This document shows, piece by piece, positions 1 through 64,000 of a stretch of DNA of 64,000 nt. How positions within the stretch are numbered: position 1 is the stretch's first letter; each line of letters opens with the position of its first letter. The position numbers and the translations under genes were made by a program. The DNA is from Nitrososphaerota archaeon (GTDB lineage: Archaea > Thermoproteota > Nitrososphaeria > Conexivisphaerales > DTJL01), in NCBI GenBank assembly GCA_021324115.1, contig JAJPJS010000008.1, positions 146,160 through 210,159 of the forward strand. Reading direction: 5' to 3'. The notes under the pieces are model-generated. The model ran no database searches. It was given only the letters and a program-made list of their open reading frames with translations, and was not told the DNA's origin.

Positions 1-571
1 CGGTAATCCTGAGCGCATACCAATCACGGAAGAACATCCCTTGCGCCCTATTTCCCCCTATGGGACAAGCAAGCTCGCCGCAGAAAGCTATTGCGGATTC
101 TATTATAGAACCTACGGGGTTGACGTTGTAATGCTGAGGTACTTCAATGTGTATGGGCCGCGTCAAAGCGTAAGTGAAGAAATGGGCGTGATTCCCATAT
201 TTGTAGAAAGAGCCCTTACCCGGAATAGGCTGACTATTTTCGGCGACGGAAGTCAGACGCGTGATTTCCTCAACATTAAGGATGTGGTCCGCGCCAACTT
301 GGAAGCGTACGTTGCACAAGGCGTATCCGGAAAAGCAGTCAATATTGGAGGCGGAGGACGGGAAATCAGTATCCTTGATCTGGCCAAACTGGTGATGCAG
401 CTTTGCTCGTATGATTCAGAAGTTATTTTTAAACCGGCAAAGCCAGGAGACATTAGGAGATTAGTAGCGGACAATTCAATGGCTGCAAGTTTGCTCGGGT
501 ACCACCCACAAGTAAATCTCGAAGAAGGTTTGGTTGAATATATCCAGTATGTCAAAGATAAACATTCCTGA
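1..571 (+). CDS. NAD-dependent nucleotide-sugar epimerase/dehydratase, C-terminal part
   Basis: This is the carboxy-terminal 189 residues of an extended short-chain dehydrogenase of the UDP-glucose 4-epimerase type; the reading frame is open to the left edge (first full codon at base 2). The catalytic Tyr-x3-Lys is visible as YGTSK near visible residue 20, followed by the family motif FNVYGPRQ and the substrate-loop motif FGDGSQTRDF. The family is usually about 310 residues, so roughly 120 residues including the NAD-binding GxxGxxG lie outside the window. It would interconvert UDP-hexoses for the glycosyltransferases downstream. The next gene starts inside its 3' end, so the two are probably translationally coupled. 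The exact sugar substrate cannot be read from sequence. Confidence 0.9.
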   Translation, partial: GNPERIPITEEHPLRPISPYGTSKLAAESYCGFYYRTYGVDVVMLRYFNVYGPRQSVSEEMGVIPIFVERALTRNRLTIFGDGSQTRDFLNIKDVVRANLEAYVAQGVSGKAVNIGGGGREISILDLAKLVMQLCSYDSEVIFKPAKPGDIRRLVADNSMAASLLGYHPQVNLEEGLVEYIQYVKDKHS

Positions 572-1727
572 TTCCGTCTGCTACGTCGCTCCAGATGTAC
601 CCGTTCCTGGCCCAAGAGGTTCATCTGTTCATGTGCTCGAGTTGTCGAAGAGCCTAATGAAGATAGGTTACAGGGTTCATGTGGTAGCACGAAGGAATTC
701 ACAACGAGACTCGGAAACGGAGTGTGTTCAGGGTATAACGATTCACAGAATATTCAGGAGGATGGCCATGAGGGAGAAAAAAGATGGTTCAGGGGGCAAA
801 CCGACGGCGATCAGTAGGATATACTACTTGTATTTGAGGACTGTTTTCACCATGTATGCAGCCTTCAAGATAGTTGCGATCGTCAGACATTATCGAATAG
901 GGTCGATTCTTGAAAGGGAAACGGCTTTTGGAGCAGGTGCAATAGCTTCTGCGATTACCCGTCGGCCCCTTGTTTTGGAGATAGTGGGGCCGAGATACTC
1001 AAGGCTTAGCGTTCGCATGTCGAGGAAGATCCTGTACTATACGGAAACCATGTTAAGGGGCTGGGTCCCTGTGTCCAAATGTGTAAAAGTACCTGCAGGA
1101 GTCGACACAGAATCCTTCAAGCCTGATGGAATTTATAGAACGGAAGTTCGAGACAGGCTGGGAATTCACCCAGAAGATTTTGTATTCGGTTACATTGGCA
1201 CCTTTCAAAAATGGCATGGACTAGAGACACTTCTGCATGCAACCAAGGCTTTGCATGAATCAGTCCCCCGCATGAAGGTTCTTCTCGTAGGACCTGACTA
1301 CTTCCATTACGGTTCACTCTCAAAAGCCATGGGGCTGTCAGAGGTGTGCATCTTTCCAGGTCCAGTTCCCCACGAAGACGTTCCTCGATACATAAACGCG
1401 TGCGACGTAATGGTTGCACTTTACGACCCGACCAAGGAGCCTCTTCGGAAAAAGTATGGAATAGGATTCCCAATCAAGATTCTTGAATACATTGCCTGCG
1501 GCAAGCCCGTAATATCCACAAGAATTGACCTCATAATCAATCTTGCGAAGGGTGCTGAGGGTGTGGTTATGACGGAGCCCGGAGATATAGAACAACTGAC
1601 TAGCGTAATGAAAGAAATGCTGTTGCACAAAGAAGACCGTAGAGCTAATGTTGATGTAGCTCTTAACTACAGCTGGGATGAGTTGGGTAAGACTGTATCA
1701 GAATGTTTGTCAACACGAGCGTCATGA
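549..1727 (+). CDS. Glycosyltransferase family 4 (GT-B fold)
   Basis: A 392-residue cytoplasmic GT4-type glycosyltransferase, expected to transfer a sugar from a nucleotide-sugar donor to a lipid-linked or growing glycan. The N-terminal acceptor domain begins with a glycine-rich turn (PGPRGSSVHVLEL) and the C-terminal donor domain carries GYIGTFQKWHG and the donor-site segment PIKILEYIACGKPVIST near residues 310-330. The first Glu of the usual E-x7-E pair is not obvious. I chose the ATG at 549, which overlaps the epimerase by 23 nt; a TTG at 534 would add five residues. It ends in an ATGA overlap with the next GT4, indicating a shared transcript. Confidence 0.88.
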   Translation: MSKINIPDSVCYVAPDVPVPGPRGSSVHVLELSKSLMKIGYRVHVVARRNSQRDSETECVQGITIHRIFRRMAMREKKDGSGGKPTAISRIYYLYLRTVFTMYAAFKIVAIVRHYRIGSILERETAFGAGAIASAITRRPLVLEIVGPRYSRLSVRMSRKILYYTETMLRGWVPVSKCVKVPAGVDTESFKPDGIYRTEVRDRLGIHPEDFVFGYIGTFQKWHGLETLLHATKALHESVPRMKVLLVGPDYFHYGSLSKAMGLSEVCIFPGPVPHEDVPRYINACDVMVALYDPTKEPLRKKYGIGFPIKILEYIACGKPVISTRIDLIINLAKGAEGVVMTEPGDIEQLTSVMKEMLLHKEDRRANVDVALNYSWDELGKTVSECLSTRAS

Positions 1728-2953
1728 AAACCAAAATCCAGTGCAAAATAATTCGTATAGTCGAGGACTATCCAGTGGGCGGCAATCCGTCCTATGGACT
1801 CCAGCCCGTATTCTACTACCTTTCAAAGGAGCAGTCTGCTCGAGGCCATGAGGTAAACATCGTTGCGAGACAACATGGCAACCAGCCTGCGGTCGAGGAC
1901 GATGGAGATGTCAGAATCTACCGCGTTAGTGAACCATTCAACCGAACTGCTTACAGAAAGGTGCTGAGCCTTGATGGAGAAAGAGAAAGCTCGATCATTC
2001 ATACCCACTCCACTTCTGGATTTTTTATGTCCTTTCTGAAGGGCACTATCCGCTCCAGGTTTGTCAGTCACGTCCACGGCGCTTCAAGGTCTGTGGCGAT
2101 GCCGGCGAAGATAAAATTCAGTCAGTATGTTCCGGAGTATTCGATGTCGAAGATGTGGTATTATTACTTTAGAGAAAGGCTCCTATGGTCGGCATCCCAG
2201 AGAGTGCTGGCAGTAAGTTCCACTCTGAAGAATGACCTTGTGACATACTACGGTATTTCAAGTTCTAAGATTGATGTCGTATATAATGGGGTGGACACTA
2301 ATCTGTTCAAGAAGCTCGAGGGGTTCGAACTTCCAGAACCGATTAAGAGGTTCGAGGGGAAGAGAATAGTCCTCTATGTGGGTCATTTCGGACCAAGGAA
2401 AGGCGTCACTCACCTTATCAACGCGATGAGATACGTGGTAGAACAGGTGCCGGATGCGGTTTTGGTATGCATTGGTGGGGTTCCGAAGTGGTTGACTGGA
2501 ACCGGATATTGGGACCAGCTCAAAACTCAAGTCGACTCTCTGAATCTTCAGGACAGAGTATTGCTCTTGGATCGCATACCAAACTCCGAGCTACCGAAGT
2601 ATTATTCGGCTGCGAGTATATTCGTTCTGGCGTCATACTATGAGGCATTCGCCAAGGTTGTCATCGAGGCAATGGCCTGCGGATTACCGGTTGTGGTCAC
2701 GCGAGAAGGGGGACTTGGGGAGGCTGTGGAGGACGGAAGAACGGGTAGGCTTGTTGACTATGGTTCGCGAAGTCAGCTTACCGACGCTATAGTCGAGACG
2801 CTCCAGGATGACAGAGCGGCAAGAGCCATGGGAAGAGAAGCCAGAAAACGCGTGGAAAGGGACTTTACTTGGCAGGCAGTTGCAGAGAGGATAGACAAAA
2901 CATATTCAACCATACTGAACCGAACCGAGCCGATAGTGACAGGTGATATTTGA
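1724..2953 (+). CDS. Glycosyltransferase family 4 (GT-B fold)
   Basis: A 409-residue GT4-type glycosyltransferase. The N-terminal acceptor domain starts with a conserved strand followed by DYPVGGNPSYG. The C-terminal Rossmann domain has VLYVGHFGPRKGV (donor phosphate loop) and the E-x7-E motif in YEAFAKVVIEAMACGLPVV followed by a GG loop. The ATG at 1724 overlaps the upstream TGA (ATGA), so it is preferred over the in-frame ATG at 1703. No signal peptide or membrane span is visible, consistent with assembly of glycan at the cytoplasmic face before flipping. Donor and acceptor are unknown. Confidence 0.9.
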   Translation: MKTKIQCKIIRIVEDYPVGGNPSYGLQPVFYYLSKEQSARGHEVNIVARQHGNQPAVEDDGDVRIYRVSEPFNRTAYRKVLSLDGERESSIIHTHSTSGFFMSFLKGTIRSRFVSHVHGASRSVAMPAKIKFSQYVPEYSMSKMWYYYFRERLLWSASQRVLAVSSTLKNDLVTYYGISSSKIDVVYNGVDTNLFKKLEGFELPEPIKRFEGKRIVLYVGHFGPRKGVTHLINAMRYVVEQVPDAVLVCIGGVPKWLTGTGYWDQLKTQVDSLNLQDRVLLLDRIPNSELPKYYSAASIFVLASYYEAFAKVVIEAMACGLPVVVTREGGLGEAVEDGRTGRLVDYGSRSQLTDAIVETLQDDRAARAMGREARKRVERDFTWQAVAERIDKTYSTILNRTEPIVTGDI

Positions 2954-3910
2954 GTGGTATCGAAGGTCCTAGTAACTGGCGGTTTCGGCTTCATAGGAAG
3001 CCACATCGTCGAGGAACTCCTACGGAAGGGGTTTCAAGTTGGAGTGCTGGACAACCTTTCAACTGGAGTCGAATCGAACCTAGCCGAAGAAAGGCCCAGA
3101 ATAAAAATTCACAGAGCAGACATAACGGACTTGGTTACACTTAGAAAGGTCGTAATTGGATATGAGGCAATATATCACGAGGCGGCCCTGGTCAGCGTTA
3201 AGAGGTCTGTCGAGGACCCGATTTCTACCCATATGGTAAATGCTGGTGGAACCTTAAATGTCCTCAAGGTTGCCGTGGAAAGCAAAATCAGGAAACTCGT
3301 CTACGCATCTTCCTCTTCCGTTTATGGAAACTCCCAGTCCCTTCCGAAGAAAGAAGATATGCGATGCTTGCCAGTTTCCCCTTATGCTGTCTCAAAGTTG
3401 GCGGGCGAGGCTTATTGCTCTGCATTTGCCCGAGTTTATGGTCTTGATACTATATCTCTGAGATATTTCAACGTTTATGGCCCGCGTCAGCGGGAGGGTC
3501 AGTATAGCGGAGTTATTCCAATATTCATAGGGAAAGCTCTGCGTAACGAGAACCCTGTAATATTCGGTGATGGAACACAGATGAGAGATTTCACCTATGT
3601 TGATGATGTGGTAAAGGCGAACATTCTTTCACTAGAAATGGAAACCGATCCTGGTGAAATACTCAACATAGCAACAGGCACACCAGTGACAATCAACCTA
3701 CTCGCCGATGTAATTAGCAGAGAAACAGGGAAAGACAATCTGAAACCAATTTATGAAAAACCAAGACCGGAGGATGTCTATGCCAGTTACGCCGATATAA
3801 CAAAAGCAAATTCGGTGCTTGGCTACAGGCCCGGTGTCACGTTGGAGCAGGGTATTAGAAAAGTGATCGACTGGTTCGTCTCAACCGGAATTTACGCAAG
3901 GCAGAGGTGA
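2954..3910 (+). CDS. NAD-dependent epimerase, UDP-glucose 4-epimerase-like
   Basis: A full-length (318 aa) extended SDR enzyme. It shows the N-terminal nucleotide-binding loop GGFGFIGSH (residues 9-17), the LDNLSTG segment, the serine motif YASSSSVYG, the catalytic YAVSK, and the FNVYGPRQ and FGDGTQMRDF motifs. It is close in motif content to the truncated epimerase at the left edge, so this operon holds two such enzymes, perhaps for different epimers or for UDP-GlcNAc versus UDP-Glc. The GTG start directly follows the upstream TGA with a GGTGAT Shine-Dalgarno-like sequence just before it. Product specificity (4-epimerase versus dehydratase or C5-epimerase) is not resolved by these motifs. 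Confidence 0.9.
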   Translation: MVSKVLVTGGFGFIGSHIVEELLRKGFQVGVLDNLSTGVESNLAEERPRIKIHRADITDLVTLRKVVIGYEAIYHEAALVSVKRSVEDPISTHMVNAGGTLNVLKVAVESKIRKLVYASSSSVYGNSQSLPKKEDMRCLPVSPYAVSKLAGEAYCSAFARVYGLDTISLRYFNVYGPRQREGQYSGVIPIFIGKALRNENPVIFGDGTQMRDFTYVDDVVKANILSLEMETDPGEILNIATGTPVTINLLADVISRETGKDNLKPIYEKPRPEDVYASYADITKANSVLGYRPGVTLEQGIRKVIDWFVSTGIYARQR

Positions 3911-5241
3911 GGATTGGAGTGAGCAAGATAGAATCATTTCTCACGGTAGGACTCATGAGTGATGATGATCGGCGATCCGCGGTCCTCGAAGAGATGATTT
4001 CCCAGCTGGGGTTGGATTATGAGTGGATATCGAACGGCGACATAAAATATCCAGCGGTTATAATTGACACAGTGGCAAGATTCGAATCAGCCAGGAGACA
4101 TGTGGATTCAGATGATGCAATTGTTGTTGCTGAAAAGGTATGCGACATTAAATCAATCTATTCGCTATTGTCAGGAATGCGACAGCATACTCATGACGCA
4201 ATCACGCCTGTCGTTAATATTGAAGAACGAAAGCTGATGGATATAATAAGAGCAGTCTTCACAAGGCAGGGGTTGCCACTTGTCTACAAGCCTTTGTGGC
4301 CTGGCGGTCACGATATCTGCGTAGTTCTGACGCATGATGTTGACTGGCTAGCCTATAACGGCATGCATCGGGTAGTCTTCCATGGTAGCTTGGATTTCAG
4401 GCGTGCTTTACCCCTTGCATTTAAGAGTCTTCTGAGGGGAACCAATCTGGGCTGGAACATCCCAGAACTTACCGAATTGGAGAACAAGTACAACACCAAA
4501 TCTACATTTTTCTTCAAAACACGATACGACACAAACTCGGAACTTCTTGCTAAAAGCATCGGCATTGTCAAAGAATCCGGATCGGAGGTTGCATTGCATG
4601 CCTCATACGATTCCCATGTGTCGGGCGGCTCTCTGAGTCGACAGATTGAATTTCTTGAAAGTATTTCGGGAAAGGAGATAAAGGGGGTCAGACATCACAT
4701 ACTAAAGACGAAACCACCTGATACTTGGAAAATAGAGGCAGCCGAGGGCCTTTCCTATGATGCCACTTTTGCTTACAACAGATTCTTCGGATTCAGGGCT
4801 GGTTCCTGCCTCCCCTACCACCCCTTCGGCGAGATTCGATTGCCAATCATCGAGTTGCCGACATCATTTATGGATTGGACGGCACTTCATAGAAATATTC
4901 GAGGCGAGAAATTCTTTCGATCGATCGAACAGGTTTTGGATGTAGTAAACGAATATGGCGGCGTGTTTGTCGTCAATTTTCATAACACGTATATGAATGG
5001 CGAGACTTTTCCCGATGTAGTCAGCGCCTATGAGCGATTTCTACAAAAAGTAACCACACAAAATTCATGGGTTGCAACTGCCTCGCAATGTGTAGAATGG
5101 TGGTCTACGAGAGAGAGCACTCCACTCCGCGCCAAGCTCAATCGTGATGGTACCATAGAAGTAGGCACCGCCCTGCTCACGCCTCTGGTCGAGTCAACAC
5201 ACAGATTCCAAGTTAACGTTGTTCGTAATGGGCAAGATTAG
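3907..5241 (+). CDS. Polysaccharide deacetylase-like protein (NodB/CE4 fold)
   Basis: A 444-residue protein whose second half looks like a CE4/NodB metal-dependent deacetylase: THDVDW at residues 142-147 matches the conserved Asp-rich motif 1, STFFFK (199-204) the following strand, and HASYDSH (231-237) the metal-binding His-x-His type motif 2; RHH at 262-264 and NFHNTY near 357 fit later motifs. Residues 1-125 are unrecognised. There is no signal peptide, so it would act in the cytoplasm, or on a lipid-linked intermediate, removing acyl groups from amino sugars. The GTG start overlaps the upstream stop (GTGA). Its place among GT4 genes resembles bacterial exopolysaccharide loci, where cytoplasmic-type deacetylases are common. 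Confidence 0.8.
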   Translation: MRIGVSKIESFLTVGLMSDDDRRSAVLEEMISQLGLDYEWISNGDIKYPAVIIDTVARFESARRHVDSDDAIVVAEKVCDIKSIYSLLSGMRQHTHDAITPVVNIEERKLMDIIRAVFTRQGLPLVYKPLWPGGHDICVVLTHDVDWLAYNGMHRVVFHGSLDFRRALPLAFKSLLRGTNLGWNIPELTELENKYNTKSTFFFKTRYDTNSELLAKSIGIVKESGSEVALHASYDSHVSGGSLSRQIEFLESISGKEIKGVRHHILKTKPPDTWKIEAAEGLSYDATFAYNRFFGFRAGSCLPYHPFGEIRLPIIELPTSFMDWTALHRNIRGEKFFRSIEQVLDVVNEYGGVFVVNFHNTYMNGETFPDVVSAYERFLQKVTTQNSWVATASQCVEWWSTRESTPLRAKLNRDGTIEVGTALLTPLVESTHRFQVNVVRNGQD

Positions 5242-6340
5242 GTCCGTGCTGTTTCTCACATATCATTTTCCACCTGAGATCGGTGGAATACAGACCAGAA
5301 TATCAAAATATGTAGAAATTTTTTCGGCGAAGGGACTCAAGCCAACCGTGTTCGTGATATCTAACAGAGAGGTGAGAAGCAGTGAACATTACAGCAAAGT
5401 GGATGTAAAATATTTTTCAGGGGATTCCAAATTTTTTCTACCTATCATCGCAGAAGCCATCAATACACTCTGCAAGAAACACGTCGATGTTGTACATGTT
5501 TTTACCGGTTGTTCAACTTTGCTGGGTTGCTCGTTCGTATGCCTTGGCCGGCTATTCCGCAGAAGGACTGTAATCAGTTTCTTCGGTAGCGAAGATTTCG
5601 CAAGTAGAGCACTGTTTTCACGTGCAATGAGGACGATTTCCCTTACCCTGGCTGATGGGATAGCAACAAACTCGGCATATACAATGAACCATCTTCCAAG
5701 CAAGTTCCTTCAAAAAAACCAAATTATTTCCGGAGGGTCCGATCGGGCTCGTTCGACCGGTCTATCTAAGAAACGCAGAACGATTTTGTATGTTGGCAGG
5801 CTTGTTAAAAGAAAGGGAGTCGACGATCTTATTGAAGCATTCAAAATCATCAAAGAGAGAATTCCCGATGTGGTCCTTGAAATAGTTGGTGACGGGCCAG
5901 AAAGAAGACAGCTTATGAATCTAGCAGATTCCGAGAATCTGGGCAGTTATATTCTGTTCAGAGGAATTCTAACCGGTGAAGACCTCGATCAGGCCTATGA
6001 AAGGAGTCTAATCGTGGTGTTACCCTCCAAGAAGGTGGAAGATGATTTCGCAGATGAGGGTTTGGGATTATCACTGATAGAGGGTTCTATGCACGGAAAG
6101 CCTCTGGTAGGCACAAGAAGCGGAGGGATACCTGAGATAATAGTCGACGGCTACAATGGATTGCTGGTACCGGAGGCCGACCCTGCCTCCCTGGCAGAAG
6201 CCATAATGAAGTTGCTTGAAGATGAGCAGTTTGCAACTGATCTTGGTAGGAATTCCTTGATACGGGCAATGCAAGCATTCACTTGGGAAGCTTCTGCAGA
6301 GAAGCTCATCGCGATATATCAGCGTGATAAAAAATCGTGA
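5228..6340 (+). CDS. Glycosyltransferase family 4 (GT-B fold)
   Basis: A 370-residue GT4 glycosyltransferase. Visible motifs are YHFPPEIGGIQTRI near the N terminus (nucleotide-binding loop), ILYVGRLVKRKGVDDLI at the start of the donor domain, IVGDGPERRQL, and the E-x7-E site EGLGLSLIEGSMHGKP followed by RSGGIPEI. The ATG at 5228 overlaps the deacetylase gene by 14 nt and is preferred to the TTG at 5219. The gene ends in GTGA shared with the flippase gene, so glycan assembly and export genes are directly coupled. The protein has an insertion rich in Asp/Glu (KKVEDDFADEG) before the donor motif, also seen in the GT4 at 22,718. Confidence 0.92.
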   Translation: MGKIRSVLFLTYHFPPEIGGIQTRISKYVEIFSAKGLKPTVFVISNREVRSSEHYSKVDVKYFSGDSKFFLPIIAEAINTLCKKHVDVVHVFTGCSTLLGCSFVCLGRLFRRRTVISFFGSEDFASRALFSRAMRTISLTLADGIATNSAYTMNHLPSKFLQKNQIISGGSDRARSTGLSKKRRTILYVGRLVKRKGVDDLIEAFKIIKERIPDVVLEIVGDGPERRQLMNLADSENLGSYILFRGILTGEDLDQAYERSLIVVLPSKKVEDDFADEGLGLSLIEGSMHGKPLVGTRSGGIPEIIVDGYNGLLVPEADPASLAEAIMKLLEDEQFATDLGRNSLIRAMQAFTWEASAEKLIAIYQRDKKS

Positions 6341-7947
6341 CGGAACCAAAAGTCAACACAGATAAGGCGCTGGGATTGGGAAAGACCGCCACTGGAGGCA
6401 TTCTGGCAGTCTTCAGTTCGCGCATAGCATCAAAACTGGTGTCACTTGTGGGCTCAGTGATACTTGTCAGACTTTTGATCTCACCAGCAAACTTTGGAAT
6501 TCTCTCGGTGGCGACAGTTCTCCCCGGCCTGACAATGCTGGGAGACGTTACTGGAGCATACTCAGCTTTACAGAAGGATGTAGCAGCATTCAAAGCGGGT
6601 GGTGATAGCGCGAGGGCTTGGTCCTCGTTCTGGACTGTTTTGTTAGTGAAAGGCGTTACGGGAGCCTGCTTATCCGTTCTCGCATTTCTGCTATCCTTTC
6701 CCGTAGCAGAGCTGCTTGGAAAGCCGAATGTGGCCCCATTCTTTCAAATCGGCTCAATTCTACCTCTTGTTTGGGTGCTACAGAATTCGGGGAAGGTTTT
6801 GATTGCGATGGATAAATCCAGATACTATGCTTTGCTGGACATCCTTGACGAAATACTGCTCAGCGCATGCCCGATAATTCCAGTTCTAATGGGTTTTGGC
6901 ATTTACGGAGCCATGGTTGGTCTTGTCATGGGTAATGTTTTGTTCCTCATAGCAACTTTATCGGTACTGGTAAGGGAAATGAGTCACCTTATCCCCCCTG
7001 ACAAGAGGAGCATTCAATTTCGCTTAACCTTTATACGCGTCACAAAATGGGGGCTACCTCTTGGCATTTCAAACAGCTTTGGCTCCTTTACTGGACAGCT
7101 AATCAACCTTATAGTTGCAAGATTCGTCAGTTTAGGGATATATGGACTCTACAGTGTGGCATCATCTGCAGTTTCGTTCGTAGGCTATGTTGATGACGCG
7201 ATCGGTTCCGTCGCATACCCCACATTTTCCAAGTTAGAGATCAAGAACGAACCAGCTACATTGCAGGTTATATTCAGATACGCCGTCAAATTCTCAACCA
7301 TCGCTGTGATCCCCATGGCACTGTTCGCTTCAATATTTGCTAAACCTATCATTGTTTTCCTATTCGGAGCTCAGTATACAAGCGCAGGCCCTTACTTAAC
7401 GATTCTCTCTTTGGCTTTTCTTGCGTACGGGCTTGGTTCGGGATTGATTAGTGACATGCTGCAATCTCAAGGCTATACAAAATTTCTAGGCGGCCTTGCT
7501 ATAATGTATACATCAATTCAAGTGGTGGTTGCCGCGTTTGTGATACCAACATTTGGTTTCATTCCCTATCTTCTGGCTAATCTGTTTGTGTTCGTTCCCA
7601 CCTTCATAATCAAGGTCAGGAAGGCGCGAAAGACCCTCGGGATATTTCCACCCCTGAAGGCAGTCTTTCCTGTTTATGTATCTGCGGCTGTTTCTGCGAT
7701 CCCTTCCATTCTTCTGCAATTGCTCTATCTTCCGGAGGTGCCCAAGATAATTCTGGGTGCCTTTATTCTCCTTACAATTTATTTTGTTACCTTGGTAATG
7801 CTGGGGGGAATATCGACCGGTGATATTCAGCTTGCCAAAAGTATTCTTGCTTCGCAACCCATTATAGGGAAACCGGTCAACGCCTTTCTTATGATACTCG
7901 ACCGACTGAGCCGTTCGGCGATCAAACAAAAGAATCAAGTGAAATGA
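6337..7947 (+). CDS. Polysaccharide/oligosaccharide flippase (MOP superfamily, Wzx-like)
   Basis: A 536-residue very hydrophobic protein with about 12-14 predicted membrane spans, beginning after a short cytoplasmic stretch with GGILAVFSSRIASKLV and followed by ILVRLLISPANFGILSV, the typical first-helix pattern of MOP-superfamily lipid-linked oligosaccharide flippases. Length and helix count fit Wzx/RfbX. It would move lipid-linked glycan from the inner to the outer face of the membrane, making it the export step for the flanking transferases. Its start (GTG) and its end both overlap neighbours (GTGA, ATGATG), a sign of translational coupling. Substrate is unknown. Confidence 0.9.
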   Translation: MTEPKVNTDKALGLGKTATGGILAVFSSRIASKLVSLVGSVILVRLLISPANFGILSVATVLPGLTMLGDVTGAYSALQKDVAAFKAGGDSARAWSSFWTVLLVKGVTGACLSVLAFLLSFPVAELLGKPNVAPFFQIGSILPLVWVLQNSGKVLIAMDKSRYYALLDILDEILLSACPIIPVLMGFGIYGAMVGLVMGNVLFLIATLSVLVREMSHLIPPDKRSIQFRLTFIRVTKWGLPLGISNSFGSFTGQLINLIVARFVSLGIYGLYSVASSAVSFVGYVDDAIGSVAYPTFSKLEIKNEPATLQVIFRYAVKFSTIAVIPMALFASIFAKPIIVFLFGAQYTSAGPYLTILSLAFLAYGLGSGLISDMLQSQGYTKFLGGLAIMYTSIQVVVAAFVIPTFGFIPYLLANLFVFVPTFIIKVRKARKTLGIFPPLKAVFPVYVSAAVSAIPSILLQLLYLPEVPKIILGAFILLTIYFVTLVMLGGISTGDIQLAKSILASQPIIGKPVNAFLMILDRLSRSAIKQKNQVK

Positions 7948-10900
7948 TGGTGTTTAGTTCCAAAGGGTCACGCATCTTCACTCTGTCAATACTGCTTGTA
8001 ATTTTGGTATCTTCAAACTCGATGGTACTAAGTTCAAGAAGCGACTCTGCGTCTGCCCAGCAATTTTCGAGCGGGATCCCTCCGACCTATGGGATATCCG
8101 AGCTCAGCCCATCCAATGCAATAAACCAGAGCGTTCTCTTTTCGGCCACCAGAGGCGACCCTTCCGTTTCGGCCTTGGAAGGGTTCATCGAGCAGAAACT
8201 TCTTCCTTTCGATATAAGGCTGGTTTTACTCGACATAGGCTGGCAGAACTACAAGGTGGGCGAAGTACCGTACGAGCAATGGGTCAACAACTGGCTAACA
8301 GCATGCGATTCCTTGGGGGTAGGCAATGTTCTCTCCATTCCGCAGCTTACAACTCTGGGGATAAATTCGACTTGGGTTGACAGTCTTCTGGCTATAGACC
8401 CATCTGCAAGAACTTTTGATGCACTCGGAAGGCCGATTAACTTCTTTTCTTTTGATAATCCAGATGTCACCACCTATCTGGAGAGTGATCTATCATTGCT
8501 GTTATCTTACTATGGGAACCACACTTCTTGGATAGGCTTGGGCGCTGGGGTGCCATACTCGAATCCATACTACCAAGGTTCTTCCGAAGTGCCTGTTATG
8601 GGCTACTCCAATTTTTCAATTCAGTCGTTCATGAACTCAGTATACTATTTCAGAGACGTTAACACATCAGGATTTCTCCCAAATGGTCTGCCTGATCCCC
8701 TCTGGAACACATTCGTCAATACTTCACAGACCATTCAGTTATCTTCTGGCGTTTGGATGGAATCTGTTCCCTACCGTGTAAGCGGGAACGGGTCGATGGG
8801 AACGACCGTGCGTATAAGATTCTATCTTCCGGCGAACGTTAGCGAAATTTCATTTAGCTGGTACGGATACAGGGTGGGTCATCCCGGGCCTCTTCTCTTG
8901 CAGCCATTTTCTGATGTGAATGGGGTACCCGGCAACAATCTTACGCCTGTTCCTATTGAGGACCCGGCTCAGAACGTAGGATCATCACCGGGTTGGCAAA
9001 CGTCCCCGGCTCTGAACATGTCGCTTGCTTCTGGGTGGTACTGGCTATTCATCAGTAATCCGATTGCCAATGATTCTGGTTACTACTATGTTTATCAGAG
9101 AGCTTATCAGGTTACGGACGCAGAGCAGGTACAACTTCTAGGTAACTCTGTACAGAACATAACTTCCCCTATTCTGGAAGTTCTGCAGAATGGAAACCCC
9201 ATCCAGGTGTATCCATACCAGCAGGACGTACCAAACCCCCAGCCTACTCAAAACTTTATTGCGACACATTCTTTTTCGTTTAACACCGTATTTCTTTTCC
9301 TTTCAGACAGGGCATATAATCCAATCAATGCTACAGTGGAGGTCATCGACCTTAACTCCGGAGCAATTGTCGGAGAGGGAATTCTCAGTCAAGCTCTACT
9401 TCAGGGTGTACAGAACTGGTCGCCCGTACTCCTGAATAAAACCGTAAGTGCAATTCAGGGTCATATGTATGAAATCCGAGTTGTGGAACCGCCTCAGTCG
9501 CAAGATTCATGGGCAACAGTCCTAAGGGGCGTGTTTACAAACCCATCATCAAGTGGTTTCCAGAACCAATCAAGTTATCTGCTATTCCGTCTAGAACTTC
9601 TTAGCTTTTCGGGCGGATTGCTGACATCAGACAGGATTACTTCTAACGGCAGAGATGCTGTAAGGAATGGCTTTCTCGACGCCGTCCGCATAATTCCTTC
9701 TTCCAACGAAACAATGGAATCATTTTCAATATTAATGAAGAATCTATTCAGTAATGGCGAAAATTACACAGGTCAAGGCACCTTCACGGTTTCTGTACGG
9801 CCGAGTTCTTCAAAGGGAAACTTTCCATCCAACATAACCCTCGAGTCCATATCTGTACCAGGAAGCAAGGTTCCGCAGAACGGATGGGTAAACATTACAG
9901 GCTTCCATGTGTCGTTGACAAAGGGGGATCCCTACTGGATTGTCATGTCATCGAATAGTTCAAGTGGTTTCTCTCTTGCGAGATTGACAAGTGCTTACAA
10001 ATATCAGGTCCTGGTGTCACCAAACAATGGCACGAGCTGGATTTATCCCTTTGAAGGGCCGACTGAGCTCTCCTTTATGGTAAATACTACGGGCGAATCC
10101 TTCGGTAATTTCATTGAAGCTATACCTGAGATACAATTATCCGGTAGCCAAGAATACGCTCAGCCTTTCTCGGTGTCGGCTCCTACCGAAGCCGTGGGCG
10201 TTTACATGGGGATAATTGAGAGAGCGAATCTTTTGCCATTGGGATCTGCACTGAAGGTTTCAATTCATCCGGACAATGGTAAGAATGCACCTTCGGGAAT
10301 CACACTAGCATCGGGTCTTTATTCTGGCTACAATCTGACATTTTACTCACCAGACCAAATACAATTCAGTACAATAGCTATGCTTTCACCTGGAATCAAG
10401 TACTGGCTCGTTGTACAACCCACTAACGGGACATATGATGTGGATCCAGTCGAATACTCTGCACGCCCGCCCGGTTTACCCGCCAATTGGACAGCCCTGA
10501 TATCCCCTGACAGCGGCAAGACATGGTCCCGTATCTCCAATTTCACCACCATCCTTTCTTATGAGTTGATAACCCCGGCTGTTTCAAATCCAACCCTGAG
10601 CACATACCAGATTTCCTCGTTTTTGGCTGAATATCACGGAACCCCAATTGATTCACAGGAACCACACGGTTGGAACGCATACATTAAGAGTTCACAGATT
10701 GAAACGTTCGAAGATCTTGTTTCAGAGGCGGTGATAGACACTGGACGCAATTTTCACTTCTTTATTGACAAAGGAAACAGCTTGACCTTTTTGGCAAACT
10801 CGGGAGCTCTCGATGCAGTTGTTCCCATGAATCTGGGGAGCTGCAGTGAATTGGTCAGTGCGCTTCTTGACACCTTTCCGCAATCATATACTCAATATCT

Positions 10901-12275
10901 GAGTATTCAGGGACTCTCCATCCAGTCGTGCCCTCCGTCTGCATTTTCGCAATACACGCAACAGCTTCAACTCATGAGTTATATCGGTCCTCAGTATGGC
11001 GCTCGTTCTGTGGCAAGTATACTTGTAATTGGAAATAACCCGCCCCAGACTCTTATGGGAGACCTAGAGGCAATCGCCAATGTTCAGTTTGTTCGAATAC
11101 AACCCGGCTCCGATAGTCCACCCTTGGTGAATCTTTCAGCATACACAGCCGTAATCTGGACAGCGTCCGAGCCGGTTGGGACGAATATACAGACATTATT
11201 CTATAATTACGTGCAATCCGGAGGCAGGTTGATTTTTGTAGGATATCCTCCAGACTGGGGGGTGAATTTGTTAGGCTTCAATCCAACGGAAATCCAATCT
11301 TACAAGCTATCAGCCAATTTGTCTTACACTAGGCAGCTTACAATTTTCACGGCCCACACACCATACTCCAGCGGTCTATCCTTAGGTCATCCTACACCAA
11401 ATTCTACGCTTGCTGTTGGAAACGATGTCCTGGTTTCGACCAACCAGTTTGGGTCCGGGATTGTCGTGGTACTTGAATCAACACAGAATATATTCGCTTT
11501 ATCCTTAGCCTCTCCACCCATTCAAATGCTGTCGAATGTGATTCAATACATATCGACTGGATCTCCCTCGCCTATTTGGTTCAACTTGGGACCCACGCCT
11601 GTATCACAACAGCAGATCACGGCATCGCTTTCAGGAATTCCCGGTGGTCCGCTAGAAGTATGGATTTCCAATCCAACCAACACCACCTTTACCGCCGGCA
11701 TTGGCATTAACGCTTCTGCAGTTGGAATGAATGGAGCTTGGAAGGTTATTGATCCTCTGTCTCTTACTTCAATGAATGGCACGGCGAAAACGATCACGTA
11801 CACCATGATATTGAGCAATTACAGCTGGGATGTGATTTACATCGAACCGCAGCGAAGTGACTTCATCATCCAATATACAAATATCAGATTGCTTGATCAG
11901 TTAACTTACCCAACTCAGACCGTATATTACCTGGAAGGTACATACAACGAAACGGCCCTCTTCGTCGTTCCAGTCCATTCCAGCATCAGATCTGTTTCGG
12001 TGGACGCCGGCGAAAGCCTTCCACAGTACGGTATTGCTCAGGCTTTGTTCAACGCTTCGCATGGCTGGTACTATAACTCGTCTAGTGCTACCCTCTTTGT
12101 GAAGTACAACTCTTCAGGGCTTGATACGGTGAGAATATTCATTTCATCCACTCCTGCCACACCTTTCCAGGAGTTCATAACTGTCTGGGGACTTCCCGTA
12201 CTCGCTGCGCTCGCAGCTGTAGAGGGTTTGACATTTTTCGTATTCAGGATGAAGAATACCCCCAAGCTTCGATAG
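7944..12275 (+). CDS. Giant secreted surface protein with TIM-barrel-like and amidotransferase-like domains
   Basis: A 1443-residue exported protein. A signal peptide or uncleaved anchor covers residues 10-40 (ending SASAQQ). Residues about 80-230 contain the strands VLLDIGWQNY, a long helix and SWIGLGAG, reminiscent of a glycoside-hydrolase TIM barrel. Two or more beta-rich modules follow (residues 250-860). A flavodoxin-like or class-I-amidotransferase-like domain (about 1025-1110, VRIQPGSD and GGRLIFVGYPPDWG) resembles the trimerisation domain of GH42-type enzymes. A single membrane helix lies near residue 1415, followed by a basic tail. Many N-x-S/T sites suggest N-glycosylation. It is homologous in layout and short motifs to the minus-strand protein at 18,224. 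I infer an extracellular glycan-active or cell-wall protein; catalytic residues are not established. Confidence 0.75.
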   Translation: MMVFSSKGSRIFTLSILLVILVSSNSMVLSSRSDSASAQQFSSGIPPTYGISELSPSNAINQSVLFSATRGDPSVSALEGFIEQKLLPFDIRLVLLDIGWQNYKVGEVPYEQWVNNWLTACDSLGVGNVLSIPQLTTLGINSTWVDSLLAIDPSARTFDALGRPINFFSFDNPDVTTYLESDLSLLLSYYGNHTSWIGLGAGVPYSNPYYQGSSEVPVMGYSNFSIQSFMNSVYYFRDVNTSGFLPNGLPDPLWNTFVNTSQTIQLSSGVWMESVPYRVSGNGSMGTTVRIRFYLPANVSEISFSWYGYRVGHPGPLLLQPFSDVNGVPGNNLTPVPIEDPAQNVGSSPGWQTSPALNMSLASGWYWLFISNPIANDSGYYYVYQRAYQVTDAEQVQLLGNSVQNITSPILEVLQNGNPIQVYPYQQDVPNPQPTQNFIATHSFSFNTVFLFLSDRAYNPINATVEVIDLNSGAIVGEGILSQALLQGVQNWSPVLLNKTVSAIQGHMYEIRVVEPPQSQDSWATVLRGVFTNPSSSGFQNQSSYLLFRLELLSFSGGLLTSDRITSNGRDAVRNGFLDAVRIIPSSNETMESFSILMKNLFSNGENYTGQGTFTVSVRPSSSKGNFPSNITLESISVPGSKVPQNGWVNITGFHVSLTKGDPYWIVMSSNSSSGFSLARLTSAYKYQVLVSPNNGTSWIYPFEGPTELSFMVNTTGESFGNFIEAIPEIQLSGSQEYAQPFSVSAPTEAVGVYMGIIERANLLPLGSALKVSIHPDNGKNAPSGITLASGLYSGYNLTFYSPDQIQFSTIAMLSPGIKYWLVVQPTNGTYDVDPVEYSARPPGLPANWTALISPDSGKTWSRISNFTTILSYELITPAVSNPTLSTYQISSFLAEYHGTPIDSQEPHGWNAYIKSSQIETFEDLVSEAVIDTGRNFHFFIDKGNSLTFLANSGALDAVVPMNLGSCSELVSALLDTFPQSYTQYLSIQGLSIQSCPPSAFSQYTQQLQLMSYIGPQYGARSVASILVIGNNPPQTLMGDLEAIANVQFVRIQPGSDSPPLVNLSAYTAVIWTASEPVGTNIQTLFYNYVQSGGRLIFVGYPPDWGVNLLGFNPTEIQSYKLSANLSYTRQLTIFTAHTPYSSGLSLGHPTPNSTLAVGNDVLVSTNQFGSGIVVVLESTQNIFALSLASPPIQMLSNVIQYISTGSPSPIWFNLGPTPVSQQQITASLSGIPGGPLEVWISNPTNTTFTAGIGINASAVGMNGAWKVIDPLSLTSMNGTAKTITYTMILSNYSWDVIYIEPQRSDFIIQYTNIRLLDQLTYPTQTVYYLEGTYNETALFVVPVHSSIRSVSVDAGESLPQYGIAQALFNASHGWYYNSSSATLFVKYNSSGLDTVRIFISSTPATPFQEFITVWGLPVLAALAAVEGLTFFVFRMKNTPKLR

Positions 12276-12287
12276 GTTCAATACAAT

Positions 12288-13088
12288 TTGAAGCCAACGA
12301 CTCCCATCTACTCTATCTGTATTACAAATTTCAATGAAGAATCTACTTTGCGAGAAAGTTTAGACTCGATCCTGTGTCAAATCGATACGAGCTATGAGGT
12401 GATAGTCGTCGACCAAAATAGTACCGACAGGTCGCGGCTTATCCTCGAGGAGTACCAGAATACAAACAAGATCAAATTGTATCACATGAGGGTCCGTAAT
12501 AGAGGGATGGGTAGACAATACGCCTTCGAGAAATCCAGTGGATATTACATTATTTCCAACATGGATACGGATGATATATTCAACTCTAATCTGAAAATAT
12601 TACTGGAAGGCTACAGAAAATATGCAGAAGGTAAGCTTCTTTGGGCGAGAAATAGAGCGGCAGATTCTCACTGGGGCGAGGGGCATATCACCGTTGTTCC
12701 AAGGTCGTTACTTATTGAGCTAGGCGGATGGCATGATTTGCATATCTGGGAGGATTGGGAGCTGGCATCTAGGGCGGCCAAGATAAAACGCTATTGCTGG
12801 ACAGATTTTCAGCTCATAGCGAAATTAAACCCTCATCCAGAGCGGATACGTGCTGATAGGAAATTCTGGTATCGCGTAATCAGTTACAGAGAAATGCGTA
12901 GAGTAGGTAAACAGATATTCACGCCTGATGAAGATGTCTCCACCTTTCAACACCTCGCTTCGATCTTTGCTTGGTGCCTGTCTATGATGAAAAGAAGTTA
13001 TAGGGACCCGTTCAACGCATATTTTGACTGTCAAGGCGAAGAATACCACATACAAGGCTGGGACATAGAATCACCACACTATTCCTGA
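12288..13088 (+). CDS. Glycosyltransferase family 2 (GT-A fold)
   Basis: A 266-residue GT2-type enzyme. The N terminus has the canonical ICITNFNEESTLRESLDSI strand-helix, then VIVVDQNSTDRS, and the metal-binding DxD-like MDTDD at about residues 86-90. A WEDWEL segment near residue 155 matches the acceptor-side ED motif of the family. No membrane span is visible. The TTG start lies 12 nt after the giant secreted protein, so it is still part of the long operon. Its TGA stop is embedded in a perfect 12-bp palindrome (13,085-13,096). It would add a single sugar to the same glycan as the GT4 enzymes. Confidence 0.88.
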   Translation: MKPTTPIYSICITNFNEESTLRESLDSILCQIDTSYEVIVVDQNSTDRSRLILEEYQNTNKIKLYHMRVRNRGMGRQYAFEKSSGYYIISNMDTDDIFNSNLKILLEGYRKYAEGKLLWARNRAADSHWGEGHITVVPRSLLIELGGWHDLHIWEDWELASRAAKIKRYCWTDFQLIAKLNPHPERIRADRKFWYRVISYREMRRVGKQIFTPDEDVSTFQHLASIFAWCLSMMKRSYRDPFNAYFDCQGEEYHIQGWDIESPHYS

Positions 13089-13096
13089 CGCGTCAG
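13085..13096. repeat. Perfect 12-bp palindrome over the GT2 stop codon
   Basis: CTGACGCGTCAG reads the same on both strands and contains the TGA stop of the upstream GT2 gene. It lies at the start of the only sizeable gap (39 nt) near the end of the operon. It may bind a dimeric regulator or be incidental; there is no loop or following T-run, so a terminator is unlikely. Confidence 0.5.
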
Positions 13097-13127
13097 ATCG
13101 AATTTCTGTCAACGGACGATAGTTGAA

Positions 13128-14291
13128 TTGAGAATAGCACAAGTGGGAGTTTACTTCGCTCCATTCATGGTAGGAGGCGCAGAATGGTATATGCTTAACG
13201 TTTCAAAGGAACTTGCAAGAAGAGGCAACGAGGTACACGTATTTACAGCTGAAAAGTACAAAGGAACCACACTCCCCCGGCAAGAAACAATAGATGGAGT
13301 TACCGTTCACAGAATTCCACTCAGGTTTGACCTGTCATACAGACTCAAGTTATGGGATGGCCTGGGAGACTCGATCAAATCTTTTGATTTCGATGTGGTA
13401 CATGCCTACGATTACGCCCAACCTCACACGGCAATAGCGATGCGGGCTGGCAAGGATATGGGCTCCAAAAACATCATCACTGTATTCGACGTACACTCGA
13501 TGATTCCGAGACCATGGTACAAACAACTCCCTATGAGACGAATTGAGCGGTACTTTGCTGAAAGATCATTCCCGCTTTCAGACAAAGTGCTGGTAAGAGC
13601 ACCGGAACTCATTCTTCCTTTGGAAGGTTTAGGAGTGTCTAGGGATAAAATCATCGTTACACCATCAGGTATTCTCGAGAGCGCACTCGAGCCTGCAGAT
13701 GGTCAGATCTTCCTAAAGGAGCACGGCATAGAAGGTTCGCCGGTAATTCTGTATTTTGGCAGGATGAACCCACTGAAAGGACCCCAGCATCTGATAGAAG
13801 CTGCGCCACGAGTACTTCAAACCTTTCCCAAGGCCACCTTTCTTCTCATAGGACCAGACCAAGGGGGTTACGCAGCCAAACTAAATAGGAAAGTCAAGCA
13901 GCTAGGGATAGAGAACAACGTTCGAATCATGGAGCCAATTTATGAGCATGTTAGCAAGATGCAAGCCTTCGCCTCATGCGATATTTTTGTTCTTCCCACA
14001 TCCTACGAGGGAACAAGTCAATCCATTTTCGAAGCTATGGCGCAAGGCAAGCCAGTCGTCTCGACTAGGACGGGAGGGATTCCGTTTCAGGTGGATGACG
14101 GCGTGGATGGTATACTTCTTCCGCTTCCCGTATCTGTTAGCCAACTTGGTGATACTTTGGTCGAGCTGTTATCAGACAAGCATAAAGCACATACAATCAG
14201 CGTAAACGCAAAGCAAAAAGCCGCTAAATTTACGTATAATTCGTTGGTGGACAAACTTCTCGGAATCTACGAGGGCAAATACACAACTTGA
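13128..14291 (+). CDS. Glycosyltransferase family 4 (GT-B fold)
   Basis: A 387-residue GT4 enzyme. The N-terminal loop FAPFMVGGAEWYMLN, the linker phosphate-binding ILYFGRMNPLKGPQHLI, the LLIGPDQGGY segment and the E-x7-E donor motif YEGTSQSIFEAMAQGKPVV followed by RTGGIPFQV are all intact. It starts at TTG 13,128 after a 39-nt gap and ends with TTGA shared with the next large secreted protein, again indicating coupled translation. It is the fourth GT4 of this operon, so the glycan has at least five differently transferred residues if every enzyme acts once, counting the GT2. Confidence 0.92.
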   Translation: MRIAQVGVYFAPFMVGGAEWYMLNVSKELARRGNEVHVFTAEKYKGTTLPRQETIDGVTVHRIPLRFDLSYRLKLWDGLGDSIKSFDFDVVHAYDYAQPHTAIAMRAGKDMGSKNIITVFDVHSMIPRPWYKQLPMRRIERYFAERSFPLSDKVLVRAPELILPLEGLGVSRDKIIVTPSGILESALEPADGQIFLKEHGIEGSPVILYFGRMNPLKGPQHLIEAAPRVLQTFPKATFLLIGPDQGGYAAKLNRKVKQLGIENNVRIMEPIYEHVSKMQAFASCDIFVLPTSYEGTSQSIFEAMAQGKPVVSTRTGGIPFQVDDGVDGILLPLPVSVSQLGDTLVELLSDKHKAHTISVNAKQKAAKFTYNSLVDKLLGIYEGKYTT

Positions 14292-17200
14292 ACCATCCAT
14301 CTAATAGGAAGGTATCTGTGCTTCTGGTCATTCTTGCCATAGTGATCTCTTCAACTCAGCTTCCCTCAATACCCGGTCGTGCAGCTCTGCCTGAGGCGAG
14401 CATTCCCCAGTCATCGGTGTCTCCGCAGGTTCAATCCAGCTTGAAAGCATTGGCCATCGTCTCGAGTACTGACATGTATCAGCCACCATACACAGAGCAG
14501 GTCGCCATAAATATCATGCGTAGCTGGGGCATACCATTTGATGTTGTTGCGGTAGGCTCTCTTAGCCCAGCAACCTTCTGGAACTTCCAGTCCAATTCAA
14601 GCAGATATCAGTTTGCAGTTTACTTCGGTTCAGCTTCCATGTCCACCGAAGGAACCGACCCACCATTAGCTGTCAAAGCGATAGAATCTGCAATACACAA
14701 CGGGACCAACTTTCTTTTCGTCGGTCCCGCAGTAGTCCCATACCAGCAATATTTCGGCCTTTCTGGATATACCGATTGCCCCAACCAGCCTCAAAACGGC
14801 GCGGGAGTTTGTGGCGAAACGTTGGCATTTGGAGTTCTTCAGAATTTCTCTGGAGTAATGCCCGGTTCTCCGTCATTCTACAGAGGTGAGGTGTTCAGCT
14901 CTTCTGGTACAACTCTGACCGACACAGCCATGCCCGTTGTCTCATGGAATGGCACTGGCACCGAGTTCATGAATGCTACCGTGGGGAGCGCCAACCTCTT
15001 CGAGCCGAATGTCATATACCGGAATCTGAACGGAACTCAGTTATGGTGGTGGGGTGGCACCGAAGGCCAATATGCCTTTTATCGAGAAGGATGGCAGGAA
15101 GTATTCTATAATACAGCAGATGCCTACAATGCACCGCAATTATTTGCGTCTACATTCGAGCCGGAGATAGACCTTTTCTACTACGCTCTTGAGAATATCA
15201 CTTCTGTCAATGTTGGAATCCTTCCCTGGTCCACAGGCGGGTCCGCAGAAGTGATCCGAGCCGAAGACCATGCTTCCATGTGTCAGTACAGTCAGTGCGG
15301 TGCCGTCACTGGCGTGATTCAGGCTCTTTTCAAGAGAGGTCTCGTGGGGGAGATAAATGTGGATTTGAATGGCTGGAGCGATTCGGTTGAGCACGTCGTT
15401 TCTCCCACACTTCCACCCGGCGTTGTTCCACCTCCTAACACAGTCCCTGGTTACGTATACTACGGGAACATGGGCGCGACTTGGAATGATACCTACTTTG
15501 CGTTGGCCGCAGTGGTTGACAACAAGAGTTCGACCACACGACTCACACCTACCAACATTGTATCGGGGGGTGTGTATTCTCAGCCTATAGATTTCATAGA
15601 TGGAAACACCACAGAAATTACTCAGGTTTCGGTGCTTGTAAATACATCATCATCAGCGGTCTGGAGGCTTGACCTTGCAGGGTCAAGCGGACAACTCCTG
15701 TATGTTTCCCCGCCCCAGACCTCCGTCGGCCCCAATCCCATGTGGATCAATTTTTCAGTGAACGTTCAGGGGAATCAGCAATCTTCTGGTGTCCCGAATT
15801 CGATTCAAGGAATCCTGAAACTGCAGCTGAACGTGACCTCCGGTGAAGTGAGTTGGTGGCGTGGTCAGAACCAGACCGACTACATCATTTTGGGAAGAAG
15901 CAACTGGGACATTGTGTATATAGCGAGGGTCGGCACGGCTAACTTCAGCAACTCCGTGCCCCTGGTTCCCGACAGCATTCTCATGGCAAATGGTGAACCT
16001 TACGCCCAGGATAACAGAACCATAGTCTTCGACCCCCAGGATAACATGACTTACCCAGGCGAACTTCATCCCGCCGACATCGTTGGCGAATTCAATCAAG
16101 GTGCACCCGGAGGAGTCAACTTTGAAGTATTTTTCACGCTTTATGACTGGGAACATTACGGCATGAATGCCATACACAACTTCCAGAACCTGGCGGCTAA
16201 GGGTTGGGTTGTGGACACGAACGGGTGGACTCATGCAAAGGATACACTGAATGATGCGGATAACGATTTTAGGTTCGGAAATGGATCAATTATGCCGCCG
16301 TCTGAACAAAAAATCAGGATCGACTCGATTGTCACGTATTTTAATGATTTAATTGGTCCGGGAAACTGGTCTAGATACTGGGCATTTGGAACAGATGCTT
16401 ACACATACTACCCCGCGCTTCAGCAGATTCAGGAAGCGGGATTCACCTATGCACAGCTCTCAACACAAGCATCCTCCACGCTGGATTATGTTCTTGCGGG
16501 GTACTGGAAGACAACACCCTCGGGTTTGTACTCAATTGACCAATCGCAGAAGGCGGTCAATGGTATATCTTGGCAAAATGCTGTCACTTACAACCAGACA
16601 AGGGAAGAATTTGGGGTCATATCCACCCATTCGGACTCTAATTATCCTTACAATGATTATGAGCTGGCATCTCAAAATGGCTGGACTAGTGGATATGGTA
16701 TTGCAGATACGTGGTTCTGTGGTACCACAACCAGATGTTTTGATTTTTGGTCCGCCACCATGCAGATGCTTATGAATGGAACTAGCAAGTACAGTTTTGA
16801 CATGACGGGCAATTCCGGGCATCTTTCCTTGATTGTCAACACAGGTGGCTCCCAAATAAACGCGGCGATTTACAGTGACCCATTGGTGTTCCGCGTACCT
16901 GAAAGCATAGGGGGACTCTACCTGTATTCGATAGGAGATAATGCTAGTATTGGTAGGCTGGCACCGCAGGAAGGTGGCAGCTATTACTACTACATAATCG
17001 GTCGGGGGGCGGGTTGGCTAAACATCACCGCAGAATATGGTATCGCTAAGCGGGTGGTTGGTCAGACTGTTCAGGTAAATCTTATACCGTTTCCAGATTC
17101 AACGCCGCTCAATTCGACGAACACATTCACACTGCTGTACTTGCGTAACGGTACGACCGTCCCGATGCCATTGGGGGCAGTACCCAACGATACGATCGTT

Positions 17201-18205
17201 GTCGACCCTGGGAGTTCGATGACAATATCTGGCGTCTCTATCGCTTCAGGCTCACACAGGGCGTGGACCATATCGGGAAACATGTCTCCTCTAGTTATAA
17301 ACCTGACCGGGGCTAGGATATACAACTACACATTCTATTATTATGAGTTGTTTAACGTAACTGTGGCCAATGATCTGCTATTCGGAGGAACTCCTCCTCT
17401 GTTCAATGTTACTTATACTACGATACCGGGTACAGATAATGCAACTCCCGTATCGAAGACCGCCCCTCTTAATTCATCGGTCTGGATGTTGAGCGGCACG
17501 GATTGGAACGTGGTGAGGCAATATACTTCACGAAACGGCACCGAAAGATGGATTCTTGTGGGAGCCGTGTCAGGGGAAGTAAATCAAAGTGGTGTTTATG
17601 TAGAAAATTACTATCATCAGTTCCTTCAGAACATTCAATTCTCAATGCTTTATGGAAGCAGCTTTGATACACCATCGGCATCGGGCTATCAGGATGGCAA
17701 ATTGGTTTCCATTCAGCTGAATCAGGAACCGACCAATTACTGGTTTGACGCCTATGGTTCAATCAACTTCACGAATCCTATTTCCGGTATCACTGGCGAA
17801 AGGTGGGAAACCGGGATGGCATCGGTTCCAGCAGACCAGCCCAGCATGGTCAATGTGACATACTTCCATCAGTATTATCTGACTTTTACGGCTTCGAAGC
17901 CAAACGAAGGTGCAGTCCCGAAAGGCGGTTGGTATAACTCCTCATCGCTGTCAATCAACGCACTTCCCAACAAAGGCTTTCTGTTCCGGCAGTGGAGCAC
18001 AAACTCCAGCGGGCTTGATATCATATCCCCCACCCAGCAGAGTACCAGGATCATTATCAACGGACCAGGAGTAGTCGTTGCTATATTCTATCCTGCGGTT
18101 AATTATTATTTTATTGCTCTCGTCACAGGCGTATTGCTCCTGGGAATATTCCTTGTCATTATGATATTCTTCCTCTTCTGGCGGAAAAGAGCAGTCCCAT
18201 TATAG
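14288..18205 (+). CDS. Giant secreted membrane-anchored protein with deacetylase-like core and B-repeat-like end
   Basis: A 1305-residue exported protein: signal peptide at residues 8-34, a single C-terminal membrane helix (about 1275-1297) and an Arg/Lys-rich tail. Residues 50-200 form a Rossmann-like or DUF2194-like module (LKALAIVSSTDMY, NFLFVGPAVVPYQQYFGL). VIRAEDHASM near residue 320 and FEVFFTLYDWEHY plus NGWTHAKD near 612-650 resemble, weakly, the motif order of polysaccharide deacetylases, separated by a beta-rich insert (about 430-560). Residues 1190-1265 resemble InlB-type B repeats (GFLFRQWSTNSSG). It has very many N-x-S/T sites. It probably acts on or within the exported glycan layer; the enzyme assignment is an inference, since the metal ligands do not match the classic motif exactly. 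Confidence 0.7.
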   Translation: MNHPSNRKVSVLLVILAIVISSTQLPSIPGRAALPEASIPQSSVSPQVQSSLKALAIVSSTDMYQPPYTEQVAINIMRSWGIPFDVVAVGSLSPATFWNFQSNSSRYQFAVYFGSASMSTEGTDPPLAVKAIESAIHNGTNFLFVGPAVVPYQQYFGLSGYTDCPNQPQNGAGVCGETLAFGVLQNFSGVMPGSPSFYRGEVFSSSGTTLTDTAMPVVSWNGTGTEFMNATVGSANLFEPNVIYRNLNGTQLWWWGGTEGQYAFYREGWQEVFYNTADAYNAPQLFASTFEPEIDLFYYALENITSVNVGILPWSTGGSAEVIRAEDHASMCQYSQCGAVTGVIQALFKRGLVGEINVDLNGWSDSVEHVVSPTLPPGVVPPPNTVPGYVYYGNMGATWNDTYFALAAVVDNKSSTTRLTPTNIVSGGVYSQPIDFIDGNTTEITQVSVLVNTSSSAVWRLDLAGSSGQLLYVSPPQTSVGPNPMWINFSVNVQGNQQSSGVPNSIQGILKLQLNVTSGEVSWWRGQNQTDYIILGRSNWDIVYIARVGTANFSNSVPLVPDSILMANGEPYAQDNRTIVFDPQDNMTYPGELHPADIVGEFNQGAPGGVNFEVFFTLYDWEHYGMNAIHNFQNLAAKGWVVDTNGWTHAKDTLNDADNDFRFGNGSIMPPSEQKIRIDSIVTYFNDLIGPGNWSRYWAFGTDAYTYYPALQQIQEAGFTYAQLSTQASSTLDYVLAGYWKTTPSGLYSIDQSQKAVNGISWQNAVTYNQTREEFGVISTHSDSNYPYNDYELASQNGWTSGYGIADTWFCGTTTRCFDFWSATMQMLMNGTSKYSFDMTGNSGHLSLIVNTGGSQINAAIYSDPLVFRVPESIGGLYLYSIGDNASIGRLAPQEGGSYYYYIIGRGAGWLNITAEYGIAKRVVGQTVQVNLIPFPDSTPLNSTNTFTLLYLRNGTTVPMPLGAVPNDTIVVDPGSSMTISGVSIASGSHRAWTISGNMSPLVINLTGARIYNYTFYYYELFNVTVANDLLFGGTPPLFNVTYTTIPGTDNATPVSKTAPLNSSVWMLSGTDWNVVRQYTSRNGTERWILVGAVSGEVNQSGVYVENYYHQFLQNIQFSMLYGSSFDTPSASGYQDGKLVSIQLNQEPTNYWFDAYGSINFTNPISGITGERWETGMASVPADQPSMVNVTYFHQYYLTFTASKPNEGAVPKGGWYNSSSLSINALPNKGFLFRQWSTNSSGLDIISPTQQSTRIIINGPGVVVAIFYPAVNYYFIALVTGVLLLGIFLVIMIFFLFWRKRAVPL

Positions 18206-18223
18206 GAACTGCGGCGTGAACAA

Positions 18224-21200
18224 TCATCCGCCGTCAGAGTCTTTCCCTATACCTTCGATGAGCTTGATGTTTTGTTTAGTCTTTAGCCATTCTATGGGGA
18301 CAAGCCCCACGACAAAAACAGTGATCGACAGCATCGCACCATACCCCGCAGAAGTTGCGGTTACAGTAAATGTCTGGCCGGATGCACTTTCAGTTCCGCC
18401 AGCCGAGGGATTTGGGTTTCCATTTTGCGGCTTGGTCGTTGAGTTCTGTCCATAACGGTCAGTACTCGAAGTATTGAAAGTCTGATAATTCCATCCTTGG
18501 GTAGTATTTTGGTAATATTCACTCTGGTTCGTACCCTGGCCGACTATCACCACCCCACCATGACCCGCACCGTCACTACCGGGCGCCCCAAAATCCTGAC
18601 CAAGGCCCGAGGATGTAGAGTTGGACGAACCCTGGCTTTGTCCTGTGCCGGTTCCGCTCCCGGAGCTGTTTGTATTCCCCGGAGTGCCGCTCCCCGTTCC
18701 AGTGCTCGACACATTGCCTCCTGATCCTGAACCCGTTCCTTGTTGGGTTTGAACGACACCCTGCAGGTAAACCGCAGAGATAGAAGTCGGGCCTTCAAGA
18801 AGCACCTGTCCCGAAGAGCCAGCCTGTGATGAATTTATTTGTGCATATTCGAAGTAGTAATACATGGATGAGTTCGATATCGAGGAAATATCGTTCTCGA
18901 ACCCAAATGAAACTGGGGTTCCTTGAAGAAGGCTCATCGAAAGAGGCAGTTGTGTACCCTTCAGTGAAGTTATTGAGCCATTTATATTTAAAATCAGCGT
19001 GGTGTTACCACCATCCGATTCTACATTGGGTGAGGCCGAGAGAGCTAGCTGCACGTCCGAGGGTGGAGGCGGTTGCGAAGGAGGCGGAGACGTCCCGCCA
19101 CCGCTGGTAACTGAGATGGACACCAGATTTGAACCCTTATAATGGATGAAAAGAAGTCCTTGACTGCTCAGGAACCAACCCTCATTATCATTATGAGACC
19201 AAGAGCTGCACGAGCCATCGGAAGCGATGCCTGTACATGTATATCCAATCTGAGTGGAGTTGATAGATTGGGAAGATGAATACTGAGGCAGGGAGCCTGA
19301 GGTGCTTGTGGAGACCGAGCTAACAGAAGTGGCATTGAGAACGACCCACTGGGACGAGTCAGGAGAACTGGATGTAGATATTGTGGCACCTCCGGAACTT
19401 ACCGACATTGATACCACCCTTGCAGTGCTGTACACTGGCGCGAAGTTTCCACCGTCCTTAACTATGTATATCGGAAGCCAGCTGTTAGCCGGAACGTTCG
19501 TTGAAATGTGTATGTCATTTCCTGTGCCGGTGGCAAGAACAGTCATGTCCAGAACATCAATTGCCGTCCAGCCTCCGGTAAGTCCGTAGTAGCTAGCACT
19601 CAAATGGATGTCAAATGGTGAAACTGTGCTTCCGTTGTTGGACAACCAAAGAAGCAATGGTCCTCCGGGAGCACCATCCACGCTGAACTGTAAATATGGA
19701 CTCCAGTTTTGTTGACCGCCGTAACTGCTCTCCCACAGAGCCGGAGCCATGTTCCCCCTACCGGCCGCATACAAAATCGCGTTTATCATGAGGCTAACGA
19801 AGCTGTCTCTGGGCGAGCCGTACATGACGCCAGAAAAGGAGGGTGGATTTCCTGAATAGGATAACCTCGCGTAGGGTTGTTCCAAAAGCACTGCCCTTCC
19901 TGAACCATAGCTGTTTACGGCTATGACAGGGTTAGAGTTCGAGTCCGCTACGAGAATCTGGGGGCTGGCACCTTGCATTGGAGTGATCTGGTACCTTATC
20001 CAGTACGGTGCATAGCTAATTGAGGTATATGGCCTTGTTATGGCGTTGCTCGCTATGATCGACAAGGAACTGGAGGTGGATACAGGGGTGCTTGAAGTCT
20101 GTAGACCAAGCAACACATTCTGGGAGTTGGGCGAACTACCGAAAGATGTATCGACCACCCCTCCCCCATTTTCCACGAAGCTCTGTAGTCTCTGTTCAAA
20201 GCTCGATGTAGGATTAGTGGGGGATCCCACGATTACGTTGAATTGGCTGAACGAACCATACTGCGTAAGATTACTGTCAGAACTTGGTGCCCAGGTGATG
20301 CTCACGGCTGGCGTAAGGAACTCAGGGAAGAATCCATCCTCGGAATCTCCAATCCAGAGAACTCTTACGTAACCACTCGTAGACCCATAATAACTTCCAG
20401 TGAAAACCATTCTGTTCAGAAGGCTTCCAAACGCTCTTGTATACATATTCTGGTAGAGGTCGTTGATGCCGTTGTACTGTGTTCCCCACATCCAATCATT
20501 CATTCCGAGTGGGTTGGTTGGAGCAAGCACGAGATCGGTGAGATACATCGTCCTGAGTTCGAGGGGTGTTAATGAACCCTGATTGTCCTGTGTATTCCCA
20601 AAGCTGTACCACGGAGAGTATGACCCGCTTGTCACTGAAAGGTCTTTTTGAATCTGAGCCATCGCATTATCAGCCCAAAAGGTTGCTGAACCGCCGCAAC
20701 TGGACTGACTTGGGGGGCATCCTATTGGGCCTCCGGCACCTGAATTGGCAAAGAGAAAGTTAGCCATATTAACATTAGGTATAGATTCAACTATTTGGGT
20801 AGGCAGTCCGGTGAAAACCACCAAATGCTTACCAAAAGCAGAAATTAGCTGTGTAAGATTATATTCAAGGTATGCTTGTTCATAGTTGAGAAAGGCGTTC
20901 CAGCCTACTAGTGGATAAACGATAGAACCCCCGGAATAGCTGTTGTCGTCATATGTCATTATCTCATTTGCCAAACTCGCAGTGCTGAAAGATTTGGTTT
21001 TGGCAATGAACATCTGGTATATTTCGGAAAGTACGTTTGTTCCTATGTAATATCCCGATTGGGTAATCTCTCTCCTGAACATAGGGCTGTTTGCGTAGGC
21101 CTGAATCGTCGCATTGTCGAATGGTCGCGCCGTCTTTATCACATTGTCTGTATTGGCATAATAATTTCTGTCTCCTGTGGCACCCTCACCTATACCTATC

Positions 21201-21838
21201 CAACTAGAGTAACTTCCATACCATTTGTACAACTGTAACAGGTCCTGAGACATTTGCTGATACACATATGGGCTGGCTATGCTCCAACCACTGGAAGACG
21301 TGCAACCGGCACAATTAACAAGAGGCGAAACCTCCCCCTGACTGTTTACAGTCTGAGCGCCTGGGTAAGCTTGCAGAAACGCTGTATCCCAACCGGGCGC
21401 AAAGAAATAGCCAAATTGTTTAGTGAAAAATATGTTGTATATCCCATACTGCTGAGAAACTTCGAGCCAGTCAGCAATCCACTGTTGATAACCTCCAAGA
21501 ACATACGTCCCCAGCGAAGAAGAGTTTACCGTACTTCCATCCATCCACCCAATATCTAGGAATACAAAACGGATTCCCATCGGGACAAAATACTCTTCTA
21601 TTACTCGACTCATTGCTGTCTGGGTCATGTACTGGTAACCACCTACCATCTCACTCAGTGTAGACTCGTCAAGAACAACCGGACCACCACTCAAGCCGGT
21701 TGAAAACGTCTGAATGTTGCTTCCTATAACTGGCGCTGCGGTTGCTCGATCAACAGGCAAGACTTCAAGAGAGATGCTGAATGCAGACATGGCGAAGATA
21801 CCTATCAGAAACAAAACAGTAAGTTTCTGCTTGATCAT
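18224..21838 (-). CDS. Giant secreted surface protein, paralogue of the 1443-aa protein, with Gly/Ser/Thr stalk
   Basis: A 1204-residue exported protein converging on the plus-strand operon (18-nt gap). The signal peptide spans residues 1-35 (ending ATAAP). The TIM-barrel-like region has FVFLDIGWMDGS and SWIGIGEG, matching VLLDIGWQ and SWIGLGAG of the plus-strand giant. A flavodoxin/amidotransferase-like module lies around residues 490-600 (VRVLWIGDSEDG, VENGGGVVDTSF), then a beta domain. The shared SLPQY motif near residue 885 precedes a GWFLSSQGLLFIHYKG segment. Residues about 1030-1130 are a low-complexity Gly/Ser/Thr/Asn stalk, likely glycosylated, before a membrane helix near 1170. A strong Shine-Dalgarno sequence (GGGAGG) precedes the ATG. 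Function is inferred as surface glycan handling or a structural layer. Confidence 0.75.
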   Translation of the reverse strand: MIKQKLTVLFLIGIFAMSAFSISLEVLPVDRATAAPVIGSNIQTFSTGLSGGPVVLDESTLSEMVGGYQYMTQTAMSRVIEEYFVPMGIRFVFLDIGWMDGSTVNSSSLGTYVLGGYQQWIADWLEVSQQYGIYNIFFTKQFGYFFAPGWDTAFLQAYPGAQTVNSQGEVSPLVNCAGCTSSSGWSIASPYVYQQMSQDLLQLYKWYGSYSSWIGIGEGATGDRNYYANTDNVIKTARPFDNATIQAYANSPMFRREITQSGYYIGTNVLSEIYQMFIAKTKSFSTASLANEIMTYDDNSYSGGSIVYPLVGWNAFLNYEQAYLEYNLTQLISAFGKHLVVFTGLPTQIVESIPNVNMANFLFANSGAGGPIGCPPSQSSCGGSATFWADNAMAQIQKDLSVTSGSYSPWYSFGNTQDNQGSLTPLELRTMYLTDLVLAPTNPLGMNDWMWGTQYNGINDLYQNMYTRAFGSLLNRMVFTGSYYGSTSGYVRVLWIGDSEDGFFPEFLTPAVSITWAPSSDSNLTQYGSFSQFNVIVGSPTNPTSSFEQRLQSFVENGGGVVDTSFGSSPNSQNVLLGLQTSSTPVSTSSSLSIIASNAITRPYTSISYAPYWIRYQITPMQGASPQILVADSNSNPVIAVNSYGSGRAVLLEQPYARLSYSGNPPSFSGVMYGSPRDSFVSLMINAILYAAGRGNMAPALWESSYGGQQNWSPYLQFSVDGAPGGPLLLWLSNNGSTVSPFDIHLSASYYGLTGGWTAIDVLDMTVLATGTGNDIHISTNVPANSWLPIYIVKDGGNFAPVYSTARVVSMSVSSGGATISTSSSPDSSQWVVLNATSVSSVSTSTSGSLPQYSSSQSINSTQIGYTCTGIASDGSCSSWSHNDNEGWFLSSQGLLFIHYKGSNLVSISVTSGGGTSPPPSQPPPPSDVQLALSASPNVESDGGNTTLILNINGSITSLKGTQLPLSMSLLQGTPVSFGFENDISSISNSSMYYYFEYAQINSSQAGSSGQVLLEGPTSISAVYLQGVVQTQQGTGSGSGGNVSSTGTGSGTPGNTNSSGSGTGTGQSQGSSNSTSSGLGQDFGAPGSDGAGHGGVVIVGQGTNQSEYYQNTTQGWNYQTFNTSSTDRYGQNSTTKPQNGNPNPSAGGTESASGQTFTVTATSAGYGAMLSITVFVVGLVPIEWLKTKQNIKLIEGIGKDSDGG

Positions 21839-21843
21839 TTTAT

Positions 21844-21926
21844 CCTCCCACTATGCACCACATATCAGCCGGGATGTGGATACGCAGCACATGTTCAAAT
21901 CAGAAATCGCTTTTGAGTCTTTTAAA
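21844..21926 (-). promoter_or_regulatory. Promoter and ribosome binding site of the 1204-aa surface protein
   Basis: On the minus strand a TTTAAAA TATA box lies at 21,920-21,926; a start site would be near 21,897, giving a leader of about 59 nt. A GGGAGG Shine-Dalgarno sequence (21,844-21,849) sits 5 nt before the ATG, unlike the leaderless genes elsewhere in the window. Confidence 0.55.
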
Positions 21927-22094
21927 GAGTTTGTCATGTCGATATTACGATTATTCTTAATATGAACTGATATGGAAAGTATTACATGGGCTATTAGCCC
22001 TCATTTCTAATCGAAGGAGTAAAGCATTGCTGGATTCGAACATCACTCGAAAATTGTTAAATTCAACCAGACGACTGTTCTAGGGCTGTTAAAG

Positions 22095-22715
22095 ATGGGC
22101 GATCCAGATATTATAATCGAAAGATTGAAACAGATAGGGGGGAACGTAGCATATGACATAGGTGGGAATGTCGGAGAGATCGCTAAGATTCTATCCCACA
22201 GTTTTGAACTGGTTTATTCGTTTGAACCAGCACAGGAATCATTTGTAAAACTATACAACCTATCTAAGGGAATACAAAACATAATCCCTGTACCCTTGGC
22301 CATCTCAGAAAGCCAAGGCGAAATCGAACTTGACGTTTCATCAAAATCTATAAGGAAAGGGCAGCTGGTGTCGGGAGATTATTTGGAGAGCTGGGGAGAA
22401 AAAATTGGCACGCGTAAAGTAATGTCCACCACGATTGACGAATTCATTAGAAGTCATCCACCACCTGATTTTGTGAAGATAGATGTGGAAGGGCACGAAA
22501 TGAAAGTAATAAGCGGTGGCTTCGAGTGCATCAGGGTATTGCGTCCGAGGCTGTTTATAGAGGTTCACTCTAATTATCTCGGAGATTCGATCAGGAAAGC
22601 TTTGGCTTCCTTTTATGACTTCGAAATAATATATCATACCGCTTATTCACCCGAGTCTCCTCGCAAGAGAAACCATTACTTTATGTTCTCACGTTCAAAA
22701 GGCCAAACTTTGTAA
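22095..22715 (+). CDS. FkbM-family SAM-dependent methyltransferase
   Basis: A 206-residue class I methyltransferase of the FkbM type. The SAM-binding motif is YDIGGNVGEIAK (residues 20-31), the acidic ribose-binding loop is YSFEPAQESF, and the family signature KIDVEGHEMKVISGG lies near residues 128-142. FkbM enzymes O-methylate sugars or polyketides; here a sugar hydroxyl of the surface glycan is the likely target. The gene is followed after 2 nt by a GT4 gene, so the two form a small operon. A TGTTAAAT box near 22,057 could be its promoter. A second FkbM gene lies at 30,216. Confidence 0.9.
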   Translation: MGDPDIIIERLKQIGGNVAYDIGGNVGEIAKILSHSFELVYSFEPAQESFVKLYNLSKGIQNIIPVPLAISESQGEIELDVSSKSIRKGQLVSGDYLESWGEKIGTRKVMSTTIDEFIRSHPPPDFVKIDVEGHEMKVISGGFECIRVLRPRLFIEVHSNYLGDSIRKALASFYDFEIIYHTAYSPESPRKRNHYFMFSRSKGQTL

Positions 22716-22717
22716 AT

Positions 22718-23824
22718 TTGCGTGAGATTTTTTTGAACCTACTCATCATGACACTTGATCCACCAAGCGGTGTAGGTGGAATAGAAGGGAGAGCCATAGC
22801 CTACAAAAGGGAATTGTCTGCGTTAGGTCATTCTGTCACGCTCGTGTCCATATCCCGTCTTGAAGAGAAAAGGCAAACCTTCCCTGAAGACTTCAGATTG
22901 TCATCTAGTCTTCCTTCGTTCTGTACTACAATAATCAAGATTGTTAGCATCATAAAAAGGAGGAAAGTGGAGAGTGTATTTCTTCTAGGTGGGAGCGATA
23001 CGGCGATTGGCATAATCACATTATCTTTTGCCCGAGTTTTACGCCTTAAAACGGCCTCGCTCTTCTACGGTAAGGACATACTTCAATCGAGGAAGAGCAA
23101 AATCAAATCAGTGTTGCATTTGATTTCGCTTTATCTGACAGGCTGCATTGCTACCAATTCAAGGTTTACATCGTATTTATTGAATGCGAAGGTAAAGAAA
23201 ACAAAAAAGATTGTACTGCTCTATCCAGGAATTAATGTCGACGAAAAGGTGCCTCGAACACAGAACATACAAGATAACGATCAAACCATTCTTTTTGTTG
23301 GCAGGCTGGTCAGAAGAAAGGGTCTTGAATACTTGATTCGGGCAATGGTGCCTCTAAAATCAGAATTTCCTCATATCAAATTGGTGGTTGTGGGTGACGG
23401 ACCCGAATTTGGCAGGATGTCAGAGCTTGTGAATGTTTTGGGATTAAAAGGCAATGTGCGTTTTGCCGGGGAATTACGTGGTGACGACCTCTCCAGACAA
23501 TATGAGGAATCAGTAATATTTTCTATGCCTTCTATAACTTTATCAGACGATGTGGAAGGATTCGGCACTGTCTTCTTAGAAGCTGGATTGCATGGTTTAC
23601 CATCTGTTTCCACATTCAGTGGAGGCATTCCCGAAGCCGTGATAGATGGTACTACTGGAATTCTTGTCAAGGAAAGAGACCCGGCACAGCTGGCGGAGGC
23701 CATTCGATTACTTCTGCTAAGCCGGCAAATGCGTCAGCGGATGGGCGAGGAAGGTCGCAACAGAGTATTGAATCAATTCACGTGGCGCGCATCAGCTAAT
23801 AGACTATTGACGTGTTTTGAGTAA
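22718..23824 (+). CDS. Glycosyltransferase family 4 (GT-B fold)
   Basis: A 368-residue GT4 enzyme. It has PPSGVGGIEGRAIA at the N terminus, ILFVGRLVRRKGLEYLI in the linker, VVGDGPEFGRM, and the E-x7-E site VEGFGTVFLEAGLHGLP followed by FSGGIPEAV. It shares with the GT4 at 5228 the order of these motifs and the Asp-rich loop before the donor site, suggesting the two are the closest pair in the window. The start TTG at 22,718 lies 2 nt after the methyltransferase stop; an ATG at 22,748 is a possible alternative but would remove the first beta strand. It is probably co-transcribed with the FkbM gene. Confidence 0.9.
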   Translation: MREIFLNLLIMTLDPPSGVGGIEGRAIAYKRELSALGHSVTLVSISRLEEKRQTFPEDFRLSSSLPSFCTTIIKIVSIIKRRKVESVFLLGGSDTAIGIITLSFARVLRLKTASLFYGKDILQSRKSKIKSVLHLISLYLTGCIATNSRFTSYLLNAKVKKTKKIVLLYPGINVDEKVPRTQNIQDNDQTILFVGRLVRRKGLEYLIRAMVPLKSEFPHIKLVVVGDGPEFGRMSELVNVLGLKGNVRFAGELRGDDLSRQYEESVIFSMPSITLSDDVEGFGTVFLEAGLHGLPSVSTFSGGIPEAVIDGTTGILVKERDPAQLAEAIRLLLLSRQMRQRMGEEGRNRVLNQFTWRASANRLLTCFE

Positions 23825-23898
23825 ATTGGACTTTAAAAGAACAAATAGGAAGTTTATGAATTTCCAATTCATATAAGTAGATTTGTAGTCCTTAATGC

Positions 23899-23906
23899 TT
23901 ATTTAT
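23899..23906 (+). promoter_or_regulatory. TATA box of the PEFG-CTERM protein gene
   Basis: TTATTTAT centred 36 nt before the ATG at 23,939, predicting a start near 23,929 and a leader of about 10 nt. It shows the gene is transcribed separately from the upstream GT4. Confidence 0.5.
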
Positions 23907-23938
23907 CTACCTAGTCACCTCGACTGCAGGTTAACAAT

Positions 23939-24754
23939 ATGAAAAGATATCTGCTTGCGGTAGTGGCTTTGTTGGGTATATACGCAATATCGTGGACGCC
24001 CGCTTTAGCTACAACTTACTATGGTCCAAGCTTCAGCATGCCCACTGCCATACCGCCTGGTTCCACCATTAACATAGTCTTGTCGACAGCATCTGGGAGT
24101 GCGGTGGTGGCATTACCCCAGGGCTCCTCCACCCCATGCTCAGGAACGTGCAGCTATCCTCAGCAACCATGGACGTCTCCCAGTGCGTGCTTTGTGTCGG
24201 TCCATGAAGTCACGGTAACGGACCCCAATGGTAACCAGTTTATGCTTGGTTCCAGCACAACCTCCGGACTGTACTGGCCGAGTGCCTTCGGCGGAAGCGG
24301 TTCGGGTACTTCTGTTCCCCCACAAGCTCCTGCCTTAAACTACACGGTTGGCGATTCATTTACCATCCCCTTCGGCACCGGTCCTGAGGGTTACACATTC
24401 ACGAGCGTGCTGGGTTCTCCGTATAACACCAATCCTGAGGGTCCATATTACTGGTGGGTCTCAGTAGTCGGCGCAGGTAACCCTAACGGTTACACGGTAG
24501 GAGCGAGGCTTGATCAGACAAGCATAAACCCAACTATGACGCATGGTACGTATACAGTCGATGTGGAAGGCGTAGTAGCTTGTCCAGGCAGCCAATCCAG
24601 CACCTTCCAGAACGTACTGTTCTTCGACGCTGGCACGATTGTAACAACACCCGAATTCGGAGCTGGAATGGCAGCTGCAACGGCGGTAGCCCTCGTTGGT
24701 CTGCTGGTTCTGCGGAAGAGAATGCCAACCCTCGTTAGTAACCCATCAGCTTAG
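23939..24754 (+). CDS. Secreted protein with PEFG-CTERM sorting signal
   Basis: A 271-residue exported protein with a clean signal peptide (residues 1-25, cleavage after ALA). The mature part is Gly/Ser/Pro/Tyr-rich, probably beta-structured, with several Cys (two in CSGTC) that may form disulfides. The C terminus has the three-part sorting signal: TTPEFG near residue 238, a hydrophobic helix, then RKR. This is the PEFG-CTERM pattern known from Thaumarchaeota. The archaeosortase gene lies 178 nt downstream on the same strand, so it is a likely substrate that is cut at the motif and re-anchored on the cell surface. The mature domain is not recognised. Confidence 0.85.
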   Translation: MKRYLLAVVALLGIYAISWTPALATTYYGPSFSMPTAIPPGSTINIVLSTASGSAVVALPQGSSTPCSGTCSYPQQPWTSPSACFVSVHEVTVTDPNGNQFMLGSSTTSGLYWPSAFGGSGSGTSVPPQAPALNYTVGDSFTIPFGTGPEGYTFTSVLGSPYNTNPEGPYYWWVSVVGAGNPNGYTVGARLDQTSINPTMTHGTYTVDVEGVVACPGSQSSTFQNVLFFDAGTIVTTPEFGAGMAAATAVALVGLLVLRKRMPTLVSNPSA

Positions 24755-24899
24755 ACCGTCTCAGGGACGCTATATTATTTATCTTGTATGCAACTCAAAG
24801 GGAGCTCTATTCATGAAACGCATACTTGGGTCCAACCGAGTATTAATAGAATAGAATATGTTCATTTGGGCTGATAGTTACTTATCATGACCACGTGAA

Positions 24900-24906
24900 T
24901 TTATAC
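24900..24906 (+). promoter_or_regulatory. TATA box of the archaeosortase gene
   Basis: TTTATAC centred 30 nt before the ATG at 24,933 predicts transcription start at about 24,929, leaving almost no leader. The archaeosortase therefore has its own promoter. Confidence 0.5.
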
Positions 24907-24932
24907 ATGATTTATTAATGGGAAAAGAATAG

Positions 24933-25808
24933 ATGACCAATATGAGACTTACGAGACTTACTCATCCCCAACTGTTTCTAGTTTCAGTCTTGGCAAGCAT
25001 ACTTTTGCCTGCGCTTATTCCGAGGGTTGGACTAGACTATCCTTATCTGTTCATCTTCATGATTACTATAGCCACGTGGTTTGCCCTCAAGTGGGACGCA
25101 GTAAAGACCTTAGCTACAAGGGGCGCTACGCTTGAAGTTGGTGCTGGGATAGGAGTGATCTCATTAGACTATCTCCAGAATTTCATCTTTGGGTCACGAT
25201 TTGGCTTAATAGATATGCTGGTCACATTTTCTGCAGTGGTTGTCGCCTTCTTTGGAATCAGAGCCTTCAAGCTGTTCTGGGTACCTGCGACGTATGGTAT
25301 TGTCCTGCTTCTGGGTTATCAACTTGAGAACATCATTCCTAATTTCGTCACGCTTCAAGACTGGCTTGCAAGCGTAATGGTCTCTGCCCTGACTCTCTTC
25401 GGCGTCACGGCTACTACATTAGGGCATTTGGTTGCTATACAAACCAGTTCAGGGCCAATGATACTTGACGTTCAGAGTGACTGCACGGGGATTCAGGGGG
25501 TTCTTGCATTTGGAATGCTTTCGACCATGACCATACTTGACATAAAAAAGAGTTGGAAACGTTTGATTCCCCTATTCATAATCGGCTTCGTAGGGGTTTT
25601 CTTGATCAACATCCTTAGATTATTCGTGGTTTTCCTGACCTTCGAATTCGCCGGCATCGCACTCGGAACTACAATGCATCTGTTTGTTGGGTACATTCTT
25701 TTCGTGGCTTGGGTGATGGCGTTTTGGTGGATGTCTTTCAAATATATGTCCCCCTCTGTAGGTCCAAACACAATGGCACGAAAAAATCTCTTCGGTAGTG
25801 GCATATAA
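24933..25808 (+). CDS. Archaeosortase/exosortase family transpeptidase-like membrane protein
   Basis: A 291-residue polytopic membrane protein with about eight helices. The exosortase/archaeosortase catalytic triad is intact: Cys184 in SDCTGIQG, Arg229 in NILRLFVVF and His249 in TTMHLFVGY, in the expected order and spacing and each at the outer end of a helix. The family cleaves C-terminal sorting signals of exported proteins and is thought to re-attach them to a membrane lipid. Three proteins with PEF or PEFG C-terminal signals lie within 8 kb (23,939, 26,077, 31,194) and are the natural substrates. Its position inside glycan-synthesis genes parallels bacterial exosortases in exopolysaccharide loci. 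The subclass is uncertain: the signals match both PEF-CTERM and PEFG-CTERM types. Confidence 0.92.
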   Translation: MTNMRLTRLTHPQLFLVSVLASILLPALIPRVGLDYPYLFIFMITIATWFALKWDAVKTLATRGATLEVGAGIGVISLDYLQNFIFGSRFGLIDMLVTFSAVVVAFFGIRAFKLFWVPATYGIVLLLGYQLENIIPNFVTLQDWLASVMVSALTLFGVTATTLGHLVAIQTSSGPMILDVQSDCTGIQGVLAFGMLSTMTILDIKKSWKRLIPLFIIGFVGVFLINILRLFVVFLTFEFAGIALGTTMHLFVGYILFVAWVMAFWWMSFKYMSPSVGPNTMARKNLFGSGI

Positions 25809-26044
25809 TCGCACCTCTGCACATCACCCTGAACCATGTCTTTATGATTAGACCTCTTCGCTTCCAAGATTTCAAGCCGAACTTTCACAGTGTATGGACG
25901 TTACGGCTCAAATCATGTACAAACGCACGTCCTGCTATGGTCTACGAACATTTGTAGAATATAAAACAGGCGCGTATTCAATACATCCTCAGGAAGAAAG
26001 ATACAGATTGCAATTCTAACGACATGATGTTCAGCTTCTGAATC

Positions 26045-26052
26045 ATTAAAAA
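26045..26052 (+). promoter_or_regulatory. TATA box deciding the start of the PEF-CTERM protein at 26,077
   Basis: ATTAAAAA is centred 29 nt before the ATG at 26,077. The predicted transcript start (about 26,074) lies downstream of the in-frame TTG at 26,056, so the ATG is the real start and the mRNA is essentially leaderless. Confidence 0.55.
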
Positions 26053-26076
26053 GGTTTGTTGGGCAGGATTTCTAAC

Positions 26077-26610
26077 ATGATTCATCTCCGATATTTATCA
26101 GCTTTGATGCTTGCAATTGGGTCACTCGTTGCTGGCTTCTCCATCACTCCTGTTCTTGCATGCCACTGTGTCAGCCCTCCAGGGATACAGGGTCCGTCAT
26201 CCGCTGTACTTGTCTCCGGTCAGTCCACCATGCTGAATTACACGTTTTCATATGCTGACTTTCCGTCTGGAACCAACACAGTGACGATTCATATTACATC
26301 TCCTCCTTCTGGGTGGAGCTGGACGATCACCAAGAGTACATTTACGGTGAATGGTGGCTCAGGAGTCATAAAATTCACCGTAGTGGTGACACCTCCCTCA
26401 TCTGCCGGAGCAAATGCTCAGTTCACTCTCACTGAAACAAGCTCAGCGAGTGGCTTTAGCCCGTGTCCTCCATTCGTCGTCAAACTCAGTACAACCTCAC
26501 AAAGTACCGGAGTGCCAGAGTTTCCGTTACCGATGGCGCTGGTGGGTGCACTGGGCTTCGCCCTCGTGATGATGCAGAGAAAGCTTGCAGGAGCTAGGCT
26601 CAACAACTGA
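26077..26610 (+). CDS. Small secreted protein with PEF-CTERM sorting signal
   Basis: A 177-residue exported protein. The signal peptide ends at about residue 29 (TPVLA) and the mature chain opens with CHC. The middle is a Thr/Ser-rich beta domain (immunoglobulin-like in feel: SGQSTMLNYTFSY, VIKFTVVVTPPSS). The C terminus shows GVPEFPLPMALVGALGF then QRK, a tripartite PEF-CTERM signal. It lies just after the archaeosortase gene with its own promoter and is a likely substrate. No specific function is recognised for the mature domain. Confidence 0.85.
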   Translation: MIHLRYLSALMLAIGSLVAGFSITPVLACHCVSPPGIQGPSSAVLVSGQSTMLNYTFSYADFPSGTNTVTIHITSPPSGWSWTITKSTFTVNGGSGVIKFTVVVTPPSSAGANAQFTLTETSSASGFSPCPPFVVKLSTTSQSTGVPEFPLPMALVGALGFALVMMQRKLAGARLNN

Positions 26611-26696
26611 TTGATCTCTAAGAAAGATACTCTGCTTCATTAACGTGTATCAGAAGGTACAATTACTTCGTTTTTCTTAAGCGATGCGGTTATAAA

Positions 26697-28034
26697 TTGA
26701 ACTCGAAAGTTTCTGTTATCGGACTCGGTTACGTCGGGTTATCAACCGCCGTATGTTTTGCCAGCCGAAGGATAAAAACAATTGGAGTAGAAGTAAACAA
26801 GGAGAAACTTTCGACTATACGTTCAGGAATTGTCCCATTTCATGAAAGGGGATTGGATGAAATGTTAAGACAGACTCTAGATGACGGAACATTTGATTGC
26901 ACCGATGATATCTCAAAGGCGGTTCGGAATACAGAAATTACGATTATCGCTGTGGGGACTCCCAGCAGACCCGACGGAGGGATAGAACTAGACTTTGTCA
27001 GAGAAGCATGCGCCCAGGTTGCTCTAGCTATGAAGGCAAAGAGAAGGAACCACATAGTGGTAATCAAGAGCACGGTGGTACCTGGCACTACCGAGGAAAT
27101 GATCAAACGTGAACTCGAATCGAGATCAGGTATGAAAGCAGTAAGAGATTTTGGATTGGCAGTAAACCCCGAATTTCTCCGTGAGGGGACCGCCGTCTAT
27201 GACACATTTCATCCAGATGCTTTGATATTGGGCTGCTCGGACGGACGTACGCTGAGTACATTGAAGAAACTCTTTCAAAAATTCTATGGTAAACTGCCTG
27301 TCACAATAGAGACTACGCCCACAAATGCCGAACTAATCAAATATTCCGTGAATACGTTCAGGGCCGTCCAGCTAAGCTTCATCAACACTCTTGCCAATCT
27401 TGCATCGGCTTTGCCAAATTCTGAAGTTGGAGAAGTCATCAGGGGGCTCGCCACGATCACAAAGCTGGATAATCGGTACCTACGCCCTGGCCCTGGTTTT
27501 GGAGGAAGCTGCCTTCCAAAGGACACAAGGGCGATGATAGCACACATGAGGAATAAGGGGGTGGACCCTGACATCCTGGAATCTGCACTCAAGATAAACA
27601 TGAAACAATCCAAAGTAATTGTGAATACTGCAGAGAGCCTGCTCAAGACTCTGAAGGGAAGGAAAATCGCCGTGCTCGGACTTTCCTTCAAGGGTAATAC
27701 TGATGATATCAGAGAATCACCCTCACTGAATATTGTGAGGGAATTGCTACTTAGGGGCGCAGCCGTTTCGGCCTATGACCCGGCAGCCGGTGAAAACGCC
27801 AAGAATATTCTTGGCGATTCTATCAGCCTTTCAAATGATGCCAAAGATTGTCTACATGAGGCCGATTGCTGTATCATAGCCACAGAATGGACTGAGTTTT
27901 CAAAGCTCAAACCAGAAGACTTTGCATCCATTATGAAGGAACCAGTAATAGTCGATGCAAGGCGTATTTTCGACCCGGAAAAATTTGGCAAAGGCGGAGT
28001 CATCTACCGGAGGATAGGTACCTCGATTGAGTGA
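26697..28034 (+). CDS. UDP-glucose 6-dehydrogenase family protein
   Basis: A 445-residue NAD-dependent nucleotide-sugar dehydrogenase. It has the N-terminal dinucleotide loop VIGLGYVGLSTAVCFA (residues 7-22), the VGTPSRPDG loop, STVVPGTT, NPEFLREG, and the catalytic cysteine in GFGGSCLPKD (near residue 265), followed by the UDP-binding C-terminal domain with LGLSFKGNTDDIRESPS. It performs two successive NAD-dependent oxidations, turning UDP-glucose (or GDP-mannose) into a uronic acid donor. The start codon is TTG at 26,697. It is followed, in GTGA overlap, by the membrane protein at 28,031 and then by a second dehydrogenase, an operon supplying acidic sugars. Confidence 0.92.
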   Translation: MNSKVSVIGLGYVGLSTAVCFASRRIKTIGVEVNKEKLSTIRSGIVPFHERGLDEMLRQTLDDGTFDCTDDISKAVRNTEITIIAVGTPSRPDGGIELDFVREACAQVALAMKAKRRNHIVVIKSTVVPGTTEEMIKRELESRSGMKAVRDFGLAVNPEFLREGTAVYDTFHPDALILGCSDGRTLSTLKKLFQKFYGKLPVTIETTPTNAELIKYSVNTFRAVQLSFINTLANLASALPNSEVGEVIRGLATITKLDNRYLRPGPGFGGSCLPKDTRAMIAHMRNKGVDPDILESALKINMKQSKVIVNTAESLLKTLKGRKIAVLGLSFKGNTDDIRESPSLNIVRELLLRGAAVSAYDPAAGENAKNILGDSISLSNDAKDCLHEADCCIIATEWTEFSKLKPEDFASIMKEPVIVDARRIFDPEKFGKGGVIYRRIGTSIE

Positions 28035-28768
28035 TACTCATGAAAAGAATCACCAGCACTTTGATACCAGCCCTGAAGGAGTCCATGCTAGTCATCGGCG
28101 CTTACGTCCTTATAGGAATCGCTTTTACCATAGTGCCTCTGCTGTACAGCGCTTCTTCGGTCAGGATAGGAGTTCTGAGACCGATAGGTACGATACCTCC
28201 ACATGAATTTATACTCTTGTTGGGTGCTCTGGCCATTTTTGCCTTATCTTCCCTAGTTTACAGAAAATTTGATTTTGCATTTCTGCTTCTGCCGGTTACC
28301 TTCGTCATACTGCTCGATTTCGATCATTTGCCTTCGTTCTTTGGAATACCTCAACCAATTAGGCCAGCTCACTCCTTATTCTTTCTGCTTGCACTTTTGT
28401 TAATTCTTCGATTTGGATTGAAGAGACAGTTATATGTCGAACTATTTGCTATTTCTTCATTTTTTATGCATATTACAATTGACAACGGCGTATTTCCCCT
28501 TCTTTCCCCCATCTCATTCAAGTACTACAGTCTTGGAGATATCAGGCCGTATCTATTTATAATTGCACTTGCCTTTGCGGCGTTTGCAGGTTATTCGAGA
28601 AGACACTCATTTAGAAAGAGGCTCGGGAAGGTAGATACAAGCATTTTTCAAGAGGGAAAGCCAGTGATGGGTGAACAAAGGCAAAGTTATAGATCATCGG
28701 CAAGGAAGTTATCAAAAACCGCATCGAATCCATCAGTCAGCACTTATATGTGCTATCTTGGTGGTTGA
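28031..28768 (+). CDS. Membrane-bound metal-dependent hydrolase-like protein (YdjM/DUF457-like)
   Basis: A 245-residue protein with about six membrane helices and a charged C-terminal tail. The motif order LDFDHLPSF, RPAHSLFF and HITIDNG matches the Asp-x-Asp-His, His-Ser and His-x3-Asp pattern of YdjM/DUF457-type membrane proteins (predicted membrane-bound metal hydrolases). It sits between two nucleotide-sugar dehydrogenase genes in an apparent operon and overlaps the first by GTGA (an ATG at 28,040 is also possible). I infer a role on a lipid-linked intermediate or membrane phospholipid, but the family reaction is unproven. Confidence 0.65.
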   Translation: MILMKRITSTLIPALKESMLVIGAYVLIGIAFTIVPLLYSASSVRIGVLRPIGTIPPHEFILLLGALAIFALSSLVYRKFDFAFLLLPVTFVILLDFDHLPSFFGIPQPIRPAHSLFFLLALLLILRFGLKRQLYVELFAISSFFMHITIDNGVFPLLSPISFKYYSLGDIRPYLFIIALAFAAFAGYSRRHSFRKRLGKVDTSIFQEGKPVMGEQRQSYRSSARKLSKTASNPSVSTYMCYLGG

Positions 28769-28771
28769 ACG

Positions 28772-30172
28772 TTGATTTCCGGTAAGAGTTCCTTATGCAT
28801 ATCGGCTGAAGAAGTGAAAACTCTTCTCCGAGAAGGGGAGATATGTATAACTGTCGTAGGACTCGGAAGGATAGGCCTTCCGACAGCCGCTTCATTTGCA
28901 AACGCAGGCGCCAAAGTTTACGGTGTGGATATCAACGAATCTGTGGTTGGTACCATCAACAGTGGAGAAAACAGGTTTGTAGATGAACCGGGTCTGGAAG
29001 ACATGCTCCGGAAAGTAGTGAAGGAAGGAAAGCTTCATGCCACTCTCAGAGCAGAACCGGTTATATCCAAATCAGACTTCTTGATTTTGAGCGTGCCCAC
29101 CCCTGTGCTCCCCAGTAAGACACCAGACTATTCTGCGATAAGGACCGTTTCACATCAAGTGGGCGAGTACATGAAGAGTGGTACGACAGTGATAGTAGAA
29201 AGCACGGTAGGGCCGGGCACGGTCGAAAATTTGATTGCGCCCATACTAGAAGCGGAATCGGGAATGAAAGTCGATGCTGATTTTGGTTTGGCAAGCGCAC
29301 CAGAAAGGTCGGACCCCGGAAACATCATGAAGAATCTGACTTCTGTTCCGAGAGTCGTCGGAGCCTCCAATTCCCGTACGAGAGATATAGTTGCTGCGCT
29401 TTATGAGGCAACTTTTGGTGTCGAAGTTGTAAAGGTTTCCTCTCCTCGGACCGCTAACGCCGTGAAGCTTACTGAAAACCTATTCAGGGATGTGAACATC
29501 GCTCTTGCCAACGAATTCGCATTGCTTTATGAAAAGCTGGGAATAGACGTCATCGAAGTTATCAAGGCTTGTTCTACGAAGTACAATTTTATGCCTCATT
29601 ATCCCGGAGCAGGCGTTGGTGGCCCTTGCCTTCCCGCGAATCCTTACTACTTGATAGAGGAAGCGCTGAAGGTTGGTGACATACCCTATCTGATAAGGAT
29701 GGCAAGAGAAATCAATGACAGAATGCCAGAACACATAGTAGAATTAACCATGGAAGCTCTTAACGAAGTTGCTAAAACGGTAAGAGGTTCAAAGATTGGT
29801 GTGCTGGGAATATCGTACAAACCCAATGTAAAGGATGTCCAACTGTCCCCTATAGTATCGATTTGTAGCCGATTGCAGGAAATGGGCGCCATATTGAAAA
29901 TATATGACCCGCTTTTCCCAGCCGAGAGAGCGGCGGGATTTGATGTATTGGATTCTGTAGAGAAAGCAGTCTCGAACTCCGATTGTATACTCTTTGGAGT
30001 TGCGCATGAAAAATTCAAGCATCTGGATCTGGGTTATCTTAGGTCGCTGTCAGGTAACAGGTCGGCTGTGGTGGACGCGTGTCACCTGATCGACCCGCAG
30101 GAAGCGATGAAACTTGGATTCGCATACCGGGGCGTTGGAAGACCCAGATCTAGAAATCTCGAAGTCTTTTGA
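28772..30172 (+). CDS. UDP-N-acetyl-D-mannosamine/glucosamine dehydrogenase-type protein
   Basis: A 466-residue nucleotide-sugar dehydrogenase. VVGLGRIGLPTAASFANAG is the NAD-binding loop (about residues 28-46), VPTPVLPSKTPDYS and ESTVGPGTVE follow, and the catalytic loop is GVGGPCLPANPYYL (Cys near residue 285). The PYYL ending and SAPERSDPG are typical of the WecC/TviB class, which oxidises UDP-ManNAc or UDP-GlcNAc to the uronate, and not of plain UDP-glucose dehydrogenase. It has an N-terminal extension of about 25 residues. It starts at TTG, 3 nt after the YdjM-like gene. Together with the enzyme at 26,697 it predicts acidic amino-sugar residues in the surface glycan. Confidence 0.88.
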   Translation: MISGKSSLCISAEEVKTLLREGEICITVVGLGRIGLPTAASFANAGAKVYGVDINESVVGTINSGENRFVDEPGLEDMLRKVVKEGKLHATLRAEPVISKSDFLILSVPTPVLPSKTPDYSAIRTVSHQVGEYMKSGTTVIVESTVGPGTVENLIAPILEAESGMKVDADFGLASAPERSDPGNIMKNLTSVPRVVGASNSRTRDIVAALYEATFGVEVVKVSSPRTANAVKLTENLFRDVNIALANEFALLYEKLGIDVIEVIKACSTKYNFMPHYPGAGVGGPCLPANPYYLIEEALKVGDIPYLIRMAREINDRMPEHIVELTMEALNEVAKTVRGSKIGVLGISYKPNVKDVQLSPIVSICSRLQEMGAILKIYDPLFPAERAAGFDVLDSVEKAVSNSDCILFGVAHEKFKHLDLGYLRSLSGNRSAVVDACHLIDPQEAMKLGFAYRGVGRPRSRNLEVF

Positions 30173-30215
30173 GTCCTTATATCTGCCAGGCGATTCCTTG
30201 AGGGCGAATTGACTA

Positions 30216-30902
30216 ATGGATCAAGAAAGCGCCCTCGCTCAAATTATGAATAAACTACTCGAACCAGTAAAACCATATTATCTCCCGTTCCTTTGGAAGC
30301 CAAAACCGAAACCGGTGTGTCAGAATGTCTGCAGCCAGTTTGTCAACTCTTCTGACGTTGTTGTCGAAGTCGGAGCCAACTTTGGTGGTTTGACGATCAT
30401 GCTTTCTGATCTAGCTTCGCATGTTTATTCGTTTGAGCCGAATCCGAAAACATTTAGGTATCTAAAGCGTTTTGTTCATGGGCGCAAGAATGTCAATTTG
30501 TTCAAGTTGGCTGCAACCGACAGAATAGGTGAAGAACGCCTAGATACAGATGACACTAGCTTATCCGAGATGTCAACCATTGTTGGTGCAAGGCCGGGTA
30601 TTCAATTGACAAAACGTTTGTCGGTCAGAACTTGCACGCTGGATAGCGTTTCCTTTCACCCTGTTCCGACATGTATTGTACTTGATTGCGAAGGAGCCGA
30701 AGTGGCAGTTCTTAGAGGCGCGCAAAGATTACTGAACAACCATGTCTGCAAGGTGTTATCGGAAATTCACACCTTGCCAAGCGGAGAAACTACAGAACAG
30801 GCGCTTAGAACCCTCTTACTGCAAAATGGGTTCATAGTATCAAAACAGTACTACTGGCTCGTGGCTCTAAAGGATCCATCCGTAAAGAATCCCGCCCTGT
30901 AA
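30216..30902 (+). CDS. FkbM-family SAM-dependent methyltransferase
   Basis: A 228-residue class I methyltransferase. VVEVGANFGGLTIMLS (SAM loop), YSFEPNPKTFRYLKR (acidic loop) and CIVLDCEGAEVAVLRGA (FkbM signature) are in order. The N terminus carries a Pro/Lys-rich segment (residues 17-34) not seen in the other FkbM protein. A CTTATATC box near 30,181 predicts a near-leaderless mRNA starting by the ATG at 30,216, separating it from the dehydrogenase operon. The probable role is O-methylation of a glycan residue. Confidence 0.88.
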   Translation: MDQESALAQIMNKLLEPVKPYYLPFLWKPKPKPVCQNVCSQFVNSSDVVVEVGANFGGLTIMLSDLASHVYSFEPNPKTFRYLKRFVHGRKNVNLFKLAATDRIGEERLDTDDTSLSEMSTIVGARPGIQLTKRLSVRTCTLDSVSFHPVPTCIVLDCEGAEVAVLRGAQRLLNNHVCKVLSEIHTLPSGETTEQALRTLLLQNGFIVSKQYYWLVALKDPSVKNPAL

Positions 30903-31159
30903 CGGTTAATTCTCACGCTGGATGAGTCCGCAGACACATATTTCATCATGGTATCCGTTATCATTCAATTAATTATGAGTATAGGGAATAGCTAAAGAAT
31001 TGTTTTAAACGTATGGATAAGCTAATGTATCCCAGTCTAAAATGGCTCATATGACCATTAAACTGAATTAATTGTGCTGGCTCTAACCTCTAAAGCAATA
31101 TCAAAAGTTCTATTGTTGTGAATCTTACGTTCACCCTCGAGGATTCAGGCTCCATAATC

Positions 31160-31167
31160 TATATATT
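31160..31167 (+). promoter_or_regulatory. TATA box of the PEF-CTERM gene at 31,194
   Basis: TATATATT is centred about 30 nt before the ATG at 31,194; the predicted start near 31,190 lies just after the alternative TTG at 31,188. The 30,903-31,187 gap holds nothing else I can support. Confidence 0.5.
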
Positions 31168-31193
31168 CTCAACTCGAAAATTTTGATTTGAAT

Positions 31194-31838
31194 ATGAATC
31201 GAAGGTATATGCTAGTCGGACTAGCTTTTGCGGCTATTCTGATATCTAGTCCCGTCGCATTCGCGCTGAGTAATGGAACTTACCTCCTAAAGAACGCTAA
31301 TGTAAGCGATCTAGCCGGTATCGTGATAACAGTAACTGCAACACACGATGGTAGTGGCAATCTGATTCTTAAGTTTCAACTCACTTCAAATCCAGTTGTT
31401 AATACGCCACTCGGGATTGACAAAATTGGTTGGAATGGTTCAGAAAATGGGGCCGTTGTAACTGACCCCGGTTGCACTGCACCCCATGGTTGGAGTTATG
31501 ATGGATCGGGGACCGAGGATGGATTTGGCTCATTCACTTCAACGATGGACTGCCCAGCAGGAGACGGCGGTATCAGTTCACCGATCATAATCACATTTGC
31601 CGGTAACCCTACAATAACTAATAATACTCACGAAGCGATGTTTGTCGTACACATCAGGTACAATGATTGTTCCGGTTTTGTGTCTGACGGAATCACGTCA
31701 GTGCAAACCGAAACAGGCTGTACTGCGAAACCCCCTACGCCTGTCCCTGAATTTCCATTGGGGGGAATTCTTGCTGTCGCTGTGCTGGCCCCGATGGTTC
31801 TTCTACTGAGAAAGGCTGCTAAAGTGCAATTGAATTAG
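31194..31838 (+). CDS. Small secreted protein with PEF-CTERM sorting signal
   Basis: A 214-residue exported protein with a signal peptide (cleavage near AFA, residue 26). The mature part is beta-rich with four Cys (DPGCTAP, MDCPAG, YNDCSG, ETGCTA), possibly two disulfides. The end reads PTPVPEFPLGGILAVAVL, followed by a hydrophobic helix and RKAAK, a full PEF-CTERM signal. It is the third such protein near the archaeosortase. The mature domain is not recognised. An inverted repeat followed by TTT lies 28 nt after the stop. Confidence 0.85.
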   Translation: MNRRYMLVGLAFAAILISSPVAFALSNGTYLLKNANVSDLAGIVITVTATHDGSGNLILKFQLTSNPVVNTPLGIDKIGWNGSENGAVVTDPGCTAPHGWSYDGSGTEDGFGSFTSTMDCPAGDGGISSPIIITFAGNPTITNNTHEAMFVVHIRYNDCSGFVSDGITSVQTETGCTAKPPTPVPEFPLGGILAVAVLAPMVLLLRKAAKVQLN

Positions 31839-31865
31839 AAGGATCGAAAAGCAAGCCATTCAGTC

Positions 31866-31885
31866 AATGAATCGTATTCATTTTT
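31866..31885 (+). terminator. Hairpin plus short T-run after the PEF-CTERM gene
   Basis: AATGAAT and ATTCATT form a 7-bp inverted repeat with a 3-nt loop (31,866-31,882), followed by TTT. It sits 28 nt downstream of the stop codon. It could instead be a protein-binding palindrome. Confidence 0.4.
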
Positions 31886-32054
31886 GAGGTCGGCGTTAAC
31901 CTTCGGGCGAGAACACAATTTTTGGGTCAAGCTTACGAGTCAGCTCTGTCAACCCAGCGGATTACAGTACGGCAGTACAGGTGTATGAACATTGAGGGTC
32001 CGATGAGCAGGATTCGAAAAATCAAGCAAGACGAAAAGCAAGGTGTTCATGCTG

Positions 32055-33044
32055 CTATTTAAGTAAGAGAGGTGCTATCTGCCTTTCGATCTCAGATTCA
32101 TGCAGGAAACCTTCGTCCTGTGCATCTATATAGTAGATTCCTTTTTGGGCTAACTTCATTATCGTCGTTCCATCAACACGAGCTGGCGACACCAGAACTG
32201 CGGATGCAAGACCAGCCCGTTTTTTCCTCGATACCAGTCTTTGGAATGACTCTCTATCTATCGTGTCCGCGACGGGAATGACAGATACACCTACCATTCC
32301 AGTTGATCTCTTGTTTGGATGAGAAGCCACGAGGTCCCAGTATAATGATTCCCCGGTATGTTCCTGTAAGAAAAACATCCTTATATCATATCCCATTTTC
32401 GCAAGATAATTTCCTACCATTTCGTTGACCCGGAATGCAGCCTTCATCTGATGCTTCTTGCTTTCAGCAAATCTTGTCGGCAGGTAAAGCTTGAAGTTTA
32501 CAGAAGGTTCATCCCCTTCTGCGTAGGTGGACATACATTCGGGGCACTGATAATTCGTTGAATACTTTTCGAAGATTGAACCACATGAGACACATTTATA
32601 CTCCATTCCTTCATCTGTGTAATCTGCTCCCGCAACATAGAGCTTCTTCTTGCAGCTAGGACATTGCCAGTTATCAGACTGCCTGTACAGCTCCTCGAAA
32701 TCTCTACAGCCACATTTGTGAGCAAGCACGCGCCCCCGTTTTATCTTGCCAGAGCCACAGGAAGGACAACGCCCCACAAGATTCAGCCCCATTGCAAAAC
32801 ATTCAACGCAATAGGTTGTTACGGATTCTTCCGCCACGAAGTATCCTCCATTGTCAAGGTACACCAACGCATTCAGGATATCAGAGTATGGCACATTGGT
32901 GGATGTATCAAGAGGCGGATCGAAGAAGTAATGATTTGAGAATTTCTCGTAGGTGCAGACAACCCTTGATATCTTCTCCTGGGAGTACTCCCTGAATATC
33001 TGGTTCACTATAAGCTCAGAACCCGCATTCAGCCCTCGCATCAT
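32055..33044 (-). CDS. Multi-zinc-ribbon protein, TackOD1-like output domain with unknown C-terminal domain
   Basis: A 329-residue protein. Residues 1-75 look like a small helical or winged domain. Residues 76-190 hold twelve cysteines in pairs (79/82, 93/96, 111/113, 128/131, 151/154, 167/170), with CPSCGSGKI, WQCPSCKKKLYVAGADY, YKCVSCGSIFE and a final LYLPT. The spacing and the GADYTDE-like segment agree well with the TackOD1 domain, a predicted output domain of archaeal signalling proteins. Residues 195-329 are an unrecognised alpha/beta domain (YWDLVASHP, VSVIPVAD, GIYYIDAQDE), possibly nuclease-like or receiver-like. The family function is unknown; regulation or nucleic-acid binding is an inference. 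It is divergent from the ribbon-helix-helix gene at 33,283. Confidence 0.65.
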   Translation of the reverse strand: MMRGLNAGSELIVNQIFREYSQEKISRVVCTYEKFSNHYFFDPPLDTSTNVPYSDILNALVYLDNGGYFVAEESVTTYCVECFAMGLNLVGRCPSCGSGKIKRGRVLAHKCGCRDFEELYRQSDNWQCPSCKKKLYVAGADYTDEGMEYKCVSCGSIFEKYSTNYQCPECMSTYAEGDEPSVNFKLYLPTRFAESKKHQMKAAFRVNEMVGNYLAKMGYDIRMFFLQEHTGESLYWDLVASHPNKRSTGMVGVSVIPVADTIDRESFQRLVSRKKRAGLASAVLVSPARVDGTTIMKLAQKGIYYIDAQDEGFLHESEIERQIAPLLLK

Positions 33045-33067
33045 ATTCCTGAAATATCCTCATCATG

Positions 33068-33079
33068 CTATTTATTATG
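33068..33079 (-). promoter_or_regulatory. TATA box of the zinc-ribbon protein gene
   Basis: On the minus strand CATAATAAATAG is centred about 29 nt before the ATG at 33,044, predicting a leaderless or near-leaderless mRNA. Confidence 0.5.
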
Positions 33080-33122
33080 CGTGTTGAAAATGTTGCCTGA
33101 TTTGTCAATTTGGTTAAAGTCA

Positions 33123-33138
33123 ATCATACTATTATGAT
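33123..33138. repeat. Inverted repeat in the divergent promoter region
   Basis: ATCATA and TATGAT are perfect 6-bp arms around CTAT, lying upstream of the zinc-ribbon gene promoter. Size and symmetry fit an operator half-site pair. Confidence 0.4.
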
Positions 33139-33195
33139 AGAACGCCAACCATTGATGGCATCTGACTCGTAGGATTGTGCGAGTAGGTGTAGGTG

Positions 33196-33211
33196 CCTAC
33201 CGTGAGGTAGG
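33196..33211. repeat. Inverted repeat CCTACC-GTGA-GGTAGG
   Basis: Perfect 6-bp arms with a 4-nt loop, adjoining a further GTAGG/CCTAC repeat just to the left (33,189-33,200). It lies between the two divergent promoters and may be a regulator site or RNA hairpin. Confidence 0.4.
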
Positions 33212-33229
33212 ATAACCAGCAAAAACAAG

Positions 33230-33288
33230 CCCCACAGAATACACGGGAAACTTCATATATCCCACAGTATACACATATTTCTGTGGGG
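33230..33288. promoter_or_regulatory. Promoter of the ribbon-helix-helix gene flanked by three CCCACAG-type sites
   Basis: CCCACAGAATACAC (33,231-33,244) and CCCACAGTATACAC (33,261-33,274) are direct repeats differing at one base and spaced exactly 30 bp. A third, inverted copy CTGTGGGG (33,281-33,288) covers the GTG start codon. The TATA element CATATAT (33,254-33,260) lies between the first two, centred 26 nt before the GTG. Binding by the encoded protein would occlude TBP and the start, so autoregulation is likely. Confidence 0.65.
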
Positions 33289-33756
33289 CGCAACATCACC
33301 GTTTACCTTCCCGAAGATATAATCGGGCTAATGGGCAAATTCCCAGAGGTAAATTGGTCCGAGGTATGCAGGAAGGCGATCCTAGATTATGTCAATACGC
33401 GCACCACGCCCAACCTCGAAGCTACGGTAGCGAGACTCAAGAGTGAACGTACAGACGAATATGGTAGGGGGTATAAACTTGGACTTGACCTCGCAAGGGA
33501 ACTTCCCTACAGGGAACTGGCGAAGATCGTCGAGGGATGGGAGGAAAAGAACAGCGAATTAATGAGATTCGAGGCTGAAAGCAGTGATATACCTCAACCA
33601 ATCTCAAGAGCGCAGGAATACAGACGTTACTGGAGAAACGTAATTCCGGTTCCGTACAGGGACGGAGGCAAGGATTTCATAGAGGGATTTGCTCAATCCT
33701 TGACAGAGGTATATAAGGAAACAGCCGGTGAAACGCTCCGCAATCTGATGATCTGA
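33283..33756 (+). CDS. Ribbon-helix-helix (CopG/MetJ-like) DNA-binding protein
   Basis: A 157-residue protein. Residues 1-40 form a ribbon-helix-helix fold: the strand NITVYLPED, then a helix (IIGLMGKFP) and VNWSEVCRKAILDYVN. Residues 45-157 are a charged helical domain with KLGLDLARELPYREL and RYWRNVIPVPYRDGGKDFIEGF, unrecognised and longer than in simple antitoxins. The start is GTG at 33,283, exactly one box-A distance after a TATA element (leaderless). No toxin-like partner is adjacent, so I favour a transcriptional regulator, probably acting on the repeat array in its own promoter and perhaps on the divergent zinc-ribbon gene. Confidence 0.78.
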   Translation: MGRNITVYLPEDIIGLMGKFPEVNWSEVCRKAILDYVNTRTTPNLEATVARLKSERTDEYGRGYKLGLDLARELPYRELAKIVEGWEEKNSELMRFEAESSDIPQPISRAQEYRRYWRNVIPVPYRDGGKDFIEGFAQSLTEVYKETAGETLRNLMI

Positions 33757-33905
33757 AACATTTATAGCATCTATACTATCATTTGAACTGCGGAGTACCG
33801 TACCATTACAGTGGTATGAGGTAACTCAGCTCATCAGATGCCGAAATAAATTCTCGTTCATAATGGCATATAATCTTCGCAGACACGTTTTACGGCGTGA
33901 ACAAG

Positions 33906-33941
33906 TATAATAAATTGAGGCTAAAAAGGACAATCGTCCTT
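33906..33941 (+). promoter_or_regulatory. Promoter and inverted repeat over the start codon of the winged-helix gene
   Basis: A TATAATAA element at 33,906-33,913 lies about 30 nt before the TTG at 33,940. AAGGAC-AATC-GTCCTT (33,926-33,941) is a perfect 6-bp inverted repeat covering the predicted transcript start and the first two bases of the start codon, a good position for an autoregulatory operator. Confidence 0.5.
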
Positions 33942-34266
33942 GGAAGCAGGAGATCGTAAAAACAGAAGAAGAAGTAGAGAGGAAGTCCTTGGTGAAATTA
34001 TCAGGGCGGCATCCAAGGGAACGATAAAGACCAGAATCATGTATAAAGCTGCGCTTAACTCAAGGCAATTGAAAAGATACCTTCAGATGTTGATGAAGCA
34101 AGGATTGATAAGTTACAATGAGGAATCAAAACTGTATACTGCAACAGAAACGGGCAACCTCTATCTTGAAAGGCTGGATGAATTTCTCAGAGCAAAGAAT
34201 CAGCTATTCAATCAATCGAAAGCTCTCAAAGATCTTCTAAAGCCCGGCTCAGAACAATCAGTCTAA
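33940..34266 (+). CDS. Winged-helix DNA-binding protein (HTH_45-like)
   Basis: A 108-residue archaeal winged-helix protein. Helix-turn-helix residues about 20-65 (IIRAASKGTIKTRIMYKAAL, then SRQLKRYLQMLMKQGLI), a beta wing (LYTATETGNLYLE) and a C-terminal amphipathic helix for dimerisation (residues 75-102) match the HTH_45 class. The N terminus is very basic (KNRRRSRE). It is a paralogue of the protein on the minus strand at 34,992. Target genes are unknown; the inverted repeat over its own start suggests autoregulation. Confidence 0.8.
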   Translation: MEAGDRKNRRRSREEVLGEIIRAASKGTIKTRIMYKAALNSRQLKRYLQMLMKQGLISYNEESKLYTATETGNLYLERLDEFLRAKNQLFNQSKALKDLLKPGSEQSV

Positions 34267-34362
34267 AAGACACGGCGAATACTCAAGCATAGATTGTCAG
34301 GCGCCGTAAAAAAGCAATTAGAAATCTCTGGCATATTCTACTGTCGAGCGTGAGAAGTGCTG

Positions 34363-34947
34363 ATGGCAAGTATGCAGACTCCTACCGGTTTCGTCGTACT
34401 TATTGTTTCAATCATAACCTTGATTGTCGTGCATGATCTGTCCCGTTGGGGAACCAAGAAATCAACCAGGCTGTCTTCAAGGGTTACGGAAGTGAAAACT
34501 ATGGATTTCCTTGCCTACCTGACAGAGGCTCTTTCTGGTGGCCAGGCCACGACTCTTCTTGATGAACTCATGACCTACTACACCTCTTTCAGAGCTTCTG
34601 AAGGCGAAAGGGGGGCAGAAACAGTTTCCGCCGTCCTGAGTAGACTCGAACCGATCAAGGGCGAGTTGCGCTCATTGCTGATAAGGGCCAGGGATATTGA
34701 CAGGGCAAGGGTACTGGCCGAGAAGGTGAAGACAGACTTCAGAATATCACTCTCGCTTAGCTGGTTGTTCGCCTCAACCGGGGCGGTTCTTGTAACATTG
34801 AGCTTCATAGACCCAAATACAGAATCGTTTTTGATAGTGTTTGGAGCATCGATACTCGATTTCTGCATGACGCTATCCTTTATATACAGGGCTATGAAAA
34901 ACATAAACAGAATGGACAGAGACGCATCAACAAGAGCTGAAGACTAG
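34363..34947 (+). CDS. Small membrane protein of unknown function
   Basis: A 194-residue protein with one N-terminal helix (TGFVVLIVSIITLIVV), a soluble helical middle (residues 35-125) rich in Ala/Leu/Glu/Arg, and a pair of C-terminal membrane helices (LSLSWLFASTGAVLVTLSF and FLIVFGASILDFCMTLSF). It lies between two related winged-helix genes, one upstream on the same strand and one convergent. The ATG at 34,363 is chosen; a GTG at 34,357 is two codons upstream. I do not recognise the family. The layout could fit a membrane sensor controlled by, or controlling, the neighbours, but this is only positional. Confidence 0.7.
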   Translation: MASMQTPTGFVVLIVSIITLIVVHDLSRWGTKKSTRLSSRVTEVKTMDFLAYLTEALSGGQATTLLDELMTYYTSFRASEGERGAETVSAVLSRLEPIKGELRSLLIRARDIDRARVLAEKVKTDFRISLSLSWLFASTGAVLVTLSFIDPNTESFLIVFGASILDFCMTLSFIYRAMKNINRMDRDASTRAED

Positions 34948-34991
34948 ACGGCCGCCAACTGAAGCGAGCTCAGCTCGGTTTGGTTTGTAAT

Positions 34992-35318
34992 CTATCTAGA
35001 CTTCAAGCTGAGGACACTTTCGTATTCCTTGTCCAGCTCACTTCTCACCTGGTTGACCATGGTTCTGAGTTCTCCATACTGCTTGAGTTTCGAGAGAAGT
35101 CTGCTTCCCTTCTCTGTCAGGTAGTATAGGTCGCCTTCATACATAAGAAACCCTGAATCAACCAGCATCTTCGTATACTTGACAAGTAACTGGTAACTCA
35201 GATTGGTTGCATACATCAGTCTGGTCTTCTTTATTCCTGAGTTTGATGCTTCCAGCACATTCATTATTATTTCGGTCCTAAGTCTCTTTCTCATTTCATT
35301 TTTTCTCCTCGGAGACAT
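34992..35318 (-). CDS. Winged-helix DNA-binding protein (HTH_45-like)
   Basis: A protein of about 108 residues, paralogous to the one at 33,940: IIMNVLEASNSGIKKTRLMY, then LSYQLLVKYTKMLVDSGFL, a wing with YYLTEKGSRLL, and a C-terminal helix (KQYGELRTMVNQVRSEL) likely for dimerisation. The start is uncertain. The ATG at 35,318 is used, but an ATG seven residues later is preceded by an AGGAG Shine-Dalgarno sequence at suitable spacing. The open frame extends further upstream with a Pro/Trp-rich stretch unlikely to be translated. It is convergent with the membrane protein gene. Confidence 0.78.
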   Translation of the reverse strand: MSPRRKNEMRKRLRTEIIMNVLEASNSGIKKTRLMYATNLSYQLLVKYTKMLVDSGFLMYEGDLYYLTEKGSRLLSKLKQYGELRTMVNQVRSELDKEYESVLSLKSR

Positions 35319-35369
35319 TGGGGAGTTCCAGAGCATGACGGGCCACGGCGGGTGTGGGGAGCATCCCAT

Positions 35370-35682
35370 CGCGGCACGTAATATTCCTTATCCGCATACC
35401 TCCGCGTTAAATGCAGAATTTAGTGAGTATTTATTTTTTATTGGGCCGGTATTTTATAGAAAATTAGCAATTATAAGATATACTAATAGCTGCTTTGAAT
35501 GATGTTGAGTTCGAAATAAGGAAATTATCATCCAGCACCGAAATCGATTGTGAAACCACTAAAGGTTTTTACCATCTTGGTGCATTAACGTTTCAGATGA
35601 TCAAGGCATCCTGTTTTTCTCTGGGACTAATTTAAACCTCATAAGTTGGTGCGGGGGCGTTCGCTCGAGCGCGAAAAGTGGG
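35370..35682. other. AT-rich intergenic region between divergent genes
   Basis: About 310 bp without a supported gene. It contains AT-rich runs (35,428-35,445 and 35,450-35,490) that could carry the promoter of the minus-strand winged-helix gene, and a TTTAAA element at 35,631-35,636 that is the best candidate for the phosphoesterase promoter. No RNA gene was recognised. Confidence 0.5.
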
Positions 35683-37149
35683 TTGAAACCTGTCAGATGC
35701 ACCCTTTATATCGCATATGGTCTGACCTTAAGAGAATTGACTGAACGTATTCTCCAACTTGCGCTTCTTTTACTGCTTGTGACCAGCCTTTTCACGTCAC
35801 CTTATTCACTTCTCGCACAGACAAATCAAACACCCATCCAGCACGTCTTCATCATAATGCAGGAAAACCACAGTTTCGACAACTACTTCGGCACGTACCC
35901 GACGGCCAATGGCACTCTTGTAAACAATATCACAACTGAACTACAAGGGGTGGATGGAATACCGGCAGGTCTTTGCCTCCCATACCAGGCTTCCTGCATG
36001 GCTCCCTATTATGCAAACTCATCTAGCACCGTATCCCCCAATGAGGGGCAGCTTACATATGAGGGGGACGTGAACAATGGGCTGATGAACGGTTTTCCTT
36101 CACATTCGGGCCCCCAGTCAATGGCATATTTTGATTTCCATCAGATAGCCGGATACTGGGATTACGCTGAAGAGTACGGTTTGGCCGACAGTTACTTTTC
36201 GACGTACCTGGCCCCCACCGCCCCCAATAGACTTGCCCTACTGGCTGGAACCAGCCCCGTGACGGGAGACTATGGTCCACCCCCCTACATTCCTTTCAAC
36301 TCCACGATATTGTTTCAACTTCAATCGGCAGGTCTGAGTTGGGGATACTTTGATTTCATTTCCCAAAGCAGTGATTCTTCGAATGTATATCCTCTCAACT
36401 ATCTGAGCGGTATGACCCCTCAGGACGAGGCCAGGGTACAGAACATATCATACTTGCTGAATGACCTTTATTCAGGTAAGATCTTACCAAACGTCGTCTA
36501 CGTCTCTTCATTAGGCAGCCACTTGCTTGATGAACACCCACCCTACAATATCACCCAGGGCGAATTGTGGGTGGTTTCTATTGTAAATGCGGTGATGGAG
36601 AGTTCATACTGGAACTCGAGCGCCATATTTCTCACGTGGGATGAGGGGGGAGGATACTTCGACAACCTTCCTCCTCCCAAAGGCCAGTCACAGACCATCA
36701 GCGGTGAAAATCCACTGATAGGTTATGGCCAAAGGGTGCCTCTTCTTGTGATTTCGCCCTACGCTAAGGAAAATTACGTGTCTCTGACGACGCTGAACCA
36801 TCTCAGTTTACTCTCATTCATTGAATATAACTGGGACCTTCCGCCGCTTGATCAGGCGGTGGCACAATCCAACAACCTGCTAGACTTCTTTGATTTCTCG
36901 TCGCCCCCCAGACCCCCCGTCATACTGACTTCATCAGGACCCTTCTCCTATTCCACTTATCCGATTCCCCTTCAGATACCTGTTTCACAGCTTAACTACG
37001 ACAGGCTCGGGTCGTCTTCGAGTGACCTTTTGAATCAATCCACACTCGTCCCATCGTTTTATCCTGCGGTCGCGGCTGTAGGCGTTGCAGCCCTTATATT
37101 CGGTGTCAGTCTTTACCTCAGAAGACGGTCACTGCGTGATGCAATATGA
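35683..37149 (+). CDS. Secreted phosphoesterase, phospholipase C/acid phosphatase family
   Basis: A 488-residue exported enzyme of the bacterial phospholipase C / AcpA type (phosphoesterase family). The signature FIIMQENHSFDNYFGTYP follows the signal peptide (residues 20-45). LDEHPPYN and WDEGGGYFDN carry the further acidic and His metal ligands. The C terminus has a single membrane helix (about residues 458-478) and an RRR stop-transfer sequence, so it is probably anchored outside the cell. It would hydrolyse phosphodiesters or phosphomonoesters at the surface, possibly scavenging phosphate or trimming lipid-linked intermediates. The start is TTG at 35,683, about 50 nt after a TTTAAA element. 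The anchor lacks a PEF motif, so it is not an obvious archaeosortase substrate. Confidence 0.88.
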   Translation: MKPVRCTLYIAYGLTLRELTERILQLALLLLLVTSLFTSPYSLLAQTNQTPIQHVFIIMQENHSFDNYFGTYPTANGTLVNNITTELQGVDGIPAGLCLPYQASCMAPYYANSSSTVSPNEGQLTYEGDVNNGLMNGFPSHSGPQSMAYFDFHQIAGYWDYAEEYGLADSYFSTYLAPTAPNRLALLAGTSPVTGDYGPPPYIPFNSTILFQLQSAGLSWGYFDFISQSSDSSNVYPLNYLSGMTPQDEARVQNISYLLNDLYSGKILPNVVYVSSLGSHLLDEHPPYNITQGELWVVSIVNAVMESSYWNSSAIFLTWDEGGGYFDNLPPPKGQSQTISGENPLIGYGQRVPLLVISPYAKENYVSLTTLNHLSLLSFIEYNWDLPPLDQAVAQSNNLLDFFDFSSPPRPPVILTSSGPFSYSTYPIPLQIPVSQLNYDRLGSSSSDLLNQSTLVPSFYPAVAAVGVAALIFGVSLYLRRRSLRDAI

Positions 37150-37224
37150 TAAATTTAGGCCGGTAAGTTAAACGGTCCACTTCTTTGCGGTGAACTGTTT
37201 TGAATCGGGCCTCATATATTGCTG

Positions 37225-37230
37225 TTTAAA
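37225..37230 (+). promoter_or_regulatory. TATA box for the second glycan cluster
   Basis: TTTAAA (in CTGTTTAAATGC) predicts a start near 37,254, just before the GTG codons at 37,259 and 37,265, and after the GTG at 37,190. It argues for the shorter protein. Confidence 0.5.
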
Positions 37231-37258
37231 TGCTGGATACGAATTTCCTCCAGCCCAG

Positions 37259-38413
37259 GTGGCGGTGTCGGACAAGAGAATCACGGTGCTTATGGTCACC
37301 GACAGGTATCTGCCATCCATCGGTGGTGTCGAAAGACACGTCTTTGAATTGTCCCGTAGACTTGTCTCGATGGGAATGAATGTTAAGATCATCACCACAG
37401 ATATGATAAACTTTAACACATCTGGAAGGGTAGCCGCCAAATCTACTGATCAGATCCTAAGGTTCAGGTCATATAGGCTGCTGCCTCTCCCACAGGGGCT
37501 TGGTTATGTTACGTTCGGAATGATTCAAGCTTTGTCAGGCGCGAACCTGGTCCACGCGCACGGATACGGGCGCTTTCCAACCTTCTTGGCACCTGTGTGC
37601 AGATTGATGGGTATCCCATTTGTAACCACCCCTCATTCAGGTTGGGGAAGAAAGAGTTTCGCCAAATCTTTCTTCGACGCGATTGTCCCCAAAGTAAGTC
37701 TTAACTGGTCTGATGTTGTGATAGCCTTGTCGAAGCAGGAGATTGCCTATCTAAGGTCGATCGGCGTATCGAGGCAGGTAGTACTCATCCCAAACGGGAT
37801 TAACCTTAAAGAATTCGAAACGGAAGGGGAAGGAAAAAAAGAAAGAGGCTCTGCAACCACAGAATTACTCTTCATAGGCAGAATAGACATCGAACAGAAG
37901 GGGCTGGATGTAGCTGTGAGTGCACTTTCAACACTCACAACACGCAGCGGCATGAACGTTAATCTAACCATGATAGGCCCCGGTTCCCAGCAGGCAATTT
38001 CGAAGATTAGAATGCTTGCAAAGGAACATGGTGTGCTCGGAAGAGTTTCATTCTATCCCCCTCCTCCAAGAGCCGAGCTGATAGGCGCGATGAAGAAGGC
38101 TGATATACTGATACTCCCCTCTCGCATTGAATCCTTTCCACTCGTGCTTCTGGAAGCGATGGCTGCTGGAATTCCAGTCATTGCGTCCAGAGTGGGGGGA
38201 GTGCCCGATGTCCTGAATAATGGTGAACTTGGATTTCTTGTAGAGCCTGGAAGAGCAGATTCACTCGCCGACTGTGTAGAACACATAATTAAAAATAGAG
38301 AGGAGGCGAACTTCAAGGTTGCCTTGGCATCGAAAGCAGTCGCCGCATACGATTGGAGCATTGTAGCCAAGCAGACCTATGATGTCTACATGAAGCTGCT
38401 TGAAAAGTGTTAA
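37259..38413 (+). CDS. Glycosyltransferase family 4 (GT-B fold)
   Basis: A 384-residue GT4 enzyme. It has the N-terminal DRYLPSIGGVERHVFELSR, the linker LLFIGRIDIEQKGLDVAV, MIGPGSQQAI, and the donor motif ESFPLVLLEAMAAGIPV followed by RVGGVPDV. The open frame starts at 37,190, but the TATA position suggests GTG 37,259 or 37,265. The extra N-terminal residues encoded upstream (two Cys, no family similarity) would be untranslated. It heads a second set of glycan genes and overlaps the GT-C-like gene that follows. Confidence 0.9.
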   Translation: MAVSDKRITVLMVTDRYLPSIGGVERHVFELSRRLVSMGMNVKIITTDMINFNTSGRVAAKSTDQILRFRSYRLLPLPQGLGYVTFGMIQALSGANLVHAHGYGRFPTFLAPVCRLMGIPFVTTPHSGWGRKSFAKSFFDAIVPKVSLNWSDVVIALSKQEIAYLRSIGVSRQVVLIPNGINLKEFETEGEGKKERGSATTELLFIGRIDIEQKGLDVAVSALSTLTTRSGMNVNLTMIGPGSQQAISKIRMLAKEHGVLGRVSFYPPPPRAELIGAMKKADILILPSRIESFPLVLLEAMAAGIPVIASRVGGVPDVLNNGELGFLVEPGRADSLADCVEHIIKNREEANFKVALASKAVAAYDWSIVAKQTYDVYMKLLEKC

Positions 38414-39735
38414 GAGGCCCCGAATTTTATTATACCGTATTGAATTTCAGATGGCTGACTGGGGAGCCAAGAAAGATTCTGCTAGTCGGTCTGATCCTCC
38501 GCGAGTCATTTTCATCCTGGACAGGACACCCGTTCGATTTTGAGCTCTGGGTGAGGCTGGGATTCTGGGTGGATCATGGTCTCAACCCGTACAAGGCTCT
38601 CCCGATTGTGCCCGGGCTCAGTTTTGCGAACATATTCGGTCCTGGTGGTAATTCCGTAATTGCATACCTGCCATTCTGGCCGTTCATCACCGCTGCAATG
38701 TACCTGCTGTACACTGTAGTGGGATTCGGAGACAGACTCGTTTACTATTTCCTGCTAAAACAGCCGATCATAATATCTGACATACTTGTTGGGTACATGA
38801 TATACAGGTACGTGATGAAGCGAAGTCCGTCACATGCCTCGTGGGCCATGAAGTTCTGGATATTTTCACCGATTACTATCATACTGTCTGCAATCTGGGG
38901 TATGTTTGATTCCGTAGCCCTGGTGTTTATCATGATGGCCCTGTTGTTGGAAGACGGTAAGAGCCGTTCCTTGTTGGCAGGAATGGCAACATTCGCAAAA
39001 TCACTCCCGGTGTTTTTTGCGGCTCCACTAACCCTCAGGAAGATCACCCGCCCCTGGACATTCATTATTTCCCTAGCCATACCGGCATTACTTACGCTGA
39101 GTGTGCTTTACGTTACAGGCTGGGGTCTCACCTACTCCGTGCCAAGTCTATCATCCACCTTCGTTAAGGGGGGAGAAACGATGTCCCCGTGGGACGTGCT
39201 GTCCTTTCTACTGATCTTCAACCTTGTGCCGCAGCCTCCATCATGGTTCCTTTCAATCGCTGGCAGTATATGGATTCCAGTGACGGTCGGTGCAACTCTG
39301 CTGTGCTTAAGGAGGTTCGGGTTTAGAACTGATTATGGCATCATCATCTCTTCAATATTCATATATTCATCATTCCTTGTCTCCAGATATTCCGTAAACG
39401 AGCAGTACTCGGTTTACCTGATAGCTTTTGCCGCCATTGATGTGGCCATATGGCATCCTGAAAACAAACGCCTTCTTATCCTGATTTCTGCGAGTGTCAT
39501 GGGGTATCTTCTTGCGAACAACTTTCTCCTGGTCCGATTTCTTGCGCCAGTGTTTCCGGGCTGGCAAATGCTTGAAAACCAGCTGAGCACTATGTTCGGA
39601 GCCCAAAGGTATGCCTTCAAGTTGATATTTGCCATGCTTTTCGGGGCATTCAACATAATGTACATGAAAAGGATTTTGAAATACAATCCACTCGGCGCAA
39701 AAACAGAATATCAACCGGATTCTGCCAAAGGTTAA
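38407..39735 (+). CDS. Polytopic GT-C-like glycosyltransferase, paralogue of the 43,923 gene
   Basis: A 442-residue membrane protein with about ten helices. The first outer loop has HPFDFELWVR, with two acidic residues placed like the catalytic loop of GT-C enzymes, and WGMFDSVALVF forms the start of a later helix; both motifs recur in the protein at 43,923. GT-C enzymes use a polyprenyl-phosphate sugar donor and act on the outer face, so this may complete the glycan after flipping. The start (GTG 38,407) overlaps the GT4 stop by 7 nt. Family membership rests on motif placement and topology, so confidence is moderate. Confidence 0.7.
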   Translation: MLRGPEFYYTVLNFRWLTGEPRKILLVGLILRESFSSWTGHPFDFELWVRLGFWVDHGLNPYKALPIVPGLSFANIFGPGGNSVIAYLPFWPFITAAMYLLYTVVGFGDRLVYYFLLKQPIIISDILVGYMIYRYVMKRSPSHASWAMKFWIFSPITIILSAIWGMFDSVALVFIMMALLLEDGKSRSLLAGMATFAKSLPVFFAAPLTLRKITRPWTFIISLAIPALLTLSVLYVTGWGLTYSVPSLSSTFVKGGETMSPWDVLSFLLIFNLVPQPPSWFLSIAGSIWIPVTVGATLLCLRRFGFRTDYGIIISSIFIYSSFLVSRYSVNEQYSVYLIAFAAIDVAIWHPENKRLLILISASVMGYLLANNFLLVRFLAPVFPGWQMLENQLSTMFGAQRYAFKLIFAMLFGAFNIMYMKRILKYNPLGAKTEYQPDSAKG

Positions 39736-39742
39736 TTTTAAA
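39736..39742 (+). promoter_or_regulatory. TATA box of the DUF385-methyltransferase gene
   Basis: TTTTAAA is centred 23-26 nt before the GTG at 39,762, so that gene appears leaderless and begins a new transcript immediately after the GT-C gene. Confidence 0.5.
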
Positions 39743-39761
39743 CCTGTGTTAATTTGATGCC

Positions 39762-40925
39762 GTGTGGTCGCGCGGCCAGATCATCAGACTGGAAACCGTC
39801 GGACGAAGGACCGGCAGGCCACACAGCGTTCTCGTGCGCTATATTTTGTTTGACGGTAAAGTGGTGATATTTCCAGATCCATCTGTAAAACAGGACTGGG
39901 TGGCTAACATCCAAGCCAACCCCGCAGTCAAATTATACGCTGATGAAGGTGTGTTTGAAGGCCAAGCAACATTAAGAACCGTAAAGAGCCTGAGCGACCC
40001 GGTTCTGGGAATCTTCCAGAGAAAGTATGGTTACCAGCAAGTACGCCAAAGGTACTGGGGGCAGCGCAGATATGTGGAGATTTTGCTGGGCGGAAAAAAA
40101 GGCGATCAGAGGATAGACGAACTGATCTATGGTGACCTGGAAGTAGCATTTGACTCTGTTGCAAAGGATTATGATAGACACATTTTTGGTAATCCGATGA
40201 ACAGGTGGCTCAGGGACCAGTCCGTATCTCTGATGAAAAGTGTATTCAGACCCGGCGATACGGTGCTGGAGATCGGCTGTGGTACAGGAACTGAAACCTT
40301 GAGCCTGGCCTCCACCGGAGTAAGGGTCATTGCGACTGACATCTCGTCAGGCATGCTTGAAGTGTTGAATCGTAAGGCAGAAGCTGCCGGGCTTTCAAAA
40401 CTCGTCAGTACAGTAAAATGTCGAGCGTCGCAGGTTGCATCAAAACTGACCTCTTTGGGCATAACCGATCTCGATGGAGCCTATTCCACATATGGTGCCA
40501 TCAACACAGAACCAAACTTGAAAAGCCTGTCAAAAGATTTGCATGGAGTTCTCAAAGAGGGGTCCCCTCTAATTCTCGGCGTTTGGAACAAATACTGCAT
40601 CTACGAGATAATTGGATACACGTTGAGAATGAAGCCAGCTATGGCTGTCGCCAGATTGTTAAACCCGGTGCCTGTTGGCAAGTCCAGATTCTGCGTTTCG
40701 AGCTATTCATATTCTTTAGGCGGGATCGTGGAGCTCGTCCGGCCATTTTTCAAGTTTGAACGTGCATACGGCGTGGAAATACTTCTTCCTCCGTCCAATC
40801 TTGTGAAGTATCTGCCCCCTGAACCATTCTTGGGGACCCTCAAACGAATAGACAGTGCGCTCGGAAGGATTACCCCATTCAACAGATTGGGAGATCATTT
40901 CCTGGCATTGTTCAGGAGAGTGTAA
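39762..40925 (+). CDS. Fusion of DUF385-like (F420-type) domain and SAM methyltransferase
   Basis: A 387-residue two-domain protein. Residues 1-112 match the split-barrel DUF385 deazaflavin-dependent nitroreductase-like family: LETVGRRTGRPHSVLVRYI, VVIFPDPSVKQDWVANI and NPAVKLY. Residues 125-330 are a class I methyltransferase: FDSVAKDYD, VLEIGCGTGTETLSLA (169-184), ATDISSGMLEVL and GAYSTYGAINTE. Both sets of motifs are intact and in one frame. The first domain would bind an F420-like deazaflavin or act as a lipid quinone/F420 sensor, the second would methylate a small molecule or lipid. Its place among glycan genes suggests a lipid or sugar substrate. I know of no characterised protein with this pairing. 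Confidence 0.8.
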   Translation: MWSRGQIIRLETVGRRTGRPHSVLVRYILFDGKVVIFPDPSVKQDWVANIQANPAVKLYADEGVFEGQATLRTVKSLSDPVLGIFQRKYGYQQVRQRYWGQRRYVEILLGGKKGDQRIDELIYGDLEVAFDSVAKDYDRHIFGNPMNRWLRDQSVSLMKSVFRPGDTVLEIGCGTGTETLSLASTGVRVIATDISSGMLEVLNRKAEAAGLSKLVSTVKCRASQVASKLTSLGITDLDGAYSTYGAINTEPNLKSLSKDLHGVLKEGSPLILGVWNKYCIYEIIGYTLRMKPAMAVARLLNPVPVGKSRFCVSSYSYSLGGIVELVRPFFKFERAYGVEILLPPSNLVKYLPPEPFLGTLKRIDSALGRITPFNRLGDHFLALFRRV

Positions 40926-40928
40926 ATT

Positions 40929-41684
40929 TTGCTTGATTCCGAGATAACGGTTTGCATATGCACCTATAATTCGGCACGAACACTATCAGACTGCATGAGC
41001 AGGCTCCGCCTCGCCTTACCTCGAGCGAGAGTTCTGGTCGTCGATCATCACAGCCAAGATGGTACATACGAAATAGCCAAGATGTTTGGAGCAGAATTAT
41101 ATTCGGAAAGAGAAGGGCTGGGTGCAGCAAGGCAGATGTGTTTTGACCTCACTAGCACTCGTTTGATCTCATTTCTGGATTCCGACGTGATCCTAACGGA
41201 TTCCAGATTTTTCTACGTCGCATCCAGTCTGCTGAATAATGCTAGCGTGGGAGCAGTAGTAGGAATGTCGGTTGGGCACAGGTTAGCATATGGCCTCCCT
41301 GCGGGCCTCCTTGTGCTACGTACCAGGGATTTTCGTGGACAGATAATTCCACCCGAAATAGATGCCAGAGAAACATACTATATCCAGAGGCGACTCACCA
41401 AGTTGCGGCTGAAGACAAGATATCTGGCGAATTGCATGATCCACAAGTCTGGATACCGAGAACTAAAGCCCGAGTGGGAAGGCGCCAATACCAGGCTGAT
41501 CAGGGGGCTATCTCCAGCCGAACTCATTTATGCCTTCAGAATCATAGTTCTTCTGACCTTCAACAATCGAAGCCTCAAGAACATCTTGTATGTCCCCATC
41601 TTTTATGCCAAGTTTATGAGAGGTTTCCTTGATTTCAGGACCTGGCGACACATTCAGCGAGCACCTGTTGTTGACCTTACTTGA
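40929..41684 (+). CDS. Glycosyltransferase family 2 (GT-A fold)
   Basis: A 251-residue GT2 enzyme. VCICTYNSARTLSDCM and VLVVDHHSQDGTYEIA form the nucleotide-binding strands, REGLGAARQ the turn, and FLDSDV the DxD metal site (about residues 82-87). The C-terminal half has a basic acceptor region and a hydrophobic stretch (PAELIYAFRIIVLLTF) that may touch the membrane. The start is TTG, 3 nt after the fusion gene, so they share a transcript. Confidence 0.88.
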   Translation: MLDSEITVCICTYNSARTLSDCMSRLRLALPRARVLVVDHHSQDGTYEIAKMFGAELYSEREGLGAARQMCFDLTSTRLISFLDSDVILTDSRFFYVASSLLNNASVGAVVGMSVGHRLAYGLPAGLLVLRTRDFRGQIIPPEIDARETYYIQRRLTKLRLKTRYLANCMIHKSGYRELKPEWEGANTRLIRGLSPAELIYAFRIIVLLTFNNRSLKNILYVPIFYAKFMRGFLDFRTWRHIQRAPVVDLT

Positions 41685-41698
41685 TATCCGAATCTCAT

Positions 41699-41935
41699 AT
41701 GGTGAAGCTCATACTGGATAAAGAAGGCATGTTGTTATCGGTGACTCTTCAAAGCAGGGCTTTTTTCATATTTGTGACATCCCGCTTTGTCGGAATAAAA
41801 GTGGCGCCAACGACCGACCCGTTTCCCGGAATAGTTGAATTGTGTGGTTACAGAATATCCAAGATATTGAAACATTGGAACGAATTGTACTTGGTCAAGG
41901 TTACGAAAGTTTCGAACCAAGATTCCGACAGATAG
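41699..41935 (+). CDS. Possible small protein of unknown function
   Basis: An open frame of 78 codons following the GT2 gene; an upstream in-frame TTG (41,681) overlaps the GT2 stop as TTGA, as in other couplings here. The sequence has a hydrophobic AFFIFVTSRFVGI segment but no recognisable domain. It may be real, a remnant, or chance; codon use could not be tested. Confidence 0.3.
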   Translation: MVKLILDKEGMLLSVTLQSRAFFIFVTSRFVGIKVAPTTDPFPGIVELCGYRISKILKHWNELYLVKVTKVSNQDSDR

Positions 41936-41938
41936 CAA

Positions 41939-42020
41939 GAATAATATATGCTGGAGTACGTGGAGGTTTAATTGGAGCGGGGCACACCATAGCCCCTCCC
42001 ATGCGGATGGCCTGATAAGC
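41939..42020. promoter_or_regulatory. Promoter and leader hairpin of the GT2/nucleotidyltransferase genes
   Basis: ATAATATAT (41,940-41,948) is a TATA candidate predicting a start near 41,971. The leader then holds GGGGC-ACACCATA-GCCCC (41,981-41,998), able to form a 5-bp GC stem before the TTG at 42,021. Its role is unknown. Confidence 0.4.
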
Positions 42021-42974
42021 TTGAGTCAGATATTGAGTTCTGCAGAAGAGCAGCAGAAGAGGTTGATTCCCTTCACCGTTGGAATCCCAATTTCGGCCGG
42101 TGACAGTGATGCAACCGAAGCGCTAGTTTTCGTACTCCGTGAGAGACTATCACTCGGTCACCAACTCAAACGAATTGTCGCGGTTGCCAGTGGTTTATCG
42201 GCGGAACAATTGTCTGCTTTGAAATCACTTGCGGCTCAGGACAGGCGCATATTGATCATTGAAGAGGATAAAAGATACGGAAAATGGGAAGCTCTGAACA
42301 GGATCCTGGACAGTGCCGAAGGAGAGTACCTCGTCCTGCTTAACGGGGATGCTCTACCCCTGCCCGGGTCAATAGACAGCCTGCTCGAAAAAATCTCATC
42401 TGACAGCGATGTTGCCGTGGCTTCTGCATTCCCACTTGTATACAGTAATACGATGGTCACCGGCCGAATCATAAAGATCTTCTGGGACGCCCATAACGAA
42501 GCGTTGACTAGACTGGCAAGGACTGGAAGCAACAACCATAGCTGCGACGAGCTGATGGCCATTAGACTGGCCTCCGTTTCAAAACTACCATCCGGAACAA
42601 TTAACGACGGAGCTTATATGGCCGGACGCGCCTATCTTGAGGGGTACCAAGTAACCTTCTGTCAGGATGCCTTCGTCAAGGTGAGGGTCCCAAGAAAACT
42701 GGGGGATCTTCTGAGACAGCGTAGACGAATTGTGTATGGCCACATGCAGATTTGGAAATTGCTTGGCAAACCACCTAGGACCATGGAGTCCATTGCTGTG
42801 ATGAATCCGATTGAAGCGATTTCCATACTTACAACCGTAATGGCCCGTGACCCAACATTGATCCCCATCTTACCTATCGCAGTCATTGAAGAGGCTTTTT
42901 CGGTCACGCTGGCCTTTCTTGATAATCTGCTTGGAGGCAACAGACACATAGTCTGGGATAGGTATGTGTCCTGA
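42021..42974 (+). CDS. Glycosyltransferase family 2, processive-like features
   Basis: A 317-residue GT2-type protein. YGKWEALNRILDSAEGEYLVLLNGDALPLPG contains the acceptor-Lys/Ala and DxD-like (NGDA) elements. TINDGAYMAGRAYLEGY resembles the ED-containing acceptor strand and RQRRRIVYGHMQIW the Q-x-x-R-W motif of processive GT2 enzymes (here QRRR). The N terminus diverges from the usual strand (FTVGIPISAGDSDA). No complete membrane channel is present. It probably adds one sugar. The next gene overlaps its end by 11 nt. Confidence 0.78.
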   Translation: MSQILSSAEEQQKRLIPFTVGIPISAGDSDATEALVFVLRERLSLGHQLKRIVAVASGLSAEQLSALKSLAAQDRRILIIEEDKRYGKWEALNRILDSAEGEYLVLLNGDALPLPGSIDSLLEKISSDSDVAVASAFPLVYSNTMVTGRIIKIFWDAHNEALTRLARTGSNNHSCDELMAIRLASVSKLPSGTINDGAYMAGRAYLEGYQVTFCQDAFVKVRVPRKLGDLLRQRRRIVYGHMQIWKLLGKPPRTMESIAVMNPIEAISILTTVMARDPTLIPILPIAVIEEAFSVTLAFLDNLLGGNRHIVWDRYVS

Positions 42975-43917
42975 GATTCAAAGTCAGGATCGACTGGTTG
43001 CCCGGATCCTGCTTCTCTGCGGGATAGCAGAGCTGAAGCATTCTCACATATCTACCAAGGAACTGGCTGAGCTACTTCCAGACGTCTCAGAGGAATGGCT
43101 TTCCGAGAACTGGAGTTCGATAAACGAGCTTGGCTCCAGATACAGATTGAGTGATGGAATTGTGATTCCACTGTCTGAAGAGAGGCTTGTGTCAGATACA
43201 AATGCCCGTGAGCAGTCGATAAAAAACATATCACTAGCCCTCAGATTTCTGTCTCTGAGCGGAACTTCGGACATTTACAGTGCAGGCATAAGCGGCTCGA
43301 CTTCATATTTCACCCCGAAACCTTCTGACGACGTGGACCTGTTTTGCATAACAGCCACAAATGGAATGTGGTTTTTTCTTTTCCGTGCACTCCTGCTGGC
43401 AAGATTTTTCAGATTTCTATATTCTAAGGAACCCGAGATTACACTTGCACTCACAATGGACTACAAGTATGCAAGCGGTGAATTTTCGAGGCGGCATGAT
43501 GCCTTATTTGCAAGGGATGCACTGCAGGCCCTACAGATTTACGGCAGGGCAAACTACAAATCCCTGCTTTTAAAAGCCAGCTGGATTTCCAGGTTCTATC
43601 CCAAACTGTATTCGGATAAGCTGAACAAACTAGCAGAAAACGAAGATTCAATCAGCTTTCGAAGTCACACCAGAGGCAACACCCCCCTGAACCTTTTTTT
43701 GCGACTGCTCCTTGGAAATTATATCCGACTTAGGTCATGGAGTACTGACAGAAGGCTGGCCGCTCGAGGCAAATCTTATGCACGTTTCAGGATTCGTATG
43801 AACGTGGACCACCTCTTTTATGAGTCAATTCAATACCTCAAACTCAGGAGCATGTACTTCTCGCTCTTCAGCAAAGACAATCAGTCACCCACGGAGCACT
43901 TGAATCCTGGCCAGTAA
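42964..43917 (+). CDS. Nucleotidyltransferase-fold protein of unknown substrate
   Basis: A 317-residue protein with the polymerase-beta-type nucleotidyltransferase signature GIS GSTSYF followed after a short loop by DDVDLF (residues 108-127): GS at 111-112 and the two metal-binding Asp at 123 and 125. Residues 1-75 look like a helical or winged N-terminal region (ISTKELAELLPDVSEEWL). After the catalytic motif comes a hydrophobic Phe/Leu-rich stretch (FFLFRALLLARFFRFLY) and a long basic helical C terminus. It could nucleotidylate a sugar phosphate, lipid or protein. It lies between a GT2 and a GT-C gene in apparent operon; similar single proteins occur in surface-glycan loci, but the reaction is unknown. 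Confidence 0.7.
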   Translation: MCPEIQSQDRLVARILLLCGIAELKHSHISTKELAELLPDVSEEWLSENWSSINELGSRYRLSDGIVIPLSEERLVSDTNAREQSIKNISLALRFLSLSGTSDIYSAGISGSTSYFTPKPSDDVDLFCITATNGMWFFLFRALLLARFFRFLYSKEPEITLALTMDYKYASGEFSRRHDALFARDALQALQIYGRANYKSLLLKASWISRFYPKLYSDKLNKLAENEDSISFRSHTRGNTPLNLFLRLLLGNYIRLRSWSTDRRLAARGKSYARFRIRMNVDHLFYESIQYLKLRSMYFSLFSKDNQSPTEHLNPGQ

Positions 43918-43922
43918 GGTCG

Positions 43923-45326
43923 ATGTGGATCATGAGGTTCGTTAACAAACTGACAGCCTCCCTGCTCATTGCCCTGTTAATACGGGAAGTATTCTCGTTT
44001 TGGACAGGGCATCCGTTTGATTTTGAGCTTTGGGTAAGGGTGGGGTATGGGGTTGTCCATAATCTAGACCCGTACACGCCACTACCTCAGGTGACGGGTC
44101 TGTCATTCGCCAACCCCTACACCTCTCTTGCTCAGCCATCCATAGTATACTTCCCTCTGTGGCCACTGATTTGTGGTTCGATGTATCTGGTATACGGACT
44201 GGTGGGTGTCGGAGACAGATTTGCGTATTACTTTTTGCTGAAACAACCCATAATATTGGGGGACGTTATGCTCGGTTACGCCATCTACAGACTCGTTCTC
44301 AAATACGACGAAAGGAACGCACACTGGGTCCTCAGATTCTGGTTGTTCTCGCCCCTCACCATTCTCATATCTGGCGTTTGGGGCATGTTCGATTCACTCG
44401 CCATGTTGTTCAGTATTCTGGCAATTCTCACAGTCGGGTCCATCAAAAGAGGATTTTTCTCCTCAATCGCGTTTCTTATCAAGTCGATTCCGCTGATTTA
44501 CGTTCTTCCGCTCACTTTGAGGAGAACCACAAAACGCCTGGCCTTCCCCGTGGCAGCCCTGTCTGGGATCTTTGTGATCTTTGGACCTGCCCTTCTGCTT
44601 CACTGGTCCATTGGAGACATGCTGACCGCGATGTCTGCTTCAGCATCTCACACCCTAACCACATCCATGTCCTTTTGGGGTGTGATATACTACGTGCAGT
44701 TCGAGTTCCTTAAGGGCGGATTGCCATCTTACCTGAACAATGTACTAGGTTCGCTGTGGATCCCGGCCGTGGCCGTCATGATCTACCTCTCATGTAGGAG
44801 GTGGGGATTTGAATCTGACAGGTCTCTTATTCAGAGCATGCTCGCCTGCACTCTGGTTTTCCTTCTTTTCAGGACACAGGTCAACGAGCAGTACTCGATA
44901 TATCTGCTTTCTCTTCTTGCCATAGATGTGGCTATCTGGCACCCGATGCGGAAAAGGATGCTCTACTCCATTGTAGTGGTGGTTCTTGTATACCTCGTAA
45001 TGAATAACTATCTGCTGGTTCGTTTCATATCGCCAGTGGACCCGAACTACACCACGCTGGAAACTACGATCGACCATTCCATCGGCGCGGTTAGATTCTC
45101 ACTTCAGCTTGCAGCGGGCGTGGTCTTTTCTGTTCAGAATTTAATATTGCTGAAGGAGGTACTCACAGAGGCCCCTCTAGGGAACAAAACTTCATTACAA
45201 CAGTTTCAGAATGAAGAGGTCCACGAAACACAGAATACTTTCACTTCACCCCTTACGTCTTTGCATGCATTTGCAGGAAAAACTGTTATAAACCAAAATA
45301 CAAGATATACACCCATTGACCGATGA
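43923..45326 (+). CDS. Polytopic GT-C-like glycosyltransferase, paralogue of the 38,407 gene
   Basis: A 467-residue membrane protein with about ten helices and the same landmarks as the protein at 38,407: TGHPFDFELWVRVG in the first outer loop, LSFANPY, YYFLLKQPIILGDVMLGY, WGMFDSLAMLF and VNEQYSIYLLSLLAIDVAIW. Identity is high along the whole length, so this is a tandem-type duplication with four to five genes between the copies. It has a longer hydrophilic C-terminal tail. The predicted role is transfer from a dolichol/polyprenyl-phosphate sugar on the outer face. Its last codons overlap the start of the Cdc6 gene by 11 nt, although Cdc6 has its own promoter. Confidence 0.7.
   Translation: MWIMRFVNKLTASLLIALLIREVFSFWTGHPFDFELWVRVGYGVVHNLDPYTPLPQVTGLSFANPYTSLAQPSIVYFPLWPLICGSMYLVYGLVGVGDRFAYYFLLKQPIILGDVMLGYAIYRLVLKYDERNAHWVLRFWLFSPLTILISGVWGMFDSLAMLFSILAILTVGSIKRGFFSSIAFLIKSIPLIYVLPLTLRRTTKRLAFPVAALSGIFVIFGPALLLHWSIGDMLTAMSASASHTLTTSMSFWGVIYYVQFEFLKGGLPSYLNNVLGSLWIPAVAVMIYLSCRRWGFESDRSLIQSMLACTLVFLLFRTQVNEQYSIYLLSLLAIDVAIWHPMRKRMLYSIVVVVLVYLVMNNYLLVRFISPVDPNYTTLETTIDHSIGAVRFSLQLAAGVVFSVQNLILLKEVLTEAPLGNKTSLQQFQNEEVHETQNTFTSPLTSLHAFAGKTVINQNTRYTPIDR
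45286..45292 (+). promoter_or_regulatory. TATA box of the Orc1/Cdc6 gene
   Basis: TTATAAA lies inside the end of the GT-C gene, centred 27 nt before the TTG at 45,316, predicting a leaderless mRNA. No repeated origin-recognition-box-like motif was seen nearby. Confidence 0.6.
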
Positions 45327-46473
45327 CCTGATCTGGGACGAAAGGGCACTCATGCCAGACTACGTGCCTATGGAAACTCCCGGCAGGCAGGAGGAGCTGC
45401 AAAGGATTCACCATACATTCTCTGCGATATTCATCGATCCAACACTTGCACCAGTAGCCATGGTCGTAGGACCGGTCGGCTGTGGCAAAACCATGACCGT
45501 CAAGAAGGCATCTCAGACTCTTTGCGAAGAGGCGCGCCTCTCCGGTGTCTACATGGCCTCAACTTATGTCAACTGTCGGATAGACAGGTCCCCCGCATCG
45601 ATCCTCAATCGGGTGACGCACTCCCTTTCCCTTCAATTTCCCAGGCGTGGGTTCGAGATACAGGAAACCCTTGATTTCATACATCAAAACCTTGTTTCCT
45701 CCCGGTCAAAACTACTGCTTATATTGGATGAAGTTGATTCACTCTCCCATCCGGGAGACGAGAATCTCCTCTATGCGCTACTGAGAATGGGTGAGGTGTG
45801 GGGAAGCTCACCCGTGGCCCTTTTACTCGCAGCAAAGGATGTATCATTCATCTGGGGACTTGATGAAAGCGTAAGGAGTTCGTTGAGGAGGCAAACGATC
45901 AGGCTGGAGCCGTACACAGCTCAACAGCTCGTGAAGATACTTGAAGCAAGGGCGAAAGAAGCTCTCGCCAAAGATGCATTAAACCCGGATGCCTGTGAAC
46001 TCATAGCCGAAATGGCCGGGCAGTATGGTGATGCAAGGTATGCGATAGAACTTCTGTACCGGTCTGCGGTGGTGGCCAGGGAGAGGGGTGCGGTCAGGAT
46101 TTATGCACCGGATGTGTTAGAGGCGAGAAACTCCCTTCCTCCTCAGGTTGGCCTGCAGGAGCTTGAATACCTGACCTTACACGAGCGAATAATTCTCATT
46201 GCCACCGCGAAACTGCTTCAGAGTTCATCGAAAGCGTTTGTCTCAACTGGCGAGCTGGAGGCCGAATATAGAAGCATCTGTGCCGCTTCGAAGGTCAAAC
46301 CCCATGGGCATACTACCGTATGGATCACTATAAACGAGATGAAATCTAAGGGTCTCCTGCTGACTTCGCAATCAGGAAGGGGCCGACGAGGCAGGACCAC
46401 GATGGTGGGTCTGAACGTGCCCCCAAGAGAGGTGATGCGAAGGGCTGCCCTCCTCGCGAAACCTGGAACTTAA
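45316..46473 (+). CDS. Orc1/Cdc6-type AAA+ replication initiator
   Basis: A 385-residue AAA+ ATPase. Walker A is GPVGCGKTMTVKK (residues about 53-65), Walker B is LLLILDEVDSL, sensor-1 and Arg-finger regions follow (SSLRRQTIRLEPYTAQQL), then the lid domain and a C-terminal winged helix (about residues 285-370, with GRGRRGRTTMVGL as the basic wing). This order and length fit archaeal Orc1/Cdc6 proteins, which bind origins and load MCM. It could be a secondary paralogue rather than the primary initiator, since no origin repeats are visible beside it. TTG start, leaderless. Confidence 0.88.
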   Translation: MTDDLIWDERALMPDYVPMETPGRQEELQRIHHTFSAIFIDPTLAPVAMVVGPVGCGKTMTVKKASQTLCEEARLSGVYMASTYVNCRIDRSPASILNRVTHSLSLQFPRRGFEIQETLDFIHQNLVSSRSKLLLILDEVDSLSHPGDENLLYALLRMGEVWGSSPVALLLAAKDVSFIWGLDESVRSSLRRQTIRLEPYTAQQLVKILEARAKEALAKDALNPDACELIAEMAGQYGDARYAIELLYRSAVVARERGAVRIYAPDVLEARNSLPPQVGLQELEYLTLHERIILIATAKLLQSSSKAFVSTGELEAEYRSICAASKVKPHGHTTVWITINEMKSKGLLLTSQSGRGRRGRTTMVGLNVPPREVMRRAALLAKPGT

Positions 46474-46753
46474 CGACGTTCTCGGCTCTAGAGGACGCCT
46501 GAAGATTATGTTCCTGCTTTTCAGCCTGAACGAGGTCAATATAACTTCCCTTGCAACCAAGGCGGGTCTAAACCACACATCAGCCGCCAGGCATCTTTCA
46601 AAATTGGTATCTTCGGGGCTCGTGACTGAAAGGCGGTTTGGTAGGGTCAGGATTTTCTCCCTTAACGAAAATAGCCCCCAGATCCAGCCCTTGAGAAGGT
46701 TATACTTCGACCTTCTCCACACCCACAAGATCGATGGATTCGCATACACCTGA
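46463..46753 (+). CDS. ArsR-like winged-helix protein with probable non-canonical CTG start
   Basis: A small winged-helix protein. The ATG at 46,508 gives 81 residues, but 15 codons upstream in the same frame encode ELNDVLGSRGRLKI, the typical first helix of this wHTH class, with no ATG, GTG or TTG before the next in-frame stop. The domain therefore seems to start at CTG 46,463 (overlapping the Cdc6 end by 11 nt), or to be joined to Cdc6 by a frameshift. The recognition region is ITSLATKAGLNHTSAARHLSKLV and the wing VTERRFGRVRIFSL. It is probably co-transcribed with Cdc6. Targets are unknown. Confidence 0.7.
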   Translation: MELNDVLGSRGRLKIMFLLFSLNEVNITSLATKAGLNHTSAARHLSKLVSSGLVTERRFGRVRIFSLNENSPQIQPLRRLYFDLLHTHKIDGFAYT

Positions 46754-46766
46754 GTCTGTTTCAAAT

Positions 46767-47474
46767 TTAAACGAAAACAAGTGTAGTGCCTATTGCATAA
46801 AGAATCCCTGACGCCACCGCGGCCACCAGCGTGGTTTCTACCGCACTTCTGAGGGTCCTGCCTACGAGCTTTCCTTTCCACGCCCCTGCAAAGAAGACGA
46901 AAATGAGCGATACCACGACCGAGGCCTCGACGGCCAGCACCCTGTCCAATGTGAGGAAGTAGGGGACCAGAGGAACAAAGGAGCCAATCAGAAATCCGGC
47001 GCCGATTACAGCAGCCACCCTGTAGGGATTTTTGAGCTGGTCGGAATGCAGATGCAACTCATGCAGTAGCATATCCCTCAGCCATTCTTGCTTATTTTCT
47101 GATATTTTGTCCACCACGTTTTGAGACTGATCTTTCGTCAATCCCTTCTTCATATAAAAGTCAACAAGCTCCCCCTTTTCCTCTTCAGGCTCGACCTCAA
47201 TTTCATGCTTTTCTCTCTCCGAATCGGCCCTGAACAGTTCGAGCTCTGACCTTGCTTTCAAGAGCCCGCCAAAGAACATGGATATCGTGCCCGCAAGCAT
47301 GCCAGCTATACCGGCTATTCTGAGAATCGATATGGCTGAAGCGGCCCCGGCAAATCCTGTAAGAAATGCGAGATTGGTCACCAACCCGTCGGACAGGCCG
47401 AGAGCTAGGTCGCTGACGAAGTCCCTTCCCTTGATGTGTGGGTGTATCTCTCCACGGGTACCTTCCAAGGTCAT
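46767..47474 (-). CDS. VIT-family (CCC1-like) iron/manganese transporter
   Basis: A 235-residue protein with five predicted helices: helix 1 begins LALGLSDGLVTNLAFLTGFAG, the Asp/Gly signature of VIT1/CCC1 transporters; helix 2 ends in GGLLKARSELELF. A cytoplasmic Glu-rich metal-binding region (VEPEEEKGEL, then LHELHL) follows, and then three more helices. It would export or detoxify Fe2+/Mn2+ in exchange for protons. It is convergent with the winged-helix gene (13-nt gap). The start is ATG at 47,474; a CTTAAAT element near 47,540 on the minus strand may be its promoter. Confidence 0.88.
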   Translation of the reverse strand: MTLEGTRGEIHPHIKGRDFVSDLALGLSDGLVTNLAFLTGFAGAASAISILRIAGIAGMLAGTISMFFGGLLKARSELELFRADSEREKHEIEVEPEEEKGELVDFYMKKGLTKDQSQNVVDKISENKQEWLRDMLLHELHLHSDQLKNPYRVAAVIGAGFLIGSFVPLVPYFLTLDRVLAVEASVVVSLIFVFFAGAWKGKLVGRTLRSAVETTLVAAVASGILYAIGTTLVFV

Positions 47475-47619
47475 GCTGAATGTCTGCTACGGGTTGATAG
47501 GTGTTTCCATCATTTGTCCAACCAAGCCGAAGTTTCCCATTTAAGGCGAAGAGCCATCCAACTTCGTGTCTGTTCCGATGGAGATGGGCTTCAGACAGTT
47601 GAATTCAGACTTCATCATG

Positions 47620-47628
47620 TATATATTC
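47620..47628 (+). promoter_or_regulatory. TATA box of the PaaK-like gene
   Basis: TATATATTC predicts a transcript start near 47,651, after the TTG at 47,642 and just before the ATG at 47,657, supporting the ATG. Confidence 0.5.
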
Positions 47629-47656
47629 AAACTCCTACATTTTGGACAAGTTAACC

Positions 47657-49012
47657 ATGCTGATTCGCGCCTTCTACTACGGCCTTACAGATGGATTCGA
47701 CTACGTTGACCCATCAATTCTGGACGAGAAAGTTGGTAGCCGCCTTCACGACATGGCCGTATTTGCTTCGAGTACCATTGCGTTGTGGAGGGATGTCTTC
47801 AAAGCTTCAGGACTCGATCCTGAGCGTATTAAATCTCCTGAAGCTCTTTGCCAGCTTCCTTTTTCTTCGAAAAAGGACCTACTTGCCAAACCACTTGAGG
47901 AAAGGCTGGGAATCCCCGCATCCGAATGCGTCGTGATGTCAACCTCTGGCACAACAGGGGGACCCATGCCTGTCTTTTACTCGAAGAAATTTTTCGACTA
48001 CATGGCTGGAGTGATCAGATTCCGAATAAGAAGGATGCAGGGCTGTCCTTCTCACCTGAAATCTGCGACGATAACTTACGACGCAAATGCCCGTCTTGCG
48101 AACGATCCTAATAACAGGCCTTTGGCGGTCAGGCGAAGCAATGCGATGGGTTTGTTAACACCGCTGGCAAGCCCACTCTACGACAGACTTACCAAAAGAT
48201 TCTACATAGCCACAGGAGTTCAGGATATCATGACGGGCCTTATAGAGTTTGGTCCAGGGAGGATTTCCGGTTCACCCGCTTACATGCGAATGATAGCGGA
48301 TGCCTCTAGGACAGACCCCTCGATAGAGTTCAACCTTCATTCTATAATCTCTATCGGGGAACCCCTGGATGAGCCAACGAGGCGCTATCTGGAGACTAGT
48401 TTGGACTGTGATGTGTTTGACGGCTACGGTTCGAACGAAACAGGCATTGTTGCCGTGGAATGCAAGCATAAGTCTGGTCTTCACATAATGACGGACTCGG
48501 TCATAGTCGAAGTTCTACGTGATGGGGAGCCGGTGAAGAAAGGGGAGGAGGGGGACGTTTTTGTCACCACATTGAAAAACAGAGCGATGCCCCTATTCAG
48601 ATACGATATGGGCGACAGAGCCGTGCTTGGAGGTTCAGGTTGCGCCTGCGGAAGAAAAACCGCAGTACTCAAATCCATTGAAGGAAGAAGGCTTGACTAT
48701 GTCATGGCAGGTGATGGGAGAATGGTGTCCCCTCGCAGGATATCTAGCATCATACATTCGATTGATTGTGCCCCTAAATGCCAACTCGTCGAGCTCGAAA
48801 GATTCCGTTTCCAACTTCGTATTTTTGATGAAGGGAATCCGAAGGAGCTCGTTGATGCCCTTGCCAGGGAACTAGGAGATGTTACAATATCTGTATCTCT
48901 GGAGAAGCCTGATGTTCTCAAGGCAAAGTTCAGACCGGTAATTTCTCGTCTTTCATTGCTTGTCGATAGCAGGTGGACGAAACCGGTCAAGCAGCTCCAG
49001 GCCGCAGCCTAA
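47657..49012 (+). CDS. Phenylacetate-CoA ligase (PaaK)-like adenylate-forming enzyme
   Basis: A 451-residue adenylating enzyme of the PaaK/CapK class. The P-loop is STSGTTGGPMP (near residues 100-110), the A5-type motif FDGYGSNETG, the ribose-binding LFRYDMGDRAVL and a Cys-rich CGC-type loop (GGSGCACGRK) follow, and the C-terminal domain has the hinge at GRRLDYV. It would activate an aryl or acyl carboxylate as the adenylate, then transfer it to CoA or to an amine. The length is slightly above that of typical PaaK. Neighbours (VIT transporter, MoaC) do not reveal the substrate; members with this Cys-rich loop also occur in polysaccharide loci. Confidence 0.83.
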   Translation: MLIRAFYYGLTDGFDYVDPSILDEKVGSRLHDMAVFASSTIALWRDVFKASGLDPERIKSPEALCQLPFSSKKDLLAKPLEERLGIPASECVVMSTSGTTGGPMPVFYSKKFFDYMAGVIRFRIRRMQGCPSHLKSATITYDANARLANDPNNRPLAVRRSNAMGLLTPLASPLYDRLTKRFYIATGVQDIMTGLIEFGPGRISGSPAYMRMIADASRTDPSIEFNLHSIISIGEPLDEPTRRYLETSLDCDVFDGYGSNETGIVAVECKHKSGLHIMTDSVIVEVLRDGEPVKKGEEGDVFVTTLKNRAMPLFRYDMGDRAVLGGSGCACGRKTAVLKSIEGRRLDYVMAGDGRMVSPRRISSIIHSIDCAPKCQLVELERFRFQLRIFDEGNPKELVDALARELGDVTISVSLEKPDVLKAKFRPVISRLSLLVDSRWTKPVKQLQAAA

Positions 49013-49067
49013 ACCCATTGAGTTCAGCCGAAAAGTAAGCTCATCTGCACGAACGTTATGAATTCAG

Positions 49068-49550
49068 GTGGATATTCCTTTTAACCAGCATCTACCAAGT
49101 CAACCGACCGGAATGGCCAGGATGGTAGATATATCCTCCAAGGAAACCGTGAGGAGGGAAGCGACTGCGGAAGGTTTCATTAGACTGCAACCAGATACAA
49201 TTTCGGCAATACGAAAGGGTTCGCTTGAAAAGGGAAATCCCATAGAAATATCAAAGGTTGCCGGAATCATGGCGGCCAAAAGGACCCCGGATATTGTTCC
49301 TCTCTGTCACAATATACAGATAGAATCCGTCGAAATCGAAGTGGAGGTGGAAAAGGAAGGTGTTAGAATAAGGAGCAGGGTTGTGGGCATCGCCAAGACC
49401 GGTGTCGAAATGGAGGCACTTACTGCAACTTCCGCTTCGCTTCTTGCCTTCTGGGACGTGGTCAAGAAGTTTGAAAAGGATGAAGACGGACAGTATCCAA
49501 ATACCGAAATAAGTTCTGTACGAGTGCTGAAAAAGGTGAAGGCAAGATGA
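49068..49550 (+). CDS. moaC: Cyclic pyranopterin monophosphate synthase
   Basis: A 160-residue MoaC. Signature segments: ARMVDISSKETVRREATAEG, PDIVPLCHNIQI (active-site Cys-His) and KTGVEMEALTATSASLLA. It converts the MoaA product to cyclic pyranopterin monophosphate in molybdopterin synthesis. It ends in ATGA shared with moaB. The start GTG at 49,068 gives a normal family length. Confidence 0.95.
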   Translation: MDIPFNQHLPSQPTGMARMVDISSKETVRREATAEGFIRLQPDTISAIRKGSLEKGNPIEISKVAGIMAAKRTPDIVPLCHNIQIESVEIEVEVEKEGVRIRSRVVGIAKTGVEMEALTATSASLLAFWDVVKKFEKDEDGQYPNTEISSVRVLKKVKAR

Positions 49551-50071
49551 AATCTCACGAGAAGCACCGATTGAAAGCGAGGAGCAAACTGAGGATTGCA
49601 GTCATCACCGTGTCAACCTCCAGGTATTATGCCGCGAGCGAGGATAGGGGGATCAAGGACGAGTCGGGCGACCTGATATGCAGGCTCGCAAGAAAGGCGG
49701 GTCATGTGATCATATACCGCTCACTCGTTTCTGATTTCAAGCCTGACATACGTCTGAAGACCCTCGAAGCTATGAAATTCCAGGTGGACGCGATCGTATT
49801 GACTGGTGGAACTGGCGTGTCCCCCACCGATGTCACCATAGAGGCGTTACAACCCATGCTCGACAAGGAGTTACCCGGATTCGGAGAAGCGTTCAGGTCG
49901 GAAAGCAAGAAGCAGGTGGGTTATGCTTCAATGCTGTCACGTGCACTCCTCGGAACGATGAACACCGTCGTAATCGCATGCCTGCCGGGTTCACCCGATG
50001 GAGTTGAACTGGGGATGAAAATACTGCTTCCGGAACTGCCACACATCGTTTCAATCGCTAGTGGAAGCTAG
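49547..50071 (+). CDS. moaB: Molybdenum cofactor biosynthesis protein MoaB/MogA family
   Basis: A 174-residue MoaB-type molybdopterin adenylyltransferase-like protein: AVITVSTSRYYAASEDRGI, VDAIVLTGGTGVSPTDVTIEAL and GTMNTVVIACLPGSPDGVELGM are the family strands, including the MPT-binding TGGTG loop and the PGSP motif. It has a basic N-terminal extension. It is translationally coupled to moaC (ATGA). The last 21 bases overlap the convergent Cys-rich gene. Confidence 0.93.
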   Translation: MKSHEKHRLKARSKLRIAVITVSTSRYYAASEDRGIKDESGDLICRLARKAGHVIIYRSLVSDFKPDIRLKTLEAMKFQVDAIVLTGGTGVSPTDVTIEALQPMLDKELPGFGEAFRSESKKQVGYASMLSRALLGTMNTVVIACLPGSPDGVELGMKILLPELPHIVSIASGS

Positions 50072-50404
50072 CAGCTTTCTCCATGATTCCTGGTAGGCTC
50101 TGAGTCCCCTTTTCATACATGAGTCGCAGATGCATCGACCACATCTTTCGATCGAACACGATACGTGGTACCTGCAGTCAGTGCAGGACATCGTCTCGCC
50201 GCACACGAAGCATCTGAATTTGAATTCGATCTCATCATTCAGCTGACTTCTCAGTGCCATTTTGAGCTCTACAAGGTCTGCATTCCTCTTGACCCTGAAT
50301 CCTGTTTTGGTGTCATACTCCAGCCCCGAGGACATCAATTTCCTGAACCCCTCCGATCCGACACGAGGAAGTCTGAAGTCTCCCTCGAGTGGTATCTCTA
50401 ACAT
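50051..50404 (-). CDS. Cysteine-rich zinc-binding-like protein of unknown function
   Basis: A 117-residue protein. Residues 1-60 are a helical region with conserved-looking LVELKMALRSQL. Residues 63-98 hold nine Cys and one His in RCFVCGETMSCTDCRYHVSC and ERCGRCICDSCMKRG, two zinc-ribbon or RING-like knuckles. It begins 1 nt after the ecfT stop and is the last gene of the ECF operon. I do not recognise a named family. It is not an ECF substrate-binding subunit, because it has no membrane helix. Confidence 0.7.
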   Translation of the reverse strand: MLEIPLEGDFRLPRVGSEGFRKLMSSGLEYDTKTGFRVKRNADLVELKMALRSQLNDEIEFKFRCFVCGETMSCTDCRYHVSCSIERCGRCICDSCMKRGLRAYQESWRKLLASTSD

Positions 50405-50405
50405 A

Positions 50406-51146
50406 TCAGATCACGTAAATGTACAACCATATAAGCAGTGCACCTCCTGGAATGATCAGTGATAACGCCGCCCAGTCGTTTATCTTCAGTCTGAGGACAT
50501 CCATCGATGTCGGCTTTTTGACGGCGCCATATCCCCTGCTCTCCATCGCCTCAGCCAGCTCTCCGCTTCTCACCAGCGAATTCACAATAAGCGGAATAAG
50601 AACGGGGACCAAATTTCTGATTCTTTTTATCGGGCCTCCCCTATCCAGTTCGAGTCCCCTGGATTTCTGCGCATCGATTATCTGGGTAAGGTCCATGAGA
50701 AGAACCGGAACGAACCTTATCGAAGTTGCGAACGCAAAAACGAAGTCACGAGGCATCCTGAACCACCTAAGAACATATTCAAGTTCGTCGGGCGAGGTTG
50801 TGACGAAGAACAGCGAAGTCGACGCCACGATTTCGAGAAACCTTACCGCGAGAACAATCGATTCAACCACCGTGCCCCCGGCGAGTAGATTGATAGCCAC
50901 CACGAATACTCCGAACGTGATGGAAAGGGCGACCACCCTCATCAGCCTCTTCAATGATTTGGCCAGAGTGGCCGGGACTGCCACAAGCACAAATGTTATG
51001 ATTTCCTGATAGAAGTTGAACCCGAGCAGTGCAAGCGCGAACAGGACGATCGATAGTAGCATCTTCACCCTGGGGTCGAGTCTGTGTATGACGGTTGTCT
51101 TGTATCTGAATTTGAGCCCTTCATAGATCGCCTTGGCCATATCCAC
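50406..51146 (-). CDS. ecfT: Energy-coupling factor transporter transmembrane subunit
   Basis: A 246-residue EcfT: an N-terminal soluble part with RLDPRVKMLLSIVLF, five predicted helices, and the two coupling motifs near the C-terminal half, QKSRGLEL and AMESRGYG (each with the x-Arg-Gly that grips the ATPases). It transduces ATP hydrolysis to a substrate-binding S component. Its 5' end abuts the downstream-encoded ATPase gene. No S component is encoded in the window, so it may serve several S components elsewhere (group II style). Confidence 0.9.
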   Translation of the reverse strand: MDMAKAIYEGLKFRYKTTVIHRLDPRVKMLLSIVLFALALLGFNFYQEIITFVLVAVPATLAKSLKRLMRVVALSITFGVFVVAINLLAGGTVVESIVLAVRFLEIVASTSLFFVTTSPDELEYVLRWFRMPRDFVFAFATSIRFVPVLLMDLTQIIDAQKSRGLELDRGGPIKRIRNLVPVLIPLIVNSLVRSGELAEAMESRGYGAVKKPTSMDVLRLKINDWAALSLIIPGGALLIWLYIYVI

Positions 51147-51995
51147 TCATCCTTTTCCGAAAGCAGTTTGGGACCCCGAACTCCAGGGTCCGTTTTTTTC
51201 CCTGAGCCAGGCGACCGCTTCGTCAACATCCCTGAAAGGGGAGGGGCTCTCCAGGGCAACTGCTAGTCTTGCAAGTTGGGGCTGCCTCAGACCCGAGCTT
51301 TCCAAGAGTTCAAAGTTTGTAAAAATGGATGCCGCCGGACCGTCTGCAACAATCCTTCCCCCCGACATAACGACCGTCCTTGGCTGGAGGGGCCAGAGGA
51401 ATTCTAGGTCATGTGATACAATCAAAACGGTTCTCTTATCCCTGATCAGTCTTCTGACCAGCTCCAGCAGTCTGACCTTGTTAAGATGGTCCTGTCCAAC
51501 TGTGGGCTCATCAAGGGCCAGCACGATAGGGTCCCAGGCGGTAACAAGTGCTATGCAGAGTCTTTTTTTCTCCCCCCCGCTCAGCGTAAGAGGCGCCCTG
51601 TCGGACATCTGTCCCAGCCCAAACGCATTCAGAGCCCGCGCCACACGTTCTTCGACCTCCGAAGGTGGAAATCCAAAATTCCTGAGGCCAAACGCGACTT
51701 CTTCCTTGACACTTTCAGAGAAGAGCTGATGGTCCGAGTTTTGAAACACAAGGCCTATCTGTTTTGAAAGTTCGGCCACACTGGATTCTGTGGTTGGTTT
51801 TCCCTTCACCCTTACCGTTCCCGTAACCGGTTTCAGGAGACCATTCATGTGCTTCAATAATGTCGTCTTACCAGCGCCGTTCCCTCCGACGATCGCGACG
51901 AGTTCGCCCTCATCCACCCTTAGGTTGACCTTCTCCAGCGCCAATACCTCATTGGGCATCTTGTACGACACATTCTCAAATTCTATCAGCGCCAA
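51147..51995 (-). CDS. ecfA: Energy-coupling factor transporter ATPase (second EcfA)
   Basis: A 282-residue ABC ATPase: Walker A VGGNGAGKTTLLKH, Q-loop VFQNSDHQLFS, signature LSGGEKKRLCIAL, Walker B IVLALDEPTVGQD and a switch His in IVSHDLEFL. The C-terminal extension is typical of EcfA. It partners with the other EcfA and EcfT to drive vitamin or metal uptake. It overlaps the first ATPase gene by 10 nt and abuts ecfT by 0 nt, so all are one operon. Confidence 0.92.
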   Translation of the reverse strand: MALIEFENVSYKMPNEVLALEKVNLRVDEGELVAIVGGNGAGKTTLLKHMNGLLKPVTGTVRVKGKPTTESSVAELSKQIGLVFQNSDHQLFSESVKEEVAFGLRNFGFPPSEVEERVARALNAFGLGQMSDRAPLTLSGGEKKRLCIALVTAWDPIVLALDEPTVGQDHLNKVRLLELVRRLIRDKRTVLIVSHDLEFLWPLQPRTVVMSGGRIVADGPAASIFTNFELLESSGLRQPQLARLAVALESPSPFRDVDEAVAWLREKNGPWSSGSQTAFGKG

Positions 51996-52825
51996 AGTCT
52001 GGGAACCTCCTTGACGAAGTCCTCCACATCGAGTGCAATGCCACCCGATTTGAGACCGAGCTTCCTCTGGACTTCAACCACTGGTGGAAGGGAAAGACCC
52101 ACTTCCTCGAGACCATCGCTCAACAGTACCTCCTGAGGAGTGCCCTGAATCCATATTGAACCATCCTTAACGACGATTATCTTCGAAGCAATAGTCGAGA
52201 CAAGCTCAAGCCGATGCTCCACGAGAATCACAGTCAAACCAAGTCTTTTATTCAGTTCTTTTGTCAGCCTGACAACTTCTAGGGCGGTGTGAGGGTCCAG
52301 AAGCGAGGTGGGTTCATCCAGCACCAGAATCGTTGGGTCCATGACGAGCGAACCGGCTATGGCTACCCTCTGCTTCTGACCGTCCGAGAGCTCGCTGGGT
52401 GACCTCTTTGCCAGGTCCCTTATTCCAAGAAGGTCCATCGCCCAATCCGTCTTCTCTCTTATCACCTTCGGGTCATATCCCATATTCTCAAGCCCGAAGG
52501 CTATATCTCTCTCCACTGTGAACATGAAGATCTGATTCTCCGGATTCTGGAAAAGGAACCCCACTTTCTTCGCCAGTTCATACGTCGGTGTTTCCTGAAC
52601 CGTCATCCCCTCCACCTTGACCGAACCCGAGTATTCTCCAGGATAGATGTGGGGGATCAGGCCGTTTATCGCCCTGAGTATAGTCGATTTTCCGCTTCCG
52701 CTCAGGCCCGCGAGTACAGCGACATCTCCTTCCCCGACGGTGAAGGTCACGTGGCTTGCCGCGGGCTTCGTCGAACCCGCATACGTGAAGGAGAAGTCAT
52801 TGAACTCCACGGCTACCCTTTCCAA
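51986..52825 (-). CDS. ecfA: Energy-coupling factor transporter ATPase (first EcfA)
   Basis: A 279-residue ABC ATPase with Walker A GLSGSGKST, VGFLFQNPENQIF (Q-loop), signature LSDGQKQRVAIAG (a Ser-Asp-Gly variant of the usual LSGGQ), Walker B TILVLDEPTSLLDP and a switch His in VEHRLEL. The start is placed at TTG 52,825 because a GGTGAT Shine-Dalgarno sequence lies 4 nt upstream and the TATA box at 52,870 predicts a start near 52,848; the longer frame from 52,861 would begin upstream of the transcript. It is first in the operon with the second EcfA and EcfT. Confidence 0.9.
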   Translation of the reverse strand: MERVAVEFNDFSFTYAGSTKPAASHVTFTVGEGDVAVLAGLSGSGKSTILRAINGLIPHIYPGEYSGSVKVEGMTVQETPTYELAKKVGFLFQNPENQIFMFTVERDIAFGLENMGYDPKVIREKTDWAMDLLGIRDLAKRSPSELSDGQKQRVAIAGSLVMDPTILVLDEPTSLLDPHTALEVVRLTKELNKRLGLTVILVEHRLELVSTIASKIIVVKDGSIWIQGTPQEVLLSDGLEEVGLSLPPVVEVQRKLGLKSGGIALDVEDFVKEVPRLWR

Positions 52826-52869
52826 CGATATCACCAATATTCGAGTAATTACAAGCCTCAATGCCGCGG

Positions 52870-52877
52870 TTTTAAAT
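52870..52877 (-). promoter_or_regulatory. TATA box of the ECF operon
   Basis: ATTTAAAA on the minus strand, predicting transcription start near 52,848 and a leader of about 22 nt before TTG 52,825. Confidence 0.5.
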
Positions 52878-52893
52878 GGTTTGGTGATAATCA

Positions 52894-52908
52894 GCTGAAT
52901 GCTTCAGC
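52894..52908. repeat. Inverted repeat GCTGAA-TGC-TTCAGC upstream of the ECF promoter
   Basis: Perfect 6-bp arms around a 3-nt centre, about 17 bp upstream of the TATA box. The position suits a regulator site for the ECF operon; alternatively it is a hairpin ending the exosome operon transcript (which ends at 53,074). Confidence 0.4.
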
Positions 52909-53073
52909 ATAATGATTGAGCTTCATAGGATGAGAAGAGGCACAACCATCACCATTGATATGTCGAACAGAAGTATCACTGGTGAGGAGAAGTAGGGTTC
53001 AGCATCCAGTTTGACCCTGCGCCGAAGACCTTGATTTGCGTTTTGTCGTGTTCAAACACACAATCAACTTGCT

Positions 53074-54117
53074 CTACTTGACGGGGACGACAGCTGTTTC
53101 ATCAGGACGATCCGCAGGATTCACGATAACCTTCATGGATGACCTCAACCCGTCTTCAACAACCTGGATGAACTTCTTGGTCGCCTCTTCGACCGAACCC
53201 GAAGTATTGAATGACCCTGCCGTGGGATGCCCACCGCCCGAACCGTGCAGCTCATCCGCCACCGCTTTACATATGCTGTTCCCGACATGCAATTTTGTAG
53301 ATGAATAAAACGACTGGCTCGCCCGCACGCTTCCTCTTATCTCTCCGTCGACATCCCCCAAGGCGGCTGCTAGGTCGCAACCCAAGTCCACCAGTGCCCT
53401 TGCCACGGAAGCATGATATGACCCGACCCTGGCGATGCCAACAATCCACTGGTCACATTTGTAGAATCCGGCCTTTCTAGCACCCTTGATTCTGGCTATC
53501 TGTTCAGAGGGTTCCCTCCTCATTCGGAGAATTGTACGGATTTCCTCCACGTCCACACCTAGCTTTATCAGCTCGGACATGCAAAGCAGGGTTCCTGACC
53601 TTGCAATGCTGAGGAATTGCGAATCGGCCATTATCCCCAGCGCCACCACGAATGCAGTCTCCCTGTCCACCTTCATCTTTGAATCGAGGAAAAGTCTGTA
53701 AGCCATTTCGCTGGCCGAAGACGATGACTCATCCACTATCGCCCTGTCCACGATCTTCTTCATGCTTGGGTCGAGCGGGTGGTGGTCCACCAGGAATTTC
53801 TTTCCCTTCTTTCTTCTTACAGAGGCAAGTTCATCTTCCAAGAGGTTGGAATGACCTGTGTCTGTGATGAAAACCACATCGTGAGGCATCTGCGGAATCG
53901 TCTCCTGAAAGGATTCCCCCAGTATCGCAAGGACCTTCTTCGACTGGGATGAAACTCCCTGGGGGGCCACAAGGTCGATCTTGGCCCTCCTGTTCAATTT
54001 CAGCATCAGTCTCTTTATGACTATCGCGGAGGCGACTCCATCCACATCAGCGTTCCTGTGTGTTATGATCAGCACTCGACGAGGCTTGAGTTTCCCCAGG
54101 ACTGTCATCAAATTCAA
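53074..54117 (-). CDS. DHH-family phosphoesterase
   Basis: A 347-residue DHH/DHHA1 protein. Motifs: THRNADVDGVASA (motif I), FITDTG, VDHHPLD (the DHH-like motif III) and the C-terminal DHHA1 GSGGGHPTAGSF. These are Mn2+-dependent enzymes that degrade nanoRNA, pAp or cyclic dinucleotides. A DHH protein at the end of the archaeal exosome superoperon suggests clearing of short RNA products left by the exosome; this is inference. It starts in overlap with prefoldin beta. Confidence 0.9.
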   Translation of the reverse strand: MNLMTVLGKLKPRRVLIITHRNADVDGVASAIVIKRLMLKLNRRAKIDLVAPQGVSSQSKKVLAILGESFQETIPQMPHDVVFITDTGHSNLLEDELASVRRKKGKKFLVDHHPLDPSMKKIVDRAIVDESSSSASEMAYRLFLDSKMKVDRETAFVVALGIMADSQFLSIARSGTLLCMSELIKLGVDVEEIRTILRMRREPSEQIARIKGARKAGFYKCDQWIVGIARVGSYHASVARALVDLGCDLAAALGDVDGEIRGSVRASQSFYSSTKLHVGNSICKAVADELHGSGGGHPTAGSFNTSGSVEEATKKFIQVVEDGLRSSMKVIVNPADRPDETAVVPVK

Positions 54118-54494
54118 CCCGGGGTGCCTTGGTTAGCCGATGGTTGCTTGGCTTTCAGAGATTCGGTAATCCTGTTCTGGAGCTCCTGCAGACTGGCCTG
54201 CAATCTCTGTTCCTGCTTCTCCAGCACCATCACTCGTGTGTTTGTAAGCTCCTTCTTCTCTTCCATTTCCTTAAGTAACGAGTCCCGGTCCACCTTTATC
54301 AGGACGGAACCTGCGATCTTGTAAGTGGGAGTTTCGTTTGTGGCCTTCTTCAGTTCGGTCAGCGCCCTTTCTGTATCACTCAACTCCGCCTGCAGCTGCT
54401 GTTTCTGCGCCATGACTGATTGCAGAGTCTGTCTCATCTGATCATACTTCGCCAGCTGCTCCTGAAGCCAGGGGGGAACAGAAGCATCGCTCAT
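54114..54494 (-). CDS. pfdB: Prefoldin subunit beta
   Basis: A 126-residue coiled-coil chaperone subunit. Two long helices (about residues 8-47 and 73-112) flank the beta hairpin with PTYKIAGSVLIKVDRDSLLKE, the prefoldin beta signature. It forms the hexameric prefoldin with the alpha subunit and hands unfolded proteins to the thermosome. It overlaps pcc1 (4 nt) and the DHH gene (4 nt) in the conserved archaeal order. Confidence 0.93.
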   Translation of the reverse strand: MSDASVPPWLQEQLAKYDQMRQTLQSVMAQKQQLQAELSDTERALTELKKATNETPTYKIAGSVLIKVDRDSLLKEMEEKKELTNTRVMVLEKQEQRLQASLQELQNRITESLKAKQPSANQGTPG

Positions 54495-54721
54495 TGTATA
54501 TCTATCACTCGTATGCTGTCAAATGCTGCCTTTAAAACTCTTAGATGGGAATTCAAAGCCGCCCTTGCACTCTGGATTGACATACCTTCCGCGGTTATGA
54601 ATAACCCGTCATGCGTAACTTCCAGCTTTCCTTCCTTCTTGACTTCGGGTTCCATAGCCTTCGCCAGTGCGGAAGCCATTCTCTCCGAAACCGGTAGGAA
54701 TATGCTGAGGCTGACCTTCAC
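54491..54721 (-). CDS. pcc1: KEOPS complex subunit Pcc1
   Basis: A 76-residue Pcc1-type protein: VSLSIFLPVSERMASALAKAMEPE, then a strand with LEVTHDGLFITAEG and the helix SIQSARAALNSHLRVLKAAFDSI. It acts with Kae1 and Bud32 in N6-threonylcarbamoyl-adenosine formation on tRNA. The start is placed at GTG 54,721, 4 nt after the eL43 stop; the open frame extends into eL43 but those residues do not belong to the family. Order eL43-pcc1-pfdB is conserved in archaea. Confidence 0.85.
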   Translation of the reverse strand: MKVSLSIFLPVSERMASALAKAMEPEVKKEGKLEVTHDGLFITAEGMSIQSARAALNSHLRVLKAAFDSIRVIDIQ

Positions 54722-54725
54722 ATTT

Positions 54726-54938
54726 TCAGGCGAAGGTGTACGCGCCACTCGCCACCGTGTAGCCACACTTACCACATTTCCAGACCCCAACTGCAGACCT
54801 TGAAAACCTTCTTGACCCGCAGGAGGGACAGTTTCTCTTCGCCTTGAGCTCCCTGTAGATCCTCGTGTACCGCTTCCTTACGGTAGCACCATACTTCGCA
54901 CCCAGTCCGCTCAACGACTGCTTATTTTTTCTTGGCAC
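54726..54938 (-). CDS. rpl37ae: Ribosomal protein eL43 (L37Ae)
   Basis: A 70-residue zinc-ribbon ribosomal protein with Cys37-x2-Cys40 and Cys55-x2-Cys58, LGAKYGATVRKRY at the N terminus and VWKCGKCGYTVASGAYT at the C terminus. It starts at GTG overlapping the Rrp42 gene by 17 nt. Family length and motifs are exact. Confidence 0.95.
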   Translation of the reverse strand: MPRKNKQSLSGLGAKYGATVRKRYTRIYRELKAKRNCPSCGSRRFSRSAVGVWKCGKCGYTVASGAYTFA

Positions 54939-55755
54939 CTTCGATTGCCTCCTTCAGGATCGCCCTGTTCTCCTTGGCCTTCGCCCTGGCAACTTCCATC
55001 TGTTTTAAGATTTCCTCAGGAGTGAATCCAAATGTCCCACCCTTCTGCATCGCACAGAGCTCGTTGTTGGAATTGAATGTAAGTGTAAGTCTGGCGTCCA
55101 TCACGGCCTCTTCGACCCAGTCAGGGTCCACCACAAGTGCCCTTCCTATCTTTGCCGTCGTCACAGATGAAGGGATGGTCTTCGGTTTCAGGGGAACCCT
55201 CTTTTCGGAGAACACAACCTGATCGCCCTTTAGAGTTGCCTTTCTGTACTTCGTAGTTGCAAGTGCTACCACTGCTGCGTACGAAACTGCATCGAAAAGA
55301 TTACCATCCACATCCAGCACCGTTACGTCCACAAATACTGAATATACCTTCTTGCCCTTCTCCAGAACGAGCGATTCCATATCCACCATGTGAGACTCCC
55401 TTATGCCCCTGTCCACCACCCTACTCAGTTCTATCGTGCTTTCATCCGGAGGGCCGGGTTCTTCGTAGGGGGATGCTATCGGCAGTATGTCAGCATTTAC
55501 AGTCAGGATTCCTTCATCGGGGGTATCCGGAAAGGGTGTTCCCACCAGCACCTTTACCCCCACCAGTGCCTTTGTGTTCCCTATCTGGACAAGGGCCGAG
55601 CCGTCCGCCTTCACAATCGGACCCACCTCTATCTTGATCTTCCTGTACTCATCCATCTTCCTACCATCCAGCCTAACCCCTGTTTCGAGGGTCCTGAACA
55701 CCTGTTCACGCCTGATACTGTCTACAAATTCATGCTTCCTTTCTTCTGCGGACAA
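54922..55755 (-). CDS. rrp42: Exosome subunit Rrp42 (non-catalytic RNase PH-like)
   Basis: A 277-residue RNase PH-fold protein: RLDGRKMDEYRKIKIE at the start, GNTKALVGVKV, and the C-terminal EAIEGAKKK. It lacks the catalytic Asp pair but forms the hexameric exosome ring with Rrp41 and supports RNA binding. TTG start directly after the Rrp41 stop (TGATTG). Confidence 0.93.
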   Translation of the reverse strand: MSAEERKHEFVDSIRREQVFRTLETGVRLDGRKMDEYRKIKIEVGPIVKADGSALVQIGNTKALVGVKVLVGTPFPDTPDEGILTVNADILPIASPYEEPGPPDESTIELSRVVDRGIRESHMVDMESLVLEKGKKVYSVFVDVTVLDVDGNLFDAVSYAAVVALATTKYRKATLKGDQVVFSEKRVPLKPKTIPSSVTTAKIGRALVVDPDWVEEAVMDARLTLTFNSNNELCAMQKGGTFGFTPEEILKQMEVARAKAKENRAILKEAIEGAKKK

Positions 55756-56484
55756 TCAGTTCCCCTCCTTTTCGTTCTTTCTACCCACAAAACCTTCAAG
55801 AAGAGCATCCCTCACAATTTCGTACACATATCTACCCTTTTCCAGCGCAAGTTTGAATGCCTTCTCAAACTCATCTTTGGTCAGCGCACCATCGCTTTGC
55901 AGCAGGGTGATAAGGTTGAGATTTGGCATGAAGGCGACAGGGAGGTCCACCTGCCCCTCCTTGTCCTCCGTATCGCTGACATCAGCAACTATCTTGTCCT
56001 GAACCTTTCCAACCGCACACCCAACCACCAGGTCCCTCATGGGTATCCCGGCGTCGGCAAGGGCTGCTGAGGCTGCCGTTATGCTCGCAATTCTAGAACT
56101 GCCGTCGGATTGCAACACTTCAACATAAACCTCTATGGCAGTTCGGGGGAAATCCTCAAGCACTATGGCTGGCGAAAGAGCCTCCCTGATGATCTTCGAA
56201 AGCTCTATCTCCCTCCTTGAAGGCTGCGGAGGCTTCCTGTCGTCCACGGAAAAGGGTGCCATGTGGTACCTGCACTTCAGCAGGGCCCTGTCGGGAAGGG
56301 CCATGTGCTTGGGGTGACATTCTTTCGGGCCGTACACCCCGGCCATTATCTTGTTTCTGCCCCACTCTATGTAGGCCGAGCCATCGGCATTCTTCAGCAC
56401 GCCCACCGTCAGCTTGATGGGCCTCAGTTCATCCAGCTTCCTGCCATCCAGTCGCAGGTTCTTCTTACTGATTAATTGGGTCAT
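55756..56484 (-). CDS. rrp41: Exosome catalytic subunit Rrp41
   Basis: A 242-residue RNase PH-like 3'-5' phosphorolytic exoribonuclease: LRLDGRKLDELRPIKL, the phosphate-binding SSRIASITAASAALADAG, and the acidic active-site segment VADVSDTEDKEGQVDLPVAFM. It degrades RNA with phosphate and can add heteropolymeric tails. It sits between Rrp4 and Rrp42 in the standard order. Confidence 0.95.
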   Translation of the reverse strand: MTQLISKKNLRLDGRKLDELRPIKLTVGVLKNADGSAYIEWGRNKIMAGVYGPKECHPKHMALPDRALLKCRYHMAPFSVDDRKPPQPSRREIELSKIIREALSPAIVLEDFPRTAIEVYVEVLQSDGSSRIASITAASAALADAGIPMRDLVVGCAVGKVQDKIVADVSDTEDKEGQVDLPVAFMPNLNLITLLQSDGALTKDEFEKAFKLALEKGRYVYEIVRDALLEGFVGRKNEKEGN

Positions 56485-56488
56485 CTAA

Positions 56489-57232
56489 CTACTCACTTTC
56501 ACCGCTATTGAAATCATCCGATTGAGGTGGACCTTCCTGGGGCTTCCTTACAACTCTTCCGGTTTCCTTTGACAGAAAGTTCTGCACGCTGACTGACAGC
56601 CCGGCTAGGTGGGCCTGAGTTTCAACCATTTCAATGGCTTTCACCGCCAGAGGTATCCTGCTCGGCTCTCCGTTGATCACAATTATACCATTCTGGCCGA
56701 TCGTAATTCTGGTGCCAGTGGCCTCCTCTATCATCTTCGACATCGAGCCCCTTCTACCGATCAAACGTGGCACCTTGACAGGTGATATCTTCATCAGGTA
56801 TCCACCGTTGACTCTGCCCAGCTTTGGGCCTGCCACAGTTAGCATCGGGTCTTTGGACCTGTCATACGCCGCCACCCGTGCTATGATCACATCGCCTATG
56901 TCGAACTTGCTGCTCAGGTCTTCGGATTCCGGAGAGTATCTCTTACCGAAAACATCTGTGGCGGTAAGAAATGCGGGAAAGAACGAGTTTATGTCCACAG
57001 ACCAGGCGAAGGCGTTCAGGTCGATTACCACGCCCACCACCAGGTCGTCCGGCCTGGGCACATATCTCCCTGCTAGGGGGATCACCCTCACATTTCTTCC
57101 TTCTATCTCTGAAAGTCCCACCTTCAGAGAATGCAGCCCATCATCCATCTGGTACGTGTTGGGCGCTGGTGGGTAATTGCCCTTCACGATAAGGTCCCCG
57201 GGTAGGACAAATTTTCTTAATACCTTTGCCAT
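56489..57232 (-). CDS. rrp4: Exosome RNA-binding cap subunit Rrp4
   Basis: A 247-residue cap protein: N-terminal domain (VLPGDLIVKGNYPPAPNTY), an S1 domain (VVGVVIDLNAFAWSVDINS) and a KH domain with the PRLIGRRGSMSKMIEE loop in place of GxxG. It binds substrates and threads RNA into the Rrp41-Rrp42 ring. The ATG at 57,232 is used; a TTG at 57,241 would add three residues. It follows SBDS by only 9 nt. Confidence 0.93.
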   Translation of the reverse strand: MAKVLRKFVLPGDLIVKGNYPPAPNTYQMDDGLHSLKVGLSEIEGRNVRVIPLAGRYVPRPDDLVVGVVIDLNAFAWSVDINSFFPAFLTATDVFGKRYSPESEDLSSKFDIGDVIIARVAAYDRSKDPMLTVAGPKLGRVNGGYLMKISPVKVPRLIGRRGSMSKMIEEATGTRITIGQNGIIVINGEPSRIPLAVKAIEMVETQAHLAGLSVSVQNFLSKETGRVVRKPQEGPPQSDDFNSGESE

Positions 57233-57241
57233 CTCAATCAA

Positions 57242-57919
57242 TCACTCCAACGGTGTAGCCTGTGCATTGCCCTTCGTAGCCGAGCCAAGCCTATCGAGCA
57301 GTGTCCGCTGCATCGCTATGGGAAGCTCAATGACTGCATTAAGCCCCCCATCCTCTCTCCATTCCTCCTTTGATACATTCCCAAACTGTTTCAGAATTCC
57401 AAGTACCTGGGGTGCAAAGGATGCATCTGCCCTGACGGCAAGCTTGACGTTACCTGTCTTCAAAGGAAGTATAACCCTGAGCTCATCAATCACCTTCTTC
57501 GCCTGCTCCTCTGCAGGCTTGAATGGGTCTATCGCCAGTCTTATCTGAAGCATTGCCTGCTCTATCCTCAATGGAGGGTGGGGAAGATTTGTTTTCGGGT
57601 CCACGTAGTTCTTTGCAATTAGTGTAACGATCTGCTTTTTCTTATCTTCGACCATCCTATGACGCTGTTCTGTTGTAAGTTGCAGCTCCCCCCTCCTCAA
57701 AATCATCTCTGCGACCTGGGCTAGGTTATCAGTGTGAAACGCCTTCTTCAATTTTTCACTTGACGCCCTATCTCCCTTTGACGAATCTGTGTAGATCTCG
57801 TCAGCGGCCAGCACCTGGCTCATTTCGAGCTTCTTTCCCTGCTTGAAATTGAGGGCCGCGTCGGCCTTGACGAGGATCTCGAATTTATCCCCGCCCACCG
57901 TCAAACGGACGGTGGTCAT
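57242..57919 (-). CDS. Ribosome maturation protein SBDS homologue (Sdo1)
   Basis: A 225-residue SBDS protein with the N-terminal FYSH-type domain (GDKFEILVKADAALNFKQG, FHTDNLAQVAEMILRRGE), the central helical domain (TEQRHRMVEDKKKQIVTLIAKNYVDPKT) and the C-terminal ferredoxin-like domain. It helps remove aIF6 and monitors 60S-type subunit maturation. The ATG at 57,919 is preceded by a GAGTGA Shine-Dalgarno-like sequence; a TTG at 57,931 would add four residues. It heads the exosome operon. Confidence 0.92.
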   Translation of the reverse strand: MTTVRLTVGGDKFEILVKADAALNFKQGKKLEMSQVLAADEIYTDSSKGDRASSEKLKKAFHTDNLAQVAEMILRRGELQLTTEQRHRMVEDKKKQIVTLIAKNYVDPKTNLPHPPLRIEQAMLQIRLAIDPFKPAEEQAKKVIDELRVILPLKTGNVKLAVRADASFAPQVLGILKQFGNVSKEEWREDGGLNAVIELPIAMQRTLLDRLGSATKGNAQATPLE

Positions 57920-57969
57920 CTTTTCACTCAAATTTGCCTACTCGCTTGTAGGCTCTCTTTTGTAGGGTG

Positions 57970-57977
57970 TTATAAAT
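57970..57977 (-). promoter_or_regulatory. TATA box of the SBDS-exosome operon
   Basis: ATTTATAA on the minus strand, predicting start near 57,947 and a 15-28 nt leader. Eight further genes (to 53,074) follow without internal gaps, so they probably form one transcript. Confidence 0.6.
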
Positions 57978-58066
57978 GATACCTTAACCGTTGAGACAAG
58001 AAAAAGGCAAAGAGAAGGGAACATAGGTTTCAACGCTGTCAGTCTCGGTTCGTACCTGGCATCAAC

Positions 58067-58708
58067 TCAAGAATTCCTCCTTTTGCCCAAACCGAAAAAA
58101 CCGCGTCTTGCCCAAGCAACCACAAGAGCCCCCCACCAGAGGTCAGTCCTAACGTATGTATGCGCGACACTCAGCTCGTCGAAGATGGGAAGAGCGGAGA
58201 CAAGGAAGAAGCCTGAGGAGATCAAAAAATTTGTGGCCTGCAGTTTCACCTTCCTGAGCATATCTTTGGGGACAAGCTTTTTCTCTTCGTCTGCCAAAGT
58301 GAGTGAAAATATTCCCAAGATGGCCATCATACCGCAGATATCCAGTCCATACAGAGCAGAAGTGGTAACGAACAGCTGAAAGCTCGGCGACGTTGGAGAC
58401 AGATTGACGCGTAGTAGATTGAACAGAAACGGCTCAATGGATACGGCAAATAGCATCGCAACATTAAGGGCCAGCGTCCTTCTGTTTTCCAGCGGAAGCA
58501 CGGAAGTTACGCTCGTATAGTTCAACCAGACTGAAATCAGAATTATGAAATTAAAAGCAAATGTGATGATATCATTTTCGAGCGCTGACGGTGTGGCAGG
58601 TGGGTTTCCCACAAGTATGATCGCGCCGATGGACAGAGCCAAACCAAAAACTAGGTCGGCAAGAGATTCTATCCTCGGCCGGGGCCTTTGGGTTGGATGT
58701 TCTTCCAT
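58067..58708 (-). CDS. TMEM175-like (DUF1211) potassium channel family protein
   Basis: A 213-residue polytopic protein with about six helices. It opens with RIESLADLVFGLALSIGAII, which fits the R-(I/L)-E-x-F-x-D-x-V-F-x-(I/L)-A-(I/L) first-helix signature of TMEM175/DUF1211 channels, although the conserved Phe-Ser-Asp is here Leu-Ala-Asp. A second pore-like repeat is less clear. It would conduct K+ if functional. The gene is transcribed from its own TATA-like element (58,741-58,746 on the minus strand), apparently leaderless, between the PH-like gene and the SBDS operon. Confidence 0.6.
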   Translation of the reverse strand: MEEHPTQRPRPRIESLADLVFGLALSIGAIILVGNPPATPSALENDIITFAFNFIILISVWLNYTSVTSVLPLENRRTLALNVAMLFAVSIEPFLFNLLRVNLSPTSPSFQLFVTTSALYGLDICGMMAILGIFSLTLADEEKKLVPKDMLRKVKLQATNFLISSGFFLVSALPIFDELSVAHTYVRTDLWWGALVVAWARRGFFGLGKRRNS

Positions 58709-58787
58709 CGGGACGGATGTAAGGTATCACACGACATTACTTAAATGATGATCTTGGCATTCAATCCAGACAACATTCTATCCTAAC

Positions 58788-59519
58788 TCAGCTAGAAAGA
58801 TCGTAGTCCCCAAGGGGTGACTTCCTTTTATAATATGTTCCACCATCCTTCAAAGAGACCTTTTCGACCAGTCCTTCGGCAACCAGTTCGTTGCAGGCAG
58901 ATTCAACATCATCTGGAGACAGGTCAAGACCAAAGGCCGTCTCCACCTCGTCCTCGATCGTAAAAAGCCCCTTCTCCTGCATATCCCCAAGGACCGAAAA
59001 TATCTTCCCTTTCAGTGTACTCAAGGGAGGTTCATCAGGGAGCGCAACAGGTTTGATTTCACCCGATTTCAGCTTCAAAATGGCTTCAGCCCAGTCATTC
59101 AGATTCTTCTTTCTGCTTCCGGTTATCTCTTGAACGAACTCTGTCTGGTTCGTCTTTCCATCTTCTCCCTTCCACACTACAATGAGTCTCGGGTTCTCTA
59201 TACCACCCCTTACGCCTTCAATTTTAACCAAAGATCCAAGCGGAACATCGATGTCCAAGCCTTCCTTTGGTATTCCCCCCTCGATATCGGAATATACGAT
59301 AGACTTACCTCTCCTTCCCTGAAATTCAGGAAGGTCTTCCTGCCTGTTTCCTATAAGGAAAACGATTCTTCTGCTGGTGAGCAAAAGAGTTCCTTGCGCA
59401 TCCCTTCCAACATGAAACACTTCTTCAAGAGCATACTTCGCACCAACCTTTCTGTTCAGAACTCCCTGTTCCTCTGCCAGAAGCAGCTCTGCATCATCTT
59501 TGATGCTGGACCCTGACAC
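58788..59519 (-). CDS. GRAM/PH-like domain protein with C-terminal winged helix
   Basis: A 243-residue soluble protein. Residues about 35-130 look like a GRAM/PH-type beta domain (GTLLLTSRRIVFLIGN, DVPLGSLVKIEGV, NPRLIVVW). Residues 165-235 form a winged-helix-like domain (LKGKIFSVLGDMQEKGLFT, SPDDVESACNELVAEGLVEKV). The pairing suggests a sensor coupled to nucleic-acid or protein binding. It is directly downstream of the proteasome alpha gene (45-nt gap) but has its own promoter. I do not recognise a named family. Confidence 0.6.
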   Translation of the reverse strand: MSGSSIKDDAELLLAEEQGVLNRKVGAKYALEEVFHVGRDAQGTLLLTSRRIVFLIGNRQEDLPEFQGRRGKSIVYSDIEGGIPKEGLDIDVPLGSLVKIEGVRGGIENPRLIVVWKGEDGKTNQTEFVQEITGSRKKNLNDWAEAILKLKSGEIKPVALPDEPPLSTLKGKIFSVLGDMQEKGLFTIEDEVETAFGLDLSPDDVESACNELVAEGLVEKVSLKDGGTYYKRKSPLGDYDLSS

Positions 59520-59542
59520 AGAAGACTGCCGGGAAAAATGGC

Positions 59543-59549
59543 TTTATAG
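59543..59549 (-). promoter_or_regulatory. TATA box of the GRAM/PH-like gene
   Basis: CTATAAA on the minus strand is centred 27 nt before GTG 59,519, so the mRNA is leaderless. It overlaps the last bases before the psmA stop. Confidence 0.55.
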
Positions 59550-59564
59550 AGATTCTGAATAAAT

Positions 59565-60296
59565 CTATGTCGGCTTTGCTTCGCCAGAAGAAGCCTTGAG
59601 ATACCCTTCTACGACATCATCCGGTACCTGTTTCATCTTCTTTGTCTTTATGTCAATCGTTGCAACTTTGATATGCTTCGGTTCAGCCTTTTCTTCGCCC
59701 GCCTTCTTTACGCTCTCCACCGCCAGTGCAATCGCTTGCTCAAGAGACATACCAATATCATACTTTTGCTCAAGGTATTCGTTTACTTGATCACTTCCGC
59801 CGCCTATGGCTATGGCATCATAGCCGAGGTAAGTGCCGCTCGGGTCCGTAACAAATATGGCTGGAACCTCATTGTCAACCCCTGCGATTATTAGCGAAAC
59901 TCCGAATGGTCTCACTCCCGCATATTGCGTATACTGTTGGGCCATGTCCCCCAGCTTCCTCGCTATGCCCTCCACCTCGATAGGTTCGTCGTAAACCAGC
60001 CTGTTGTTTTGTGCCTGAACCCTCGCCTGGTCCACCATTATTCTTGCATCAGGCACGTAGCCCGCGGCCGCGATGCCTATGTGCTCATCGACTTGGAAAA
60101 GCTTCTGGCTCAGCCCTTCCGTCTGAAGTTTTCTTACCCTCTCCTCTGCGCAGAGAACAACGCCTTCCTTGCACTTTATTCCAATGGCCAGCGTGCCTCT
60201 CCTTACCGTCTCAATAGCATATTCAACCTGATACAGTCTGCCATCAGGTGAAAATATCGTTAAGGCTCTATCGTAACCTGCCTGTGGAGCAAACAA
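59565..60296 (-). CDS. psmA: Proteasome alpha subunit
   Basis: A 243-residue alpha-type 20S proteasome subunit. The N-terminal signature GYDRALTIFSPDGRLYQVEYA is intact, followed by RGTLAIGIKCKEGVVL and the usual fold. Alpha rings form the gated entry to the proteolytic chamber and bind PAN-type ATPases. It starts at TTG (60,296), unusual but shared with many genes here. It is separated from the SBDS gene by two genes, unlike the contiguous arrangement in many archaea. Confidence 0.95.
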   Translation of the reverse strand: MFAPQAGYDRALTIFSPDGRLYQVEYAIETVRRGTLAIGIKCKEGVVLCAEERVRKLQTEGLSQKLFQVDEHIGIAAAGYVPDARIMVDQARVQAQNNRLVYDEPIEVEGIARKLGDMAQQYTQYAGVRPFGVSLIIAGVDNEVPAIFVTDPSGTYLGYDAIAIGGGSDQVNEYLEQKYDIGMSLEQAIALAVESVKKAGEEKAEPKHIKVATIDIKTKKMKQVPDDVVEGYLKASSGEAKPT

Positions 60297-60335
60297 TCAG
60301 TAATACACCGATTAGTTGAAGGCCAAACGACCCCA

Positions 60336-60343
60336 TTTTTAAC
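60336..60343 (-). promoter_or_regulatory. TATA box of the proteasome alpha gene
   Basis: GTTAAAAA on the minus strand predicts a start near 60,313, leaving a leader of about 15 nt before TTG 60,296. Confidence 0.5.
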
Positions 60344-60404
60344 CCCTTCGCTCCTTTTCACGGGACACGCCGGTAATCGAACGAGAAATCTTTTCAGAAT
60401 GATT

Positions 60405-60412
60405 TTTTAATA
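60405..60412 (+). promoter_or_regulatory. TATA box of the mtnA gene
   Basis: TTTTAATA predicts a start near 60,434. This lies after GTG 60,426 and at TTG 60,435, so the real start may be the TTG, giving a protein three residues shorter. Confidence 0.5.
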
Positions 60413-60425
60413 CCCATAGGTACAT

Positions 60426-61493
60426 GTGCTAGTTTTGAAACCCATTTCCTGGGATGGCCGACAACTGAGGGTCATCGACCAGAGGCTTTTACCGGTTCGG
60501 GTAAAGTGGATAGACCTGAACGGGGCGGAAGACGCATTTGACGCGATACGTGAGATGAAAGTCAGAGGTGCTCCTCTCATAGGTGTGGTTGCAGCGTTCG
60601 GCCTTGCCCTCGAACTCCAAAAAAAGGATTCCTCCAATCTGGAAGGTCTTAAGACCGAGGCGGAACGGATCGCATCCAGGCTGAACGCAGCAAGACCAAC
60701 GGCCGTCAATCTGAAGTGGGCTCTTGACAGGATGCTGGAAACTGTAAGAAGATCCACGAATCCGGATGACTGCAGAAATGAGGCGATAAAGAGAGCCGTG
60801 GAAATAATGGAGTATGAGGAGCAAACATCCAGGAAGATAGGAGAAGTGGGAGAACCTCTACTGGAAGATGGCGAGACAGTCCTTACCCACTGTAACGCTG
60901 GCTCTCTTGCCACGGTGGACTACGGAACCGCTCTCGCGCCCATTCGCGTAGCCTTGAAAAGAGGCAAAAGAATAAGGGTGATTGCGACAGAAACCAGACC
61001 CGCGCTGCAGGGCGCCCGGCTCACCGCGTTTGAGTTGATGAAGGACGGAATAGATGTGACACTCATTTCGGATACAATGGTGGGTTATGTGATGTCAAAG
61101 GGAATGGTCGATAAGGTGATAGTCGGATGTGACAGGTTGCTATCTGACGGACATGTGGTGAACAAGATAGGCACCTATCAGGTGGCAACGATGGCCGACA
61201 GGCACGACATTCCGTTTTATGCTGCACTACCATGGTCTACCGTAGACCTTACCACCCCCCTCTCCGAGGTAAAGATAGAGCAGCGTAACCCTGCCGAGGT
61301 GGAACTTGTCAGGGGGAGAAGGATAGCGCCGAAAGGAGTCAAGGTGTTCAACCCTGCATTCGATATTACACCGCCTGAACTGGTTACCGGGATAATCACG
61401 GATAGGGGAATGATTTATCCTCCATTCAGGAAGAGCATTCTTGAGGCTAACGAAAGAGGCCTCTCCCGGCCCGTGGTAGCCAGGAGAGTTTAG
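60426..61493 (+). CDS. mtnA: S-methyl-5-thioribose-1-phosphate isomerase (MtnA/aIF2B family)
   Basis: A 355-residue MtnA-type isomerase. VRGAPLIGVVAAFG, LTHCNAGSLATVDYGTALAPI (catalytic Cys156), ETRPALQGARLTAFEL and VIVGCDRLLSDGHVVNKIGTY (catalytic Asp236) are all present. It converts methylthioribose-1-phosphate to the ribulose form in methionine salvage; some archaeal relatives use ribose-1,5-bisphosphate or 5-deoxyribose-1-phosphate. The start could be TTG 60,435, judged by the TATA distance. It is divergent from psmA. Confidence 0.9.
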   Translation: MLVLKPISWDGRQLRVIDQRLLPVRVKWIDLNGAEDAFDAIREMKVRGAPLIGVVAAFGLALELQKKDSSNLEGLKTEAERIASRLNAARPTAVNLKWALDRMLETVRRSTNPDDCRNEAIKRAVEIMEYEEQTSRKIGEVGEPLLEDGETVLTHCNAGSLATVDYGTALAPIRVALKRGKRIRVIATETRPALQGARLTAFELMKDGIDVTLISDTMVGYVMSKGMVDKVIVGCDRLLSDGHVVNKIGTYQVATMADRHDIPFYAALPWSTVDLTTPLSEVKIEQRNPAEVELVRGRRIAPKGVKVFNPAFDITPPELVTGIITDRGMIYPPFRKSILEANERGLSRPVVARRV

Positions 61494-61534
61494 ACCGACC
61501 CATCAGGTACATAGGGGAGAGGTGAAGACCGGAC

Positions 61535-62188
61535 GTGATGGCTCAAGAGCGGGTTACGGGACCGGAAAAGAAGCCGACCTATCTTCCCGGCCTTTCCATC
61601 GCCATCATTGCAGGTGGAAAGAACCATGGCATGGATCCTTCGATACCCACTCTGCAGCTTGATGGAAGGTCTTTGCTTTCTGTGCTTGTGGATGAGATGA
61701 AGAATATTTCCAAGGAGCTGCTGGTGATGAATGGGGAAGCTGACAACGACTATTCATCACTTCTTGGGAACGGGGTACGGCTGGTTAATGATGAATACCA
61801 CCTGGACACACCTCTTGGCGCGATGCTGTCTGCATTTCCCCAGATTTCAAATGATTACGTGGCATTCATATCATGTGAATATCCATTCGCGAAATCACAA
61901 TTCATATCCCAGCTGCACAGGCTGGCCATTGGACGCAGCGTAGCTCTGCCGCTCGATGCACAATCCAATCCAGTGCCCCTCTGTGGTGTATACAGCGTCA
62001 GACATGCGGAAGAAGCTGCTCTCAAAGCCTTTTCTCGCAAGCTTTTCCATCCTTCCGACATGCTCGCCATACTGCCTGAGCCTAGATATGTGAGTCAAGA
62101 GGAAGCGGTTAGATTCGACCCGTCTCTGAGGTCGCTGACCCTTGTCAGGTCAGCATCGGACCTCAGCCGTATGAATGACAAAAAATAA
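61535..62188 (+). CDS. MobA-like nucleotidyltransferase, degenerate active site
   Basis: A 217-residue protein with the MobA-type GT-A fold: SIAIIAGGKNHGMD near residues 21-34 replaces the canonical GGxSxRMGxDK loop and lacks its catalytic Lys. NDEYHLDTPLGAMLSAF matches the guanine-binding segment, and FISCEYPFAKSQF has Glu115 in place of Asp in the CDxPF metal motif. It may have changed substrate or become a regulator or paralogue; true MobA would couple GTP to molybdopterin. It starts at GTG 61,535 (ATG 61,538 alternative), 41 nt after mtnA. Confidence 0.75.
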   Translation: MMAQERVTGPEKKPTYLPGLSIAIIAGGKNHGMDPSIPTLQLDGRSLLSVLVDEMKNISKELLVMNGEADNDYSSLLGNGVRLVNDEYHLDTPLGAMLSAFPQISNDYVAFISCEYPFAKSQFISQLHRLAIGRSVALPLDAQSNPVPLCGVYSVRHAEEAALKAFSRKLFHPSDMLAILPEPRYVSQEEAVRFDPSLRSLTLVRSASDLSRMNDKK

Positions 62189-62204
62189 AACAAAAATGTC
62201 GACC

Positions 62205-62642
62205 TTAGATGCCGATCATTGCATCAAGAGAAAATGCGCCTGCGCCCAGGACGAGCAGAACAATGGCCAGCATAAGGTAGAGCGCATCAATTTCGTAACT
62301 CGGATTGGCCACATCGATGTACTTTGATTTCATCTTGAATCTCTTCATGATGATTATCGACCCGAAGAATATCACATAGAACAGGGCAACGACAGGAACT
62401 ATAAGACCAACTATCATGAAGATGCCACCGAAGAATTCCAATATGGCAGCGGTGCTTACCATCGCTGTGACCGGTCCCTTCTTGTCCTGCATGCCCATCC
62501 ATCCGGCCATCATCTGGGCAACCTGCCCGGTCTGGACAACCTTCGGAAATCCATGTATCATCATGTTGGCGCCGAACCATATTCTCATCAGTAGTGCAAG
62601 ATATGGCACGTATGGAAGTAGTACATCAAGCAGTGCAGCCAA
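62205..62642 (-). CDS. DoxX-family membrane protein
   Basis: A 145-residue membrane protein with four helices: LLMRIWFGANMMIHGFPKV, AAILEFFGGIFMIVGLIVPVVAL, and a paired C-terminal segment with ALYLMLAIVLLVLGAGAFSLDAM. These match the DoxX/DoxD family of membrane proteins. The start TTG 62,642 is 9 nt after a GGAGGTG Shine-Dalgarno sequence; the open frame allows GTG 62,654, which overlaps that site. It is divergent from the HxlR gene, whose product may control it. Confidence 0.85.
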   Translation of the reverse strand: MAALLDVLLPYVPYLALLMRIWFGANMMIHGFPKVVQTGQVAQMMAGWMGMQDKKGPVTAMVSTAAILEFFGGIFMIVGLIVPVVALFYVIFFGSIIIMKRFKMKSKYIDVANPSYEIDALYLMLAIVLLVLGAGAFSLDAMIGI

Positions 62643-62722
62643 TGTGTACCACACCTCCGGAACATATAGATTTCAATTGCATACTTGGTAACCTTTAGTA
62701 ACTTGGCTTCTGGAGGTAACTA

Positions 62723-62730
62723 TTTATACT
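62723..62730 (+). promoter_or_regulatory. TATA box of the HxlR gene
   Basis: TTTATACT is centred 26 nt before GTG 62,752, the exact distance expected for a leaderless mRNA. GGTAAC/AGTAAC elements just upstream (62,687-62,720) are candidate regulator sites shared with the divergent DoxX gene. Confidence 0.6.
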
Positions 62731-62751
62731 TAACGCCGGAATCTTACTGAC

Positions 62752-63114
62752 GTGCAGCCCCATCTTGCCGAAGGTTCTGCGGAGGAATTGTGGTGCCCCG
62801 TCACGGCAGCGGCTGCGGTTCTCGGAAGAAGATGGCAGCTGGTGCTTGTAGATAGGTTGATGGGTGGCGGAAAGAGATTCAACGAAATAAAGGAGCTGAT
62901 ACCGGGTATCTCGAGCAAGGTTCTTTCTGAAACTTTACGGGACATGGAAGAAGATGGCCTTGTCGAGAGAACCGTTACAGCCGGGCCGCCGATCCATGTT
63001 ACCTATTCGCTTACCAGGAAAGGAAGGGAACTGAATCATGTGCTTCGGGATTTCAGGGCTTGGGGAGAAAAATGGATGTCTCACCGGCCGCATAATATCA
63101 CTCAAAAAAGATGA
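62752..63114 (+). CDS. HxlR-family transcriptional regulator
   Basis: A 120-residue winged-helix regulator with the HxlR signature: WCPVTAAAAVLGRRWQLVLVDRLM, KRFNEIKELIPGISSKVLSETLRDMEEDGLVERTV, then SLTRKGRELNHVLRDFRAW. HxlR proteins often sense thiol or redox stress through a Cys near the N terminus, here in the WCP motif (about residue 15). It is divergent from doxX. Its 3' end overlaps the minus-strand membrane protein by 17 nt. Confidence 0.92.
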   Translation: MQPHLAEGSAEELWCPVTAAAAVLGRRWQLVLVDRLMGGGKRFNEIKELIPGISSKVLSETLRDMEEDGLVERTVTAGPPIHVTYSLTRKGRELNHVLRDFRAWGEKWMSHRPHNITQKR

Positions 63115-63685
63115 GCGCCGCCATGATCAGCAACGTAAGCCCGGATACCAGTTTGAAGTACCTGAACCGGCGTATCAGCACCCGCTCAAACCTTTTTCTG
63201 AGCAAAGCTGCCACGGCAAGGCTGAACATAATGCCGAAAGTAGTCGAAATTCCTGCCTCGATTGCGTGGTAAGATAATACAAGTGGCAACACGATCAGCA
63301 TTATCTCAAGCTCTTCCACCATTGTCAGCTGGGTGACTAGGAGAAGACTTCGTGAACTTGTTGCCTTCTTTCTCACCTCATTCAACTCATCGAATATTCG
63401 ATACCCTCCACCCAATGAGGCAATCAGCCAGTAAATGCCTATCGCAACCAGCAGAAAGGCGCTTGCAATCTTGATGTAAGAAAGCACCGGCCCGATCTCA
63501 CCCAAGGCGTAGCGAACCAAGACGAGCAGGATGCCGAGGAGCACCATCCCTGATAGTGCCATTCCTTTCAGTAGATTCGCCCAGCCAAACAGTGTACTGT
63601 ATGAGAGATCTACAAACGCATCCTCGACCATTTCGCTCGAGAGCGCCCACAGGGAGGCTGCGAGTATGGCAAGACTGAATGGCAA
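63098..63685 (-). CDS. Polytopic membrane protein with acidic helix motifs, transporter-like
   Basis: A 195-residue protein with six predicted helices arranged as two similar halves: ALSSEMVEDAFVDLSYSTLFGW in the first, VTQLTMVEELEIMLIVLPLVL in the second, each with two or more acidic residues within a membrane helix. The closing RYFKLVSGLTLLIMAALI pattern is common in cation transporters. Candidates are TMEM165/GDT1-like or FTR1-like; neither is certain. TTG start with a CTTTAAC element (63,711-63,717, minus strand) placed for a leaderless mRNA. Confidence 0.65.
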   Translation of the reverse strand: MPFSLAILAASLWALSSEMVEDAFVDLSYSTLFGWANLLKGMALSGMVLLGILLVLVRYALGEIGPVLSYIKIASAFLLVAIGIYWLIASLGGGYRIFDELNEVRKKATSSRSLLLVTQLTMVEELEIMLIVLPLVLSYHAIEAGISTTFGIMFSLAVAALLRKRFERVLIRRFRYFKLVSGLTLLIMAALIFFE

Positions 63686-63780
63686 GCGAGGTTGCGTGTA
63701 CCACCGTATTGTTAAAGTTTGACGTCGGTGTGGGGATTTTCGTCTGGTCTTCTAGCAAAAGTTTCGCCATCAAAAGGGCG

Positions 63781-63810
63781 GACTATGCGTAATCTGACTA
63801 TGCGTAATCT
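63781..63810. repeat. 15-bp tandem direct repeat
   Basis: GACTATGCGTAATCT occurs twice in immediate succession, followed by a partial third copy (GAGTCTA). It lies in the intergenic region 63,686-63,948 before the last gene. Confidence 0.75.
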
Positions 63811-63948
63811 GAGTCTAATTTTCGAAGGCAGATCGCTTTAAATACGGGTTGTAAACAATCAGTTTCAAAGTATGGCATTTCATTTTCAGGACATTTATGT
63901 ATACAATATTCGGTGTTCTTGAAACATCTTAATTAGGAGTAGACATTC

Positions 63949-64000
63949 ATGCGTTTCAGGCTCGGAGGAAATCTCTGGCATCATTCCGATTTCATCAGGT
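63949..64000 (+). CDS. Probable MFS transporter, first 17 residues only
   Basis: An open frame from ATG 63,949 to the right edge reads MRFRLGGNLWHHSDFIR, matching the typical N-terminal lead of MFS exporters (short basic stretch, LW..xDF..). A TTAGGAG Shine-Dalgarno sequence (63,934-63,940) sits 8 nt upstream. The rest lies outside the window. Confidence 0.45.
   Translation, partial: MRFRLGGNLWHHSDFIR

Follow-up and report, generated by a model that had tools for sequence, protein, structure and literature searches.

The window, the whole 64,000-nucleotide stretch of archaeal DNA analysed here, contains two open and complete reading frames for giant proteins, A (1,204 aa; 18224–21838, minus strand) and B (1,443 aa; 7944–12275, plus strand). 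B starts inside the gene of a Wzx-type flippase (6337–7947; PF13440, E 1.6e-22), with an overlap of 4 bases. Upstream on the same plus strand lie genes for an NAD-dependent sugar epimerase/dehydratase (2954–3910; PF01370, E 1.1e-67), a VimE-related, deacetylase-like protein (3907–5241) and a GT4 glycosyltransferase (5219–6340). A GT2 glycosyltransferase gene (12288–13088; PF00535) follows B, and genes for an exosortase/archaeosortase (24933–25808; PF09721, E 1.3e-17; TIGR04178, E 1.5e-11, over cut-off) and for a UDP-sugar dehydrogenase that would supply uronic acid (26697–28034; PF03721/PF00984/PF03720) lie beyond A, all on the plus strand.

Domain layout of the two giant proteins

BLASTP aligns A and B over an N-terminal segment (A 74–263 with B 76–244; 28% identity, E 5e-18) and a C-terminal segment (A 638–910 with B 1163–1398; 26% identity, E 2e-10), which are colinear. 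The motifs LDIGW (A 94, B 96), SWIG(I/L)G (SWIGIGEG at A 212–219, SWIGLGAG at B 195–202) and SLPQY (A 849, B 1358) occur in identical order in the two proteins. With inserts removed, a comparison of the A-family and B-family profiles spans 779 columns at E 2.5e-59. Judged by their sequences, A and B are members of one lineage-restricted family.

In A, encoded on the minus strand, an N-terminal hydrophobic segment (residues 6–24, from a simple hydropathy scan) is followed by a GH42-like barrel region unsplit by modules (approximately 60–480; 20399–21661), in which E218 lies within SWIGIGEGATGDRNYY; a Rossmann-type domain resembling the GH42 trimerisation domain and also described as amidotransferase-like (approximately 484–695; 19754–20389; assigned with hhalign); and two beta domains (GGPLLLW...GTG and SLPQY...GW; approximately 705–915; 19094–19726) that are conserved in A, B and a further sequence, C. 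A Gly/Ser/Thr stalk (1034–1150; 18389–18739), with 56% of these residues as against 32% upstream, then leads to a C-terminal membrane segment predicted by hydropathy (1164–1185; 18284–18349).

In B, encoded on the plus strand, the hydrophobic segment (11–29, from the same scan) precedes the first half of the barrel-like region (76–262; 8169–8729), where Ala replaces Glu218 of A. An insert of beta modules of the choice_anch_R type (approximately 263–885; 8730–10598; borders set by alignment) separates this half from a shortened second half (GWNAY...; approximately 886–1015; 10599–10988), recognized by its alignment gap relative to A-type proteins. The GH42 trimerisation-like domain (approximately 1018–1205; 10995–11558; hhalign), two beta domains including SLPQY (approximately 1210–1400; 11571–12143; BLASTP with A and motif conservation) and a C-terminal membrane segment (1411–1434; 12174–12245; hydropathy) complete the protein. 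The insert that splits B-type barrels comprises about 620 residues; in B, the choice-of-anchor R model NF041539 matches in two stretches (E 6.1e-9; 36 bits against a cut-off of 30), with residues 768–868 over the cut-off. Such modules lie inside the barrel region in B, whereas the window's A has none.

Much of what an earlier note had read from this DNA is recovered: two paralogous giant proteins with motifs in a shared order, lineage-specific beta modules, a stalk confined to A and, by the predicted N-terminal hydrophobic and C-terminal membrane segments, export and anchoring of both. Its TIM-barrel-like region is recognized in part, by a match at strands beta3–beta4, and that of B is interrupted and shortened. 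The profile match likewise supports the presence of what the note had listed as an amidotransferase-like and a GH42-trimerisation-like domain, but these are apparently one: the sequence has room for a single Rossmann-type domain, and a separate glutamine amidotransferase domain beside the GH42-like one was therefore rejected.

Relation to GH42 and fate of the catalytic residues

No Pfam family exceeds its cut-off in A or B, and the GH42 family PF02449 matches neither at E ≤ 1 and has no match in the window's genome. In single comparisons, hhalign aligned A 526–652 with GH42 441–578, in the trimerisation domain (E 7.8e-5, probability 61.5), and B with GH42 in its trimerisation-like domain (E 0.0012). 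A 120–215 also matches the GH42 profile over barrel strands beta3–beta4 (GH42 55–138), so that the two matches of A are colinear, the barrel preceding the trimerisation domain. When confined to gap-poor GH42 columns, the scores were 33.3 for A and 41.0 for A and B together, and 0 of 120 column shuffles did as well in either case (maxima 26.5 and 30.0); alpha-amylase and GT2 control profiles gave noise only, with no colinear match. The second half of the barrel of A (beta5–beta8) shows no detectable similarity to GH42, scoring 16.0 against 13.3 ± 2.4 for shuffles (maximum 20.4). Being colinear and specific to GH42, the matches uphold the GH42-type layout that had been proposed, and A and B appear to descend from, or share their plan with, GH42-type glycosidases with barrel, trimerisation-like and beta domains.

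Against the PDB, an hmmsearch with the B-type profile listed six sequences at weak E-values (0.32–1.2), each named as a beta-galactosidase or beta-1,2-glucosyltransferase and aligning in the trimerisation-like domain. Searched singly against PDB sequences, A and a short D-type protein of the family matched nothing, and B drew three immunoglobulin-type matches that we dismissed as chance; the A-type and D-type profiles drew unrelated weak matches only. AlphaFold gave no trustworthy model of A 45–800 aligned with two B fragments (pLDDT 33.6) or of the Rossmann-like domain alone (pLDDT 29.4), and these models were kept out of fold searches because low-confidence models yield meaningless matches. 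Below the curated cut-offs, A 531–651 resembles DUF7408 (PF24157; E 3.9e-4, 20.9 of 27 bits) and B 1064–1104 the GLMA second domain (PF22369; E 0.0067, 16.6 of 27.7 bits), both in the Rossmann-like domain; PF22369 gave no match in the 61 relatives searched.

GH42 beta-galactosidases (PF02449) share with A and B the order of barrel, Rossmann and beta domains (their domains A, barrel; B, trimerisation; and C, beta). A and B differ from them in having no PF02449 match or assignable nucleophile, in their membrane anchor and in their biosynthetic context; B, in addition, has no beta4 Glu and is insert-split and shortened. According to PMC8233224, GH5 and GH164 enzymes have the GH42 architecture at insignificant sequence identity: GH5 Op5Man5 and GH164 Bs164 are trimeric, with a GH42-type barrel and trimerisation domain at 12–17% identity, and Op5Man5 retains a Glu pair on beta4 and beta7, tested by mutants. 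No anchor or inserted modules are described there for either enzyme, unlike the family here. As the architecture extends beyond GH42, the ancestor of A and B need not have been a GH42 enzyme itself.

Acidic residues are graded on this scaffold, with two conserved positions in D-type proteins ([ED]-[TAS]-P and [ED]-x-D-T), one in A-type and none in B-type proteins. The candidate beta4 Glu is present in all three A-type sequences (E218 in A, GEGATGDRN), offset by up to three positions from the acid/base Glu of GH42; the profile alignment ends just before it, and the preceding residue is Gly, where the GH42 reference has Asn (GWQIDNE). In the B-type sequences that cover this position it is Ala or Thr (7 of 7), and relative to A-type proteins the second barrel half is shorter by about 50 columns. 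No nucleophile is assignable in A or B: sub-profile mapping gives no profile alignment at the GH42 nucleophile position in A, the region is absent from B-type proteins, and the beta7 position, located by eye in the three A-type proteins, holds Phe, Leu and Tyr, with no Glu. The homologue alignment agrees with the earlier note that no catalytic Glu pair can be assigned. The enzyme reading that the note had extended to B fares worse, because the loss of the beta4 Glu and of these barrel columns argues against B as an enzyme; B is probably non-catalytic. A-type proteins, with the candidate E218 and, in the window's genome, an undivided barrel, may retain some activity, and the two acidic positions of D-type proteins suggest that catalysis may survive in the family.

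Distribution and gene neighbourhood

Relatives were found in six other genomes, and the family is present in 2 of 101 genomes, the window's own included; two scans of genome contigs and one of viral contigs yielded no relative. A-type and B-type proteins co-occur in the window and on contig 68 of one genome, G724; apart from the window's, the genomes with B-type proteins are draft bins and possibly contaminated. A D-type protein from another genome, G672, matches NF041539 weakly (22.9 bits). Matches to C in 122 of 398 genomes of the phylum were dropped as repeat or low-complexity, involving C from about residue 657 on, a C-terminal placement that, apart from the window's A, holds among the matches listed. 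A 1,305-aa neighbour does not belong to the family, its strongest BLASTP match being to C at E 0.16. Literature searches on GH42 pseudoenzymes in archaea, and on archaeal surface proteins in combination with glycoside hydrolase, exosortase and polysaccharide, returned no description of the family, nor did titles and abstract openings of the choice-of-anchor literature in archaea. From these searches and the Pfam and NCBIfam scans we take the family to be undescribed, though built on a known, GH42-type scaffold.

Flanks are readable at six of the eight B loci, and at all six an exporter lies within four genes of B on the same strand. It is of the Wzx type in the window, at L063 of G724 and at L064 of a third genome, G725, and an ABC pair at L044 and L046 of G672 and at L061 of G724. 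A VimE-like deacetylase accompanies five of the six (the copies at L046 and L061 called by reading translations), and the G725 contig ends before that point. From the epimerase through deacetylase, GT4, exporter and B to the GT2, the genes follow one another identically in the window and G672, with ABC genes replacing Wzx. The window's flippase is 39% identical to that of the G724 locus, its deacetylase-like protein and GT4 are 41% and 45% identical to their G672 counterparts, and its GT2 is 30–45% identical to six GT2s from related loci. The deacetylase-like protein resembles VimE-type deacetylases in its C-terminal half and scores far below the equivalog cut-off (NF053580, E 1.4e-14; 53.5 bits against 440). 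By eye, neither A (ending ...VGLVPIEWLKTKQN...) nor B (ending ...FFVFRMKNTPKLR) has an archaeosortase-substrate C terminus of the PEF type; what we take to be PEF-like ends occur instead in three small neighbours. The neighbouring genes favour a part in polysaccharide export over a stand-alone enzyme or an S-layer.

A possible role in polysaccharide export

We give an even chance to the reading that A and B handle glycans at a surface-polysaccharide export machine, as membrane-anchored proteins derived from GH42 and coupled to export. The analysis shows the paralogy, GH42-like segments, insert, residue loss and gene context, and from there on the export topology, the polymer binding and the step that A and B would serve are inferred. 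A flippase or ABC exporter would carry the polymer out of the cell, and A and B at the outer face would bind this polymer and retain, guide or locally remodel it. With their catalytic site lost and beta modules gained in mid-barrel, B-type proteins would most likely be glycan-binding scaffolds.

It is possible, if somewhat doubtful, that A-type (and D-type) proteins are instead active glycosidases or transglycosylases, trimming or editing the polysaccharide once it has reached the surface, with B as an inactive partner; Glu218 would then serve as acid/base, and the part of the missing nucleophile would fall to an unusual residue or to a neighbouring group on the substrate. The conserved E218 close to the GH42 acid/base position, the acidic positions of D-type proteins and the joint occurrence of A-type and B-type proteins fit such activity, whereas the Gly in place of Asn before E218, the beta7 position without Glu and the undetectable beta5–beta8 similarity speak against it.

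Large size, a C-terminal anchor, beta modules and abundant N-x-S/T sequons (19 in A, 38 in B), together with the Gly/Ser/Thr stalk of A, would also suit structural surface-layer proteins, that is, a glycosylated, anchored coat with former enzyme domains as mere building blocks. This is unlikely for a family of such narrow distribution, which is no universal coat protein, with conserved coupling to exporter, deacetylase and glycosyltransferase genes and a domain order strongly different between copies. A catabolic role, in which the proteins would be secreted to break down environmental polysaccharides as food, would agree with the GH42-like segments and predicted extracellular location; related soil Thaumarchaeota are reported to encode GH135, GT39 and GH92 proteins that carry signal peptides (PMC10640624). 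That reading is quite improbable, however: the catalytic residues are degenerate, the predicted membrane anchor is permanent and the surrounding genes serve biosynthesis (sugar epimerases, GT4/GT2, flippase, UDP-sugar dehydrogenases and archaeosortase). Since their genes lie within a cluster that builds and exports polysaccharide, A and B probably bind or process the sugar coat rather than digest food.

Carrying the glycan-handling reading further, we tentatively suggest an export-coupled pseudo-glycosidase class: GH42-derived, anchored proteins, with a barrel that beta modules have opened and that has lost its catalytic residues, which together with Wzx or ABC exporters would receive and tether new archaeal surface polysaccharide. 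To our knowledge, hardly any accessory proteins have been described that act on the outer side in archaeal polysaccharide export. With flippase- and ABC-type exporters alike as partners, and with its graded loss of acidic residues on a glycosidase scaffold, this family would give a handle on how such archaea retain or process their sugar coat and, if the suggestion is true, would exemplify an enzyme scaffold turned to structural or binding use.

Two related predicted surface proteins with a probable GH42-type plan

The original observation of two large, related open reading frames in the window, protein A (1,204 aa; 18224–21838, minus strand) and protein B (1,443 aa; 7944–12275, plus strand), is sound. 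Two colinear BLASTP segments connect them, one pairing A 74–263 with B 76–244 (28% identity, E 5e-18) and the other A 638–910 with B 1163–1398 (26% identity, E 2e-10), and a hydropathy scan finds one hydrophobic segment at each end of either protein. Across the whole window genome (2.14 Mb, 27 contigs), A matches only itself and B, and a profile of the C-terminal domains brings in a single further protein, of 209 aa, on contig 8 (E 4.6e-5). The gene for this protein (contig C8, L047:5718–6347, plus strand) is flanked by housekeeping-type genes; its product starts with a hydrophobic segment and contains, of the beta domains, just the last type.

Pfam matches are all sub-threshold and fall within the Rossmann-like domain: DUF7408 for A and GLMA_2nd for B. 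Compared with a GH42 glycosidase profile built from 9 proteins of the phylum, A matches at 526–652 (GH42 441–578, E 7.8e-5, probability 61.5) and 120–215 (GH42 55–138, E 0.003), combining A and B in one profile gives one match to the barrel segment (E 4.2e-4) and two to the trimerisation domain (E 6.7e-4 and 0.034), and B alone gives E 0.0012 and 0.012, each E-value standing for one single comparison and the probabilities being modest, 61.5 at best. These matches are colinear; each run also contains lower, non-colinear ones at E 0.35 or worse. With gap-poor GH42 columns, the barrel segment becomes the top match, scoring 33.3 for A and 41.0 for A+B. Column shuffling (n = 120) gave maxima of 26.5 and 30.0, all below the real scores; reversed profiles scored 15.8 and 17.5, and when A, A+B and B were compared with alpha-amylase (8 proteins) and GT2 glycosyltransferase control profiles, no score was higher than 24.2. 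Because the real scores exceed all these controls, sequence comparison supports a GH42-type plan for A and B. It does not support that plan for the second half of the barrel, where no similarity to GH42 was detected (16.0, with shuffles reaching 20.4). Structure prediction gave no usable model. The domain guess in the earlier note was largely right but counted one domain twice.

Catalytic residues and a split barrel

GH42 catalysis relies on two Glu, an acid/base and a nucleophile, which are Glu160 and Glu318 in BiBga42A (PMC10688820); in the GH42-like Op5Man5 the pair lies in strands 4 and 7 (PMC8233224). Glu218 of A lies within SWIGIGEG, five residues after the Trp, as in GWQIDNE of GH42. 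Ungapped extension of the profile alignment would put it three positions ahead of the GH42 Glu; the two are therefore likely, though not proven, to be equivalent. Glu218 is kept in all three A-type proteins; among the seven B-type proteins covering this position (two C-terminal pieces lie outside it), the window's B has Ala and the other six have Thr. Neither alignment nor GH42 profile comparison yielded an assignable nucleophile Glu in A or B.

B and two A-type relatives carry an insert of beta modules whose position, before the GWNA motif, is shared; in B the insert includes choice_anch_R modules. The window's A has no such insert. A stretch of about 50 columns, which in A holds PWYSFGNTQDNQG...NDWMWG, is also missing from B-type proteins. 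The insertion and the shortening together argue that a working active site in B is unlikely.

Four subfamilies in few genomes

Matches to A occur in 2 of 101 genomes, its own included; the other, G001, belongs to the same family and encodes the C-type member, protein C (1,216 aa; 28% identity, E 8e-23), which by BLASTP resembles A in its C-terminal part only. The C-terminal-domain profile is positive in three of 400 genomes of the class: these two and G672. Starting from G672, 5 of 121 relatives carry the family (G672, G724, G725, G740 and G741), and a B-type profile finds the same five among 300 genomes of that order. Each of them is a draft bin (67–96% complete, 2–6% contamination), and the 197 better genomes of the same scan have no B-type match (0/197), so these genes could in truth belong to other archaea. 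The host is a safer assignment for the window, which lies on a 337-kb contig, and for G001 (99% complete; 382-kb contig).

B-type members comprise the window's B, two in G672 (36% and 35% identical to B over the full length), two in G724, one in two pieces in G725 and partial ones in G741 and G740. A-type members are the window's A and two on contig 68 of G724. The latter genes (L068:1–6435 and L062:2–6115, both minus strand) lie near each other and encode giant proteins of >2000 aa with modules within the barrel, one with an extra insert and the other with a Ser-rich stalk.

D-type genes (L065:3047–7270, L065:1174–2889, L070:2338–6354 and L071:2923–7117), of which G672 has one, G725 two and G724 one, have the modules first and the barrel behind them. 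In G724 these two parts are separate ORFs, and one G725 protein is short and stand-alone, with a weak Tat-signal match. D-type proteins have no Pfam domain or PDB match and conserve the acidic motifs [ED]-[TAS]-P and [ED]-x-D-T; they are possibly the active members of the family. By profile comparison, D aligns with A in the Rossmann and C-terminal beta regions (probability 98, E 1.2e-14), and the realigned barrel part is unconvincing; D has no match to the GH42 profile (19.2). Searched with the D profile, the window genome yields A (E 1.1e-10) and no D-type protein, and G001–G003 likewise yield no D-type protein.

Gene context and proposed working

Genes for an epimerase, a VimE-like deacetylase, a GT4 glycosyltransferase and a Wzx flippase lie upstream of B on the same strand, and the junctions up to B touch or overlap by 4–23 bases (2953/2954, 3910/3907, 5241/5219, 6340/6337, 7947/7944). 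Downstream are GT2, GT4 and then, in the same gene run, a 1,305-aa protein (14288–18205, plus strand) with hydrophobic ends, a sub-threshold InlB-type repeat near its C-terminus (PF18998, E 4.4e-4) and parts that on reading resemble a deacetylase or hydrolase; it could be placed in no family and is unrelated to C. The G672 counterparts share 41% identity with the window's deacetylase-like protein and 45% with its GT4, and the G724 Wzx shares 39% with that of the window. GT2s 30–45% identical to the window's GT2 occur near six other A-, B-, C- or D-type loci.

An exporter lies at most four genes away on the same strand at all six B loci with readable flanks, out of eight; the other two (G741 and G740) lie at contig ends. 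Three have Wzx, which adjoins B in the window and is separated from it by one gene in G725 and three in G724 (L063), and three have an ABC pair immediately upstream; the ABC pairs of L046 (G672) and L061 (G724) and the Wzx of L064 (G725) were identified by reading translations against scanned ones. Also common to the window and G001 are an archaeosortase, small PEF-like proteins and a pair of UDP-sugar dehydrogenases, of which the second dehydrogenase, like the genes of G001, was identified by reading translations. In the window, three small proteins that look secreted and end in PEF-like C-termini (23939–24754, 26056–26610 and 31188–31838, plus strand) accompany the archaeosortase (24933–25808); G001 has a similar pair (L005, 13398–13922 and 12425–13336).

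The cluster would make a polysaccharide that a flippase or ABC transporter then exports. A and B, each held in the membrane by a single C-terminal helix and possibly trimeric through the Rossmann-like domain, would meet it outside the cell. B, its site lost, would bind the chain so as to tether or guide it, and A, lifted on its stalk, may bind the chain or still act on it; we infer the identity of the polymer, its binding and the stoichiometry. The A/B family is built on an already known scaffold; what is new is that it extends beyond the window, that B's barrel is both split and shortened, that acidic residues show a graded loss and that there is a link to exporters.

Follow-up and report, generated by a model that had tools for sequence, protein, structure and literature searches.

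An archaeosortase of an unnamed, glycan-linked subfamily and five PEF-tailed proteins in a Nitrososphaerota archaeon

Bacterial exosortases reside in exopolysaccharide loci. To our knowledge, what exosortases and archaeosortases attach is still unsettled, as is the reason for the siting of the bacterial enzymes in such loci. We analysed a window of 64,000 nucleotides from a Nitrososphaerota archaeon (contig JAJPJS010000008.1, positions 146,160 to 210,159), in which an archaeosortase (24933) and three PEF-tailed exported proteins (23939, 26056, and 31188; genes are named by their first position in the window) fit in 7.9 kb. The bacterial exosortase/PEP-CTERM system (EpsH, XrtA) shares with this locus the enzyme family (TIGR02602, 40.7 bits; PF09721), the tripartite tails, and the siting among glycosyltransferases and nucleotide-sugar enzymes. 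However, the enzyme here is archaeal and reaches 33 of the 208 bits of the XrtA cut-off, the motif is PEF instead of PEP, and bacterial EPS accessory genes are not recognised at the archaeal locus. Archaeosortase C/PEF-CTERM (TIGR03762/TIGR03024) has the same PEF motif and provides the best curated tail model for 31188, but an ArtC identity was rejected at 26.3 bits (cut-off 100), and the tails either score 15.6 (31188) and 10.9 bits (C9:98639, outside the window) against a cut-off of 23 or, as with 26056, do not match. The thaumarchaeosortase/PEFG-CTERM system (TIGR04297/TIGR04296) comes from the same archaeal class, and two of our tails carry the letters PEFG. In contrast, a thaumarchaeosortase identity was rejected at 20.1 bits (cut-off 250; the control thaumarchaeosortase L181 scores 505 bits), and the thaumarchaeosortase clade has Ser at the place of the catalytic Cys. 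Archaeosortase A/PGF-CTERM of Haloferax, for which processing at PGF and lipid attachment have been published (PMC11980579, PMC7157517), has the same catalytic logic and tripartite substrate according to the literature, but our enzyme does not match the ArtA model at E ≤ 1 and, here, is sited among glycan genes.

The source is a metagenome-assembled genome (MAG) of 2.14 Mb in 27 contigs, 95% complete, and is the sole sampled member of its genus. A preliminary description of the window had reported an archaeosortase retaining all three catalytic residues, three exported proteins with PEF or PEFG tails nearby, and glycan genes around them; its coordinates and reading frames are correct, and our searches bear out each of these features (Table 1). 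It had also given each of the four genes its own near-leaderless promoter, which stands in part: a TATA-like box lies 30–37 nt ahead of each of 23939, 24933, and 31188. Of the three, the 31188 box alone is rare, its score being reached by 0.7% of random positions; for the remaining boxes the share is about 11%. No such box precedes 26056 at its listed TTG start. A bacterial sigma-70 promoter scan was set aside as uninformative in an archaeon.

Table 1. Features of the archaeosortase locus, in positions of the window.
Feature	Coordinates	Strand	Evidence
FkbM-family methyltransferase	22095..22715	+	TIGR01444 76.6 bits
GT4 glycosyltransferase	22718..23824	+	PF00534 139 bits; synteny
Exported protein, PEF tail (PEFGAG)	23939..24754	+	tail profile, helices, L144 homologue
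Archaeosortase, 291 aa, Cys184-Arg229-His249, unnamed subfamily	24933..25808	+	PF09721, TIGR04178, tree clade
Exported protein, PEF tail (PEFPL), likely true start ATG 26077	26056..26610	+	tail profile, L124 homologue
Nucleotide-sugar (UDP-glucose-type) dehydrogenase	26697..28034	+	TIGR03026 441 bits
YdjM-like membrane protein, likely start ATG 28040	28031..28768	+	PF04307 below gathering cut-off; motifs
Second nucleotide-sugar dehydrogenase (UDP-ManNAc-dehydrogenase-like)	28772..30172	+	TIGR03026 401 bits
FkbM-family methyltransferase	30216..30902	+	TIGR01444 77.3 bits
Exported protein, PEF tail (PEFPL), likely true start ATG 31194	31188..31838	+	tail profile

The archaeosortase belongs to its family by PF09721 (64.5 bits, cut-off 25.7) and TIGR04178 (44.4 bits, cut-off 23), and its three catalytic residues are invariant across all orthologues. 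It is the single PF09721 match in the source genome; a second archaeosortase matching PEFG, which would have spoken against the preliminary description, was looked for and not found even at E 10, and since the genome is 95% complete, one could be missing. The relative G004 holds three archaeosortases. We placed the enzyme with curated subfamily models and with a tree of the class (59 archaeosortase rows, class members and named relatives). The tree, a placement that the preliminary description had proposed, puts it in a clade of its own with eight orthologues (support 100/99) and the thaumarchaeosortases elsewhere, in a distant clade; for the named Art subfamilies the curated models were used, and it reaches the cut-off of none. 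L196 and L197, secondary paralogues located next to the f14 pair, also fall in the clade. Six of the 400 sampled genomes of the class, from three families, carry an enzyme of this clade, and Candidatus Gagatemarchaeum stordalenia and Nitrososphaerales MAGs are among its named relatives; an alignment scan of the named genomes recovered six loci, and a single-sequence scan gave no match. Solved structures showed no sequence match to the archaeosortase or to 28031, by single sequence or by profile. The AlphaFold models of both are weak (pLDDT 66 and 53) and were not used as evidence; a fold search with the archaeosortase model gave no match below E 0.9. The archaeosortase and its relatives are best described as a small, unnamed, new subfamily coupled to glycan loci, like the bacterial exosortase.

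The tails of the three exported proteins are TTPEFGAGMAAATAVALVGLLVLRKR (23939), TGVPEFPLPMALVGALGFALVMMQRK (26056), and TPVPEFPLGGILAVAVLAPMVLLLRK (31188). Each protein has a single hydrophobic helix at either end, the PEF motif, and basic residues past the C-terminal helix. A genome-wide search for PEF with G, P, A, or R as the next residue, each of the 96 places being read to the stop, completed the survey that the preliminary description had suggested and left exactly five true tails (two PEFG, three PEFP): the three in the window and two elsewhere, C9:98639 (PEFPT) and C27:221975 (PEFGA), the latter on a beta-helix protein. A profile trained on these tails put all five at E 2e-9 or lower; the first match beyond them was at 1.3. 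Because this profile had been trained on the tails themselves, it was rebuilt from tails of other genomes only, and in a search of the whole genome it then recovered four of the five, with E between 1e-6 and 5e-4, including all three window tails (5e-6, 6e-5, and 5e-4); the C9 tail scored only E 2.7, and the best non-tail match 0.57. Under random placement, three of five tails would fall within 8 kb of the sole enzyme with p about 4e-6. PEF substrates adjoin the enzyme at orthologous loci too: a full-length homologue of 23939 (39% identity) in L144 and a homologue of 26056 (36% identity) in L124.

Glycan genes accompany the enzyme at all eight other loci of the clade, in a gene order that is partly rearranged. 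Orthologues of GT4 22718 lie near the enzyme at seven of the eight and those of dehydrogenase 26697 at L124, L144, and L147, while 28772 retains 54–65% identity at orthologous loci. In L124, from the same family, the order is GT4, substrate, enzyme, small membrane gene, dehydrogenase, 28031, and 28772, and L147 repeats it without the substrate. L144 has GT4, substrate, enzyme, and dehydrogenase; in L148 and L149 the enzyme is surrounded by GT4, 28772, and 28031; L128 has 28031, 28772, a pyruvyltransferase-like gene, substrate, and enzyme; and L145 and L146 have GT4. Neighbouring ORFs resembling the window glycan genes number 23 of 66 at the eight clade loci versus 1 of 99 at 12 other archaeosortase loci (Fisher p 8e-10, for loci of one clade, which are not independent). 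Because this comparison favours window-like genes, it was repeated with Pfam, which counted eight NDP-sugar dehydrogenases and seven GT4 among 46 neighbour proteins of the clade loci versus zero and one among 75 proteins of the 12 control loci. By locus, and within a sample of three families and few lineages, the enzyme lies beside polysaccharide or nucleotide-sugar genes at all eight relative loci versus one of the 12 control loci, and we class the former as glycan-linked. The resemblance to the siting of bacterial exosortases, first remarked on for this window alone, is kept in the orthologues and absent from the other archaeosortases of the class. This conserved, clade-specific siting in glycan loci is the worthwhile result of the analysis.

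The membrane protein 28031 contains the motifs LDxDHLP, IRPAHS, and HxxxD. LD-x-DH-[LI]-P, PIRPAHS, and H-x3-D are common to six homologues and are reminiscent of the YdjM family. Its own score against YdjM (PF04307) is 19.3 bits, below the gathering cut-off of 29; of six relatives, four have a match at E ≤ 1, the lowest value being 1.5e-5. From the motif, a role as a metal-dependent hydrolase may be inferred. All six genomes with the clade enzyme, versus 2 of 394 without it, have a homologue above 170 bits (hypergeometric 5e-12, kinship ignored). In those two genomes, and in G348, 28031 is paired with 28772 away from the enzyme, and the pair in G302 and G370 has no enzyme nearby, so 28031 may work with the glycan genes and not on the enzyme itself.

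We consider it likely that one archaeosortase of this unnamed, glycan-linked subfamily serves the whole five-protein PEF-tailed secretome, and that a surface glycan is tied to anchoring. The substrates would be exported by the N-terminal signal peptide and held by the C-terminal helix. The enzyme Cys, with the His and the Arg, would then attack at or just after P-[E/Q]-F near the membrane's outer face and set the helix free. An acceptor in the envelope would receive the new C terminus from the enzyme, which would not read the residue that follows PEF. We infer the cut beside the motif, once the substrate is exported, and the joining to an acceptor that follows it from the known chemistry of ArtA, and the analysis as a whole suggests that the enzyme probably clips and re-anchors the five secreted proteins. 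The GT4, the two nucleotide-sugar dehydrogenases, and the YdjM-like protein would produce or modify an acidic glycan of the surface, and making this glycan would be tied to anchoring, as at bacterial exosortase/exopolysaccharide loci. It is possible that the acceptor is the product of these local genes. A more specific proposal, that the GT4 and the two dehydrogenases make a uronic-acid glycan or glycolipid to which the new C terminus is attached, and that the YdjM-like protein releases or remodels the lipid carrier, we regard as rather doubtful.

A plain archaeosortase, attaching an ordinary archaeal lipid and adjacent to glycan genes only since surface genes cluster, has somewhat less than an even chance in our judgement. 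ArtA provides the precedent for lipid attachment (PMC11980579, PMC7157517), and the C9 and C27 substrates are located away from the enzyme. The three window substrates are also poor in N-glycosylation sequons (1, 1, and 4), and PEF is absent from the window's large secreted proteins rich in sequons (7944, 14288, and 18224), so N-glycosylation offers no obvious glycan–substrate link; the source genome also encodes AglB (STT3). The distant substrates, the few sequons, and the 28031–28772 pairs of G302 and G370 count against our main reading, as do the incomplete genome and the few lineages sampled. Against an incidental clustering of surface genes, however, the 12 control archaeosortases of the class, which are also often beside PEF substrates, lack glycan neighbours, and the linkage is kept across three families despite the rearranged gene order.

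Returning to the single enzyme proposed above for all five tails, it would have to read both PEFG and PEFP, a mixture that the preliminary description had called unusual. That expectation did not hold. Tails near orthologous enzymes are PEFA (L124), PEFG and PEFS (L127), PEFP (L128), PEFG and PEFP (L145), and PQFG (L144), and those near 28031 or 28772 partner genes on other contigs are PEFN (L194) and PQF (L193). Homologous substrates also exchange the residue after PEF: 26056 has PEFP where its L124 homologue has PEFA, and 23939 has PEFG where its L144 homologue has PQFG. In this clade the mixture is normal, and PEFG was discarded as a distinct class of substrates at our locus. Nor do the curated models separate the two kinds: no tail passes either PEF-CTERM or PEFG-CTERM (TIGR04296, cut-off 25), the C27 tail scoring 15.2 bits against the latter and the 23939 tail matching neither.

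It is very improbable that PEFG and PEF(P) tails need separate enzymes, the second of which is missing from the assembly. An incomplete MAG in 27 contigs and the three archaeosortases of G004 would leave room for it, but the lack of any second match even at E 10, the presence of both PEFG and PEFP substrates at L145, the occurrence of P or A after PEF in one substrate family, and the distant position of the known PEFG-linked thaumarchaeosortase all argue against it. The reading of the C-terminal helices as ordinary membrane anchors, with PEF incidental and the enzyme acting on something else, is hardly tenable: the secreted proteins 14288, 18224, and 7944 do have C-terminal helices without PEF, but enzyme and tails co-cluster here and at orthologous loci, and over 13 tails the P and F are invariant and the E nearly so, whereas the helix is not conserved.

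For this clade, the PEF/PEFG split used in annotation marks no specificity boundary, and current tail models miss these substrates. The glycan-sited archaeal clade and the archaeosortases of the same class without such siting form a natural comparison, for which the clade offers a minimal gene set (the enzyme, one GT4, two dehydrogenases, and one YdjM-like protein) together with short substrates.

In 22 of the 60 archaeosortase rows, those of the thaumarchaeosortase clade and of two groups related to it, Ser takes the place of the catalytic Cys, with the Arg and His retained; the substituted Ser lies in sequences such as FWPSAGVHS and GEPSSG, and several of these proteins lack Cys altogether. 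The second archaeosortase-like gene of the f14 genomes has lost both Cys and His, leaving Phe-Arg-Arg at the catalytic positions, and adjoins an AMP-binding-type gene with a homologue in the window. This second gene probably encodes a non-catalytic paralogue. In Gagatemarchaeum, a divergently oriented partial gene for a second archaeosortase stands next to the intact one; the fragment is 112 aa long and 37% identical to the window's enzyme.

Among the window's PEF substrates, one has a signal peptide ending in VLAC, so that lipid attachment at an N-terminal cysteine would be conceivable. A secreted phosphoesterase (PF04185) ends in VPSF-helix-RRR and a Gagatemarchaeum protein in VPSF-helix-R, possibly a PxF-type variant of the tail. 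The small DNA-binding-like and membrane genes downstream of the cluster form a block that recurs in the same order, with 38-81% identity, beside the same cluster in G004, a genome of the same family. Three very large secreted proteins of the window, rich in N-glycosylation sequons (19-39), carry a C-terminal helix without PEF and are likely surface glycoproteins with an anchor other than the PEF type.

Features and their locations (L-numbers, loci from other genomes)
Feature	Location	Length
Thaumarchaeosortases, Ser for Cys	L181:456-1415, L182, L183, L184, L185, L187, L188	
Neighbouring clades, Ser for Cys (examples)	L126, L140, L192, L095-L101	
Second archaeosortase-like gene, f14	L196:574-1380; L197:1665-2456	
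AMP-binding-type homologue	window 47642-49009	
Archaeosortase fragment	L118:882-1217	112 aa
VLAC substrate	window 26056-26610	
VPSF phosphoesterase	window 35683-37149	
VPSF protein, Gagatemarchaeum	L127:9554-12214	
Downstream block	window 33283-35369; L124:1285-3197 (G004)	
Very large secreted proteins	window 7944-12272, 14288-18205, 18224-21838	1204-1443 aa
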